From contig JADFWT010000008.1 of NCBI GenBank assembly GCA_015233785.1, positions 1 to 50,600 on the forward strand: a stretch of 50,600 bases of DNA. The letters are read 5' to 3'. Every line of letters begins with the position of its first letter. The stretch's first letter is position 1. Source of the DNA: Magnetococcales bacterium (GTDB lineage Bacteria > Pseudomonadota > Magnetococcia > Magnetococcales > JADFWT01). Shown one piece after another: positions 1 through 50,600 of this stretch. Below the pieces are notes generated by a model, which was not told where the DNA came from, made no database searches, and was given only the letters and a program-made list of their open reading frames with translations. The translations under genes and the position numbers were made by a program.

Positions 1-458
1 GGATACTACGCCCCGTAAGCCATCGTTTTCCGAAGAGAAGCAACGCCGTAAAGAGAAGTCGGACACGCCGCCTAAGCGATCGGATACTCTCTCTCCTTCA
101 GGGGAAGCATCCGATCGCGCCAAACCCAGTGTTTTTGATAGGTTCCGGGGCAAAACATCTCGCCAGCCAACGTCTGGTGCCGACCAAAAGGTAGCGGCGC
201 AACCCGCTCCATTGCCCCAAGAGGATCCGGCGGATTCAGCCAAGGGGTTATCGGATGCGAAGAAGCCGGTACCGAGTGCAGAAGCGGATAAAAAGCCAGC
301 GCTGGATACTACGCCCCGTAAGCCATCGTTTTCCGAAGAGAAGCAACGCCGTAAAGAGAAGTCGGACACGCCGCCTAAGCCAACGGAAACCCTCTCTCCT
401 TCAGGTGAAGCATCCGATAGCATAAAACCCAGTGTTTTTGATAAATTTCGAGATAGAT
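1..458 (+). repeat. In-frame 303-bp-spaced direct repeat in the transporter's N-terminal linker
   Basis: Bases 1-77 are identical to bases 304-380, and weaker similarity continues to about 156/458, including a repeated KPSVFD motif. The offset of 303 bp equals 101 codons, so the reading frame is kept. The first copy begins at the window edge, so more copies may lie upstream. Confidence 0.9.
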
Positions 459-3223
459 TTTCCAACGCGTCAACGCCCGGAGATGAGCCGGTTGTCAACA
501 GCAACGGGAAAAGCACACCTGAAGAGAAATCAGATCGACAACCCAGAGATATCAGCACCAAGCGTTCACAATCTCTTGCGACAAAGCCTCGGACCAGCGA
601 CGCAATCTCTAAACCGACCGATAGCCAACCGATTAAACGTACATCGCAACTCGATCCTGAGAAGCGCGTAGACAAACAGAGAGGCTCTGAAACATCTGCC
701 GCCAACCGGACAGAAGTATCGTCTCTGCCGACATCCAAAAAGGCCGCCAATAAGGCACCTTTGATCGAAAAGCCCGAAGCCGGACTTTTGACATCTGCAA
801 AGCCGAAGGCCATTGAGAAGAACGTCAAGAAGTCCAAGCCGCAATCAATTTCCTCGACGCCTGAAAACCCCAAGCGCAAAAAGTCGGTCACCGAAAAGCC
901 CAAGCCCAAGCCCAAGGCCGTGCGTTCAGTGCCTAAAACGCCCAGCCCCATAGAGAAGGCTCCACCGGTTCCCAAAAAGCCGATCGCTCCGCCTGTACCC
1001 AAGGAAAACGTTGCAGCATCGAGGGATCAGAATGAGAAGGAAGCTACCAGTACCTTGTTGCGCACAGAGCTGGCAGCCAGCTCTTATGCCGAGGATCCAT
1101 TGTTGGAGTGCCTCGTCCATTTGACGCGTTACCATGGACGGCCACGCTCAGCAGAGGCGTTAAGCACCGGACTTCCTGAATTTGGGGAGCGGTTCTCACC
1201 GCGTATGTTTGTTCGAGCAGCAGAGCGGAATGGTTTTAAAGCCCGCGTTGTGCCGAGAGAGTTCAAGAAGATCTCCACAGATCTATTGCCAATCGTCATC
1301 CCTTTCGAGGATGGAGAGGCGGGGGTGCTGCTGGACATTGATACCGAAAAACAGGAGGTCAAGATCATGTTGCCGGCTCATGCCGGTAGCATAGAAAATA
1401 TGGAGGTAGCGAAGCTAGAGGCGCTTTGGTCAGGTTATGTCATCCTGATTCAGCCGGAAAACACCATCCAGTTTGATCGTCCGGAAGAGGCTAAGCGGGA
1501 CACTTCCTCATGGTTTTGGGGGACGTTACGCCAAAATTGGTGGATCTATGGCCAAGTCGTCTTGGCGGCGGTGTTCGTCAACCTGTTCGGACTCATATCA
1601 CCCATGTTTGTGATGATCGTCTATGATCGGGTGATTCCAAACAATGCCCAGGAGACGTTGTGGGTTCTGGCCATTGGTGTACTCACGGTGATTGTATTTG
1701 ATCTGATCCTGAAAACCCTGCGTGCCTTCTTCATCGACTATGCTGGTAAACGAGCTGATATTCTTATGGGCAGCCGGTTGTTCGATCAGGTGCTGGATAT
1801 GCGTCTGGCGGGTCGCCCCAAATCAGCTGGCGTGTTCGCCAACACCCTGCGGGAGTTTGAAAGCCTGCGGGAGTTTTTCACCTCCGCCACCCTGGCGGCT
1901 GTGATTGACCTGCCCTTTGTATTTCTCTTTCTGGTGGTATTGTGGCTGATTAGTGGGCCGGTATCCGTTGTGTTGATAGCTGCAGTGCCATTGGTTTTGG
2001 GATATGGTTTTTTGTTGCAGTATCCCCTGCGGTCCGTGGTAAGAAAAAATCTCAAAGAGTCCAACATTAAACATGGCGTGTTGGTGGAAACCATCAATGG
2101 CCTGGAGACCATCAAGGCGGTGGGGGCTGAGGGGCGCATGCGCAGCCTTTGGGAAGAGTCCCTTGGAGCCACTGCAACCTCCAGTCAGAAATCCCGTGCA
2201 CTTTCTACATCCGGTGTCAATTTTACCAGTTGGGTGCAGCAAACCGTCTCCGTATGCGTCATGCTGTACGGTGTGCATCTGATTGGTCTCAACGAGCTGA
2301 CCATGGGCGGGTTGATCGCCAGCGTCATGTTGGGTGGACGTGCCATCGCGCCGTTGGCTCAGGTGGCGCAGCTGCTCACGCGTCTCAACCAGTCTATGGC
2401 CTCTCTGAAGAACCTCAATGAGATCATGTCCGCTCCGGTGGAGCGTTCGAGTGACAAAACCTATCTCCACCGTCCGACGCTGGAGGGAGATATCGAGTTT
2501 CGTGATGTGGCATTTCGTTATCCCGGAACCGAGCAGGATATTTTCAAGGATGTCAGTTTTAGGATTAATCCAGGTGAAAGTGTCGGTTTTATCGGCCGCA
2601 TCGGCTCAGGGAAAAGCACACTTGCCAAGTTGATTTTGGGACTCTACGAACCCACGGAAGGGACGGTGTTGGCCGATGGTGTGGATTTGCGGCAGATCGA
2701 TCCAGCTGATCTGAGGCGTAACATCGGCTATGTGCCTCAGGATCCCTTTCTTTTTCAGGGAACCGCCAAAGACAACATCACGGCTGCTGCTCCATTTATG
2801 GAAGATGCAGCCGTCATACGTGCGGCCGAATTGGCGGGTATCAAGGATTTTCTTGAACAGCATCCTCTTGGGTATGACCTGCCGGTAGGTGAGCGCGGTG
2901 ACGGCCTGTCTGGAGGCCAGCGTCAGGGATTGACCGTGGCGCGGGCGCTGCTTCGACTACCAAACATTCTGGTGATGGATGAGCCGACGAGCTCCATGGA
3001 TGCCAAATCCGAGCAGGAGCTCCGTAACCAGCTTCGGGACTATCTGTCGGACCGTACCATGCTGCTTATCACCCATCGCGCCTCTCTGCTTAGCTTTGTG
3101 GATCGCATCATCGTAATGGATGCCGGCCGCATTGTGGCGGATGGCCCTCGTGCGCAGGTTATGGAGGCCCTGAAAAGCGGGAAACTGATGCTTTCGGAAC
3201 CGCGAAAGGGGGCAGCGGCATGA
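1..3223 (+). CDS. Type I secretion ABC transporter (LapB/LssB-like), 5' partial
   Basis: Inner-membrane ATPase/permease that would drive one-step export of a large substrate through a type I system. The frame is open from base 2 to the stop, so the true start lies outside the window; the internal TTG at 212 is not a convincing start. The first ~360 visible residues are a Lys/Pro/Ser-rich, probably disordered region with an in-frame duplication. A C39-like domain follows (about nt 1090-1460). Its usual catalytic region reads LLECLVHLTRYHG, without the DCG context of a peptidase, as in transporters of RTX and Lap adhesins. Transmembrane segments run from about nt 1540 to 2400. The ATPase shows Walker A GRIGSGKST, signature LSGGQ, Walker B ILVMDEPTSS and H-loop ITHRAS. 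It overlaps the HlyD gene by 4 bp (ATGA). The domain order is clear; the substrate is inferred. Confidence 0.93.
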   Translation, partial: DTTPRKPSFSEEKQRRKEKSDTPPKRSDTLSPSGEASDRAKPSVFDRFRGKTSRQPTSGADQKVAAQPAPLPQEDPADSAKGLSDAKKPVPSAEADKKPALDTTPRKPSFSEEKQRRKEKSDTPPKPTETLSPSGEASDSIKPSVFDKFRDRFSNASTPGDEPVVNSNGKSTPEEKSDRQPRDISTKRSQSLATKPRTSDAISKPTDSQPIKRTSQLDPEKRVDKQRGSETSAANRTEVSSLPTSKKAANKAPLIEKPEAGLLTSAKPKAIEKNVKKSKPQSISSTPENPKRKKSVTEKPKPKPKAVRSVPKTPSPIEKAPPVPKKPIAPPVPKENVAASRDQNEKEATSTLLRTELAASSYAEDPLLECLVHLTRYHGRPRSAEALSTGLPEFGERFSPRMFVRAAERNGFKARVVPREFKKISTDLLPIVIPFEDGEAGVLLDIDTEKQEVKIMLPAHAGSIENMEVAKLEALWSGYVILIQPENTIQFDRPEEAKRDTSSWFWGTLRQNWWIYGQVVLAAVFVNLFGLISPMFVMIVYDRVIPNNAQETLWVLAIGVLTVIVFDLILKTLRAFFIDYAGKRADILMGSRLFDQVLDMRLAGRPKSAGVFANTLREFESLREFFTSATLAAVIDLPFVFLFLVVLWLISGPVSVVLIAAVPLVLGYGFLLQYPLRSVVRKNLKESNIKHGVLVETINGLETIKAVGAEGRMRSLWEESLGATATSSQKSRALSTSGVNFTSWVQQTVSVCVMLYGVHLIGLNELTMGGLIASVMLGGRAIAPLAQVAQLLTRLNQSMASLKNLNEIMSAPVERSSDKTYLHRPTLEGDIEFRDVAFRYPGTEQDIFKDVSFRINPGESVGFIGRIGSGKSTLAKLILGLYEPTEGTVLADGVDLRQIDPADLRRNIGYVPQDPFLFQGTAKDNITAAAPFMEDAAVIRAAELAGIKDFLEQHPLGYDLPVGERGDGLSGGQRQGLTVARALLRLPNILVMDEPTSSMDAKSEQELRNQLRDYLSDRTMLLITHRASLLSFVDRIIVMDAGRIVADGPRAQVMEALKSGKLMLSEPRKGAAA

Positions 3224-4536
3224 GCCAAGCGGATGAAACAGCCTATGTTCGAGAGCTGCGTTTGGCGGTGATGCGGCCACCTCGTCTTGTTGCCAGCTTG
3301 CTATTGTTCTCTATCGTTATTTTTGTCACCTGGGCACTCATATGGGCACACTATGCGGTGTTGGATGAGGTCACAACAGGGCAGGGGAAGGTAATCCCTT
3401 CTTCCCAGCTAAAGGTGATCCAGAATCTGGAAGGCGGCATTGTCTCCGAGATTCTGGTCAAGGAAGGGGATATCGTCAAACAGGGCCAACCACTGCTACG
3501 TATTGCGGCCACGCGTTTTCAATCCTCTTTTCAGGAGAATAAGGCCAAACAGCTTTCGTTCATGGCCGTTGCGGCACGGCTTCAGGGTGAGATCGATCAA
3601 GCCGATCCCAAGTTTCCCGATGTGGTAGAAAAAGAGGCCCCAGAGCTGATCCGGCAGGAGATGGATTTACGTAAGGCGCGTGCTACAGAGCTGGAGGGCT
3701 CCATCTCTGTCCTGAATCGACAGAAGCAGCAGAAGCAGCAGACGATTTCTGAGTATCGTAACCGCTTATCCCAATATCGACGCGCCAAAGAACTCATCAC
3801 CCAGGAGTTGAGTATTATTCGTCCTCTGGTGGAGCGTAATGCCGCACCTAAAATAGAACTGTTACGACTGCTCAAGGAGAAGAATGCCAACGAAGGTGAA
3901 ATCAACGCGGCATCAAAGGGTATTCAACGATCTCGTTCTGAGCTGCAGGAGATTGATCAGAAGATCATCCAGGTCCGCTCCACCTTTCAGACCAATGCCA
4001 TTACCGAGCTCAACGAAGTCTCCGTCAACCTGAAGGCGCTCACCGAGAAACTCACCGGAGATGCAGATATTATTAAACGAGCAGAGGTTCTCTCACCTGT
4101 CCTGGGTACGGTTAAGGAGATCAAGCTGACAACCATCGGCCAGGTCGTGCAACCTGGAGAGCCGTTGATGGAAATTGTACCCCACGACGACAGCATGATG
4201 ATTGAGGCCAAGATCCGTCCAGGGGATATTGCTTTTATCCACCCTGGCCAAAAGGCTACGGTTAAAATTACTGCCTTTGATTATGCCATCTATGGTGGTC
4301 TCAATGGGGAGCTGACAAAGATCGGCGCTGACACCGTCATCGATGAGAATGGCGAAGGCTTCTATAAAATCACGGTCTCTACCAAGGGGTTCCTGCACGA
4401 CAAAGAGGGCAAGCCCTTGCCTATCATTCCAGGCATGATTGCGGAAGTAGATATTCTCACCGGACAGAAAACGGTACTGGAATATATGATGAAACCGATT
4501 CTCAGAGCGCAACATAAAGCGCTACGTGAAAGGTGA
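3220..4536 (+). CDS. HlyD-family membrane fusion protein of type I secretion
   Basis: Periplasmic adaptor (438 aa) linking the preceding ABC transporter to an outer-membrane channel. It has a short cytoplasmic N-terminus and one transmembrane segment at about residues 26-48 (LLLFSIVIFVTWALIWAHY). Then come a biotinyl-lipoyl-like half motif (VIQNLEGGIVSEILVKEGD), a long alpha-helical coiled coil rich in Lys, Gln and Glu (about residues 105-285), and a second lipoyl/beta-barrel half with VLGTVKEIKLTTIGQVVQPG. Length and layout match the HlyD/LapC group. The ATG overlaps the stop of the ABC gene, indicating translational coupling. No TolC partner is adjacent; it may be upstream of the window or elsewhere. 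Confidence 0.93.
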   Translation: MSQADETAYVRELRLAVMRPPRLVASLLLFSIVIFVTWALIWAHYAVLDEVTTGQGKVIPSSQLKVIQNLEGGIVSEILVKEGDIVKQGQPLLRIAATRFQSSFQENKAKQLSFMAVAARLQGEIDQADPKFPDVVEKEAPELIRQEMDLRKARATELEGSISVLNRQKQQKQQTISEYRNRLSQYRRAKELITQELSIIRPLVERNAAPKIELLRLLKEKNANEGEINAASKGIQRSRSELQEIDQKIIQVRSTFQTNAITELNEVSVNLKALTEKLTGDADIIKRAEVLSPVLGTVKEIKLTTIGQVVQPGEPLMEIVPHDDSMMIEAKIRPGDIAFIHPGQKATVKITAFDYAIYGGLNGELTKIGADTVIDENGEGFYKITVSTKGFLHDKEGKPLPIIPGMIAEVDILTGQKTVLEYMMKPILRAQHKALRER

Positions 4537-4540
4537 GAAG

Positions 4541-4891
4541 ATGGGATTGCATTTTTATGTTATGCGCGATGACGACAACCGGGTGGTCTCCATCTCTTCC
4601 AATCCCCAAGAGGGGCATGATGAAGTTCTGCCTGCTGGTCATCCTGAAGTAGTGCGTTTGGTGGTTGGTGACTCTGCATCAGCGGAAGGAACTTCATCGC
4701 AGGTCAACCTGATGCATACCGACCATAAAATGGTACGCATCATTGAGGATTTAATCGATATTCTGGTCAAAAAAGAGGTGATCAACTACACCGATTTGCC
4801 GGAAGTCGTGACCAATAAATTAAGCCATCGGCGTCAAATGCGCCAAGGTGACAACACTCTTCAAATTTTGGATGAGGACGACATTATATAG
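4541..4891 (+). CDS. Small conserved protein resembling the 'tryptophan synthase subunit beta-like' family
   Basis: A 116-residue acidic soluble protein. The ATG at 4541 is chosen because it lies 7 bases after AGGTGAG; an in-frame GTG at 4526 lies inside the end of the HlyD gene. The middle segment (KMVRIIEDLIDILVKKEVI) followed by NYTDLPE and a basic tail resembles, from memory, small proteobacterial proteins labelled 'tryptophan synthase subunit beta-like'. That label says nothing about function: no PLP site or catalytic motif is visible. It begins 4 bp after the HlyD stop and ends 6 bp before the LuxR-type gene, so it is probably co-transcribed with the secretion genes. Function unknown. 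Confidence 0.75.
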   Translation: MGLHFYVMRDDDNRVVSISSNPQEGHDEVLPAGHPEVVRLVVGDSASAEGTSSQVNLMHTDHKMVRIIEDLIDILVKKEVINYTDLPEVVTNKLSHRRQMRQGDNTLQILDEDDII

Positions 4892-4897
4892 GACGCC

Positions 4898-5584
4898 ATG
4901 ATTCCTCGAATTGATCACCAGCAAATTCATGCAGCGGCTCTCAAATTAGCCATGTCTGCCTCTTCTGTGATTCACACAAGTGCCTATGGCATCGTATTGG
5001 TGGATCGCTCCAGACGTATCTGCTCGGTCAATCGTCTGGCAGAGGCCATGATGGCACAACAGGACGGTCTATATGCCGATAAAGATCAGATTTTTTGTGT
5101 GCATGTTTCATCGGAAGAGAAAGAGCTGGGGCGATTGATTAATAAGATCAGTGCTTCGGTGACTCACACTGCTTTGACTGGCGCGATGGCGATTTCACGT
5201 TGTTCGGATGCCCGCCCCTATTCGGTGATGCTTCACCCCTATGCTCTGACCCAGAATCAGCAAGTGTTTAATTTGGTCATTCTGGCGATTCACGATCATG
5301 AAATTCAGCGGGTGGCATCTTGTCAGGCCATGCAGCGCTTCTTCGGTCTTACAGAATCCGAGGCAGAAGTTTTGGGGATGATGGTGGAGAGCGGTCGCCC
5401 TATCCCGGAGATTGCCAAATTCAGAGGCGTAAGCGCCCATACGGTTAAAAGTCAGATGGATAAAATTCGCAAAAAGGTTGGAGCGACCAACCAGATGGAT
5501 CTGTTGCGCATTGTCATGGGAACACCAGGCGTATTCGAAATTCCAACGTTCAATCTTAAGGAGCCCGTACCACAGAAAAAGTGA
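4898..5584 (+). CDS. LuxR-type HTH transcriptional regulator with N-terminal PAS-like region
   Basis: A 228-residue cytoplasmic DNA-binding protein. Residues ~20-140 look like a PAS-type sensory fold (YGIVLVDRSRRICSVNRLAE is a PAS-like start). Residues ~150-210 form a LuxR/GerE helix-turn-helix, visible as LTESEAEVLGMMVESGRPI, then EIAKFRGVSAHTVKSQMDKI. There is no receiver-domain phosphoacceptor motif, so it is not a classic response regulator. It is the last gene of the secretion operon and is convergent with the LapG-like gene. By position it could control adhesin secretion; the ligand and target are unknown. Confidence 0.85.
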   Translation: MIPRIDHQQIHAAALKLAMSASSVIHTSAYGIVLVDRSRRICSVNRLAEAMMAQQDGLYADKDQIFCVHVSSEEKELGRLINKISASVTHTALTGAMAISRCSDARPYSVMLHPYALTQNQQVFNLVILAIHDHEIQRVASCQAMQRFFGLTESEAEVLGMMVESGRPIPEIAKFRGVSAHTVKSQMDKIRKKVGATNQMDLLRIVMGTPGVFEIPTFNLKEPVPQKK

Positions 5585-5611
5585 TCTATCTCGATATACG
5601 GATAGCTGGAG

Positions 5612-6337
5612 TCATCTCCTTGAGGGTGTTTTTGCAACGCGATGTCGCCACCATGATTTCTCGTTGATGGAGAATATTGGTCGATAGTGGTGAATGCTGG
5701 TGTGATCCGCCACCTGTTTGATTTGGTTATCCAATATTAAGATGCGATCGTTTAGATAGACGGCCAGGATAGCGTGTCCAACTTGTAGATTGGTGTCTTG
5801 TACAGTGACCACACGTAGCTGCTTTTCCTTAAAGCCGAGACGGCGTAGAGAGAGATATTTGATAATGGAGAAATCTTCGCAATCACCCTTTTTTCCCAGA
5901 AATTCATCGGGGGCTTCCCAGTAATCCTTTACCCCCCAGTTTCTTTGATCGGTGATGTAGCCAACAGCGTTGAAATAGGTATTGACGTCTCGAATCTGCT
6001 CCTCAGGCTTTTTATTGCGGATTTTGTCCAGAAAAGCATTCCATTTCTGGTAGTGGCATTTATTGAACAGATTCTCTTTGCAGCTTCCGGATTGAAGCGC
6101 CTTTTTCTTCGTGTAGCGATCCAGGGCGCCGCGCCATTTTTTAAATGGTTTAATGTTATTGGAGCGCGTCTCACGAGCCCCAAACAGCTTGGCCCGTTTT
6201 TGCCTTTTCGCCCAGCTCTCGGTTCCCGGCATTGCGGTTAGAAGCCCAAGCAATACCAACCAGATCCAAAGTCTGTAACCAGATTTTAGTCCCTTTTGCT
6301 TTGGCGGGTAGAGAATATTGAAGAAAGGTAGACGCAT
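5612..6337 (-). CDS. LapG-like periplasmic transglutaminase-type cysteine protease
   Basis: Bacterial transglutaminase-like cysteine proteinase (BTLCP/LapG family), 241 aa. In Pseudomonas, LapG cuts the N-terminus of the adhesin LapA and releases it from the surface, and is held in check by the c-di-GMP receptor LapD. The N-terminus has a basic stretch and a hydrophobic signal segment (LWIWLVLLGLLTAMPG, about residues 23-38). The Cys-His-Asp triad is visible in order: KKGDCEDFSIIKY (Cys), QVGHAILAV (His) and ILILDNQ (Asp). The gene is convergent with the secretion operon and divergent from the sensor at 6468. Its presence next to a LapB/LapC-type pair supports a Lap-like system, although no LapD or adhesin gene lies in the window. 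The start has a weak ribosome-binding site. Confidence 0.9.
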   Translation of the reverse strand: MRLPFFNILYPPKQKGLKSGYRLWIWLVLLGLLTAMPGTESWAKRQKRAKLFGARETRSNNIKPFKKWRGALDRYTKKKALQSGSCKENLFNKCHYQKWNAFLDKIRNKKPEEQIRDVNTYFNAVGYITDQRNWGVKDYWEAPDEFLGKKGDCEDFSIIKYLSLRRLGFKEKQLRVVTVQDTNLQVGHAILAVYLNDRILILDNQIKQVADHTSIHHYRPIFSINEKSWWRHRVAKTPSRR

Positions 6338-6467
6338 AGAGGTCGCGTTTCATGGAAGCAATGATTGAGATTGATGATGGTCGTGTATCAACAGAACGAT
6401 GTTGCCATGGTAACGATCTGCATAAGATGGGTCAATCAAGATGCGCCCCAACGTGTAGGAGAGGAAA

Positions 6468-8573
6468 ATGATTCCAGAAACTCAGGCTGAAGAAACTGAG
6501 GAGCGCTTGGTCTTTCGGAAGATCCTGTTGGCCTTGGGTATACTTACCATTGTGACGATGTTGGGTGTTTATTTTGCCTTTCGTTATGTGGCTCAAGAGC
6601 GGGAGAGGGCCGTGCAGCAATGGCAGGTGCGTCTGAGTATCGTGGCGGAGAGTCGCGCACAGGCGGTATCGGAGTGGGTGTCGGAGCAGAGAAGAATCGT
6701 TGAGGATATCAGCGAAAACCAATCGTTGAGAATCTATCTATCTGAGCTTTCTGAAGCCGATTGGAGACAAGACGAGGTAACGGATGGAGCCGCCCAGGCG
6801 GGATATCTCAGCAACCTGCTTATGGTAACGGCTGAACGGAGTGGTTTTTTGCCACCATATTCGAACAGTACCGGTGTCGCGAATGTGAACCATCAACCTA
6901 TGACCGGTGGTCTGATTGTATTGGATAAACATCGGAATGTTGTTGCCAGCTCGGGGATCGCTCTCGCCGAAGGTGCGCCCCTTGATCATGCTTTGAATGT
7001 GGCTATCGAGGGAGAACCCCATATAGTCAGCCCATTTAGAAACAAGGCGGGTCAGGCGTTGTTTGGCTTTTCGTTGCCCATTTATGGAATCCAGGATGAT
7101 ACGAATGGGCCGGGGTTAGGGGTTGTAATTGGGCTACGCCCCATGGAGAAATCTCTTTATTCACGCCTTGTGCAGCCGGGAGATGACAGCAAAACAGCTG
7201 AGAACCATCTGATTGCAAAACGCCATTCGCTGATTGACTATCTCTCACCCACGCGAACCTCCAAGGCTCCTCTGGCCCACTCCTTAAATCTGAACACGCC
7301 GCGTCTGGCGGCCTCCTTTGCGCTGGAAAAACCAGGCGAATTTGCCATCAAACGAGACTATGGAGGTCGCGAGGTCTTGGTTACCTCCCGCTCGATTGAA
7401 GGCATCCCATGGCTACTCATGCGTACGATTGGCAGGGAAGAGGCTCTGACGGAGATTGAACAACATCACACCACGACCTTAACGGCGTTTCTGCTGTTAA
7501 TTGTCGGCGTCACCGTCACCATCATTGCAGTCTGGCGGCACGGAACATCCGTACGTTCTGCCCGAGCTGCGACCAAATATCGCATGACAGCTGAGCGTTT
7601 TGAAAATCTAACGCAATTTCTAAGGGTGCTCACCGACACGCTTCCCACAGAAATTATCGCGCTGGATGGGGAGGGGCGATACACGTTTGCCAATATGGCG
7701 GCCGCCCATGCGGTAGAACTCCACCCAAGGGAGATGAAGGGCAAAACCATGGCGGCCATAGCCGGACCTGTGAAGGCCGGAGCCTATGCTGCGATCAACG
7801 GGAAGGTTTTTGAAGAGCATAAGGCTGTTACCACCATTCAATGCTTTGAAGAGCCCCAGGGGAAGCGGGTCATTAAATCAAGTCACACCCCTTTGGCGGC
7901 GAATCGCAATAATCCCCAGTCGGTGTTAATGGTGCTGGATGACATCACCGAGTTGACTCGGGAACAGGAGAAGGCAGGGGAGCGACTGATGCAGCTGGTG
8001 GAGACATTGGTAAGCGTCGTAGATCGACGGGATCCATTCTCTGCCAATCATTCTGCACGCGTTGGACAGGTGTCGCGTGCCGTAGGCGAGGAGATGGGAC
8101 TTCCTGTCGAGGAGATTTCGACCCTTGAGTTGGCAGGGCGGCTCATGAATTTGGGGAAAATCTACATTCCCACCGAGATTCTCACGAAAACCGATCAGCT
8201 AAGCGAAGATGAAAAGGAGCTATTAGCCGGCAGTATCCAGGTGAGTGCCGATATTTTGCAGCAGGTGGACTTTGAAGGACCGGTTGTCGATACCATTCGC
8301 CAGCTTGGGAAAGCTTTGGATGGAAATGATGTCAGGGATATGGCCTCGGAGGAGACACTTAGACCAGCGCGAATTGTAGCGATTGCCAATACCTTTGTCG
8401 GCATGGTGAGCCCGAGGGCCTACCGGAATGCACTCTCTTTTGAAGATGCTGCAAACCGTCTGCTTGAGCAAGGGGGCGCTCAATTTGATCGCAAGGCTGT
8501 ATTGGCGTTGGTACATTATTTAGAAAATCGGGGAGGAAAAGAGCAATGGGCCCATTTTCGCGAGAGCCAATAG
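6468..8573 (+). CDS. Membrane sensor: periplasmic domain, PAS and degenerate HD-GYP-like domain
   Basis: A 701-residue inner-membrane signalling protein. AGGAGAGG precedes the ATG. TM1 is at about residues 20-41. A large periplasmic region (residues ~45-330) of double-cache appearance ends at TM2 (~334-357, LTAFLLLIVGVTVTIIAV). A PAS domain follows (~390-500). The C-terminal domain (~505-690) has the helical layout of HD-GYP phosphodiesterases (NHSARVGQVSRAVGEEMGL, LGKIYIPTEILTKTDQLSEDE). The metal-binding HD pair is replaced by MN (GRLMNLGKI), and no GYP motif is seen. The output domain is therefore probably not catalytic and may act as a binding or signalling module. It is divergent from the LapG-like gene. 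Confidence 0.85.
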   Translation: MIPETQAEETEERLVFRKILLALGILTIVTMLGVYFAFRYVAQERERAVQQWQVRLSIVAESRAQAVSEWVSEQRRIVEDISENQSLRIYLSELSEADWRQDEVTDGAAQAGYLSNLLMVTAERSGFLPPYSNSTGVANVNHQPMTGGLIVLDKHRNVVASSGIALAEGAPLDHALNVAIEGEPHIVSPFRNKAGQALFGFSLPIYGIQDDTNGPGLGVVIGLRPMEKSLYSRLVQPGDDSKTAENHLIAKRHSLIDYLSPTRTSKAPLAHSLNLNTPRLAASFALEKPGEFAIKRDYGGREVLVTSRSIEGIPWLLMRTIGREEALTEIEQHHTTTLTAFLLLIVGVTVTIIAVWRHGTSVRSARAATKYRMTAERFENLTQFLRVLTDTLPTEIIALDGEGRYTFANMAAAHAVELHPREMKGKTMAAIAGPVKAGAYAAINGKVFEEHKAVTTIQCFEEPQGKRVIKSSHTPLAANRNNPQSVLMVLDDITELTREQEKAGERLMQLVETLVSVVDRRDPFSANHSARVGQVSRAVGEEMGLPVEEISTLELAGRLMNLGKIYIPTEILTKTDQLSEDEKELLAGSIQVSADILQQVDFEGPVVDTIRQLGKALDGNDVRDMASEETLRPARIVAIANTFVGMVSPRAYRNALSFEDAANRLLEQGGAQFDRKAVLALVHYLENRGGKEQWAHFRESQ

Positions 8574-8585
8574 AGAGAAGAGAGG

Positions 8586-9350
8586 TGGACCCCATTAGCG
8601 GGACAGGTCAGCGGCAATTGATGGGTGGAGTTCGCATCTAAACTATGCCGCATTTTGATAGTCTGATTGGCTATATGCCTGATCAGAGGTTATCCCACCC
8701 AGTGTTGAATGAGGGCGCTCTTCATTGTAAAAGCGAATCCAATCTCCCAGTCCCTTTCGCGCCTGAGATCCTGTTTCGAAGGCCTGGAGATAGACGCACT
8801 CATATTTTAAGGACCGCCAAAGCCGCTCAATAAAGACATTATCCATCCAGCGTCCTTTCCCATCCATGGAGATCCGCACACCGGCTCCCTTCAACACGTC
8901 GGTAAACGCTGGGCAGGTGAACTGGCTACCCTGATCTGTATTGAAAATATCTGTTTTTCCAAACTGCTCCAGAGCTTCTTCCAGGGCCTCAACACAGAAA
9001 TCTGGCTCCATGGTATTGGACAGTCGCCATGACAGCACACGACGGCTATACCAGTCCATAATCGCCACAAGATACAATAGACCCTGCCGCATGGGAATAT
9101 AGGTGATGTCCGCACACCAGACCTGATTGGGCCGATCAATCACCAGATTCCGCAGGAGATACGGATAAACAGGATGTTGAGGATGGCGCTTTGTTGTGCG
9201 GGGCTTCTGGTAGATAGACTGTAACCCCATCTGTCTCATTAAACGCCTGACGCGCTTTCGGTTAACGCAATCCCCCTGATTTCTCAGCTATCTCGCCATT
9301 TGACGAGCACCATAAAACGGCGTTAAAAATGGGTACCACCTCTGGTTGGA
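8586..9350 (-). mobile_element. IS3-family insertion sequence remnant
   Basis: Contains the 3' two-thirds of an IS3-type transposase orfB. One plausible terminal repeat starts at 8586 (TGGACCCCATTAGCGGGACA), 13 bp after the stop of the sensor gene. The other end is missing: the similarity stops near 9340-9350, next to the stop codon of the glycosyltransferase gene, and no orfA is present. The element is therefore truncated and immobile. No target-site duplication can be assigned. Confidence 0.8.
8643..9350 (-). pseudogene. IS3-family transposase OrfB, truncated and with an internal stop
   Basis: An integrase-core (DDE) transposase. The readable part from 9239 down gives 198 residues with all three catalytic acids: Asp in WCADITYIPM, Asp in IFNTDQGSQFT and Glu in FIERLWRSLKYE. 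It ends in the usual FYNEERPHSTLGG region. Upstream in the same frame, residues such as YPFLTPFYGARQMAR and LRNQGDCVNRKRVRRL are recognisable but are separated by a TAG at 9288-9290. The N-terminal ~50 residues of OrfB are missing. Both defects make an active product unlikely. Confidence 0.88.
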
Positions 9351-10343
9351 TTATTGCTGTTCTGCCTGTACCTGATCCAGAAGATCAACAAAATGTTGCG
9401 AGCATCTCTTCAAGGTTAGATTCTCAAGCATGTAGTCGCGTGGCGCATATTGATGTTGGTCCAGCTTTTCCATAAAACGATCCAACTGGCCGGCAAAATC
9501 CAATCCACCTATAAACTGTTCTCCACATCGTTCATCAAAAAACGGGGCCGTTTCTGAATCAATATCTGGGAGATTCCACGAAAATCTTTGTGGATCTTGC
9601 ATCTTTCCGGGATTCCAAACCAATACGGGAACATCGCATGCCATACCTTCTTGAAGAGCAAGTCCCTGGGTTTCGTGTGCACTTATAAATAGAAGCCCGC
9701 GGCTTTGTTGAAGATACTCTTTGTACTGATCTAGCGTGTAGCTACCGCATACAAGTTCTTTTACTCTAAGGTTCCTTTTAGCAAGTTCATTTCGAATGGG
9801 ATCCAAAAAGGAAGCGGTCATCTGCGGAATATTCCAAAGCAGTTTGTTATAGATCAGAATATCGAACTCTTTTTCTTTCTGTTTAGCGGGAGGCGCCCAA
9901 AAATCTGTATCAATACCAACCGGCCACAGGTCGCAAGGGACCGGCATGAATGGCTGGATGAAGCTGCGTGCCCATTCGCAATGAGCCAAGTAGCGCACAA
10001 TGGGATGGGTTGTGAAAAGCTCAGGCCAATCCAGAGGATGCGACATCAAGCCGATGCCGGCCAGGATTGGAAAAGGGCGGTCATATCCATCCAGGCAGTT
10101 ACGCCCTTTTCCCAGGCAGCCGATACGGTCATCGGCCCGAAGGTCTTCATAGGGTAAATTCACCTCATAGGGGATCCCTAATTGATCAAGCCCCTTGCAT
10201 AGGTTAACAAATACCCAATCCACGCCGCCTAGTTTTTGTGGTCCACGAATAAGACGGCGGATATAGGGTCTGATATGACGATCACCTGGGATCCAGCGAT
10301 CCTGTTCCGGGAGTGCCCTGTAATAGAGACAGATACGGCTCAT
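9351..10343 (-). CDS. GT-B type glycosyltransferase (group 1-like)
   Basis: A 330-residue soluble protein with the appearance of a GT-B glycosyltransferase. The N-terminal half has GGVDWVFVNLCKGLDQLGI. The C-terminal Rossmann half has FDILIYNKLLWN and RGLLFISAHETQGLALQEGM, corresponding to the family's ExGxxxxEGMA donor-sugar region, followed by VPVLVW. Donor and acceptor cannot be deduced. It stands alone, with a 360-bp gap upstream and the IS remnant immediately downstream. Its stop codon is in frame with the transposase fragment, so the original 3' flank has been lost or rearranged, although the protein itself appears complete. Confidence 0.75.
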   Translation of the reverse strand: MSRICLYYRALPEQDRWIPGDRHIRPYIRRLIRGPQKLGGVDWVFVNLCKGLDQLGIPYEVNLPYEDLRADDRIGCLGKGRNCLDGYDRPFPILAGIGLMSHPLDWPELFTTHPIVRYLAHCEWARSFIQPFMPVPCDLWPVGIDTDFWAPPAKQKEKEFDILIYNKLLWNIPQMTASFLDPIRNELAKRNLRVKELVCGSYTLDQYKEYLQQSRGLLFISAHETQGLALQEGMACDVPVLVWNPGKMQDPQRFSWNLPDIDSETAPFFDERCGEQFIGGLDFAGQLDRFMEKLDQHQYAPRDYMLENLTLKRCSQHFVDLLDQVQAEQQ

Positions 10344-10415
10344 TGATTTATGGCCCGTTCAAGTGAGAGATGTGATCGGCATCTTTATGGTGCTTAAATG
10401 TATGAAGGAGGATGG

Positions 10416-10547
10416 ATGCAAAATAGCTTTCCCCATCAACAATGTATCATGTCGTTTGCTGTAGAATCAAGAGTCGAGACGTGGTCGGATTTTGTGTATG
10501 ACGGGCTGAGAGAGGGCGGCGTATCCTGGTGGCGCTTTGGCGCGTAG
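10416..10547 (+). CDS. Possible small ORF, 43 aa (uncertain)
   Basis: This lies in the 360-bp gap 10344-10703. A strong AAGGAGG precedes the ATG at 10416 by 6 bases, and the frame runs to TAG at 10545. The product is rich in Trp near its end (TWSDFVYDGLREGG, then SWWRFGA). The +1 frame downstream stays open to 10641 with a reasonable composition (FKWTITDDEHFLE), so it could be a ~75-residue gene with a frameshift. No family is recognised. Apart from this, I see only the ribosome-binding site of the cytochrome c' gene in the gap. Confidence 0.3.
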   Translation: MQNSFPHQQCIMSFAVESRVETWSDFVYDGLREGGVSWWRFGA

Positions 10548-10703
10548 CTACCAGAACCCCCCGCATCACCCTCCCATTGATACAGCGGATGGATTGATTT
10601 TTAAGTGGACGATTACAGATGACGAACACTTCCTTGAATAGAGATCCTATCAAGCGCGATGATGATGACGATCACATCGTATAACCATTGATATGGAGGA
10701 GCT

Positions 10704-11177
10704 ATGAACATCAATCGACGCATAGGCGTGATAACGGCCTTGATTCTGGCTACGTTCTTATTGCCGCTCGGACTGGAAGCAAATGAGGAGGCAGACCATA
10801 AGGTTCGTTATCGGAAAGATTTAATGAAAGCAACAGCGGCCCACATGGGCACCTTGGGATGTTATATGAAAGGGAAGTGCCAATTACCCCCCAAGGTTCT
10901 GAAACGGGCTGCCCACGGGATCGCCTTGATGGGGCGGCTCAGCATACCGGCCTACAAGAGCCCAACACCGGGGGCCACCGTCAAAACCACCAGCAATGCC
11001 AAGGTGTGGGCTGAGTGGAATCAATTCGAGAAGGGTCTGAATACCATGGTTGAGCGGGCCCAAGCCCTAAAGCGTGCTGCCGCATCCGGCGAGCGGGGCC
11101 AGATGGGGCCGGCCATGGGTATGCTCGGCAAAACCTGCAAAGGGTGTCACGAAACATTTCGCGACAAAAAAAAGTAG
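10704..11177 (+). CDS. Cytochrome c' (class II c-type cytochrome)
   Basis: A periplasmic haem protein (157 aa). GGAGGAGCT precedes the ATG. Residues 1-26 form a signal peptide (ITALILATFLLPLGLEA) with likely cleavage near LEA-NEE. The mature part is four-helix-like, with AAHMGTLGCYMKGKCQ in the first half and the covalent haem motif CKGCH close to the C-terminus, the position typical of cytochrome c'. Members of this family bind NO or other gases or take part in electron transfer. It is followed by a cytochrome b561-type gene, a pairing that suggests a membrane-to-periplasm electron-transfer couple. Confidence 0.88.
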   Translation: MNINRRIGVITALILATFLLPLGLEANEEADHKVRYRKDLMKATAAHMGTLGCYMKGKCQLPPKVLKRAAHGIALMGRLSIPAYKSPTPGATVKTTSNAKVWAEWNQFEKGLNTMVERAQALKRAAASGERGQMGPAMGMLGKTCKGCHETFRDKKK

Positions 11178-11197
11178 CACCTTGATTGAGTATTCCC

Positions 11198-11241
11198 GCT
11201 CTCCATATCCCCCTGGTTCCATACCGGGGGGTGCGGAGAGC
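11198..11241. other. Strong two-part hairpin between the cytochrome genes
   Basis: GCTCTCC at 11198-11204 pairs with GGAGAGC at 11235-11241, and inside it CCCCC pairs with GGGGG around an 11-base loop. No T-run follows, so it is not a classical terminator. It may be an mRNA stability or attenuation element controlling the ratio of the two cytochromes. Confidence 0.55.
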
Positions 11242-11261
11242 ATCTACGTGAGAGCTGCCCT

Positions 11262-12002
11262 ATGAAAGCGACCGAAATAATCCAGGTTTGGGATCTGCCC
11301 ACCCGGCTTTTTCATTGGAGTCTGGTGGCATTGGTGGTACTGGCTTGGTACTTCGTTAAACAGGCTGACATGAATGCCCATGCTCTATGCGGTCAATGGA
11401 TTCTGGTGCTGATTCTGTTCCGTATGGTGTGGGGTGTGATCGGTGGAGAGACGGCCCGATTTGCCCGCTTTGTGCGTGGTCCAGGGGCTGCTATTGCCTA
11501 TCTTCGCGGCTTATTCGGGGGGCAGAAGAGCCATGAGGTCGGCCACAATCCGGCAGGAGCCTTCATGATCCTGGCTCTGCTTTTTGCAACCGGCGCACAA
11601 GCCACCATTGGTCTCTTCACCAAAGAGGATGATTTCTCTTATTTTGATGCACCTCTGGCGCACTGGATAACGTCTCCACAGGCTGAATTCTTGACGCAGA
11701 TCCACAGAGATTGGGCGGGTATGCTGCTGCTTTTGGTGGCCATCCACGTGGTGGTTAACCTGATTTATCTGATCTGGTTGAAGGAAAACTTGATCCGTCC
11801 CATGATTACCGGCTTCAAAGCTGTGGAAGTCGAAACCGTCAAACACGGGCCCCGTCTTGGCAACATCTGGTTGGGACTGACGGTATTGATGATTTCCTCC
11901 GGTATCGTATTTGGGGGCCTGAAGTTTGCGGTCTTGCAGTCTGCTGACCTCTCACCAGCTAACCCACAGGAGGTGGCACAGGAAGTGGACGATTGGGAGT
12001 AG
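11262..12002 (+). CDS. Cytochrome b561 / Ni-hydrogenase-type b cytochrome
   Basis: An integral membrane dihaem b-type cytochrome (246 aa) of the bacterial cytochrome b561 family, which passes electrons between the quinone pool and periplasmic c-type cytochromes. It opens with the family hallmark VWDLPTRLFHWSLVALVVL (haem-ligand His in FHW). It has about four core transmembrane segments, further His candidates at HALCGQWILVLILFR, IHRDWAG and AIHVVVNLIY, and an extra C-terminal hydrophobic segment (~residues 200-220). It lies 84 bp after the cytochrome c' gene, with a hairpin between. The ribosome-binding site is weak. Confidence 0.9.
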   Translation: MKATEIIQVWDLPTRLFHWSLVALVVLAWYFVKQADMNAHALCGQWILVLILFRMVWGVIGGETARFARFVRGPGAAIAYLRGLFGGQKSHEVGHNPAGAFMILALLFATGAQATIGLFTKEDDFSYFDAPLAHWITSPQAEFLTQIHRDWAGMLLLLVAIHVVVNLIYLIWLKENLIRPMITGFKAVEVETVKHGPRLGNIWLGLTVLMISSGIVFGGLKFAVLQSADLSPANPQEVAQEVDDWE

Positions 12003-12076
12003 ATGGCGACCAGGGGGGAATAGAAAATTGAACAGCCCCTTTGCTGTGACTTTCCACATTTATCCTGGAGTATCCC

Positions 12077-13576
12077 ATGCAGAATACCGTGCGCCATATC
12101 CATGAAACCAAAATGCTTACATTGAGGGATGTGGGCTTGGCCTTGCGCGTTAGATTGCATTTGTTGGCTGGATTGGCGGCACTATTTCTAAGCTTTTACG
12201 GAAAAGTGGTCTGCCCATTCATTGATACCTTAACCTGGAGCCGTGTTCTCTCCGGCTTGGCGCTGGTATGGATATTTCAGGTTCTGTTCCGGGAGACGCT
12301 CTATCACTGGTTTCCTGCTTCCAGAAGCAATAGAAACATTACCCGCCATGGCTTTATTCTCTCAATTTGGAGTTGGCTGGCAGCCGGTGTGGTTGCCTCA
12401 CTACTGCATGGCATGTTGTATGAGGGGTTTCACTGGAGCAGCCATCTCAAGCTGTTATCGGGTTATTGGGGCTTGGGGGCGGGGCTTCTATCTCAGTTGG
12501 AATATGTGATGTTGGAACACCATTTTCGCCGGTGCAAGATCGACACATCAGAAGGGCAGGCCATGGAGCGGATTACCGCCAGATTGATGGAGAGTTCCGC
12601 ATTAATCATGCTGGCCCCTGTGATGATGGTGGTTCTGATGAGTTTCCGTTTTGTTTATGAAGGATATAGTGATCGAGGTACGGCTCTGGAGGTGCTGTTT
12701 CTCTCGGTCATCTTCGTTGTGACTGGGCTCTTTGTCTCATGGCGTTACGGGCAGAGGCTGAAGCAGGATTGCGATCAGCTGTTGAATGTGGTGCAGGAAG
12801 TATCCGAGGGGCGCTATCTGATTCAGGCCGATAGTAGCCGTTCCGATGAGTTGGGACGTGTGGCAAGTGGTATCAATGCGATGGTGCGTGGGTTAGCGCT
12901 TCGAGAGCGGATTCGAGAGGCCTTTGGTCGATTTGTCAATCCAGAGGTGGCAGAAGCCTTTATCCATGATTTTTCGGACCAGGGAGACCCGGTGCGGATG
13001 GGAGGCCAGCGTCGGGAGTTAACCGTCCTGATGGCGGATATTCGTGGTTTTACACCGCTTTCTGAGGAGATGGAGCCAGAGGCGTTGACCACATTGTTGA
13101 ATGCCTATTTCAGTGAAATGGTGGCGGCGGTGCAGGCGCATGGCGGCATGGTGGATAAATTTATCGGGGATGCGATCATGGCCGTGTTTGGCCTACAGAA
13201 TGCCGATGACAATCACGCCGAACATGCGGTGGAGGCTGCGCTTGAAATGCGGCAACGGTTGGGCAGCTTTAATGAGATCCGGAAGAAGCAGGGCATGCCA
13301 CCTCTGGAAAATGGTATCGGAATTCATGTTGGCGATGTATTGGCAGGCTATATCGGCAGTTCGGATCGGTTGGAATTTACGGTGATTGGGCATACGGTAA
13401 ATCTGGCAGCCCGTATCGAAAGTCAGACAAAACCGCCTCATCCTCCCATCCTTTTCAGTGACGCTGTGGCGAATCGACTATCCGATCGTTATCGAACGCA
13501 TATCGTGGGGGAGATCGATCTGAAAGGCATCTCTGGAGAGACCATCTTGTATAGCCTGCATCGTGATCATGAATAA
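12077..13576 (+). CDS. Membrane-bound class III adenylate/guanylate cyclase with HAMP
   Basis: A 499-residue protein that probably makes cAMP. The N-terminal half has about five or six hydrophobic segments. A HAMP linker follows (about residues 235-285, VQEVSEGRYLIQADSSRSDE then LGRVASGINAMV) and then the catalytic domain (~295-495). Visible active-site features are the first metal Asp in LTVLMADIRGFTPLS, the second in DKFIGDAIMAVFG with its substrate Lys, and the transition-state Asn/Arg in TVNLAARIES. GDTVN is changed to GHTVN. Fusion to a membrane sensor suggests regulated cyclic nucleotide synthesis. Two cNMP-binding domains occur in the exporter at 44305-47499, but any link is inference. 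Confidence 0.92.
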   Translation: MQNTVRHIHETKMLTLRDVGLALRVRLHLLAGLAALFLSFYGKVVCPFIDTLTWSRVLSGLALVWIFQVLFRETLYHWFPASRSNRNITRHGFILSIWSWLAAGVVASLLHGMLYEGFHWSSHLKLLSGYWGLGAGLLSQLEYVMLEHHFRRCKIDTSEGQAMERITARLMESSALIMLAPVMMVVLMSFRFVYEGYSDRGTALEVLFLSVIFVVTGLFVSWRYGQRLKQDCDQLLNVVQEVSEGRYLIQADSSRSDELGRVASGINAMVRGLALRERIREAFGRFVNPEVAEAFIHDFSDQGDPVRMGGQRRELTVLMADIRGFTPLSEEMEPEALTTLLNAYFSEMVAAVQAHGGMVDKFIGDAIMAVFGLQNADDNHAEHAVEAALEMRQRLGSFNEIRKKQGMPPLENGIGIHVGDVLAGYIGSSDRLEFTVIGHTVNLAARIESQTKPPHPPILFSDAVANRLSDRYRTHIVGEIDLKGISGETILYSLHRDHE

Positions 13577-13594
13577 CATGGTCTTAATGAAGTG

Positions 13595-15451
13595 TTAAAA
13601 GGGCCAGAAAAGAGGGATCAAGAGTGTGGCCAGCCCCCAATGGAGAAGATTGAGAGGTGCCCCAATCTTGATAAAGTCGGTGAAGCTGTAGCCTCCAGAG
13701 CTGTATACCAGCAGATTGGTCTTGTAGCCAAAAGGGGTGGAGAAGGCGGCGTTAGCGCCCAGGATAACGGCGATTAAAAAGGGCAGGCTGCTCACCTGCA
13801 TGGTCTGGGCGATACTGATGCCTACCGGGGCAAAGAGAATGGCCGTGGCGTTGTTGGAGATGATGTTGGTAAAGATGGTCACCAAGAGTCCGAACAGAGC
13901 CAGGGCAAGCAGTGGCCGGGTGGGATCCACCATGCCGAGAAAGCCCTGAGCCAATAGTTGGTCGGCCTGGGTTACCTGCATGGCATCGCCCAAGGCCAAT
14001 GAGGCCGCGATGAGGAGCACCACCTTGGCCGGGACAGCCCCATAGCCTTGGGAGGCCGTGATGCAGCCGCTGGCAATGATCAGAAAGGCACCACTGATGG
14101 CCAGTACCGGCATGGCGCTGCTTTTGAAGGCCGCAATGGAGATGATGAGGCCCAAAATGGTCAGGGCGAGGGTGGATTTCCGGGGATTGGTAACCCCTTT
14201 GCTGGGTTGCATGTAGAGATGATAGTGGCTGCTGGTTGAGAGGCGTTGCAAATTATCTCGCTCCCCCTCAACGACCAACAGCGATCCGGCGCGCAAAGGT
14301 TGTTCAGAGAGCCGCCCTGAGAAATCCTGAGAACGCCGGTGGATAGCGGTTACAAACACGCCATAGAGTTGCTGAAAACGGGTGCTGGAGAGCGCTCTCC
14401 CCAGATAGCGGGAGTTGGAACTGATCACCAATTCAGCCGAGGACCAGGAGCCTCGTTCGTCTGCAGTCGGCGTCCGTCGCCCATGCACTTTTGGGATCAG
14501 CGTTACCCCTGCCTTCCACTCAACCTCTTTGAGTCTTTTGAGTGTCCCCATCACCATGAGAACATCTCCAGGTTCTGCGTCCAATGGCCGAAATTCCGCA
14601 GGCGTCATGCTCTGTTCGCCGCGTATCAAACGGTGGGCCTTCAACCCTTTGAGCTTTTCGTCAAGCAGTTCTTCATAGGGACGCGCCGCAGCGGGCGACT
14701 GTTGGGGGATCTCAAGTTCGGCGGTAAAATAGCGGGGTTTGAAGAGGTGTTTGCCATCGGTGTCGGTTGTATCCGGAAGTAGCTTGCCAACCGCAAAGGG
14801 GAGATAGAAAAATCCCATGACCATGAGGAGGAGGGCCACCGGCGTAAGGGTAAACATGCCGATGTCTGCAACCCCTGTTCGAGCGGCAAAGTCTGCAACC
14901 AGAATATTGGTGGAGCTGCCGATCAGGGTACACGAACCGCCCAGGCTGGCGATGAAGGCGATGGGCATCATCATGCGTCCGGGTGGGGTGCCCATTTCGT
15001 CGGAAAGCGCCACTAGAATCGGGATAAAGATAACCACCACCGGCGTGTTGTTGACAAAGGCACTCAGAAGGCCGGATAGGGCCATGGCGAGGAACAGCCC
15101 TTTCACCCAAGAGCCCTGTGCCACACGTCCAATCCACTGCGCTACCGGCTCCAGAGCCCCTGTTCGCGAGACCCCCTCGCCCACGATAAGCAGCGCCACC
15201 ACGGTGGCCAAAGCCGGATTTGCAAACCCTTTGAGAAGGGTCATAGGGCTGAAAAAGGCCCCGGATTGGTCTGCCAGCGGCATGGGGTAGAGGGTGAAGA
15301 TCATCAGCAGCAGCGCCAACAGTCCCAAGGAGATCAGATCGACCGAAATACGTCCCATGGCGAACAGAACCACGGCCAGACACAGGACGGCAAGTATGAG
15401 CCAAGAGTGGGGTAAGCCGGTCAGCCAGGACGATTCAGCAATCGCACTCAT
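13595..15451 (-). CDS. SLC13/DASS-family anion:sodium symporter with RCK_C domains
   Basis: A 618-residue inner-membrane transporter of the divalent-anion/sodium symporter superfamily. Both hairpin-type signature regions are visible: FVNNTPVVVIFIPILVAL in the first half and IISNNATAILFAPVGISIA in the second. Between them is a cytosolic insert (about residues 220-415) with two TrkA-C/RCK_C-like domains, e.g. LDAEPGDVLMVMGTLKRL and LRAGSLLVVEGERDNL. This architecture is common in transporters labelled sulfate or citrate permease; the substrate cannot be read from sequence. CGGAGG precedes the ATG. It probably forms an operon with the PagL-like gene 37 bp upstream. Confidence 0.88.
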   Translation of the reverse strand: MSAIAESSWLTGLPHSWLILAVLCLAVVLFAMGRISVDLISLGLLALLLMIFTLYPMPLADQSGAFFSPMTLLKGFANPALATVVALLIVGEGVSRTGALEPVAQWIGRVAQGSWVKGLFLAMALSGLLSAFVNNTPVVVIFIPILVALSDEMGTPPGRMMMPIAFIASLGGSCTLIGSSTNILVADFAARTGVADIGMFTLTPVALLLMVMGFFYLPFAVGKLLPDTTDTDGKHLFKPRYFTAELEIPQQSPAAARPYEELLDEKLKGLKAHRLIRGEQSMTPAEFRPLDAEPGDVLMVMGTLKRLKEVEWKAGVTLIPKVHGRRTPTADERGSWSSAELVISSNSRYLGRALSSTRFQQLYGVFVTAIHRRSQDFSGRLSEQPLRAGSLLVVEGERDNLQRLSTSSHYHLYMQPSKGVTNPRKSTLALTILGLIISIAAFKSSAMPVLAISGAFLIIASGCITASQGYGAVPAKVVLLIAASLALGDAMQVTQADQLLAQGFLGMVDPTRPLLALALFGLLVTIFTNIISNNATAILFAPVGISIAQTMQVSSLPFLIAVILGANAAFSTPFGYKTNLLVYSSGGYSFTDFIKIGAPLNLLHWGLATLLIPLFWPF

Positions 15452-15488
15452 AGTGTGCCTCCGAGGGTGTCATCATGAATACGATGGA

Positions 15489-16079
15489 TTAAAAACGGTA
15501 TCCATAGCGGATGCCAAGAGAGTCCATGCCTTCATTTTCACTTTGGGTGTAGGCGTTTGACATGTGATCAAAATAGAGGGAGAGGCTGTTATGGAGATCC
15601 AGTCGATAGCCTAATTCCAGCGGCACATGGATCAGCAACGTGGAGCCCAACGCCTTGCGGTCGTTACGTACCAATTTTTTCTCGCCATCGTGAAGCGCCA
15701 GTCCCAAGCCGATGCTGGTGTACAGCGCGTTGTCGAGATCTCTCTCCCAACGGCCATCCAGATAGATCTTGCTGGTGTCGCCCGTATGGTTTAGTGAGCC
15801 GCCCAAAGCCGGACGCAAGAGACCGCCCCAAAGCTCTACGGAGGGGGTAAGACTCATCTCCAGGTTGATGTCCCACCCCTCTTCACGGCTGAAGCTGCTC
15901 CAGAGATTGTCCACATCGTGTTTCAAGAATCCCAGCTTCAGCTCATGGATCATTCCGGAAGAGGGGAGTGGACTACCGGATCCAGGCTCTTCAGACCAGC
16001 AGGTTCCAGCGTTCCATACCTGTAGAGAGAGAGCGGCCAGAAAGGAGATCATCTTTATGCAGTGGTTGGGCATCGACAT
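15489..16079 (-). CDS. PagL-like lipid A 3-O-deacylase (acyloxyacyl hydrolase)
   Basis: An outer-membrane beta-barrel enzyme (196 aa) that would remove the 3-O acyl chain of lipid A. The N-terminus has a signal peptide (MISFLAALSLQVWNAG). The barrel region has alternating strands. The C-terminus carries the PagL active-site block, YFDHMSNAY (catalytic His and Ser), followed by GIRYGYRF, an outer-membrane C-terminal Phe signature. Length is typical once the signal is removed. AAAGG lies 8 bases before the ATG. It is transcribed with the SLC13 gene downstream. Confidence 0.82.
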   Translation of the reverse strand: MSMPNHCIKMISFLAALSLQVWNAGTCWSEEPGSGSPLPSSGMIHELKLGFLKHDVDNLWSSFSREEGWDINLEMSLTPSVELWGGLLRPALGGSLNHTGDTSKIYLDGRWERDLDNALYTSIGLGLALHDGEKKLVRNDRKALGSTLLIHVPLELGYRLDLHNSLSLYFDHMSNAYTQSENEGMDSLGIRYGYRF

Positions 16080-16119
16080 CGTTATACCTTTCTGGAAATT
16101 ACATGATCATACAATGAAA

Positions 16120-16140
16120 CAGGGGCCATGACAGCCCCTG
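16120..16140 (-). terminator. Putative intrinsic terminator after the PspA-like gene
   Basis: CAGGGGC and GCCCCTG form a perfect 7-bp stem with a 7-base loop. On the - strand it is followed by TTTCATT. It lies between the stop of the PspA-like gene (16172) and the start of the PagL-like gene (16079). The T-run is short, so termination may be partial. Confidence 0.55.
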
Positions 16141-16171
16141 CCTATCGTGAAATCTATGAGAGCGAATTGAA

Positions 16172-16918
16172 TCAAAGACCGGCAAATGGATCCGAATTCT
16201 GGACGGCCACTTTTTTCTGGTCGCCGAGAATATCGTCCAACAATCCTTCGTCGCCAGTGGATCCACGGCTGGCGATTTCATCCGCCGTGAGGTTGGCGAC
16301 AGCGGCTTTATGTTCGGCTTGGTTGGCCGCTTGATTCATGGCATCCAGAGCAATGCCCAACTCATCAAACCCCCCTTCCATATCAGAGAGCTCTTTGGCT
16401 TCCTGTTCATTAAGCTTGGCTTGCTCTTCGGCCAATTGTGCCTGTGTCATACGTTGCTTGGCATTTTGCAGTTGCCCTGTCATCTCAGTGCGGCGCTTTT
16501 TGACCTTGTCATAGAGCGCTTGGACTTGATCTAAGACTCCCTTGGCTTGTGCGTCTTCACGCTGCTCGCGCTCAATGTTTTGGTGAATATTATCCAGTGA
16601 GGCGCGCAAACGGCGGGCTTTTTCAAGGATAGAGCCATCATCCGGGTTGGACGCGTGGCGCGCTTTCAAGATCTGCATGGCTTCCAAGGTTTTCTTCTCT
16701 TTTTCTTGCCAATCTGCTGTCTCTTTGAGGTCTTTATCAAACGCCCGTTGTGCTTTTACCAAGCGGCTGCGTAGTTCCCCCAGTTTTTTATCAAGCATGT
16801 CGATCTGCGCTTGAGAGGCGGCTTCGGGATCAATCTTGGCCAGAGCGGTTGCACCGGCTTTGAGACCTTCTTCCATTTTGGCCATACCGAAACTGCCTAG
16901 AAAGCTAAAGAAACTCAT
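16172..16918 (-). CDS. PspA/IM30-like coiled-coil protein
   Basis: A 248-residue, highly charged, almost entirely helical protein. The start at 16918 is chosen because AGAGGTGA precedes it; an upstream extension would run into the next gene. The first residues are hydrophobic and amphipathic (MSFFSFLGSFGMAKMEEGLK), as in membrane-binding N-termini of PspA/IM30 proteins. Residues ~35-190 form a long coiled coil. The C-terminus (DEGLLDDILGD) is a short acidic tail. The match to PspA is by architecture, not by a diagnostic motif. It lies 82 bp downstream of an MscS-type channel gene on the same strand, which would fit a membrane-stress role. Confidence 0.6.
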   Translation of the reverse strand: MSFFSFLGSFGMAKMEEGLKAGATALAKIDPEAASQAQIDMLDKKLGELRSRLVKAQRAFDKDLKETADWQEKEKKTLEAMQILKARHASNPDDGSILEKARRLRASLDNIHQNIEREQREDAQAKGVLDQVQALYDKVKKRRTEMTGQLQNAKQRMTQAQLAEEQAKLNEQEAKELSDMEGGFDELGIALDAMNQAANQAEHKAAVANLTADEIASRGSTGDEGLLDDILGDQKKVAVQNSDPFAGL

Positions 16919-17000
16919 GATGATCACCTCTGGATTGTGGGTGGATGATGGCGTGTCATTAAGTGAGTGCCGATACCGGTTCAGGAGTTCTGTGTCACCT

Positions 17001-19286
17001 CTATATCTTGCGCGTGCGCGACAGTGGTTTATTAGGAAACTGCACCGCCCCCATACGTTCTGCGCCCTTGGGGTGGAGCTCTTTGAACAGTTCCGATGCT
17101 GTTTGAATGCCCTCCTCGATTCCCTGATGTGTGGTGGAAGGCGGCGCGCTCTGCGTGGTCGTTGCATCTGGAGCTGGGGTTGGGTCCGATGCCATCCAGA
17201 GCGTCTGGGTTGGAAAGGCGAATTCAACACCCAATCGTTCCGCCAGTCTCAGAATATCCAGAAACAGCAAGTGACGCTCTCGAAGCTCAGTGGGCCAGTC
17301 CGGTGTTTCAAGAAACATATAGAGCAGAACATCCAGCGAGCTGGCTCCAAACCCATTAAAATAGACGTGGTAATAGTCTTTGCGCGTGTATGGGTGGAGC
17401 CGAATCAACTCACGTACCCCTTCACAAAACGCCTCTATCTTTTCCGGTGGGGTATCGTACGTTAAACCCAGCCAGATTTTGATGCGTCGGAACCGGCGTG
17501 CTCCATAATTATCCTCATGGCTGTCCACCATGCGTGAGTTGGGTACCGTAATGACTGAATTATAGAAGGTTCGGATACGTGTTGAGCGAAACCCAACATG
17601 CTCCACAGTGCCTTCCACATCGCCAATTTCAATCCAGTCGCCGATGCCGAAGGGGCGATCGGCCAGTACCGTAAGCGAGCCGAAAAAGTTACCCAGCGTG
17701 TTCTGTGCAGCCAGGGCCAACGCTACACCGCCAATGCCCAGGGCACCAATGACGGTCGAAGGGGGCTGATGAAACCAAAACTCCATGATGAAGAGAATGA
17801 CGACCAGAATCACCAGCAGCCGCAACACCTTGCGCAGCAGTGGTATCAGGAGTTCATCGTTGGAGGTAAGGCGAATATTCTCATTGGCAACGATCTCCGC
17901 GCCCAGAACATCCACCAACCGATAGCCCGTAAGCACCAGATTGAAGGTTACCAGGAATTTCAATACAGGGGCCAACAGCGCCAGATATTCATTGGGCAAT
18001 TGCAGATGATGAACCGCCGTTAAAATCATCAGAAGTGCGGCCAGAATGCCCGTCGATTGAAAAGCCCGCTTCTGCACCTCCCGATCGGTGGTGATCTTGG
18101 CGTGCAGCAGAGAGGAAACCATCAGCCCCAGCAGGCGGGGAAAAACCAGTCGCACGATCCATCCGGCGATCAGAAGCAGCAGCAGCGCGCCCCACTGCCA
18201 CCCTTGTAAACCCCACCACCCCTCTCGAAGCCATTGGGGCATCTGACGTTCAAGGCGCATCCCGAGGGTCAGGGTCTCCTCCACGCCACGGGCGCGCAAC
18301 TCTTCTACTAACGCCTTCTCTTCATACGCTTTATAGAGGTTTTCTATGGTGGAAACGGTGCTGCTGGTGAAGCGCCACTCTCCCTTATAGGCTCCTTCCT
18401 CCATGGCGGCCAAGGTGATGGAGCCTTTTTCGCCGGTGTACCACACATAGGGCGGTGCATTGGGATCATCTGGCACCTCGTGTAGAACAACAAGGCGGAT
18501 TTTATCGATGACGTTTTTTAATTCCACCACCCGTCGGTGGGCGATGGACTCCCAACCAGCGCCTTCAAATTCGCCGCTCTCAAGGCAAGTGATGGCGCTG
18601 TTGATGTCTGGATTTTTCTTATTCATGGCCTTGAGAAAGGTGGCCATGGTGGCGCGAGCACTACGTCTGGCAACCGGAACCTTGGTGCTCTCTTGTTTGT
18701 GAGTCTTCTGTCCTAGCTGGCCCTCCAGGCGAGGGATGGCCTTCAATGTTTCTGCACTAAAGCGCCATGGCCCATCTTTTTTTTGTTGTACCAGACTGAT
18801 TTGAGGCTGCACTTCTCCTGCGGCAGCCGGTTGTCCGCGGTAAAATATCCAGGGGCTGGTGCCCGCTGCATGGTCGGGAATATCCTCAAGCTTAACGCCA
18901 ATTCGATCAATCAGCTTGCCAAGACGACGCGTCAGCATACTGGCACGATCTTGGCGTTTGCGCAGATCGCTTTCACTCAGTCCGCTAAGATCAAGAAAGA
19001 GCGAGGCATCCATAATGCGTTCTGGGTGTCCATTCTCAACGTCCTGTAGGGCAAGCAGGAAGTGTCGCATGGTCATGCGTGGTGTGCTTGCTCTGGAAAG
19101 CGGGCCCTGCTTAATGGATGCAGGGGCTGCATGAGGATTTTGGCGAACCTGTTGTGCCGCTGGTCGATCTATGGGAGCAGGGGTTGGGATTTCTGTGGCG
19201 GCATGGCTTGATGATATTGAAAAAATAACAAGGAAGATCGATATCATGACAGAAATAGGCGGCGAGGATAATGGAGCTCGGGGCAT
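17001..19286 (-). CDS. Large MscS-family mechanosensitive channel
   Basis: A 761-residue inner-membrane channel with a long periplasmic N-terminal region. The ATG at 19286 has AGGAAG 8 bases upstream and starts a clean signal peptide (ISVMISIFLVIFSISSSHAA). A longer reading from 19376 is less likely. Residues ~30-360 are soluble and periplasmic. About five transmembrane helices follow (from ~375). The pore and beta domain are recognisable as GIGGVALALAAQNTLGNFFG, then VLADRPFGIGDWIEIGDVEG and SVITVPNSRMVD. The C-terminal cytosolic vestibule is followed by a Thr/Pro-rich tail. Members open under membrane tension and release solutes. Confidence 0.92.
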   Translation of the reverse strand: MPRAPLSSPPISVMISIFLVIFSISSSHAATEIPTPAPIDRPAAQQVRQNPHAAPASIKQGPLSRASTPRMTMRHFLLALQDVENGHPERIMDASLFLDLSGLSESDLRKRQDRASMLTRRLGKLIDRIGVKLEDIPDHAAGTSPWIFYRGQPAAAGEVQPQISLVQQKKDGPWRFSAETLKAIPRLEGQLGQKTHKQESTKVPVARRSARATMATFLKAMNKKNPDINSAITCLESGEFEGAGWESIAHRRVVELKNVIDKIRLVVLHEVPDDPNAPPYVWYTGEKGSITLAAMEEGAYKGEWRFTSSTVSTIENLYKAYEEKALVEELRARGVEETLTLGMRLERQMPQWLREGWWGLQGWQWGALLLLLIAGWIVRLVFPRLLGLMVSSLLHAKITTDREVQKRAFQSTGILAALLMILTAVHHLQLPNEYLALLAPVLKFLVTFNLVLTGYRLVDVLGAEIVANENIRLTSNDELLIPLLRKVLRLLVILVVILFIMEFWFHQPPSTVIGALGIGGVALALAAQNTLGNFFGSLTVLADRPFGIGDWIEIGDVEGTVEHVGFRSTRIRTFYNSVITVPNSRMVDSHEDNYGARRFRRIKIWLGLTYDTPPEKIEAFCEGVRELIRLHPYTRKDYYHVYFNGFGASSLDVLLYMFLETPDWPTELRERHLLFLDILRLAERLGVEFAFPTQTLWMASDPTPAPDATTTQSAPPSTTHQGIEEGIQTASELFKELHPKGAERMGAVQFPNKPLSRTRKI

Positions 19287-19387
19287 GACGATTTCTTCCT
19301 GGATATGATTGTTAATGGTCCGTGATCGCTCCCGAAAACGTATGCCCATATCACACCTCACAGGTGCAATCGGCATCGCTCATGCCG

Positions 19388-20497
19388 TCACGACACGCCA
19401 AGCGGTAACTCTACCACAAGCGTGGTCTGCTCCGGCACGCTGGTGTCCAGGGTGATCTCTCCCCGTTGGGTTCGGGCTGCCAAGCGTGCGGAGTAAGTGC
19501 CAAGACCGGTGCCGGTTTTTTTCCCTTCCGTGACATATTTTTCGAAAAAACGCTGGCCAATAGCGTCAGGTACAGAACCAGAATTGGTGATGTAAATTAC
19601 CCCGTGCTTGTCTTGTTTGACCAGCGATACGCTGACCAGGCTCTTTTTCGGCGATGCCTCAATCGCATTAAGAAAGAGATTATAGAATAATGGATAGCAT
19701 AGCATCTTCTCACCCATCACGAAAAAAGGGTGTGGGGTGTCGTTTGGCTCCGAAGCGTGGAGGATGCGGATATCAATATCTTTCGGACTTGCCATTCGCC
19801 CCAGATCTCCCACCACGCGCTCCAGCACTTCGGCCAGATCAAAGCGTTCCGGTTCAAACTGATAGGTCCCATTCTCCATCTTAATCATATCCAGAGAACG
19901 GTTGATCATCTCCAGCATCGTGTAACTGGAGCGCTCCATCATGTGCAGAAGGGTGCGTTGCGTTTTGGTCAGGTTGTCATCATCCAAAAGGATGCTCGGG
20001 ACACCCAGAATGGCTGTTAACGGTCCCTTGAGGTCGTGTCGTCCAAGATGGTCCACATCCTCACGCACTTTGAGGGCTTGCTTGAGCTGAGCATTTTTTT
20101 CTTGTAACGCTTGTTCGGCTCGTTTCAGAGCAATGGTGTTGACGGCACGGGCAAGCAGCACCTCGGGACTGCTTGGTTTGCGAATAAAATCAACCGCTCC
20201 CATGGATAATCCCTGGGCTTCGATATCAACGCTCTCTTTGGATGTGAGAAAAATGACTGGTGTCCCGCTCGTTTCGGGGGCGGCCTTCAGCAGACGGCAT
20301 ACCTCGAAGCCATTCATGCCGGGCATGACGATATCAAGCAGTATCAAATCCACGCCGCCACTCTGCATGATCTTGAGGGCCAACGCACCATCTGTCGCGA
20401 TACGGATGACAAAATGGGCCTCCAGAGCTGCCTTGATGACATCGATTTGTTCGGGTTGATCATCGACAATCAACACCACGCCGCCTGTGTTCTTCAT
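19388..20497 (-). CDS. Response regulator-histidine kinase fusion (REC-HisKA-HATPase)
   Basis: A cytosolic 369-residue signalling protein. The receiver domain (residues 1-125) has VVLIVDDQPEQ, the phosphoacceptor Asp in LILLDIVMPGMNG, and Lys in IRKPSSP. The kinase part has an H-box-like GRHDLKGPLTAILG (~residue 155) and a HATPase with FYNLFLNAIEAS (N box) and KTGTGLGTYSARLAA (G box). No transmembrane segment is present, so input must come from phosphorylation of REC or from a partner. It is the most downstream of five same-strand signalling genes, 16 bp after the phosphatase gene. Confidence 0.9.
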   Translation of the reverse strand: MKNTGGVVLIVDDQPEQIDVIKAALEAHFVIRIATDGALALKIMQSGGVDLILLDIVMPGMNGFEVCRLLKAAPETSGTPVIFLTSKESVDIEAQGLSMGAVDFIRKPSSPEVLLARAVNTIALKRAEQALQEKNAQLKQALKVREDVDHLGRHDLKGPLTAILGVPSILLDDDNLTKTQRTLLHMMERSSYTMLEMINRSLDMIKMENGTYQFEPERFDLAEVLERVVGDLGRMASPKDIDIRILHASEPNDTPHPFFVMGEKMLCYPLFYNLFLNAIEASPKKSLVSVSLVKQDKHGVIYITNSGSVPDAIGQRFFEKYVTEGKKTGTGLGTYSARLAARTQRGEITLDTSVPEQTTLVVELPLGVS

Positions 20498-20513
20498 CTA
20501 TCTCACCGTTCCA

Positions 20514-21668
20514 TTATTGGTGTATGCCGACCACTGTAATGTCATCTTCATGTTCCTGGGATCCCACATGATCCTTCAGGTGCGCCATCAGTGCGTGCAT
20601 GGCGTGGCGACCTTCAAGAACACCCTGCAGGAAATGTATCATGCGTTCAATGCCGTACATTGTGTTGTTGTCGTCTCTGGCCTCAATGACGCCATCGGAA
20701 AATACAAACAGACCATCTCCCGGCAGCAACGGCTCTTGACGTCCTGCGTGCAGATCCAAGCTTTTGAGAATCCCCAGCGGCGGCCATTGTGACGACAAAT
20801 GCTGCCCCTCATTTTGGGATCGCAACAATAGCACATCGGGCAACCCGGCATTCCAAATCGTGGCCCGTTGACGTGCTGCATCGATTTCGACCAGAGCGGC
20901 TGCAAAAAAAATTCCGGTTGGTAAACGGTCGCATAGCTTATCGTTGATCATGCTGAAGATAGCCCCGCCAGATGCCTCTTCCTGAGCGAGCTTTTGCAAA
21001 ATGAAAGCAACAAGGGGCCCTCCGATGGCGGCCGGCAGGCCATGGCCGGTAAAATCTCCTAATAGTACCAGCTGTCTCCCCTCAGGCGTGAAGGTGGAGA
21101 GGAGCATATCCCCAGCCGTACGTTCTACCGGCGATACCAGATAGTCCAGATGGCGGTCGTCAAAGAGATCTGCGCTACGCATTTTGAGAACACTCTTCTC
21201 AATCAGTTCGCGCTCTTGCAGTAGTCTTTGGTTGTATCGATCTAACGCCCTGTTTGCGAAACGCAATGCCAGATGGGTCTTGACCCGCGCCTGCACAATC
21301 GATGTGCGGATAGGCTTGGCGATATAGTCCACGGCACCCAACGCAAGACCCTTCAGTTCGTCTGACTCCTCGGCCTTGGCGGTGACGAAGATGATGGGGA
21401 TATCCTGGGTGGCAGAGTCCGATTTTAGGCGACGACACACTTCGTAGCCATCCATCCCCGGCATCATGATGTCCAGCAGCACCAGGTCAGGGTGGGGCGC
21501 TACATGGGCGGCTTTAAGGGCAATCTCACCGTTTGGCGCAATACGCACTACATAATGTGCGTCCAGTGCCCCTCTGAGCACATCAATATTTTCAGGCGTG
21601 TCATCAACGATCAGAACAATGGGTCGGTGTTGGTCATGGGGTGTGGGAATGGTCAGAGTTTGAGGCAT
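20514..21668 (-). CDS. Response regulator with SpoIIE/PP2C-type phosphatase output
   Basis: A 384-residue RsbU-like regulator. An N-terminal receiver (residues ~15-135: IVLIVDDTPENID, Asp in LVLLDIMMPGMDG, IAKPIR) and a helical linker lead to a PPM/SpoIIE phosphatase domain (~185-380). Metal-binding residues are visible in AGDMLLSTF, LLGDFTGHGLPAAIGG, LFVFSDGVIEARD and EDDITVVGI. Such proteins usually dephosphorylate anti-sigma antagonist proteins in partner-switching systems; no such antagonist or anti-sigma factor lies nearby. It lies 11 bp downstream of the REC-HD-GYP gene. Confidence 0.92.
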   Translation of the reverse strand: MPQTLTIPTPHDQHRPIVLIVDDTPENIDVLRGALDAHYVVRIAPNGEIALKAAHVAPHPDLVLLDIMMPGMDGYEVCRRLKSDSATQDIPIIFVTAKAEESDELKGLALGAVDYIAKPIRTSIVQARVKTHLALRFANRALDRYNQRLLQERELIEKSVLKMRSADLFDDRHLDYLVSPVERTAGDMLLSTFTPEGRQLVLLGDFTGHGLPAAIGGPLVAFILQKLAQEEASGGAIFSMINDKLCDRLPTGIFFAAALVEIDAARQRATIWNAGLPDVLLLRSQNEGQHLSSQWPPLGILKSLDLHAGRQEPLLPGDGLFVFSDGVIEARDDNNTMYGIERMIHFLQGVLEGRHAMHALMAHLKDHVGSQEHEDDITVVGIHQ

Positions 21669-21679
21669 GATGCCTTACC

Positions 21680-22717
21680 TTAATCCTGCTCTTGATAACG
21701 CAACATGATGGACTCGATTTCCGGCCTCAATGTTACAAACAGAGGCGCAAGCTTTGGGTCGAAGTGCTCGCCGGCTTCCCGCGCAATCAGGCTTAGGGCG
21801 TCATCTACCGTCCAGGCCTTCTTATATGGTCTCGAAGAGGTGAGGGCATCGAACACGTCGGCCACTGCGGCAAGACGCCCCATCAGTGGGATCTCCTCCC
21901 CCTTGAGTCCTCTTGGATAGCCGCGGCCATTCCACTTTTCATGATGGGTATAGGCGATTAGGGCACCGAGATTCAGTACTTCGGCGCTCTGTTCGCCAAT
22001 GATCTCCTTGCCGATTATGGTATGAGACTTGATGACTGTGAACTCTTCGTCCGATAATTTTCCGGGTTTAAGCAGGATGTCGTCGCGAATGCCTATCTTG
22101 CCCAGATCGTGCATGGGGGCGGCCTGCTGCAGAAGCTCCGCTTCCGGCTCGCTAAGACCATGTCTTAGCGCTAATAGCTTGGTATAACGGCTCATACGCA
22201 TGATATGCATGCCGGTTTCGTTGTCACGATACTCCGCTGCACGACCCAGTTGACGAATGACCTCAATACGAGTTTCCTGAAGCTCCTGGTTTCGACTTTG
22301 AAGCTGCTGTGTGCGCATCGCTACCTGATCGGCCAAGAGCTTACGCTGGTCATGCATGCCCAGATGGGTCTTCACACGCGCCAGAACAATGGGAGGACTC
22401 ACCGGCTTAACCAGATAATCCGCCGCCCCCATTTCAAACCCCTTGGTTTCGTCCTCCACTTCTGATTTGGCGGTGACGAACAGAATGGGGATATTTTGGG
22501 TTTTATCATTCTCCTTGAGCAGACGACACGCTTCATAGCCATTCATCTCTGGCATCATAATGTCGAGCAGAATCAGATCCGGTGGATTGGGGGAGAAGGC
22601 AATCTTCAATGCCAGCCGTCCATTGGTGGCGATCTTCAGGCGGTAGTATGGAGAGAGAATCCCCTTTAGAACATCCAGATTTTCAGGTGTGTCATCAACG
22701 ATAAGAATGGTCTTCAT
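21680..22717 (-). CDS. Response regulator with HD-GYP c-di-GMP phosphodiesterase output
   Basis: A 345-residue cytosolic protein that should hydrolyse cyclic di-GMP. The start at 22717 (MKTILIVDDTPEN) is chosen because it begins the receiver domain directly; a longer upstream reading would cover the intergenic hairpin. The phosphoacceptor Asp is in [13 protein letters not shown] and the conserved Lys in LVKPVSPP. The HD-GYP domain (~residues 160-340) is intact: AAPMHDLGKIGI holds the HD pair, and HHEKWNGRGYPRGL holds the GYP motif, followed by ADVFDALTSSRPYK. This contrasts with the degenerate HD domain at 6468-8573. Confidence 0.94.
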   Translation of the reverse strand: MKTILIVDDTPENLDVLKGILSPYYRLKIATNGRLALKIAFSPNPPDLILLDIMMPEMNGYEACRLLKENDKTQNIPILFVTAKSEVEDETKGFEMGAADYLVKPVSPPIVLARVKTHLGMHDQRKLLADQVAMRTQQLQSRNQELQETRIEVIRQLGRAAEYRDNETGMHIMRMSRYTKLLALRHGLSEPEAELLQQAAPMHDLGKIGIRDDILLKPGKLSDEEFTVIKSHTIIGKEIIGEQSAEVLNLGALIAYTHHEKWNGRGYPRGLKGEEIPLMGRLAAVADVFDALTSSRPYKKAWTVDDALSLIAREAGEHFDPKLAPLFVTLRPEIESIMLRYQEQD

Positions 22718-22780
22718 GTTTCCAATTCCTTCACGAGAAGTGCTTTCTCTATGGACGACGGCACAAAGTAAAATGTGTCC

Positions 22781-22806
22781 CATACAGGGTGTGGAATCCC
22801 TGTATG
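22781..22806. other. Perfect 9-bp inverted repeat between signalling genes
   Basis: CATACAGGG at 22781-22789 and CCCTGTATG at 22798-22806 flank an 8-base loop. It sits in the 108-bp gap between the hybrid kinase stop (22826) and the REC-HD-GYP start (22717). On the - strand, GGGACACATTTTACTTT follows, so the T-run is displaced. It could be a weak terminator or an attenuator separating the kinases from the response regulators, or a dimeric operator. Confidence 0.5.
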
Positions 22807-22825
22807 CGTGTTCAACCACCGCTTC

Positions 22826-25800
22826 TTAACCATCCAGAGAGATCTGTAGAGCATCGGCCCAGTTTGTCAGAATTTGCAAAGCTTTTTCGAAATCATAGGC
22901 GTCCAGGGCCTGTTGCATGGCTGCCAGATGCTCTTTTCCGTTGGCATCGTGACGTAGAGCCGCCAACTGAGCCACGACCTCCTCAATGGCGGAGTCATAG
23001 ACATGCAGCAACCGAGCACTCTCGGTAAACAGAGGTGTCAGAGACTCTACGCCCACGGTCTCTTCATCCGGGTCTGAAGGTGTCAAAGACAATGATTCTG
23101 CGGCTGCTTCAGGAAAGGCGTCGGCAATTGCGTCGATAACCTGCGTCAGTGCGGTGGATAATGCGGCGATGATTGGGGCTAACGTGTCCTTGCGATCTGC
23201 ATTATGGCTACTGGATTCTATCACTGCGGCCTGTTCTGATAACTGCTGGGCTCCAATGGTAGCCGCCACCCCTTTCAGAGCGTGGGCTGTCTCTTCCAGA
23301 GCTTTGGCATCGTTCGCAGCAAGATGCTCCTGCATATGTGTGCAAGCATCGCCCTGATTCTTGCTGAATTTGAGGAGAACTTTTCGATAGAGCGTGGTGT
23401 TTCCCCCTACATTGCGTAATCCCTGGATAACGTTGATTCCTGGAATATGGAGAGAGGCGTTAACCGCTGGTGGTGCAGGTGTCGGCTCAGAGAGGCGTGG
23501 CGTCTGGTCATGTCGCTTGACCCAGTGTTTCACCACGGCGATCAGTTCATTCGGTACCACCGGCTTGGAGATGTGATCATCCATGCCCGCCTCCAAGCTC
23601 TTTTTCCGATCGCTGGCCATGGCGTTGGCGGTCATGGCGACAATGGGGAGATCCTGACAACCGCTCATTTTACGAATGTGACGCGTTGCTTCAAGGCCGT
23701 TCATCACCGGCATTTGAATGTCCATGAATACGAGATCAAAAGATTCAGCGTCCAATATATCCAGCGCCTGTTGGCCATTCTCAGCGACGGTAACCTGCAA
23801 TCCTGTCTGCTCCAGAAGCTCAATGGCAATCTCCTGATTGATCTCATTATCCTCCACCAGGAGGATGGAGCCTTTGATCTGGAGTCGGTCTTCCGGGGCG
23901 ATCATGCCGCGTGACGGTCTATGCGCTACACCGCGTCGATCGTGAAATGACAGCACATTGAGTATGGTTTCCAGAAGCATAGAGGGTGTGATCGGTTTAA
24001 AAAGAAACGCATCCAGTGAGGGATATTGGCCCAGATCACCCAAATGCTCCACATCGTGTGCTGTAATCAGAATGGTTTTCGGCGGATGCTTGTCATCCTT
24101 AGCGCGCTCTTTGATGGCGTCGGCCAATTCAGCCCCATCCATGCCCGGGAGCTGCCAATCCACCATGATAAGGGCGTAGTGCCTCTCTTCTTGGCGGGCG
24201 TTCTGGATCAGGCGTTGGGCCGTTTCAGCACTTTCGGCCGTCTCTACATGCATGCCCAGACCCTGGCATATGTTGGCCAGAACATGGAGTGCGACGGCGC
24301 TGTCATCTACGATGAGTACATGCATGCCCAGCAGTGCCTGAGGGGCGCGAATCTGCTGTCGTCTTTCCTGATCATTCAGCTCAAGGCGAACCCAGAAGTG
24401 AAAGGTGGAGCCTTCTCCCTCTTGGCTCTTCAGCGAAATCTTGCCGCCCATCATCTCCACCAGCCTTTTACAGATGGTCAATCCCAGTCCTGTCCCGCCA
24501 TATGTTCGGGTGGTGGAGCCGTCAACCTGGGAAAAGGGGGCAAAAAGGCGATCCATTTTGTCTTTGGGGATACCGATTCCTTGGTCCTGAACCGAGAATT
24601 CAATGTCCACAAATGGAACTTGATGACGCTTTAGAGTCGCTTGGAGAATGATCATCCCCTTGGGGGTGAACTTGATCGCGTTGGTCATCAGGTTGAGCAG
24701 AACCTGACCCAGACGCATGGCATCACCACTCAGCTCTCTTGGTATGGCGGCATCAATATCGTAGAGAATCTCGATGGGTTTCTGGTCTGATTTGATATTG
24801 ATAATATTGGCGAGGTTCTCCAAGACCTCTTCCAAGTTGAAGGGGCTGTTTTCCAACTCAATGCCGTCGGCCTCAATTTTGGAGACATCCAGAATATCGT
24901 TGATCAGGCCCAGCAGTGTGTTGCCTGCGCTCTCTACTTTTATCAGGTAATCCTGCTGCTTGGATTGTAGTGCTGTTTGCAACACCAAGTGCGTCAGATT
25001 AATGATGGCGTTAAGCGGCGTTCGGATTTCGTGGCTCATATTAGCCAGAAAATCCCCCTTGGCCTGACTGGCTTTTTCAGCCTTTCTGGCCATCTCTTCC
25101 GCTTGACGGCGTGCCTCAATCAGCTCTTCGGTGAAGGTCTTTTGTTCTGTGATGTCCACCAGCACGCCAATGATGGCCACCCCATTGAGATCGGCTTTTT
25201 GGAACTTGTTAAGAATCACATCCACCGTTCTTTCCATCCCATCGGATGTGCGTAAGAGTGTCTCTTCGCGCAGGTGAGGGAGGTCTGGAGTGGTTAGAAG
25301 CTTTTCGAACAGGGCATGCAGTGCGCGGGCGTTTTCCTTGCCGAACAGGTCGGCCAGACCCTGAGTGGAAGTCGGAAGGTGCGCCTTATCGGGTGAAAAT
25401 ACTCGCGATGCTTTGTTGCTAAAGGTGAGATGTTCGCCCCCGTCGCAAAAGAAAATGGGCATGGGAACGGCATCGATGAGCCGGCGTAATAGCTTGCGCT
25501 CTCCCTGTAGCTCCATTTGCGCCTTATGGCGATCCGTGATATCGCGAATCACCCCCACTGTGCCTACATATTGACGGGTGCGATAGGAGGTATCGCTTCC
25601 GACATCGCCATACAGGCCCGTACTGTTAACCTCTACTTTGATAGGGGTCGTGTCCAAATTTTTGATTTCGGCCAGCTCCGCCGCCTGGCCTGTTTTTGTC
25701 TTGAGCCGAATCTCCAGCCCAACGGTCATGCGAAGTCCAGTGCGTCGTTCGTCAAAGACCTTCTGTTCGGGTTTGATCGTTCCACGGCCAATGGTCTCAA

Positions 25801-26464
25801 TGACCTGATCCAGGCTGGAGGTTTTGACATCAGCCTCCAGGATGATCTCCGAAAAGTGTTTTCCGATTAGATCGGATTGGTGATAGCCCAGCCGTTCGAT
25901 AGATTTGTTGAGAAAGGTAAATTTTCCTTCGGCGTCGATCTTGTAGACAATATCGGGAATGGTTTGCACCAAACTTCGAAAACGCTCTTCCGAGGCGGAG
26001 AGTAGCTCCATGCTGTCGCTAAGGCGTTCGTTGATTTCATTGAGGCGGTAGTTTTTTTCTTCCATCTCCCGGTTGAAATATCGCAGGGTCAACTGGGTCT
26101 TGATGCGCGCCATGACGATGGGGGGGTTGATGGGTTTGGTGATGAAATCAACAGCTCCAGCTTGCAATCCGGCCAGCTCATCGGAAGAGGCGGTTTTAGC
26201 GGTGACGAAAATGACTGGGATGTCCTGGGTCGCGACGTCCTGTTTTAATCGGCGGCACACCTCCAGGCCATCCATTTCCGGCATCATAATATCCAGCAAT
26301 ATCAGATCAGGCTGGGGCTCCATATTGGCCAGTCGTAGCGCCAGTGGGCCGTTGATGGCCGGACGCACCTTATAGCTGTTGATCAAAACATGTTTGAGCG
26401 TATCAAGATTTTCCGGCGAATCATCCACAATCAGAATGGCAGGTTTGTGCGTCATCTTATTCAT
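22826..26464 (-). CDS. Hybrid histidine kinase REC-PAS-PAS-HisKA-HATPase-REC-REC-Hpt
   Basis: A 1212-residue cytosolic phosphorelay protein. REC1 covers ~8-125 with phosphoacceptor D58 ([13 protein letters not shown]). PAS domains lie at ~160-315 and ~330-460. HisKA has H478 in [16 protein letters not shown], and the HATPase has [21 protein letters not shown]2 (~735-850) has Asp in [16 protein letters not shown]3 (~875-995) has Asp in [13 protein letters not shown]. The Hpt domain (~1030-1130) has His in [13 protein letters not shown] further helical segment ends the protein. The start overlaps the upstream kinase by 8 bp. All steps of a His-Asp-His relay are in one chain, apart from an output domain, which the neighbouring REC proteins could supply. 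Confidence 0.94.
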
Positions 26465-29400
26465 GTCCTGTCTTCAGGTTGATGCCGAGCTGTTTCGCCA
26501 TCTCCATCATTATTTTTGATGCTGCATCAAACTCATACTCTGACAGTAAGTCAGATGCGGTTTCAATATTTTCTCGAAGCGTGGCAGGCATGGGCAGCGC
26601 TTGCAGCGCCTGCACGGTGTTCTCCGCTTCGGTATCAAAGAATTGCAGCTCATTCAGTGCTTTTCTGACGAGCGAATTTCTCTGTTCGATGCTTTCTTGT
26701 GTCTCATCGCTCTCGGGGGGGCGCTGGTCATCAGCGCTTGGTGAGTCCGCTGACGACACATGGGCTTTAATGGCGCGCTGCACGGCCTCGAATTCGTCAG
26801 CTGCTTCTTTCAGCCGCGCCTTGATTTCGTCGTGGTCCAGCGGCGTCCCCTTGAGGGATACCTCCAAAATTTGGGCTTTTTCTTGAAGGGTATGTGCCCC
26901 AATCGTTCCGGCGACGCCTTTCAGCGTGTGCGCATGACGTTGGGCCGTTTCCAAATCGTTGGTCATCAACGCGTTGGTGATGGCCTGTTCCATGGCTTGT
27001 TGGTTGTCACAGAATTTTAGCAGCAGTCGTCGATATCCTTGGAGGTTGCCCGACATTCGCATCAGGCCCTCACGGGTGTCGATCCCCTGAATATCGGGTG
27101 GCTCTTTAGCATCTGGCGTTGCGTCATCCGTTCTTTCGGGAGTGGGGGGCATGGTGGGGGGTGACTGGGGTGTTTGAGGCCGTATCCAGCGGGCCATGGT
27201 TGCAAACATTTTTCTCGGATCCACAGGCTTGGAGATGTGATCGTTCATGCCTGCATGGATCATCCGGTCTTTGTCTCCGACCATGGTGTTGGCGGTCATG
27301 GCAATGATGGGAAGATCTTTAAACGGTGCCTGGCGGCGAATGTTGTGCGTGGCCTGGAAGCCGTCCATCACCGGCATCTGGATATCCATCAGCACGCCAT
27401 CAAAGGACTCTTTATCGAGTTTCTCCAGCGCCTCCTGGCCGTGGTTGGCCACCACCGCCGTTACTCCGCCGCCGGCCAACAGATCCAGCGCCAACTCCTG
27501 ATTGATCTCATTATCTTCCACCAGCAGCACTTTGGCGCCGCGCAGGGTCTCTGCCATCTCAGTCAGGGATTGGCGCGGTTGGGTAGTGTGTCCGGCCTTG
27601 GTTTGTGCGGCTTCGGCGTCGCTCTGCAGCAGGAAGTCGGCGGTAAACGAAAACGTGCTGCCCTGACCTGCGGCGCTCTCTACCCAGATGGTGCCTTCCA
27701 TCATCTCCACCAGTCGTTTGCAGATGGTCAATCCCAGCCCTGTTCCACCATATTTACGTGTTGTTGAGCTGTCGGCCTGACTGAACGATTTAAACAGTTT
27801 ATTTTGCTGTTTAGGTGTCATTCCGATACCGGAATCCCGCACCGAAAAGGCCAGTGTGGCCCGGTGTTTTTGGCGGTCTTGAAGCGAAACGCCGAACGCC
27901 ACCTCTCCCGATTCGGTGAATTTGACAGCGTTATTTCCCAGGTTGATGAGAACCTGTCCCAGGCGCAGCGGGTCGCCTGTCAGATTCATGGGGACATCGG
28001 GGTCAATCTTCACGTGGAGGGTCAGTTTTTTCTCTTCGGCCTTGAGGCCAACCAGATTGCGCAGATTATCGAACACATCCTCCAGGTGGAAGTTGATCTC
28101 TTCCATCTCCAGCTGTCTCGCCTCGATTTTCGAAAAGTCGAGGATATCGTTAATAATACCCAGCAGCGCCTGGGCAGAACGATGGACTTTGTTGATATAG
28201 TTGTGTTGGCGCGGCTCGAGATTACAGCGCAGTGCCAGATAGGACATGCCGATGATGGCGTTCATGGGCGTGCGAATTTCATGGCTCATATTGGCCAGAA
28301 AATCGGACTTGGCCTGACTGGCCGCCTCGGCCTCATCTTTAGCTTGAATCAGGGCTATTTCATTGTCTCTTAGAGTTTTTTCAGCCGCTTTTCGGTCGCT
28401 GATATCCTCTTTGACGGCCAGATAGTGCGTGACAGCGCCGTCTGGATCCCGCAGCGGCGAAATGGAGCCGGATTCCCAGAAGAGGGTGCCGTCCTTCTTG
28501 CGGTTAAGCAGTTCGCCGAACCAGATGTTGCCCTGCTCAATGGTGGCCCATAACTCTTTGAAGGTCTTGTGAGACATTTTGCCGGACTTCAGGAGCCTTG
28601 GATTGCGGCCTATCACCTCTTTCTGGGTGTAGCCGGTGATACGGGTAAAGGCCGGATTGACGTACTCAATATTGGCCGCCGTATCGGTGATGATGACGGA
28701 GGCGGGGCTTTGCTCCACCGCACTGAGTAGTTTTCGCATCTCGCTTTCGGCTTTTTTTCTTTCCCGTATTTGGCGGCGCAGGCCCCAGTTCCAGATTAGG
28801 ACGAAGAGCAGAATAGCGGAGGCTACCATCAGGATCTGAATGATCAACCATGGATCATGTTTATTTTCAACTGTCACTGCGGACCATCTGCCGAGGATCG
28901 CTTGACGCTCCTGTTTATCCATGTGTCGGATCGCCTTTTCCAGCAGTTGGGCCAAGATCGGCCAGTCGCTGCGCACCCCCATGGCAAGATTAAGGTGAAA
29001 TGCGGTGTGCCCCGAGACCTGAAGGTTGGTGTAGCCACCCTTTTGGATATAGTGGCCTGCGGTGATCAGAGAGTCGATATAGGCGTCCACCCTTCCCTGG
29101 GTCAATTGAAGCAGTGCATCTTGCACATTGGCCACTGGAACCTGGATCAATCCGGGATAGTTCTGGCGTAGTATCTCTTCCAGCCAAAACCCTTTAATCA
29201 CGCCCACCCTTTTTCCTTCCAGGTTGATCAGGTCGTCGATATAGGCGCTCCCTTTCAAGGTGAAGACAACGGTCGGCAGAGAGAGATAGGGGGTGGTGAA
29301 TGAGGCGAACTGTTTGCGGTTGGCCGTCGGAACAGCCGCAGACATCATATCCACCTTTCGCTCTTTGAGGTCGTCAACCAGTTGATGCCATGCACGATTG

Positions 29401-31190
29401 GAGGTGGGTTCAAAGGTTAGTCCCAATATTTTCGACAGCGCCTGCAGATAGTCCCATGAGAGGCCGGAGAATTGACCCGTGGCGTCCTGAAACTCTATGG
29501 GGGCAAAGGAGGGGTCCGAGGCGACCTTGATGACGGGGTGCTGCTTGATCCACGCTTGTTCCGCCTTGGTCAGAGGAAGTTTTGGACGGCTTTTTTTAAC
29601 CTTTCCGGTCCAGGCTTGCAGAATGGCGGCTCGTTCCTGGGGGGTAATGTCATCCAGGGCTTTTTGCAGAATCTCCTTGAGGGTCGGCATGGCCTTACGC
29701 ACACCGATGGCGTTGATAGAGGCCGTCTGTTGAATGGTGTCGTACTCTTCCAAATTATTGATCAGCGCCTCGCCCATGGCGTGAATGGCGACGGCACGGT
29801 TGCCGATATAGGCGTCGGCTTCTCCTTTTGCCACGGCGTGCAGGGCATCCAGTGTGGAGTCGTGTTCTTGAACGCGTATTTTCGGAAAATCATTGTTCAA
29901 TACGGTGGTGATAAAGAATCCTCTCTCAACAGCGACGGTGCGTCCGGCCAACCCGGCCAGGGATCCGGCTTCAGTGTCGAGCTGGCGGGCAAAGATGCTG
30001 TGGGGTACCCGAATGTAGGGGTCGGTAAAGTGAAACAGGGGCAGTCGGTCTGGACGGGGTGTGATATCCATTAAGGCGTCCAACTCACCGGTCTGCGCAT
30101 CCGAGTAGATCTGTTTCCAGGGGCCGGGGACAATCTGCAGAATGTGGCCGATACGTCGATTGAGTGCGTGGATAAAATCAACGCCGATACCATGGGGACG
30201 GCCTTGTGAGTCGACAAAATCCATGGGTGGCCATTGGTTGTTGACGCCGACGCGAACCGTGGGGTGGTGTTCGATCCAGCTTTTCTCGTCGATTGTCAGG
30301 GTGCTCAGCATGGGCACTCTTTGCGTTTGCCGAGAGGGGAGATGAAGTGCCCTGGTGGGCAGCCAGGGGGCAAAGAGGCTTAGCTTTTCCGTCTCCGACA
30401 TGGCGGTCAGGACTTTATCCAGGATAGTGGCCAGCTCCGGCCAATCCTTACGCACGCCAAAGCGCTGTCCATTGAGTCCAGCCCCGTAAAGCGAAGCGAC
30501 CTCCAGATTCAGAATGCCGTTTTCTTGCGCGATGTACAGGTTGATACCCAGTACGCCGATATAGGCGTCGGCCTTGCTGGTGGCGACGGCCAGCAGTCCC
30601 TCTTTAGCTGTTTTGACCATCAGGGGGGTGATGTCTGGATGGTTCTCCAGAACCGATTTTGAAGAGGAGTATCCCTCCACCAGGGCCACGGTGTGTTGGC
30701 TTAGATCCTGTTGGGTTTTGATGTGGCCAAACCCCTTGCGGGTCATGATTACCAATGGCGTAGGGAGATAAATCTGCGTGAAATGAACAAAGGCTTCGCG
30801 TTCTGGGCGGTGGGACATGGTCGCCACCACATCCAGCGAGCGCTCTTTGACGCCCTGGACGATTTCCGGCCAGGAGAGTCCGGATGCGATGGTGATGTCG
30901 ATCCCCAGCTTGTGGCGTAGGTAGTTTCTGTACCCCAGGGCAATGCCGCGATAGTTTCCCCGTCTATCACGAAAGCTGTACGGGGCGTAATCGGCATCAA
31001 TGCCAATGCGAATGGTGGGGTGCGCCTTCAACCAGGCCTGTTCCTGCGGCGTCAGGTTGAGGGCCATTGACGGTTTGGTTTGGGCGTGACAGAGGGCCGA
31101 CAATCCCAGAACGACAATGAGAGAGGAGAGCGTCAGCAGGCGTCGTAGATGTTTCAGTATTGTTCGATGGCCGCATGACAGATCAATCAT
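26457..31190 (-). CDS. BvgS/EvgS-like sensor kinase with three solute-binding domains
   Basis: A 1577-residue inner-membrane sensor. The N-terminal signal is [16 protein letters not shown]. Three periplasmic SBP_bac_3 (Venus flytrap) domains follow, each starting with the same type of strand: [30 protein letters not shown] and [16 protein letters not shown] transmembrane segment (~residue 785, [18 protein letters not shown]) leads to a PAS domain with its PAC tail, HisKA (H970 in [14 protein letters not shown]), HATPase ([18 protein letters not shown]), REC ([12 protein letters not shown]) and Hpt ([15 protein letters not shown]). BvgS and EvgS normally have two flytrap domains; three is more elaborate. 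Ligands are probably amino acids or similar small solutes, but this is not shown. Confidence 0.94.
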
Positions 31191-31724
31191 GAGATAACGC
31201 TCCAGGAACGATTCGGAAATTGACCGTATTCACAAGGGGCCGGGGCTGCGCGTTTTGTTTTGCACTAAATGGTTGGCGTGTTCCAAACATATACAGACCG
31301 ATTCATCATGGAGTATCCATCCAGTGTAGCTGGTTTGGATGACAGGTGAAAGCATCGAGCCGTTACCTGAGTAGTAAGGTTGAATCAGCGCTATCGCCTC
31401 TGTACCGTTGGTGGCGTCAACCTGCTGGGTTATCTGTCGGGTCGGCATCTCCAGCCACAGCATAGATATTCATAGCATCATGAAGCAACTGTTGCGAATT
31501 TAAGCGACTCTAGAATAACTTGCATTAAGACGTAGTGTGTCACGATAATCGGGTATGTTGGTTGCTTGTTGCATAATGGTTACAATGACCAGTCATGGCT
31601 CTTCTATGCAGTACGGCTTCTGTTAAGAAAGGATGCAGTAGGGGGGCGGGCATATCGTTCCAGGTCTGCAATTGTTAATACGCTTGACTGATCTGAAAAG
31701 GCGTCAGGGCATTTTAGAATAGAA
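31191..31724. other. 534-bp intergenic region between the kinase and the peptide-export locus
   Basis: Separates the BvgS-like kinase (start 31190) from the ExeA-like gene stop (31725), both on the - strand, so it should hold the promoter of the signalling genes. I see no clear -35/-10 pair, no sigma-54 motif with correct GG-N10-GC spacing, no convincing terminator, and only one weak ORF (31230-31463, - strand). Confidence 0.5.
31230..31463 (-). CDS. Weak hypothetical ORF, 77 aa
   Basis: Starts at ATG 31463 with no good ribosome-binding site and ends 39 bp before the BvgS-like kinase start. The composition (e.g. VDATNGTEAIALIQPYYSG) is not obviously random, but no family or motif is recognised. 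It could be noncoding leader sequence. Confidence 0.22.
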   Translation of the reverse strand: MLWLEMPTRQITQQVDATNGTEAIALIQPYYSGNGSMLSPVIQTSYTGWILHDESVCICLEHANHLVQNKTRSPGPL

Positions 31725-33629
31725 TTATTGCGTGATGAGTTGCGGAGGTTGGACGACGCCTCCATTTTCCAGCCGTCTCATAATCATGAAGGTTCTAGGA
31801 CCCGCAATGCCGTCAGGGTGTAGGTGATGGGTGTTCTGAAAGCGAATCAGCATATTTTTTAGGGCCAATCCGAAGTACTCGGGATTGGTCGTAATTGTTG
31901 CTGGTTCTTTCTGAAAACGCGCTAACCATTGCCGAAAACGTTGCACATCATGACCCGCCAAACCGTAACTTAACGGGCGAAACCCAGCCCATGGAACCCG
32001 CCACATCAAAGTCAATTCTCGCTTTCTCCAGTAGGATTCCAGCATCGTCAACGACGCCTTGAGCCGTCTTCCATCCATGTGCAGAACGGCATGATGGTTA
32101 TTGAGGCCTACCAGTGGCACATGGATCGTCTGCCCGGCACGATTGCTTAGGGGGATCATTACCGGTCGATCCAGGTAACGAATTAACTTCCAACTGCCGC
32201 GTAATCGAACGCACTGGATACGTGAAGATGCAGCGAGTCCACATCCATCGATGGTGACCTTTTCAGTCAATTGTGCTTGCCAGAGTTTGGCCAAAGTGGT
32301 GACCGATCTTTCCAGGTCCGAGCCATCTTCCTCGGGCTTGATGAGTTTGGTCAGTTGTTCTTCCGTCAGGATCTCCAGGCTCGATATTGCGTTCTCTGTA
32401 GATGGTTGTGATGGGGTGGCGCCACGTGCAGGTTCGACGTGTTCTTCATGCTGCGGTGTTACGTCGGTCACAGGAAGGGTAGGGGTGCTCTCAACCACCA
32501 TCACCTCCTCTTCGATGGGCGGTTCAGGGGTTGGCAATGGGGGAGGGGGCGATTTTAGGGAGGAGGCCGCTTTTGGTGCTGATGTCTCTGTCGGCAGAGA
32601 CGCTTGAGATAGCTGGGCAGAAGATTTTGTTGTGGGGGATGGAAGGGATGGTTGAGCCGATTGAGGTTGGTTCTCCCAGGAGAGCTGCGTCAACCAGGCG
32701 TGGGGATCCCACTGTGCTGGTATGGAAAAGCGCACCAGGAGTAGTAGTAGAGTCGCTCCCATCAGCGTCCATGACCATCTCTTGATCCAGACGCCGAGGG
32801 GGGCCTGTTCCAGGCGAGGAGTGGTGCCGGAAAGCTCACGAATCGCTTGGCGTGCAATGCGCCGGTTGACCCGTTGGGCATTAAGTGAATAGGCTCCCAA
32901 TAGCGCCCGGTCACACAGCTTATTGATCACCCGAGGGGTGCCTTGGGAGGCGTGATGGATCATATTGAGGGCGCTGCGGGTAAACAGTGCATCGCTACGT
33001 CCGGCCAATCCCAGACGGTGACGTACATAGGCGTTTGTTTCACGCCGGTTGAACAGTGGAATGTGAAACGTCGCCGTAATACGCTGGGAGAGTTGGCGCA
33101 GTCCTGGACGCGCCAAGGTTTCGGCCAGCTCGGGTTGGCCAACCAGAATGATCTGCAATAATTTGGTTTCGCTTGTCTCCAGGTTGGTGAGTAGCCGCAC
33201 CTGTTCGAGGGCGTTGGCATCAAGGTTTTGCGCTTCATCAATGATTAATATCGCCTGGCGACCCTCGCTGTGAATCTGAAGTAGGCGTTTGTTCAGGGCA
33301 TCAAACAGCACCTTGGGGCGTCTGGCCCGTTTGGGGTATCGTGCGCCCAGTTCATCACAGATTGCCGCCACCAGATCCACCGGGTTGAGTCGGGGATTGA
33401 AAATCAATGCGCTGTCAACATTCTCCGAAAGCTGCTCTAAAAGGCAGCGAGTGAGCAGGGTCTTGCCTGCTCCCACCTCACCGGTCATCAGCACAAAGCC
33501 GCTGCTGCCGCGCACGCTATACAGCAAGTGGGCCAGGGCATCCCTGTGTTGGTTGCTGAGATGAAAAAAGCGTGGGTCTGGGCTGATGGAGAACGGCAGT
33601 GCGTTAAAATTGAAATAGTGTTGGTACAT
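31725..33629 (-). CDS. ExeA/GspA-like AAA ATPase with C-terminal peptidoglycan-binding domain
   Basis: A 634-residue inner-membrane ATPase. The N-terminal AAA domain (residues ~1-265) begins YFNFNALPFSISPDPRFF, typical of ExeA/GspA, and has Walker A GEVGAGKTLL, Walker B AILIIDEAQNLD and an arginine-rich sensor region. One transmembrane segment is near residues 288-303 (TLMGATLLLLLVRFSI). A Pro/Ser-rich periplasmic linker follows, then a C39-like beta domain (~450-540) and a peptidoglycan-binding fold (FQNTHHLHPDGIAGPRTFMI). ExeA normally uses ATP to help insert secretins through the cell wall. Here there is no secretin or ExeB, and it is the last gene of the peptide-export locus, so it may open the wall for the TolC-like channels. 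Confidence 0.88.
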   Translation of the reverse strand: MYQHYFNFNALPFSISPDPRFFHLSNQHRDALAHLLYSVRGSSGFVLMTGEVGAGKTLLTRCLLEQLSENVDSALIFNPRLNPVDLVAAICDELGARYPKRARRPKVLFDALNKRLLQIHSEGRQAILIIDEAQNLDANALEQVRLLTNLETSETKLLQIILVGQPELAETLARPGLRQLSQRITATFHIPLFNRRETNAYVRHRLGLAGRSDALFTRSALNMIHHASQGTPRVINKLCDRALLGAYSLNAQRVNRRIARQAIRELSGTTPRLEQAPLGVWIKRWSWTLMGATLLLLLVRFSIPAQWDPHAWLTQLSWENQPQSAQPSLPSPTTKSSAQLSQASLPTETSAPKAASSLKSPPPPLPTPEPPIEEEVMVVESTPTLPVTDVTPQHEEHVEPARGATPSQPSTENAISSLEILTEEQLTKLIKPEEDGSDLERSVTTLAKLWQAQLTEKVTIDGCGLAASSRIQCVRLRGSWKLIRYLDRPVMIPLSNRAGQTIHVPLVGLNNHHAVLHMDGRRLKASLTMLESYWRKRELTLMWRVPWAGFRPLSYGLAGHDVQRFRQWLARFQKEPATITTNPEYFGLALKNMLIRFQNTHHLHPDGIAGPRTFMIMRRLENGGVVQPPQLITQ

Positions 33630-33698
33630 GAATGACCTAATCTCTAATGGTCCGAAACCGGCCCCATGTCCGGATCGGTGCGGTTGTGGCGTGATGGT

Positions 33699-34691
33699 TT
33701 AGGGGTGCCGACAACTGCGCACCGAAGCTGACGCCTCTTCCAGCGACCCGCTACGGGCAAAAGTGACTAGATAGCGCGCCAACTCCCGAAAGAGTAGCCG
33801 GACAAGATCGGCTCCGATCCACATCACGTACGGGCCGGGATTGCAGTCCAGCCAGCGATAACTGCCATCCTCGCTCGCGATGATATCCCAGGCAGCGTAG
33901 TGCAGACCCAACATGCGGTTGGCCGCCACCAACTGCGATTCTTGATGCTCGGGTAGTGTGTGCGGCTCAAAACGGCGCGTGGAGGTGCGTGAATCCACCC
34001 CGCCATCGCTGATCACCCGAAGTGACAACACCACCCGATCCGCCACAATATGGACCCGGATTACATCCCCTGTTGCTCGCTCCTGAAACATCACCGGTGC
34101 GCGTCGTACCTCCTCCAGACGTATTAGATCGTCAGGTCGCACCTCTCGGGTGGATCCAACGCCGATGGAGGGTTTGACCACACACGAAGGGTAATCGCGC
34201 AGAAAAGCCTCTGCCTGCTTCGGGTCGTTGGTGGTCAACGTGCGTGGGGCCGGAAATCCGCTGGCGCGCAACTTTTCGTATAATTGGGCTTTAGTGTCGT
34301 GGTCCAGATAGCCGCTGGTGAGAGGATTGACGACTAGACGGCCCAACTGGTGCAGGTGATCGAAAAATGCTCCTGTAGCAGCGCTGTAGGCCTGTTCTTT
34401 CAGGTAGACAAGTCGTTGCTCGGCATGGGAGATCTCATGCAGCATCGGTGGCAGAGAGGGGAGCGTGTTGGGGGCTGTGCAGCGAATATGAACCGCTTGA
34501 ATGTCGGAAAAATCCACCCCTTCCCAGGTCAGTTCTCCAGCGCCTATCGCCAACTTCGGCGTGCGTTTTCCTCCCAGGTTGATGTCCAGAACCACCGGTT
34601 CACCCCCTTGCGCCTCAACCTGTTGGCGGAGTGCTTCCAGTTGTGGGCTTCCGTGGTTGGCAAAAAGTGCAATACGTGGCATATGATTCAT
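33699..34691 (-). CDS. ATP-grasp enzyme, putative peptide maturase (downstream copy)
   Basis: A ~330-residue ATP-dependent ligase of the RimK/graspetide-ligase type. The start at 34691 (MNHMPRIALFANHG) is chosen by alignment with the paralogue at 35991-37046; 34682 is also possible, and an earlier TTG lies inside the terminator. The preATP-grasp region is at ~1-125. ATP-grasp features are GYLDHDTKAQLYEKLRASG, the nucleotide-binding Lys in CVVKPSIGVGSTREV, the glycine-rich loop and FQERATGDVIRVHIV, and the metal-binding WLDCNPGPYVM. The active site looks intact. It lies just beyond the three peptide genes and their terminator. Family knowledge: such enzymes form acyl phosphates and join them to amines or hydroxyls. 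That the peptides are the substrate is inference. Confidence 0.82.
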   Translation of the reverse strand: MNHMPRIALFANHGSPQLEALRQQVEAQGGEPVVLDINLGGKRTPKLAIGAGELTWEGVDFSDIQAVHIRCTAPNTLPSLPPMLHEISHAEQRLVYLKEQAYSAATGAFFDHLHQLGRLVVNPLTSGYLDHDTKAQLYEKLRASGFPAPRTLTTNDPKQAEAFLRDYPSCVVKPSIGVGSTREVRPDDLIRLEEVRRAPVMFQERATGDVIRVHIVADRVVLSLRVISDGGVDSRTSTRRFEPHTLPEHQESQLVAANRMLGLHYAAWDIIASEDGSYRWLDCNPGPYVMWIGADLVRLLFRELARYLVTFARSGSLEEASASVRSCRHP

Positions 34692-34728
34692 CTTAACATG
34701 GTTGTCCACTTTCAGCATTATCAGACGC

Positions 34729-34764
34729 AAAAAGCGGGCCGAAGATCACTCCGAAGCCCGCTTT
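34729..34764 (-). terminator. Intrinsic terminator after the three peptide genes
   Basis: On the - strand, AAAGCGGGC pairs with GCCCGCTTT (9-bp perfect stem, 16-base loop), followed directly by TTTTTGCG. It lies 67 bp beyond the stop of the last peptide gene and before the ATP-grasp start, so most transcripts should stop here and the ATP-grasp and ExeA-like genes would get only read-through or another promoter. Confidence 0.85.
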
Positions 34765-34830
34765 ACATAGACCTTCATTATCACCTGGCGTTGCGCTGCC
34801 GGGTCTGCACCCGAACAGCGCACGTGCAGC

Positions 34831-35100
34831 CTAGGAGCTAATGTTGATGTCGCCGATGGATGTGTTGTCGCTCACATCACCGCCACTCTGGCCTGCTCCA
34901 GCCATGGCTCCGGCATCACCACCAGCGCCGACACCGGTTCCCTCGGCGTACGCATTGTTGCCGCCGCTGGCAAAACCGCTGCCGCTGCCGTATCCGCTGC
35001 CCGCGTCTGCACCGGCTCCAGCGCCTGCAATACCGGTTACATCACCACCGGACTTGCCACTCTGATTAACGTCCACACCACCTGATTTATCAAAACTCAT
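34831..35100 (-). CDS. Gly/Ser/Asp-rich peptide, paralogue 1 (putative modified exported peptide)
   Basis: An 89-residue protein, third in transcription order. GAGGAG lies upstream of the ATG. It has no Cys, no Trp, no Leu and no hydrophobic signal peptide. The N-terminus (MSFDKSGGVDVNQSGKSGG) ends in a double glycine at 18-19, and another double glycine is at 7-8. The middle is Gly/Ala/Ser-rich with an aromatic patch (SGYGSGSGFASGGNNAYAEG). The last 26 residues, ending DNTSIGDINISS, are identical in all three paralogues. It is probably made in the cytoplasm, modified by the flanking ATP-grasp enzymes and exported by the C39-ABC system. No known family is recognised. Confidence 0.8.
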   Translation of the reverse strand: MSFDKSGGVDVNQSGKSGGDVTGIAGAGAGADAGSGYGSGSGFASGGNNAYAEGTGVGAGGDAGAMAGAGQSGGDVSDNTSIGDINISS

Positions 35101-35176
35101 GGTTCTCGCTCCTCTTGAAAGATTTATTATTTTCGATGAAATTCCGCGTTCTGATTCTTCAGTTGCGGCGTCATTG

Positions 35177-35446
35177 TTACGAGCTGATGTTGATGTCGCC
35201 GATGGAGGTGTTGTCGCTCACATCGCCGCCGCTCTGCCCTGCTCCAGCCATGGCACCGGCATCTCCGCCCACGCCTACGCCGGTACCTTCGGCATATGCA
35301 TTGTTTCCGCCCCAAGCGGAACCGTAGCCTCTGCCGCCACCGCTACCAGCATCGGCACCTGCGCCAGACACTGCCGCGCCGCTGACATCACCACCCGACT
35401 TGCCGCTCTGATTGACGTCGACACCACCCGATTGATCAAAACTCAT
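35177..35446 (-). CDS. Gly/Ser/Asp-rich peptide, paralogue 2 (putative modified exported peptide)
   Basis: An 89-residue protein, second in transcription order, with GAGGG upstream of the ATG. It matches paralogue 1 at both ends: MSFDQSGGVDVNQSGKSGG at the start and GQSGGDVSDNTSIGDINISS at the end. It differs in the middle: SGAAVSGAGADAGSGGGRGY, then a Trp-containing GSAWGGNNAYAEG. The GGNNAYAEGTGVG block is shared with paralogue 1 but not with paralogue 3. No Cys is present, so lanthionine or thioether chemistry is excluded, while Asp, Lys, Ser and Thr for ester or amide cross-links are available. Confidence 0.8.
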   Translation of the reverse strand: MSFDQSGGVDVNQSGKSGGDVSGAAVSGAGADAGSGGGRGYGSAWGGNNAYAEGTGVGVGGDAGAMAGAGQSGGDVSDNTSIGDINISS

Positions 35447-35509
35447 GGAATTACCCTCTCTCTATTTAGTATTGAAAATGACTGCTGTTGCGCTCTGATG
35501 TGTCTGTCA

Positions 35510-35770
35510 TCACGAGCTGATGTTGATATCGCCAATGGAGGTGTTGTCGCTCACATCGCCACCGCTCTGACCGGCTCCAGCCATGGCACCGGAATCTCCG
35601 CCGACACCAACACCGGTCCCAATGGGATCGACATTCCGTACCCATGCGGTGCCGCTGCCGGAGCCGCTACCTGCGTCGGCCCCTGCGCCAGCCCCGGCAA
35701 TTCCGGTGACATCACCACCGGACTTGCCGCTCTGATTGACATCCACGCCTCCAGATTGATCAAAAGACAT
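35510..35770 (-). CDS. Gly/Ser/Asp-rich peptide, paralogue 3 (first behind the sigma-54 promoter)
   Basis: An 86-residue protein. The ATG at 35770 is chosen for its GGAGG ribosome-binding site and for alignment with its two paralogues; an in-frame upstream codon at 35791 is not supported. It has the same N-terminal 19-residue block and the same 26-residue C-terminal block. The middle is shorter and different (SGSGSGTAWVRNVDPIGTGV), with Trp, Arg and Pro in place of GGNNAYAEG. It is the promoter-proximal gene, about 70 bases downstream of the predicted transcription start. Confidence 0.8.
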   Translation of the reverse strand: MSFDQSGGVDVNQSGKSGGDVTGIAGAGAGADAGSGSGSGTAWVRNVDPIGTGVGVGGDSGAMAGAGQSGGDVSDNTSIGDINISS

Positions 35771-35850
35771 AATTGATACCTCCACAATCATCAGAATGTA
35801 AGATTATTCGGCGTTATTCTTATCTTTACTCATGGTTCTGATAACTATAA

Positions 35851-35866
35851 AGCAATAGACGTGCCA
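35851..35866 (-). promoter_or_regulatory. Sigma-54 (-24/-12) promoter of the peptide genes
   Basis: The - strand reads TGGCACGTCTATTGCT, an exact match to the sigma-54 consensus (TGGCACG, four bases, TTGCW). Predicted transcription starts near 35841, about 70 bases before the first peptide start codon. The DNA just upstream is very AT-rich, as expected for a bendable enhancer loop. A sigma-54 activator gene lies at 49768-50600 in the same locus. Confidence 0.9.
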
Positions 35867-35921
35867 TATTATTAAAAAAAATTTTATGCAAATATTCAAT
35901 AAGATATGTTGGATATGAGGC

Positions 35922-35941
35922 GTGGTGGTCGGTGTTGGTCG
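35922..35941. promoter_or_regulatory. Candidate activator-binding direct repeat
   Basis: Two adjacent 10-mers, GTGGTGGTCG (35922-35931) and GTGTTGGTCG (35932-35941), differ at one base and repeat with exact 10-bp spacing, one helical turn. They lie about 80-100 bp upstream of the predicted sigma-54 start, a normal place for an enhancer-binding protein. The binding protein is not shown. Confidence 0.4.
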
Positions 35942-35990
35942 GGCGATTAGTCCACTCATGAAAAGCAGGCTGTCCAGCTCTCTCACACTT

Positions 35991-37046
35991 TTACACCTGC
36001 GGTTTGTATTTTGAGTGCTCAAACTCAAATAGAATACGCAGCATGCGGCGCAGAAAAAGCTGCGGACGGGAGATCGCTTGTGGGTCTGTCTGGAGAGAGG
36101 GGGTAGACGACCGCCGTCCTTTGCGCAGATAACCGCCTAGCGCTGTCAGCAGGCGTGTACGGTGGGGTGCTGGCAGCGTCTCCAGTCGTGGATCGGGATC
36201 AAGATCATAGATCCAAGCCTGTCCATCGTCGCCTACCACATAACTCACCAGGCCCCATCCAAGTGGCGGAATCTTGCCTTTGGCCAGCAGTGGGGCCAGG
36301 GACCGCAGTATGGAAGGCGAAGGTTTGACCGACTGGAACCGCTCCAGGCGCTCCAGGGCAGGCGTGGCGTCGGGGGCTTCATGACGGAGGTGTTGGACCC
36401 AGTAGCCTGCTAGGAAATAGCTACGCTGCAACGGCCCGGATATCACCTTGGCCAACATGACTGGCGGCTTGTGCTCAGCCACCAGATCTTGCTGCTGGCG
36501 ATGGGTGAATCGTTGCCACGCACCGCGCCCGCTGGCCGGTCGCCACACCACCTGCTGATGACGTGCCATGAAACGTTCTGCGGCCACGGCTTCATTGGTC
36601 AACAGCAACTCAGGAACGGCCACCCCCGCCATGCGCAGACGTTCCAATTCGACAAATGGGCGCTGGTGACGAATATGCACCTCGGCATGGTTAAGTACCG
36701 CTGTGCCGCGCCGGGAGAGCTCCTGCAAAAAACTGAGTACAGCGCTGTATCCTTGCTGCTCCGCCAGATGGTCATCTCGCCAGACACTCCAGTCCCGCTG
36801 CACCGCCGCATCAGGAATCACTGGATTGACGTAACGGAAACCATACAGAAATACCCGCTCCATTGAGGTCATCTCTACGCCGTTCCAGAGCAGTCGCTGG
36901 GCGTCCATTGTCAGGGCATCCTCCAACAACGACAGGTCGCCAATCAATACATCAGGGCCGATGCGCTGGGCCAGTCGCTCCACCCACACTCTTGATGAGG
37001 GATCTCCGGCATGAAATAGCGCCAAACGCGGTGTGGGTGCAGGCAT
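35991..37046 (-). CDS. Divergent ATP-grasp-like enzyme (upstream copy)
   Basis: A 351-residue paralogue of the ATP-grasp enzyme at 33699-34691. Its N-terminal strand (RLALFHAGDPSSRVWVERLA) lines up with that of the other copy, and the overall order of blocks is kept: an HVRCTAP-like strand region is VFLYGFRYVNPVIPD here, the Lys strand is QVVWRPASGRGAWQ, and the metal site is WIYDLDPDPRLET. Key positions differ: the VVKPS Lys is replaced by Arg (VVWRPAS), and the D-x-N-P metal motif becomes DLDPDP. It may be weakly active, altered in specificity, or a substrate-binding partner for the intact copy. GGGAGAG precedes the ATG. It lies 13 bp after the TolC-like gene and directly upstream of the peptide promoter. 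Confidence 0.72.
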   Translation of the reverse strand: MPAPTPRLALFHAGDPSSRVWVERLAQRIGPDVLIGDLSLLEDALTMDAQRLLWNGVEMTSMERVFLYGFRYVNPVIPDAAVQRDWSVWRDDHLAEQQGYSAVLSFLQELSRRGTAVLNHAEVHIRHQRPFVELERLRMAGVAVPELLLTNEAVAAERFMARHQQVVWRPASGRGAWQRFTHRQQQDLVAEHKPPVMLAKVISGPLQRSYFLAGYWVQHLRHEAPDATPALERLERFQSVKPSPSILRSLAPLLAKGKIPPLGWGLVSYVVGDDGQAWIYDLDPDPRLETLPAPHRTRLLTALGGYLRKGRRSSTPSLQTDPQAISRPQLFLRRMLRILFEFEHSKYKPQV

Positions 37047-37059
37047 GCCGGATCTCTCC

Positions 37060-39033
37060 CTACCAATACTCGTGGTGGTGAATGATCTTATCTAGAAAGC
37101 GGGGGGCGCCACGACTCTTGCCCAGTAGACGAATGCGGTACTGGTCGAAGGCGTTGACCGTACCTTGCAGTGCGGCCTCCTGGGTCAACAGGCCACGTGC
37201 CGCCAACAGCTTCGAATAGGCTCGGCGTCGATCCATCTGCGCCGTGAGGTGGGCGAGCTTGGCCTGATGAACATCCTGGGATTTTACGATTAGCTCCCAC
37301 TCGCTAATGGAACCCTTGTTTTCGGCAATACGTTTAGCGTGGGAGAGGGTGTCGTTGGCCAAATGCAAGGCGGTTTGAGCGGCCTCTTCGCGCTGTTGGG
37401 ATGACAGCAGACCAGACACCGCATCGTACACCTCGCGAACAATGCTATGACTGACAGCGTCACGATCCAGCTTGCGTCCCTCCAGGTTGATGCCGGCCAG
37501 CGTTACCTGACCTTCGGCGGCCCGATGGCCTAGCACCCGTTTGAAGTTCACTGTGGTGGACATTGCCTGGGTGTCGGGCTCGGTGAGATTGACCGACATC
37601 GCCTGGGTCATGGAGCGGTAGCCGTATGTGGAGTTGTCCTGGGAATGGCTGAAGTCTGCGCTGAGACTCAGGTCAGGACGCGACTGATGTTTGCGATAAC
37701 GATGCTCCAGAGTATCGGCTTTCAGATGGAAGTCGGCCATCTTCATTTCGGGCCTCTGCGCCAGGGCCTGTTTTGTCAGCGGCTCTAGATCCAGCTCCAA
37801 TCTCTCCATGGGTGGGCTTTTCAAGAGATGATCAAACCCGATGGGAAGAATGAGCGTCTGCTCCAGGGCGTTGCCTTGTTCTTCGATCAACACCCCTAAT
37901 TTCAATGAGGCCGTTGCCAGCGCCTGGCGCGCCTCTTCCTCTTGAATCTGGCGCTGCTTCAGCTCCACCGCCATTTGTTGACGGTCGTAATTGCGTGCCT
38001 GTTGCTCAGCCACCATTCGAGCCAGATGCCCATAACGTACTTGGGCGCTGTAACGGTTATCCACCGCCGCCAGAAGCCTGAGAAATGCCTCGGCGCTATC
38101 CCAGTAGGCGCTGTCCACCTGGGCCAGGATGCCGTTGATGAATGCATCGAGCTGTGCATCGCCGCGTGCGCGATTGATTTCGGCCTGACGTAATGCCACA
38201 TCCTGTGTCGCCATGCGGCCAAAGCCCTTCATGTACGGCAGAGGCATCCACAGGTTGAGTGCCAATGCGGCCCCCCAAGGGCGTTGGAAGGCGTTGCGCC
38301 TGCTGTCGTAGTAGGTCTCCTTCATCGAAGCGCTTTGGGTCAGCGACAGTTGAGGTCCCCATGGTAACTGCTGGCGGATGGCCACCGTCACGCTGCGGGT
38401 CTCCAGTGGGCCGTTTGCCTCGCCGGAGTGTACCCGATACGAACGGGTCGTGTAGCCGCTGCTCTGTTGTAGATAACCCATGTGGGTCATCTTGGGGTAT
38501 CCATCCACCACCGAGCTGGTGATTGGAATGGTCAGTACGCTATTGCTGCCAGTGAGCGGTTGAAGATTACGTAGATAGACTGTTCCGGAACGGCGGCGTT
38601 CGTAAGTGACCGACTCGGTGCGGCCAACGCTGACCACAAATGTGGGGTCGAATACCGCTTCCGCCTGTTGCAGGGCCAAACGTGCCTTGTCGGCATCCAG
38701 TCCGGCGATGCGCAGCGAGAGATTTTTGCGCAGTGCCCGGATGTATGCCTGACGTGGTGTGATCAATACCCCTTTCCACCCTCTCATCGACCGCCACGCA
38801 CCTTGGGCGTTGTTGGCGTTGTTGAAGCTTCGCTGCAGAGTCCGGTAGCGTCGGCGCTCCTGAGCTGTAGGGACAAAATCGAGAAAATCGGTTAACGGTA
38901 TTGGTTCCAGTACCGCTTCGGTCTTTTCGGTGGCCGGTTCGGCCCGTGATGCGGCTGGAAGCATTACCACCCAACATAGCCCCAGTCCCAACAGCGCTGT
39001 GCTTCGTACCCCACGCAGAATCAGGCCACTCAT
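37060..39033 (-). CDS. TolC-like outer-membrane channel protein, third of three
   Basis: A 657-residue outer-membrane efflux protein homologue. It has a signal peptide (STALLGLGLCWVVMLPAASRA), then an N-terminal segment of ~90 residues not typical of TolC. The repeated OEP pattern follows: RQAYIRALRKNLSLRIAGLD starts the first half, and PLTKQALAQRPEMKMADFHL starts the second. Each half has long periplasmic helices and short beta-strands. It is longer than E. coli TolC (about 490 residues). The ATG overlaps the stop of the preceding TolC-like gene by 4 bp. It probably forms the exit channel of the locus, alone or together with its two neighbours. Confidence 0.88.
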   Translation of the reverse strand: MSGLILRGVRSTALLGLGLCWVVMLPAASRAEPATEKTEAVLEPIPLTDFLDFVPTAQERRRYRTLQRSFNNANNAQGAWRSMRGWKGVLITPRQAYIRALRKNLSLRIAGLDADKARLALQQAEAVFDPTFVVSVGRTESVTYERRRSGTVYLRNLQPLTGSNSVLTIPITSSVVDGYPKMTHMGYLQQSSGYTTRSYRVHSGEANGPLETRSVTVAIRQQLPWGPQLSLTQSASMKETYYDSRRNAFQRPWGAALALNLWMPLPYMKGFGRMATQDVALRQAEINRARGDAQLDAFINGILAQVDSAYWDSAEAFLRLLAAVDNRYSAQVRYGHLARMVAEQQARNYDRQQMAVELKQRQIQEEEARQALATASLKLGVLIEEQGNALEQTLILPIGFDHLLKSPPMERLELDLEPLTKQALAQRPEMKMADFHLKADTLEHRYRKHQSRPDLSLSADFSHSQDNSTYGYRSMTQAMSVNLTEPDTQAMSTTVNFKRVLGHRAAEGQVTLAGINLEGRKLDRDAVSHSIVREVYDAVSGLLSSQQREEAAQTALHLANDTLSHAKRIAENKGSISEWELIVKSQDVHQAKLAHLTAQMDRRRAYSKLLAARGLLTQEAALQGTVNAFDQYRIRLLGKSRGAPRFLDKIIHHHEYW

Positions 39034-41054
39034 CGCGCTACCTCCAACTGTGTCACCGAAATGTCTGATGGCGTGTTGGCCCGAGTATCGGTCCCATGCG
39101 GTGTGATGGATCCCAACTTACCCATGGCCGCCTGCAGTCCAAAGCGGGCCTCCTGAAGACCGATGTGCTGCTGAATGGTTTGCTGTCGTGCGGCCAGCAG
39201 TTCACCGCTCTTGACGATCACCTCATATTCGGTGACCCGGTGCGGATCGAAAGTCTGTTCCGCTTCACCCGATGTATCCCCGATGGTTCCGCCCACCGCC
39301 TCGACGGCACCAGAAGCGTCAGGCGCTTCGTCTTCCATACGACCATAAAGACGCGACACCCGCTGGTAGGCCGCAGCTGCCAGCCCCTGCTTTCGACGAG
39401 CGTTCTGTACCCGTTGGGCCGCGCTCAACCAGTTGGCATACGCACTCTGTACTTCCTGGGTGATCCGCCGTTGGGTGCGGGCCAGAGCTGTCTGGAGACG
39501 CAGGCGCTCTTCGCGCAGTCGACCCACCGCTGCATGGGCCGCTTTGTTCTGCCACGGGTAGCGATAACTGACGCCGCTGGATAGATCAATGCGGTCGGGA
39601 CGCGAAACACGGGTCATCGACTCCTCAAATGACTTGAATCCATACACCGCATTGCTCTGACTGCCGGAAACCGACAGCGCCAGTGAGGCGTCTGGGCGGG
39701 CGTTAGATTTTGCACTATTCAACTGAATCTCCGCATACCGGATCGCTAACCGTTGGCGAGCCAGATCAGGATGGCGCGTTGTGGCCTCCTGGATCGCCTC
39801 GGATAGCGTGATCTCCGGGCGGGCGTCGATCCGATCCAGGGCTTCCCGATAGCCTGCGGGCAGGTAGATCACCCCCGGATCAAACACCAATAGCTCGTTG
39901 AGGGCGTTAGAGGCCGTTAAAAGTTGGTTCAGCGCTTGAGTCTCCTGTGCATTGAGCCGGGCCTGCTCGGCCCTCGATTGGGCCTGGGCATAACGGGTGG
40001 CGAGGCCAGCCTCTACCAACCGTCCTATTCGGGTCGTTAGTGCCGCCGTCCGACCACGACTGTCGATCATCGCCTTGAGTAGGTGGGCGCTGCGAACCAG
40101 GTTCCAGTAGGCAAGGCCCACTCGGTGGAGCGTATCGTTCATGCTGCGGCGCAGGTCAGCGCTGGCCTGTTGCCGGGTTACACCGGTCTTCAGAAGCTCG
40201 TTCTCGCGGCTGGCGTAATCGCCCCAATTACGGGCATACGGTACCGGAAGCGATACAGTGCCGGAGACCGAGGTGGTCCAGGGACGCCCATAGGAGCCCA
40301 CCGTAGGGTCGTCGGAGCTGGCGTTGATGGCGTATTTGTTGTCCTTGCGGGTGGTCGTCTGGGTGACATTGACATCCATCCCGGACGGCAGCGGCTGGGT
40401 GATGGAGAGTGTGTAGACGGTGCTTTTGTCCGGCCCAGTGGGATCGGCCTCGCTGGCATCAATGGTGGACGGGTAGTACCCTCCTGGACGTTTCTGATCG
40501 AACATCAGAAAAGCCACCGGACTCTCGGAGTCGTAAATGGTGAACCGATCCTGCGTAATGTCTAACCCCTCGGTCTGTGCCCGCACGCAGGCCGGGTTGG
40601 AGGTAGGGCAGGCGATGGTGGCCTTCTTGAATTTCCAATCTTTCTCAGTGCGGTCGTAGGTCTTGCTGCGGCTGTAGTTCACTGAAAAAGCCAGGTAGGG
40701 ATCAAAATTGGCCTCGGCTATCTGCGCGCCCTGTCGAGCCACCCGACTCTGGAGCCGTTGGCGCTTGAGGGTGATGTTGTTTTGGCGGGCCTGCTCCAGC
40801 GCCTGCTCCAAGGTGATCTCTCGCCAGCTACGCCCCTTGAGAAGCGCGTGGCGGGTCACTGGGTAGCGCCTCTCCAACAGCCGGTTTAAATCTCCAGCTG
40901 ACCACCAGCCACCGGTCTTGTCGGATGCCGCCTCCAGCGGCTCCACCAAAGTTGCCGTACCCACGCCTAACAGCAGAACCATAACCAGCGCCGGAATGGA
41001 ACAAACGTTGCCATCACCGCTCACTTTGCACCTCGTTTGGTCAATGTTGCTCAT
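39030..41054 (-). CDS. TolC-like outer-membrane channel protein, second of three
   Basis: A 674-residue OEP-family protein with a signal segment (PALVMVLLLGVGTATLV). Family landmarks are ITLEQALEQARQNNITLKRQ in the first half and ITLSEAIQEATTRHPDLARQ in the second, each followed by long amphipathic helices. An insert with CPTSNPACV (~residue 160) holds two Cys that may form a disulfide in the periplasm; the corresponding region of the first TolC-like protein also has a Cys pair (SLCVRVDGETVSGSC). It overlaps both neighbouring TolC-like genes by 4 bp (ATGA), so the three are translationally coupled. Confidence 0.9.
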   Translation of the reverse strand: MSNIDQTRCKVSGDGNVCSIPALVMVLLLGVGTATLVEPLEAASDKTGGWWSAGDLNRLLERRYPVTRHALLKGRSWREITLEQALEQARQNNITLKRQRLQSRVARQGAQIAEANFDPYLAFSVNYSRSKTYDRTEKDWKFKKATIACPTSNPACVRAQTEGLDITQDRFTIYDSESPVAFLMFDQKRPGGYYPSTIDASEADPTGPDKSTVYTLSITQPLPSGMDVNVTQTTTRKDNKYAINASSDDPTVGSYGRPWTTSVSGTVSLPVPYARNWGDYASRENELLKTGVTRQQASADLRRSMNDTLHRVGLAYWNLVRSAHLLKAMIDSRGRTAALTTRIGRLVEAGLATRYAQAQSRAEQARLNAQETQALNQLLTASNALNELLVFDPGVIYLPAGYREALDRIDARPEITLSEAIQEATTRHPDLARQRLAIRYAEIQLNSAKSNARPDASLALSVSGSQSNAVYGFKSFEESMTRVSRPDRIDLSSGVSYRYPWQNKAAHAAVGRLREERLRLQTALARTQRRITQEVQSAYANWLSAAQRVQNARRKQGLAAAAYQRVSRLYGRMEDEAPDASGAVEAVGGTIGDTSGEAEQTFDPHRVTEYEVIVKSGELLAARQQTIQQHIGLQEARFGLQAAMGKLGSITPHGTDTRANTPSDISVTQLEVAR

Positions 41055-42898
41055 GACCCCTCCCTGATCTGCTTCAGCTCACCACGCACTGCCCGCAGAT
41101 TGATTTTGGCTTTCTGTACCGCTACCTGGGCGTCGATCAAACGACCTCGTGCCCCAGAGAGCTCCGCATAGCGTTGTAGATATTGAAACTGGGAGATCAA
41201 CCCTTCCTTCTGCATGCGTCGTGCGGTGGCCAATGCCTGCCGGGCCAGACCCAACTTGCGTCGTGCTAAACTCAATGTCAGGCCAGCGCTGTTGAGGCGT
41301 GCTAAAAGGCTATTTACCTCCTGGGTTACCGTCATCTCCCGGCTACGGGTCTGATCCTGAACCTGAATCAGATCGGCCTTGGCGCGACTATACTGTGCCC
41401 GGACATCTTCGTTGCCCAGTGGGATGGTGAAACGCACCCCAATGTAGGTCTTCTTGGTGTCAGGATCTCCCAACGCCCAGAGTGACTCGCCGAGGCTGTT
41501 ATAGCCCCAGGCTGCGTCCGATTGGCCAAGGTTGTGGGAGATGGTGAGCGCCAGGTCGGGACGTAGCTGGCGCTTGCGGTGCCGCTTGTAGAGGTCGGCC
41601 CGTTCCACTGCCACCCGAAGAGATTTGAGATCGGCCCGCCGGGTCATCGCCACTTTCAGGGAATCCTCAAATCCCTCCACACTGCTCTCATCCACCGCCT
41701 CCAGGATATTGCCGGCTACCGGAAACACCTCAGGCGGTAGATTAAGCTGCTCGGCAAGGAGTAGTGAGGCGCGAACCAGTGTCTGCCAAGCTGCCTCTTC
41801 GCCGTCTCGGGCAGCCGCCAGCGATTGGCTGGCCTGTATCTGTTCATAGCGGGTCACCTCTTGAGCTTCAAAGAGTCGCCGCGTTCGACCGGCCAGTGCC
41901 GCCATGCGCTTTCTATGATCCTGGGATGAGGCCACATTCATCATTGCTTGCGCCACATCCCAATAGGCGCTGGAGACCGACTGTACAATGCTGTTGGACA
42001 TGTCATCTACCTGATGACGTGTCTGGTATTGATCCAGTCGCGCCATCTGCGCCTGCACCGCAGAGGTAGAGCCCAACTTGCCAAAATTTTTGGAGTAGGG
42101 CAGGGGGGTGTTGAAACTGGCCGACAGGTTGCTGGCCCACTCCTTGGTGCCCATATCGGTGGCGATCATCAACGATGAGACCGAGGATGACTTGTCCAAG
42201 GTGTAGGGGGTCAGGGTGGACTCCAGGGATAGTGCCAGGGAACCGCCCCAGGGAAACAGCTTTGAACCACCCAGTGATCCGGTCCAGGACTCCGCCCAGT
42301 GGGTCATGTAGCTGCTGGCATACTCCAGCTCGGTGCTGATGGTAGGCGCGGTACAGGACCCGCTTACCGTTTCGCCGTCAACGCGTACGCAGAGCGATTC
42401 GCTGGAGTTATCCAGGTTCATGGTGCCGAACGCCTCTTCAAAGGCGTCCCAATCTTCACTCGCCTTACGGTAGCGGGTGATCATGTCGGCGCGCTTCTTG
42501 GTGCGATACACCGCATAATCCACCCCCATGCTGAAGGTGGGACTGAACGAAGCCTCGGCTTCTTGGATCGCAAACTTAGAGAGCGACACCTGATGTTGCA
42601 TCTGGCGAATATCCAGGCTTTTTTGGCGCGCCATCTGCTGAGCCTGGGCCAGGGTGACCGGACGGATCTCCCCCCCTTCCAGCAGCTCTCGGGCACCGTA
42701 TTGCCGCTTCTCCACTGCTTGGCGAAGCTGGTGCATCACCTGCTCCTGTCGTTCGCCAAACCAGCGCCACTCGGCACCTGAACGCCTCTCGGCTCCGAGG
42801 GGTGAGGCTACCATCAACGCCACCGACAACAGCGCCAAAATCATTCCGTATCTAATCGGAAATCTGACCATCGACTTGATGTTCACCACGCTCTCCAT
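41051..42898 (-). CDS. TolC-like outer-membrane channel protein, first of three
   Basis: A 615-residue OEP-family protein with a signal peptide (YGMILALLSVALMVASPLGA). Landmarks are VTLAQAQQMARQKSLDIRQM in the first half and SLKVAMTRRADLKSLRVAVE in the second, separated by beta-strand and helical segments. A Cys pair lies at about residues 165-175. It starts 5 bp after the FHA gene stop and overlaps the next TolC-like gene by 4 bp. The three TolC-like proteins are clearly diverged from one another, not recent copies. Confidence 0.9.
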   Translation of the reverse strand: MESVVNIKSMVRFPIRYGMILALLSVALMVASPLGAERRSGAEWRWFGERQEQVMHQLRQAVEKRQYGARELLEGGEIRPVTLAQAQQMARQKSLDIRQMQHQVSLSKFAIQEAEASFSPTFSMGVDYAVYRTKKRADMITRYRKASEDWDAFEEAFGTMNLDNSSESLCVRVDGETVSGSCTAPTISTELEYASSYMTHWAESWTGSLGGSKLFPWGGSLALSLESTLTPYTLDKSSSVSSLMIATDMGTKEWASNLSASFNTPLPYSKNFGKLGSTSAVQAQMARLDQYQTRHQVDDMSNSIVQSVSSAYWDVAQAMMNVASSQDHRKRMAALAGRTRRLFEAQEVTRYEQIQASQSLAAARDGEEAAWQTLVRASLLLAEQLNLPPEVFPVAGNILEAVDESSVEGFEDSLKVAMTRRADLKSLRVAVERADLYKRHRKRQLRPDLALTISHNLGQSDAAWGYNSLGESLWALGDPDTKKTYIGVRFTIPLGNEDVRAQYSRAKADLIQVQDQTRSREMTVTQEVNSLLARLNSAGLTLSLARRKLGLARQALATARRMQKEGLISQFQYLQRYAELSGARGRLIDAQVAVQKAKINLRAVRGELKQIREGS

Positions 42899-42902
42899 CG
42901 GC

Positions 42903-44279
42903 CTACATGAAGGCCTGCCACTGGTTAAGCAGCGGCACGTCCCGTTTCAACATCTCTTCCACCAAATAGCCGAAAAGCTGGAATCTGACTTTCATTGCCA
43001 TGTTGGTCTGGGGATTCTGTTTCAGTAATACCAGACGATCCTGGGCGCTGCTGTATGCCAGAATCTCTTCACGTTTAGGGGGGGTGTCCTTGCTGCTGCT
43101 CTTGGATGGGTCGGGAAAACGCTGCTTGAAATTGCGAATTGTTACCATCTCTCCGGCGATTCCCAACAGCGCCACCACGTCATCCGCTACCCGACGTTGT
43201 CCACCTCCCTTGCCACTTGTGACCAAACCCAGCTGATGCATCTGTTTCAGCGTCTGGTTGATCTCCTTTTCAGCCTGTTTAAGCTTCCCTTCGGCCAGGG
43301 CAAGGTGGAAATGGCGTTCAAAGCGGTAAAACAGAACGGTTGCCACCTGATCTTGAATCTGTAGGTGATTGGGGTGGGCTTTGTGAGTCTCATCTATTTT
43401 CTTGGCGTGCTTGTCAAGCTCATTGAAATGCTTCTTGGTTTGATCTTTATTTGGTAGTGTGGCAAGATCTTCGTGGGCCACACTGAACCGCTTCAGAATC
43501 TTGGCATTTTCCACTGCCAATTGGTCGCTGTTGTCACTGCCCAGTAGCCAAAAGGCCATTGCGGCCACCACCACCAATACTCCCCCTCCCACCAGGGCCA
43601 GCTTCATTCCTGTACTGCCCTGGGAGGCGGGTTGCTTTGCTGCGGTCTGATCGTCATGATCCAGTGTCTCACGCATGGTCGCTGCCGGGGCGCGTGTCTC
43701 CTCGTCCTGCCTGACCGTCGCTTCCAGCTCCTCCTCTTCATGACGCTTCTCCTCCAACTGCGCCATGTGGTCGCCCACCTGATTGCCGTAGATGGTCTCC
43801 ATCTCCTCGTTGTCCTGGGGCGGCTGACCGCTGCCCACGCTGGTGATTTCGTCGGCTTCCATCTCCGGGCGATCCAGCACAAAGCGGAACTTCACCGGAC
43901 CAAAGCGCACGTAGTCACCGGATCGCAGGCGCCGCTCCTGACTGATGCGCTCATCGTTGATGAACACACCGTTGGTGCTGCCTTGGTCCTTAACGCCCCA
44001 GCTGCCGTAGGCCACCAGCAAGGTCGCGTGGTGCCCGGAGACCTTTGGGCTTTTCAGTGCCACATCATTACTGGCGCTGCGTCCAACCTGCATCTCTTGG
44101 CCCTTCAGCTCGATCTCCAGCCCCGCTTGGGAGGCATCCAACGTGCTGTCGTCCACACAGACCAGCTTGGCAGGTGGGGTGGAACCCTTGGGGCCACCAT
44201 GCTTTCCTGTCGTTGTCGCGGCTTCGGTGACGTTGGCATCCATAATGGTGAGATCTTCTGCGTCCGATGATTCTTCCAT
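42903..44279 (-). CDS. FHA-domain membrane protein of the export locus
   Basis: A 458-residue single-pass membrane protein. CGGAGGA precedes the ATG. A cytoplasmic FHA domain (about residues 38-135) shows the phosphothreonine-binding signature: QVGRSASNDV, KVSGHHATLL and QGSTNGVFINDERI. An acidic, Glu-rich linker follows, then a transmembrane helix (~222-246, LALVGGGVLVVVAAMAFWLLGS) and a helical periplasmic domain of ~210 residues. FHA domains bind phosphothreonine, so the exporter may be assembled or gated by protein phosphorylation; no Ser/Thr kinase is in the window. The gene lies between the ABC exporter and the TolC-like genes, so it probably belongs to the apparatus. Confidence 0.88.
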   Translation of the reverse strand: MEESSDAEDLTIMDANVTEAATTTGKHGGPKGSTPPAKLVCVDDSTLDASQAGLEIELKGQEMQVGRSASNDVALKSPKVSGHHATLLVAYGSWGVKDQGSTNGVFINDERISQERRLRSGDYVRFGPVKFRFVLDRPEMEADEITSVGSGQPPQDNEEMETIYGNQVGDHMAQLEEKRHEEEELEATVRQDEETRAPAATMRETLDHDDQTAAKQPASQGSTGMKLALVGGGVLVVVAAMAFWLLGSDNSDQLAVENAKILKRFSVAHEDLATLPNKDQTKKHFNELDKHAKKIDETHKAHPNHLQIQDQVATVLFYRFERHFHLALAEGKLKQAEKEINQTLKQMHQLGLVTSGKGGGQRRVADDVVALLGIAGEMVTIRNFKQRFPDPSKSSSKDTPPKREEILAYSSAQDRLVLLKQNPQTNMAMKVRFQLFGYLVEEMLKRDVPLLNQWQAFM

Positions 44280-44304
44280 GATCTATTCCTCCGAGTTGCG
44301 ATGC

Positions 44305-47300
44305 CTACAGCGTCAGCTCCGGCAGGTTGAACTGGTTTTTGGCCAAGCCGTAATAGAGCCCGCCATAGCCATTTTCGCGCAGATATTCGGGATCAGTGAG
44401 CTGCTCATGACTGCCTTTTTCCGCCACTTTTCCATCCTGAATAAAGCAGATGTAGTCCGAATCGATAATGGTGCTCAGCCGGTGGGCGATGGTGATGGTG
44501 GTGCGACCAGCGGAGATCTCGCGAATATTCTTCTGCACCAGCGCTTCGGTCTTGTTATCCAGTGCGCTGGTGGCCTCATCGAAAATCATGATTTTCGGCC
44601 TGCGATAGAGTGCGCGGGCGATGCAGATACGCTGCCTCTGGCCACCGGAGAGCCCCACACCTTTTTCGCCGATACGGGTCTGGTAGCCCATGGCCAGATT
44701 GATGATGAACTCATCGGCCCCGGCGCGTCTGGCGGCTTCCCACACCGCCTTCATATTGGGTTCGGGATCGCCCAGAGCGATGTTTTCGGCCACCGTTGCT
44801 CCGAACAGAAAGCCGTCTTGCAGCACCACACCGATGTTGCGTCGAAGATCGGCAAGATCCAGGTCGCGCACATCTTTGCCGTCGATAAAACAGCTACCTC
44901 CGTTTTCGGTAGGCATATTGAAACCAAGCACCATTTTGGCAATGGTGCTCTTGCCGCAACCCGCCGAGCCCACAAACGCTACCCGCTCACCGGGCTGGAT
45001 GGTGAGGGTGAAATCCCTCATCACCTGATTCTCCTTGTCACCTGTCATGTAGCTGAAGTTGACCTTGTCGAACTGAATTTTGCCGCGTACCGAGCCACTG
45101 AGTGTGGCGGGAATCTTGTCTGCAGAGGTGACCGGCTCACGTTCCGGCTTGACGTTCAGCACGTCGCTAACCCGGTCGATGGCGATGCGTACCTCCTGGG
45201 AGCTGTTCCATAGCTGCACCATCTGCATGATGGGCCCCATCACCATGCCGAGCAGCATCTGGAAGCCCATCAGGCCGCCGATGGTCATCTCGCCATCGAT
45301 CACCAAATTGGCACCCACCCAAAGAATAGCCACTGTGGAACCCAGTTGAACGAGCTGGTTGAGGCTGTTGGAGATCAGATTGAGCTTCTGCATCTGAAAG
45401 CCCATGTTGATGTTGCCCACCACGGCGTTCTCCCAGCGGGAGCGGGCCATGTATTCATTGGCGGTGGCCTTCAGCGTCTCAATACCGTTCAGCGACTCAA
45501 TCAGATAGGATTGCGATTGGGAGTTGGTGAGAAATATCTTCTGCGCCAATGCCTTGATGCGTGGTGTAAAATAGAGCGTGATGCCGATGTACATCGGAAT
45601 GAATATCATCGCCACAATCGTTAATTGGCTGCTGTAGCCGAACATCATCAGCAGATAGATGAAGATCATCAGTGTGCTGAGCAGTAGCGTGATGGTGGAG
45701 CCGGCGATGATGGCACGAATCTTGGCGTTTTCTCCAAAACGGGTCAGAATTTCACCCTTGTTGCGGGTTAGGAAAAAACTCATCGGCAGGCTGAGAATGT
45801 GTCGGTAGAACTCCGACATCATGCGCATGTCGATGCGGGCCGTGGTGTGGGAGAGAATAAGGCTTTGGGCGACGGTAGTGATGGTGCGAAAGATCGCCAC
45901 CAGCACCATACCGCCTAACATCATATTGAGAAGACTGATATCTTTGTGTACTACCACGGTATCGACGATGGTCTGCACAAACAGGGGCGAGGCCAGTCCC
46001 AAAAAATTGAGAATCAGCGCACCCAAGAGGGCATCGCCGAAATATTTTTTATAGGGCAGAAGATAGCTGATGAAGTGGTATATAGGCCGCTTCGGCTTCT
46101 CTGCGCGGGTGAACTTTAGCGTCGGGGCCAGGCCGATAAACACCCCCTTGCCCGACTCGAGATTCTCTACTCCGGCAACCTGCGCCTCGGTCCACCCCTT
46201 TTCAAACTCCTCGCGGCTTAGCTTGACGAACCCCTTGGCTGAATCGGCCAGATGGACGTGCTTAGGGGTGATTTTATGCAGCACAGCGTAGTGGAATCCC
46301 TGCCAACCAACGATGCCTGGCAGCTTGACGCGTTGCAGTTCTTCAAAGTCAATGGCGTATCCAGAGGCGTTGATCTCCAGCTTTTCCGCCCCGGAGATGA
46401 TGTCATTGGGCGTTGCCTCCGGGCGGTTCAGGTTGGTTAACTCCACCACCTGACCGAGTGTGAAATCCTTATCATAGGCGCGGGTGATCATGGTTAGGCA
46501 GGCAGCAGCGCAGTCGCTTTCATCCCGTTGGCGGGCCAGACGGAACTTGTTGGTCACCTTGCCGCTTTTCTCCAGTTGGAGATACTCCTCCTCCGTGACC
46601 CCCTGGGCCAGTTTGATGCGTTGGTCCAGCCCTTCACCGCGCCGTCGCACATCCATCTCATCGCGTTCGCGGTTCTCCAGATCCCGAACCCGAAGGCGCA
46701 ATTTTTCGCGCAGATCCGGGCTGATCTCGAAGATCTTCTTGACCTGCGGCAGTGGAATCACCACTACCGATACGTCTACCAGTGCCACGGCGCTGACTGT
46801 CTGCTGAGCGCCGGGTTTTTCGTCCACGGCGGCAATGGCACCGGTTTCACCGATCAGCACATCCCGTCCCAGTCGATCCAGGGATAGCTCCTGACCGCCG
46901 CCAACCGGCGCACGTCGCAGCTCCACTTCCCCATCTTCAATCAGATAGAGTCGCGAATCTTCCTTACCTTGGAAAAAGACCTTTTTGCCTGCTGGGATGT
47001 GTTTAACGCCCAGGTTGTGCAGAATCTCCAGGAAGTCGCCGGTCTTATAGGTGGCATCGCCCAGCAGGCCGCGAAGGCGGCGGCTCATGGCAATGTTGCC
47101 CACCTCGCGCTCAAACAGACCCTTCATCTCCGTGTTGCTCTTCAGATTTTGATGGATTGTTTCAGCAGGCAGACAGAACAGAGTCGTGCTCTCCTCAACC
47201 AGCACGTCAAAAGGCCACTTCTCCTTACCCAGCAGTCCTGCTTCGCCGATGCTGGCATCCCGGCTCAAGGTGCCGAGACTGCGCACCTTGCCGCCGGATG

Positions 47301-47499
47301 TCTCTTTTAAGCGCACCATACCGGTATGGAGATAGAACATCCCCTCCATCGGTTTCCCTTGGCTTGCGATGGTTTCGCCGGGCTGATGAACGCGGGTCTC
47401 GAACAGTGGCAGCAGGAACTGCTTGTCCTGGTCCGAGAGCTGGCTGAACATGACGTGGGTTTCAAGAATGTAATTGATGAATTCCGTTGCGGCGTCCAT
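44305..47499 (-). CDS. ABC exporter with two cNMP-binding domains and active-type C39 peptidase
   Basis: A 1064-residue inner-membrane exporter. The ATG at 47499 has GGAGAG upstream. Two cyclic-nucleotide-binding-type domains lie at about residues 10-125 (GKPMEGMFYLHTGMVRL) and 145-290 (KEDSRLYLIEDGEVELR). A C39 peptidase domain follows, with a complete triad: C330 in RQRDESDCAAACLTMI with the oxyanion Gln six residues before it, H403 in GFHYAVLHK, and D419 in HLADSAKG. Six transmembrane helices (~480-760) precede an ATPase with GSAGCGKST, LSGGQRQR and IMIFDEATSALD. C39 exporters cut leaders after double glycine while exporting peptides. The cNMP-C39-ABC order resembles exporters of NHLM-type bacteriocin loci. 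Likely substrates are the three peptides in this locus (inference). Confidence 0.93.
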   Translation of the reverse strand: MDAATEFINYILETHVMFSQLSDQDKQFLLPLFETRVHQPGETIASQGKPMEGMFYLHTGMVRLKETSGGKVRSLGTLSRDASIGEAGLLGKEKWPFDVLVEESTTLFCLPAETIHQNLKSNTEMKGLFEREVGNIAMSRRLRGLLGDATYKTGDFLEILHNLGVKHIPAGKKVFFQGKEDSRLYLIEDGEVELRRAPVGGGQELSLDRLGRDVLIGETGAIAAVDEKPGAQQTVSAVALVDVSVVVIPLPQVKKIFEISPDLREKLRLRVRDLENRERDEMDVRRRGEGLDQRIKLAQGVTEEEYLQLEKSGKVTNKFRLARQRDESDCAAACLTMITRAYDKDFTLGQVVELTNLNRPEATPNDIISGAEKLEINASGYAIDFEELQRVKLPGIVGWQGFHYAVLHKITPKHVHLADSAKGFVKLSREEFEKGWTEAQVAGVENLESGKGVFIGLAPTLKFTRAEKPKRPIYHFISYLLPYKKYFGDALLGALILNFLGLASPLFVQTIVDTVVVHKDISLLNMMLGGMVLVAIFRTITTVAQSLILSHTTARIDMRMMSEFYRHILSLPMSFFLTRNKGEILTRFGENAKIRAIIAGSTITLLLSTLMIFIYLLMMFGYSSQLTIVAMIFIPMYIGITLYFTPRIKALAQKIFLTNSQSQSYLIESLNGIETLKATANEYMARSRWENAVVGNINMGFQMQKLNLISNSLNQLVQLGSTVAILWVGANLVIDGEMTIGGLMGFQMLLGMVMGPIMQMVQLWNSSQEVRIAIDRVSDVLNVKPEREPVTSADKIPATLSGSVRGKIQFDKVNFSYMTGDKENQVMRDFTLTIQPGERVAFVGSAGCGKSTIAKMVLGFNMPTENGGSCFIDGKDVRDLDLADLRRNIGVVLQDGFLFGATVAENIALGDPEPNMKAVWEAARRAGADEFIINLAMGYQTRIGEKGVGLSGGQRQRICIARALYRRPKIMIFDEATSALDNKTEALVQKNIREISAGRTTITIAHRLSTIIDSDYICFIQDGKVAEKGSHEQLTDPEYLRENGYGGLYYGLAKNQFNLPELTL

Positions 47500-47521
47500 G
47501 ACGTCACTCTCCAGGGGCAAA

Positions 47522-48925
47522 TCAGCCCTCTTCCTGGGTAAAGAATTTGGAAATGGGAGCAAACACCAGCTCAATGAGGCGTTTTTGTCCGGTCTTGATC
47601 TCTACAGATCCTTCCAGGCCGATACTTAGATCACGCTCATGGCCTCCGTGTTTGGAGATTTTGTATTTGTTTAGAGCCACCCGGACCAGATATTGGGAAG
47701 TGCCTTCCTTGTCTCCGGCTGGTTTGGTGGAGATGTGGGTGATGATGCCTTCTGGAATGCCGTACTCCTGGAATGGAAAGGCGTAGTACTTGATGCGCAC
47801 CGTCTGGCCCTTCTCTAGCCGTCCGATGTCTTTGTTCTGCACCATCAAGCGTCCTTCCAGGTTGGCACCGCGCCGCACCAGCGTCACCAGAGGCGAGCCG
47901 GCACCGATGTTCTGGCCGGGTTTGACGTGGACCTGGGTCACCAGTCCTTTGAACGGGCTGGTGTAGAAGCTCTGAAGATCCTTGTGTTCGACGCCGGCAA
48001 CCAGACCTTGCTCTGCCTCCATCTTGCTGGTGGTGGCTTTCTGCTGATCCTCAATGTCCTGACGCGTGGTGTCAAAACGCGTTTTATTCAGCTCTTTTTC
48101 CCGCCCCAGGAGCGCAATTTGTTTGGTGTTTCGAATCTTCAATTGTTTTTGCTTGTTGATCAGTGTTTGTCGGTCCAGTTGCAAAGTCTTCTGGGCAATC
48201 TCAAGCTTTGCTGCCTCTGATTTTTTGTCATTAACAGCCTTCTGGAGATCCTTCGCCCGATCGTTTGCGCGATCCATATCCATCCGGGTGATGTCACCGG
48301 TGCGAAACAGCTTGCTCAGTCTTCCGGCTTTTCTTTTGGCGTCTTTCAGCTTGCTGTTGAGGTGGTTTATATCTCTCTTGTTGTCACTGATACGTTTTTC
48401 CAGCAGTTGCCGATCCTTGGTGGTGCTTTTTAGAGCGACCTCCAATTGATCTTGCTCATGGCGCACCTCTGTAGCATGGCTCTTGAGCTGTTCATCCAGT
48501 TCCTGACGGCGCGCCTCGTACTCCCGATCGGCGTCCCTCAGTTCGCGCTTTAACGACTCTTGTTGCCCACTGAGCAACTCTTGTTCCGACGCGTTGGTGA
48601 TGCGTGTGCGCTGCACCGTGAGTAGCGGCGAGAGAATATCTACCGGTACACCCTCTTTGACGTTCACCCCGGCGATCATTCCGGTTCCCACCGCCTCAAT
48701 GGTCACGGACTCCCGCTCCAGAATGATGGGGGCCATCACCAGATCGTCCTTTTTGGCCCAAAATGAAAAGGCCAGACTGCTGAGCACGATGGCGGCAACA
48801 ATGTATAGCGGCCCGGCCAGCACCCAGGAGGGGGCCGAGTAGATCAGCCGCGCCACCCTCAGTGGATGACGCACACTCTTTAGATGGGCGTGTCGGACAC
48901 GAACCGCCTGACTCTTCTTGAACAT
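47522..48925 (-). CDS. HlyD-family membrane fusion protein of the peptide-export locus
   Basis: A ~467-residue periplasmic adaptor. The start at 48925 is preferred because GGAG lies 9 bases upstream; 48931 is in frame and also possible. A basic cytoplasmic N-terminus is followed by a transmembrane helix (~residues 40-60, LYIVAAIVLSSLAFSFWA). A lipoyl half motif (MIAGVNVKEGVPVDILSPLL) leads to a very long coiled coil (~105-315). The second half motif has GLVTQVHVKPGQNIGAGSPL, and a beta-barrel region follows. It precedes the ABC exporter by 22 bp and would connect it to one or more of the three TolC-like proteins. Confidence 0.9.
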   Translation of the reverse strand: MFKKSQAVRVRHAHLKSVRHPLRVARLIYSAPSWVLAGPLYIVAAIVLSSLAFSFWAKKDDLVMAPIILERESVTIEAVGTGMIAGVNVKEGVPVDILSPLLTVQRTRITNASEQELLSGQQESLKRELRDADREYEARRQELDEQLKSHATEVRHEQDQLEVALKSTTKDRQLLEKRISDNKRDINHLNSKLKDAKRKAGRLSKLFRTGDITRMDMDRANDRAKDLQKAVNDKKSEAAKLEIAQKTLQLDRQTLINKQKQLKIRNTKQIALLGREKELNKTRFDTTRQDIEDQQKATTSKMEAEQGLVAGVEHKDLQSFYTSPFKGLVTQVHVKPGQNIGAGSPLVTLVRRGANLEGRLMVQNKDIGRLEKGQTVRIKYYAFPFQEYGIPEGIITHISTKPAGDKEGTSQYLVRVALNKYKISKHGGHERDLSIGLEGSVEIKTGQKRLIELVFAPISKFFTQEEG

Positions 48926-48974
48926 ATTCATGAGCTCCAAGAAAAAAATAATATAAGGATGTATTAATAGTATA

Positions 48975-48995
48975 TAATATTCGTATAAAATATTA
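48975..48995. promoter_or_regulatory. Inverted repeat in an AT-rich gap upstream of the HlyD gene
   Basis: TAATATT (48975-48981) and AATATTA (48989-48995) are separated by seven bases within a 96-bp, very AT-rich gap (48926-49021), unlike the GC-rich genes on both sides. This could be an operator or an internal promoter region for the export genes. No clear -35/-10 pair was identified. Confidence 0.3.
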
Positions 48996-49021
48996 TTAAA
49001 TGAATTCCATGTCCACTTATT

Positions 49022-49771
49022 TTATGGTTTGGCCGCCATAACTTCCCGACTCAGCCACTCTCTGAATAGCCGTAGAGAGATCTCATCTTCTGTGGCGCGA
49101 TCCTGGTCCTGGGCATGGATTGAGAGCACCCGATAGAGGGTCCAGAAACCGTCCTGCATGAAGGGGCCAACCAATTCACCTTCAGCGGCTGCAAACAGTT
49201 CCTGTTCCACCTCGATAGGCATCATGCCCATGCGATAGACGCCAAAATAACCACCAGCCTGGCGACTGCCGCTCTCCAGCGAGTGGTCCATTACCTGCTT
49301 GTAGAAATCGCTATCGCCCGACTCCAGAGACTGTTTAACCGTCCATAGCGCCTCGCGGTTGTCCATGACGATACGTGCCAATGAGATCGACTTGAGGCGA
49401 TCTCCCTGATGCCGATAAAAGGCTTTGATATCGCCCGGCCCGATGACCCGGCGGCGCAATTGGTCCCGCAGCAGATCCACTTCCAGCAGAGTTCGCCAGC
49501 TCTCTTGGGTGATGCCGTGGCGGGCAAAGTACTGTTCGGCTTGCGCATCGTTCTCAATGCCCATCATTCGGCGGCGCTGTGCCACAAATTGATCCAGCGC
49601 CTTGGTGTTGATTGAGATGCCGTAGGCCCGCGCCTTGAGACGAATGACTTCGATTTCTATAAGCTGCAATACGGTGTTGCGAAACGTCCCTTGAAATTTC
49701 AGCAGTTTGATCACCTCTTCGGTACGAATTGGTTTGCCGTGCACGCGGGTGATCTCATCATTCATTCTCAT
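49022..49771 (-). CDS. Cytoplasmic SurA/PpiC-like peptidyl-prolyl isomerase or chaperone
   Basis: A 249-residue protein with the SurA/PpiC arrangement: an N-terminal helical chaperone part (~1-110) with [17 protein letters not shown] and [17 protein letters not shown], then a parvulin-like domain (~115-220) with [27 protein letters not shown] and [18 protein letters not shown]. There is no signal peptide or membrane helix, so it should act in the cytoplasm, unlike SurA or PrsA. The ATG overlaps the stop of the sigma-54 activator by 4 bp. In this context it may keep the Gly-rich peptides accessible to the ATP-grasp enzymes or the exporter. Related PpiC-like proteins are known from peptide-maturation loci. 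Confidence 0.82.
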
Positions 49772-50600
49772 CGTGTCACCCCGCGTGCCAGCGCCTGGCG
49801 ATCCGTCCCCTTGCGGAAATCACTGGGTCGAAGTGATAATTTCTTTAAAATCTGGTAGATACGTGCCCTGGAGAGGCCGATATCCTGGCACATGCGGGGC
49901 ACATCGCCTTGGTGCTTGTTCAAGAGCTTGATCATGTGTTTGCGTTCAGCGTCGTCGCGTACGGAGGCCATATCCTCCTCGCCCTCTCTGTTTGCAGTTT
50001 GATGGTGGGAATACCAGCCCAGATAGCGCGACGGCAGCTCATCACACCTCAGCGGTTTGCCACGGGAGATCATGGCTAGATACTGGGCCAAGTTTTTCAG
50101 CTCGCGAATATTGCCGGGAAAGGCGTAGTCGTTATGGATAAACTTACTGAGATCATTGGCAAGTATCGGTGTTGGGGTGCCGTAGGCGGCGCTGAACTCT
50201 TGAAAAAAGTAGGTCAGCAGGTGGCGGATTTCATCGCGCCGTTCCCGAAGGGGAGGTATCATGAGTGGGCAGATATTGATGCGGAACCAGAGATCTTCGC
50301 GAAACTCGCCACGACTGACCATCTCCTCCAGGTTCCGGTTGGTAGCTGCGATGATACGGGTTTGGATGGTGATCCGCTCGTCGGAGCCGACCCGCTGGAT
50401 CTCGCCTTGCTCTAGCGCCCGTAACAGTTTTACCTGGGCGCTTTTCTCCAGGTCGCCAATTTCGTCTAGAAAGATGGTGCCGTTGTTGGCCTCTTCAAAC
50501 TTACCGAGTCGGTTGGCTGTGGCACCGGTAAAAGCGCCACGCAGGTGGCCGAACAGTTCTGACTCAATGAGTCCCGAACTGATAGCTCCGCAGTTAACGG
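49768..50600 (-). CDS. Sigma-54-dependent activator (enhancer-binding protein), 5' partial
   Basis: The 3' 277 codons of a bacterial enhancer-binding protein; the frame stays open to the window edge. The AAA+ domain has the sigma-54 contact loop GAFTGA (in [16 protein letters not shown]), Walker [14 protein letters not shown], and the sensor and arginine-finger region [13 protein letters not shown] to [14 protein letters not shown], then [12 protein letters not shown]. The C-terminal Fis-type helix-turn-helix is visible as [20 protein letters not shown]. The N-terminal sensor domain is not in the window. It is the first visible gene of the export locus and is the natural candidate to activate the sigma-54 promoter at 35851-35866. 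Confidence 0.95.

Follow-up and report, generated by a model that had tools for sequence, protein, structure and literature searches.

Graspetides are usually read as a leader followed by a compact core. The described systems that come closest to the locus analysed here share parts of it. In the mir cluster of Micromonospora rosaria (MirA/MirB/MirC/MirD), the source of the group 21 graspetide rosaritide, MirC is required for the activity of MirB, and the precursor is accompanied by a TIGR04187-type ligase, a PpiC/SurA-like partner of the TIGR04500 type and an ABC exporter with a peptidase domain (PMC13097080). The fuscimiditide synthetase ThfB, whose natural loop has 10 residues, closes engineered Gly-Ser loops of 4-72 residues (PMC12291112), and structures exist of the plesiocin synthetase PsnB (PDB 7drm-7drp). 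Class IIb microcins are small, Gly-rich secreted peptides with conserved N- and C-terminal parts and export through a type I secretion system (T1SS) (PMC11634061).

The window (the whole stretch of 50,600 nucleotides of Magnetococcales DNA that was analysed) contains three tandem genes for candidate precursor/substrate peptides, ordered P3, P2, P1 with spacers of 63 and 76 bp:

34831-35100, minus strand: P1, putative precursor/substrate peptide of 89 aa
35177-35446, minus strand: P2, putative precursor/substrate peptide of 89 aa
35510-35770, minus strand: P3, putative precursor/substrate peptide of 86 aa with an AWVRNVDPIG-type middle, transcribed first in the array

These peptides had been predicted to carry constant ends of 19 and 26 residues around a variable middle. 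End-to-end comparison bears out the C-terminal figure, with the last 26 residues identical and the first mismatch from the C-terminus at residue 27, and extends the N-terminal one from 19 to 21 residues, with Q5K as the sole mismatch in residues 1-21. P1-P3 contain the middle motifs YGSGSGF, GRGYGSAW and TAWVRNVDPIG as well as the SGG(V)DV pairs, as described. At the DNA level the array is a 346-bp tandem unit in 2.8 copies with 77% matches (TRF). Codon pattern, RBS-like sequences at the start sites and conservation in other genera support P1-P3 as real coding genes. A 225-aa antisense ORF (35099-35776) mirrors the Gly-rich coding sequence and was rejected as a gene, and all genes neighbouring the array are on the same strand. 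Between P3 and the next long gene, an AT-rich ORF with a TTG start and a hydrophobic stretch (35804-36028, minus strand) has no convincing counterpart in homologous clusters and is probably not a gene.

The array lies between the genes of two ATP-grasp proteins, to which the original prediction had tied the peptides:

33699-34682, minus strand: GRASP1, graspetide-synthetase-like ATP-grasp ligase with K170, D230-S231-R232 (DxR) and D279-x-N281 intact
35991-37046, minus strand: GRASP2, degenerate ATP-grasp homologue in which the ATP-binding Lys, the DxR motif and the metal-binding Asn are all lost

That tie proved very strong. Searches returned 61 peptide family members, 59 of them full-length, in 16 genomes (1-7 per genome) of Magnetococcales, where relatives occur in five further genera, and of Azospirillaceae-type Alphaproteobacteria, and GRASP1 is encoded in all 16. 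In the order to which Skermanella belongs, GRASP1 was detected in 9 of 82 genomes and peptides in 9 of 81, and these were the same nine genomes; the peptide profile used for this control included members from the positive genomes, and the negatives are its informative part. The same six Magnetococcales genomes were positive for both. A class-wide sample held three GRASP1-positive genomes among 385, one of them new (G144) and with an adjacent peptide, and a sample of the phylum of genome G000 held six among 399, all already known. Enzyme and peptide were never found apart in the genomes searched, most of which are drafts (G000 is 72% complete). GRASP1 adjoins or sits within the peptide array in most genomes; Skermanella aerolata (Azospirillaceae) has four peptides, one alone adjoining GRASP1. 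GRASP2 is present in 15 of the 16 genomes, the remaining one being an 80%-complete draft, and the exporter described below in 14.

The peptides are a previously unnamed family. The 59 full-length sequences matched no informative Pfam or NCBIfam model (five gave chance keratin-head matches), a PDB search with the peptides returned no relative, and the family was not found described in the main texts of the freely accessible papers searched. In viral contigs, none of 69 pattern matches encodes a relative, and a phage origin was rejected on this ground; a plasmid search gave two distant ATP-grasp matches only, in other phyla.

Apart from the start Met, the 59 full-length peptides all share Q13, G15, K16, G18, G19, G23, G71, D75, N76, T77 and I79, and Q.GK.GG and DNT.I are the only family-wide invariant motifs. 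Judged from this alignment, the family-wide constraint is a motif pair shorter than the full ends seen in the window: position 20 varies among D, E, N and Q and position 72 among D, G, S and E, and D72, S78 and D81 of the C block all vary. K16 is the sole Lys in 57 of the 59 peptides and is separated from D75 by 56-66 residues. The C-terminus alternates I-x-I-x-I, and the tail is not Ser-rich, with Ser as the final residue in 47 peptides and Val, Phe or Pro in 12.

The middle is 73% Gly, Ala and Ser, and its remaining residues keep a two-residue spacing: 70 adjacent pairs of non-small residues were counted where 210 were expected, recurrence at distance two was seen 312 times against 206 expected, and the alternation persists at lag 8. 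The corresponding z-scores (-14 and +10) are inflated by the pooling of related sequences; the pattern is present in very different members. By its sequence, then, the middle is an alternation of small and non-small residues with a silk-like strand rhythm, not a freely varying core. It has no conserved D, E, K or T that a graspetide synthetase could use in the 59 peptides, and the invariant donors and acceptors, K16, D75 and T77, are divided between the two ends, with no conserved set in one compact core. The idea of a folded repeat protein held together by packing of its two SGG(V)DV motifs found no support in AlphaFold2, which returned no fold from the 59 sequences (pLDDT 49.8), a weak test for a shallow, Gly-rich family modelled unmodified. 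Two divergent members, one whose frame is open for the C-terminal half only (G118_5, L083 2760-2909) and one with QAGKQGGQ (G117_2, L071 2173-2439), suggest decay or specialisation within large arrays.

Constant ends around a variable middle are a real and ancient feature of the whole family: 56 full-length relatives beyond P1-P3 retain this pair of end motifs. Variation is unequal along the length: pooled over P1-P3, pN/pS is 0.09 at the N end (pN 0.042) and 0.00 at the C end (pN 0.000), against 0.29 in the middle. The corresponding pS values of 0.45, 0.41 and 0.57 led us to reject recent neutral duplication of the three genes. These ratios indicate that the ends are under strong purifying selection, with a middle that is looser yet constrained. 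The part of the original prediction that fell is the diversifying core: the pN/pS of the middle is 0.13-0.69, every value below 1, in all array-bearing genomes tested, although alignment of so Gly-rich a region is uncertain; its two-residue rhythm is strict; and one type of middle is found in three genera. Positive selection on the middle was rejected on the pN/pS values.

That shared type, AWVRNVDPIG (in G000, G022 and G008), differs by 0.35 across genera and by 0.41 from other types in the same genome, whereas the ends attached to it are closest within the genome (0.15 against 0.44 across genera for the N end, 0.03 against 0.18 for the C end). End differences in Magnetococcales arrays amount to 11% within a genome and 30% between genomes. 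For the dispersed paralogues of the Skermanella group the figures are 37% between paralogues and 14% to the closest match in a different species, and types are kept as orthologues across species, with up to seven paralogues per genome. Because dispersed paralogues differ by 37% and tandem ones by 11%, identity of the ends within a genome is in part homogenisation. The end identity in the window thus appears partly local, with ancient paralogue types whose tandem ends are kept alike through either gene conversion or co-adaptation to a single set of enzymes.

In profile searches GRASP1 matched PsnB best (7drm, E 5e-36), then MdnC, MdnB, PruB, CdnC and AMdnB, with RimK after all of these. A ligase of the graspetide synthetase clade therefore sits beside the peptides, and its ATP-binding and DFR-motif residues are intact, with Ser at the aromatic position: K170, D279 and N281 are invariant, as is a DSRT stretch whose DSR aligns with the DFR of PsnB. 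A "TIR" stretch had been considered for the DFR motif and was dropped on this alignment. We propose from these residues that GRASP1 is active. GRASP2 is its paralogue (E 1e-11), and PsnB is its best match both by sequence profile (E 4e-17) and by fold, for an AlphaFold2 model of pLDDT 80 (E 1.8e-17); PsnB is thus the best solved relative of both proteins, at about 20% identity. GRASP2 has Arg in place of the ATP-binding Lys (WR.A.G), no DxR and D.DP in place of DxN, so that the catalytic residues of PsnB are missing, and it has gained a conserved C-terminal helix (LFLRRM..I.F..E.SK). These features suggest a pseudo-enzyme that binds or scaffolds. Directly downstream of GRASP1 lies a gene for an ExeA/GspA-like ATPase with a peptidoglycan-binding domain, similar to PEP-CTERM ATPases (31725-33629, minus strand), a homologue of which occurs on the peptide contig in G008 (L032 12517-13362).

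A further putative maturation protein is encoded at the far end of the cluster:

49022-49771, minus strand: PpiC/SurA-like protein of the TIGR04500 peptide-maturation type, with a Rotamase domain and without the N-terminal domain of MirC

This PpiC corresponds to MirC of the rosaritide system. It matches TIGR04500 ("putative peptide maturation") at E 6e-17 over model positions 89-328 only, and the open frames of its relatives are too short to hold a further 90 or so residues. GRASP2 may take over substrate recognition. Both assignments lie below the curated cut-offs: GRASP1 scores 75.5 of 350 bits against TIGR04187 (ATP-grasp ribosomal peptide maturase; E 4e-21) and PpiC 61.9 of 180 bits, and the MirC-like N-domain of group 21 is absent. 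With the rosaritide cluster the locus shares the types of ligase and PpiC/SurA-like partner and an exporter that includes a peptidase domain, but it differs in other respects as well. Its precursors are unrelated to that of rosaritide, two-ended and with a Gly-X middle; several are encoded per genome, some far from the cluster; the dead ATP-grasp paralogue is an addition, as are the HlyD, three TolC, FHA and sigma-54 activator genes; and a cNMP domain is fused to the exporter, whose C39 domain is often dead. From plesiocin it differs in the DSR of GRASP1 and in peptides that lack repeated core motifs. From its sequences, the layout would work like a graspetide system; formal membership is unproven: the scores fall short of the curated cut-offs, the product links are predicted and the donor/acceptor layout is unlike that of the known groups as described.

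The genes between GRASP2 and PpiC encode an export system:

37060-39033, minus strand: TolC-like outer membrane protein 3 (PF02321), with an orthologue in homologous clusters
39030-41054, minus strand: TolC-like outer membrane protein 2 (PF02321), with an orthologue in homologous clusters
41051-42898, minus strand: TolC-like outer membrane protein 1 (PF02321), with an orthologue in homologous clusters
42903-44279, minus strand: FHA-domain protein (PF00498), one likely membrane segment (by eye), conserved in homologous clusters
44305-47574, minus strand: exporter ABC protein with cNMP-binding, C39/C39-like and ABC domains
47522-48940, minus strand: HlyD-type membrane fusion protein, from domain matches, recurring in homologous clusters

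The TolC, FHA, HlyD, PpiC and sigma-54 activator genes recur in clusters of the Skermanella group. The three consecutive TolC-like genes (37060-42898) have separate orthologues in Magnetococcales and Skermanella-type genomes. Over its whole length the exporter matches TIGR01846 (HlyB) best among the NCBIfam models, and as in HlyB-type systems with a C39-like domain, its C39 is inactive in many members; the fused cNMP domain, a substrate of 81-93 aa without RTX repeats and three outer-membrane proteins set it apart from them. The window exporter keeps the C39 Cys, His and Asp, and the Cys is kept in four other Magnetococcales genomes; it is replaced by Ser, Thr, Ala or Asn in G008, in G144 and in all Azospirillales copies checked. 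Since G18-G19 is invariant even where the C39 peptidase is dead, this pair is not simply a cleavage site, and a GG leader as a family-wide rule was rejected. Binding of the FHA domain to phospho-Thr77 was considered, and no kinase was recognised in the cluster. In Skermanella aerolata, the peptide cluster also encodes, next to the FHA gene, a nucleotide-cyclase-like protein with an FHA-like C-terminal domain (L046 17713-18633, by eye), which would fit the exporter's cNMP-binding domain.

Control by sigma-54 appears to extend beyond the cluster:

35852-35866, minus strand: predicted sigma-54 (-24/-12) promoter TGGCACGTCTATTGC, starting 96 bp upstream of the P3 start codon
49768-50600, minus strand: sigma-54-dependent activator with a GAFTGA motif and a Fis-type HTH, cut by the contig end

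The site TGGCACGTCTATTGC, which the doubtful ORF 35804-36028 spans, is the sole 11/11 sigma-54 match in the 50.6-kb window. Among the 57 peptide genes with enough upstream sequence, 28 have a site of at least 9/11 within 250 bp, compared with 2.2% of shuffled upstream sequences, and the dispersed orphan genes of Skermanella type have theirs at 88-92 bp upstream. The activator has a full-length orthologue in Skermanella. Promoter sites together with a GAFTGA activator in the cluster point to one regulon of local and orphan peptides.

The reading we favour, which we put at an even chance as a whole, is that a graspetide-like system matures and secretes the peptides, acting on their constant ends. 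Modification of the peptides by GRASP1 is very likely, and their secretion by the T1SS of the cluster is probable. It is somewhat less probable, though still the better guess, that the constant ends are the modified part. GRASP1, of the PsnB/TIGR04187 lineage, would work with its dead paralogue GRASP2 and the SurA/PpiC-like partner, phosphorylate a side-chain carboxylate in the constant ends and join it to a nucleophile of the constant ends. Candidate groups are Lys16 as amine donor and, in the DNT block, Asp75 as acceptor and Thr77 as hydroxyl donor, which would allow either an isopeptide bond between Lys16 and Asp75 or an ester of Thr77 inside the C block. A staple between the ends or within the C block is favoured because the invariant usable residues (K16, D75 and T77) all lie in the ends. 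The Lys16-Asp75 bond in particular is put forward tentatively; it would staple the two ends around a Gly-X loop of 56-66 residues, far outside the natural graspetide loop range of 3-12 residues (PMC12291112). Such a geometry is possible because a synthetase of the same broad class closes engineered Gly-Ser loops of up to 72 residues: ThfB likewise joins stem ends around a long flexible Gly/Ser loop, but its case is engineered and has an ester stem, and no natural long-loop graspetide is described in PMC12291112. The product would leave the cell in one step through the cNMP-controlled ABC/HlyD/TolC exporter; in many genomes no leader would be removed, the C39 domain having lost its cysteine. 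The local sigma-54 activator would switch on both the array and the orphan peptides. Several points speak against this reading, among them the scores below the curated cut-offs and the Ser in place of the aromatic residue of the DFR motif. The window exporter keeps its C39 cysteine and GG pairs occur in both conserved motifs, which makes leader cleavage possible in this genome, and the conserved end residues could equally serve recognition or secretion. A more far-reaching version, with a natural giant-loop staple of a peptide of 80-90 residues, from Lys16 to the DNT block around a silk-like strand, or fibre cross-links made by the ATP-grasp pair, and one sigma-54-controlled machine serving several precursors, scattered ones included, with no leader removal, strikes us as rather doubtful.

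The retained C39 triad in the window and the invariant G18-G19 are also what a leader-core RiPP with a conserved tail would show, the N block being cut after the GG by C39, the bonds being made in the C block (D72, D75, T77, S78 and D81) and the middle serving as a spacer; graspetide precursors often have GG motifs and cores rich in D, T and S (PMC8939145). We hold this to be unlikely: the GG is invariant although the C39 Cys is replaced in so many exporters, the N block has no Phhx-type leader motif, and with D72, S78 and D81 variable the C block is left with one acid and one hydroxyl. The rhythm of the middle, with its excess at distance two and deficit of adjacency, and the I-x-I-x-I C-terminus would suit a secreted structural protein whose silk- or amyloid-like middles stack outside the cell while the ATP-grasp enzyme builds a covalent fibre or matrix by coupling each chain's Lys end to the DNT end of its neighbour. 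Up to seven paralogues per genome, orthologous across species, agree with this, and intermolecular graspetide cross-linking has been engineered (PMC12291112), but AlphaFold2 shows no structure, the peptides have no PDB relative, and the enzymes are expected to be cytosolic and to act ahead of export, and a TolC channel would not let long polymers through; we consider this distinctly unlikely.

In their three-part layout, their size, their richness in Gly, Ala and Ser, the T1SS genes of the cluster and the frequent Ser at the end, the peptides recall a class IIb-microcin-like bacteriocin, with a leader, a Gly-rich toxic core and a conserved C-terminus bearing a ligated group. Class IIb microcins are recognised by a signal ending in GG or GA within the first 15 residues, a Ser-rich C-terminus ending in Ser and an immunity-type membrane ORF within 200 bp (PMC11634061). 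Here the invariant GG comes later, at 18-19, with a dead C39 domain in the exporters of many relatives; the tail is not rich in Ser and has another final residue in 12 of 59 peptides; the only candidate for an immunity-type ORF beside the peptides is the unconserved, AT-rich 35804-36028; and an ATP-grasp pair takes the place of siderophore-ligation genes; purifying selection and orthologous dispersed copies are also unlike arms-race diversity, and we regard a microcin as highly unlikely. A structural or signalling product is favoured over a toxin by the orthologous types, by pN/pS below 1 and by the lack of an evident immunity gene. That the ATP-grasp pair acts elsewhere, for example in RimK-like amino-acid tailing, and that the peptides are T1SS cargo whose ends are export or regulatory signals, is very unlikely too: RimK-type enzymes are distant relatives of GRASP1 and C-terminal signals are usual in T1SS cargo, but the closest solved structures are graspetide synthetases, not RimK, and in the genomes searched neither enzyme nor peptide occurs without the other.

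Under the graspetide-like reading, an enzyme, its dead twin and a chaperone-like partner accompany a substrate whose invariant reactive residues lie at opposite ends of a Gly-rich strand. If the ends are joined, the system would be a natural counterpart of engineered protein stapling by graspetide synthetases and would supply an enzyme set with dozens of natural loops; no such product was found described for Magnetococcales or Skermanella in the literature searched. It would also give a pseudo-ATP-grasp protein a role open to testing, provide a C39-like exporter with a substrate that is not cleaved, and present a RiPP-like regulon that includes precursor genes in trans.

The remainder of the window carries a second, separate HlyB/HlyD-like export pair at its other end (212-4536, plus strand) and an IS3-type transposase-like ORF with an integrase core (8643-9239, minus strand, by eye). 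The region 19388-31190 (minus strand) encodes response regulators and large hybrid histidine kinases, one of them with several periplasmic solute-binding-like domains.
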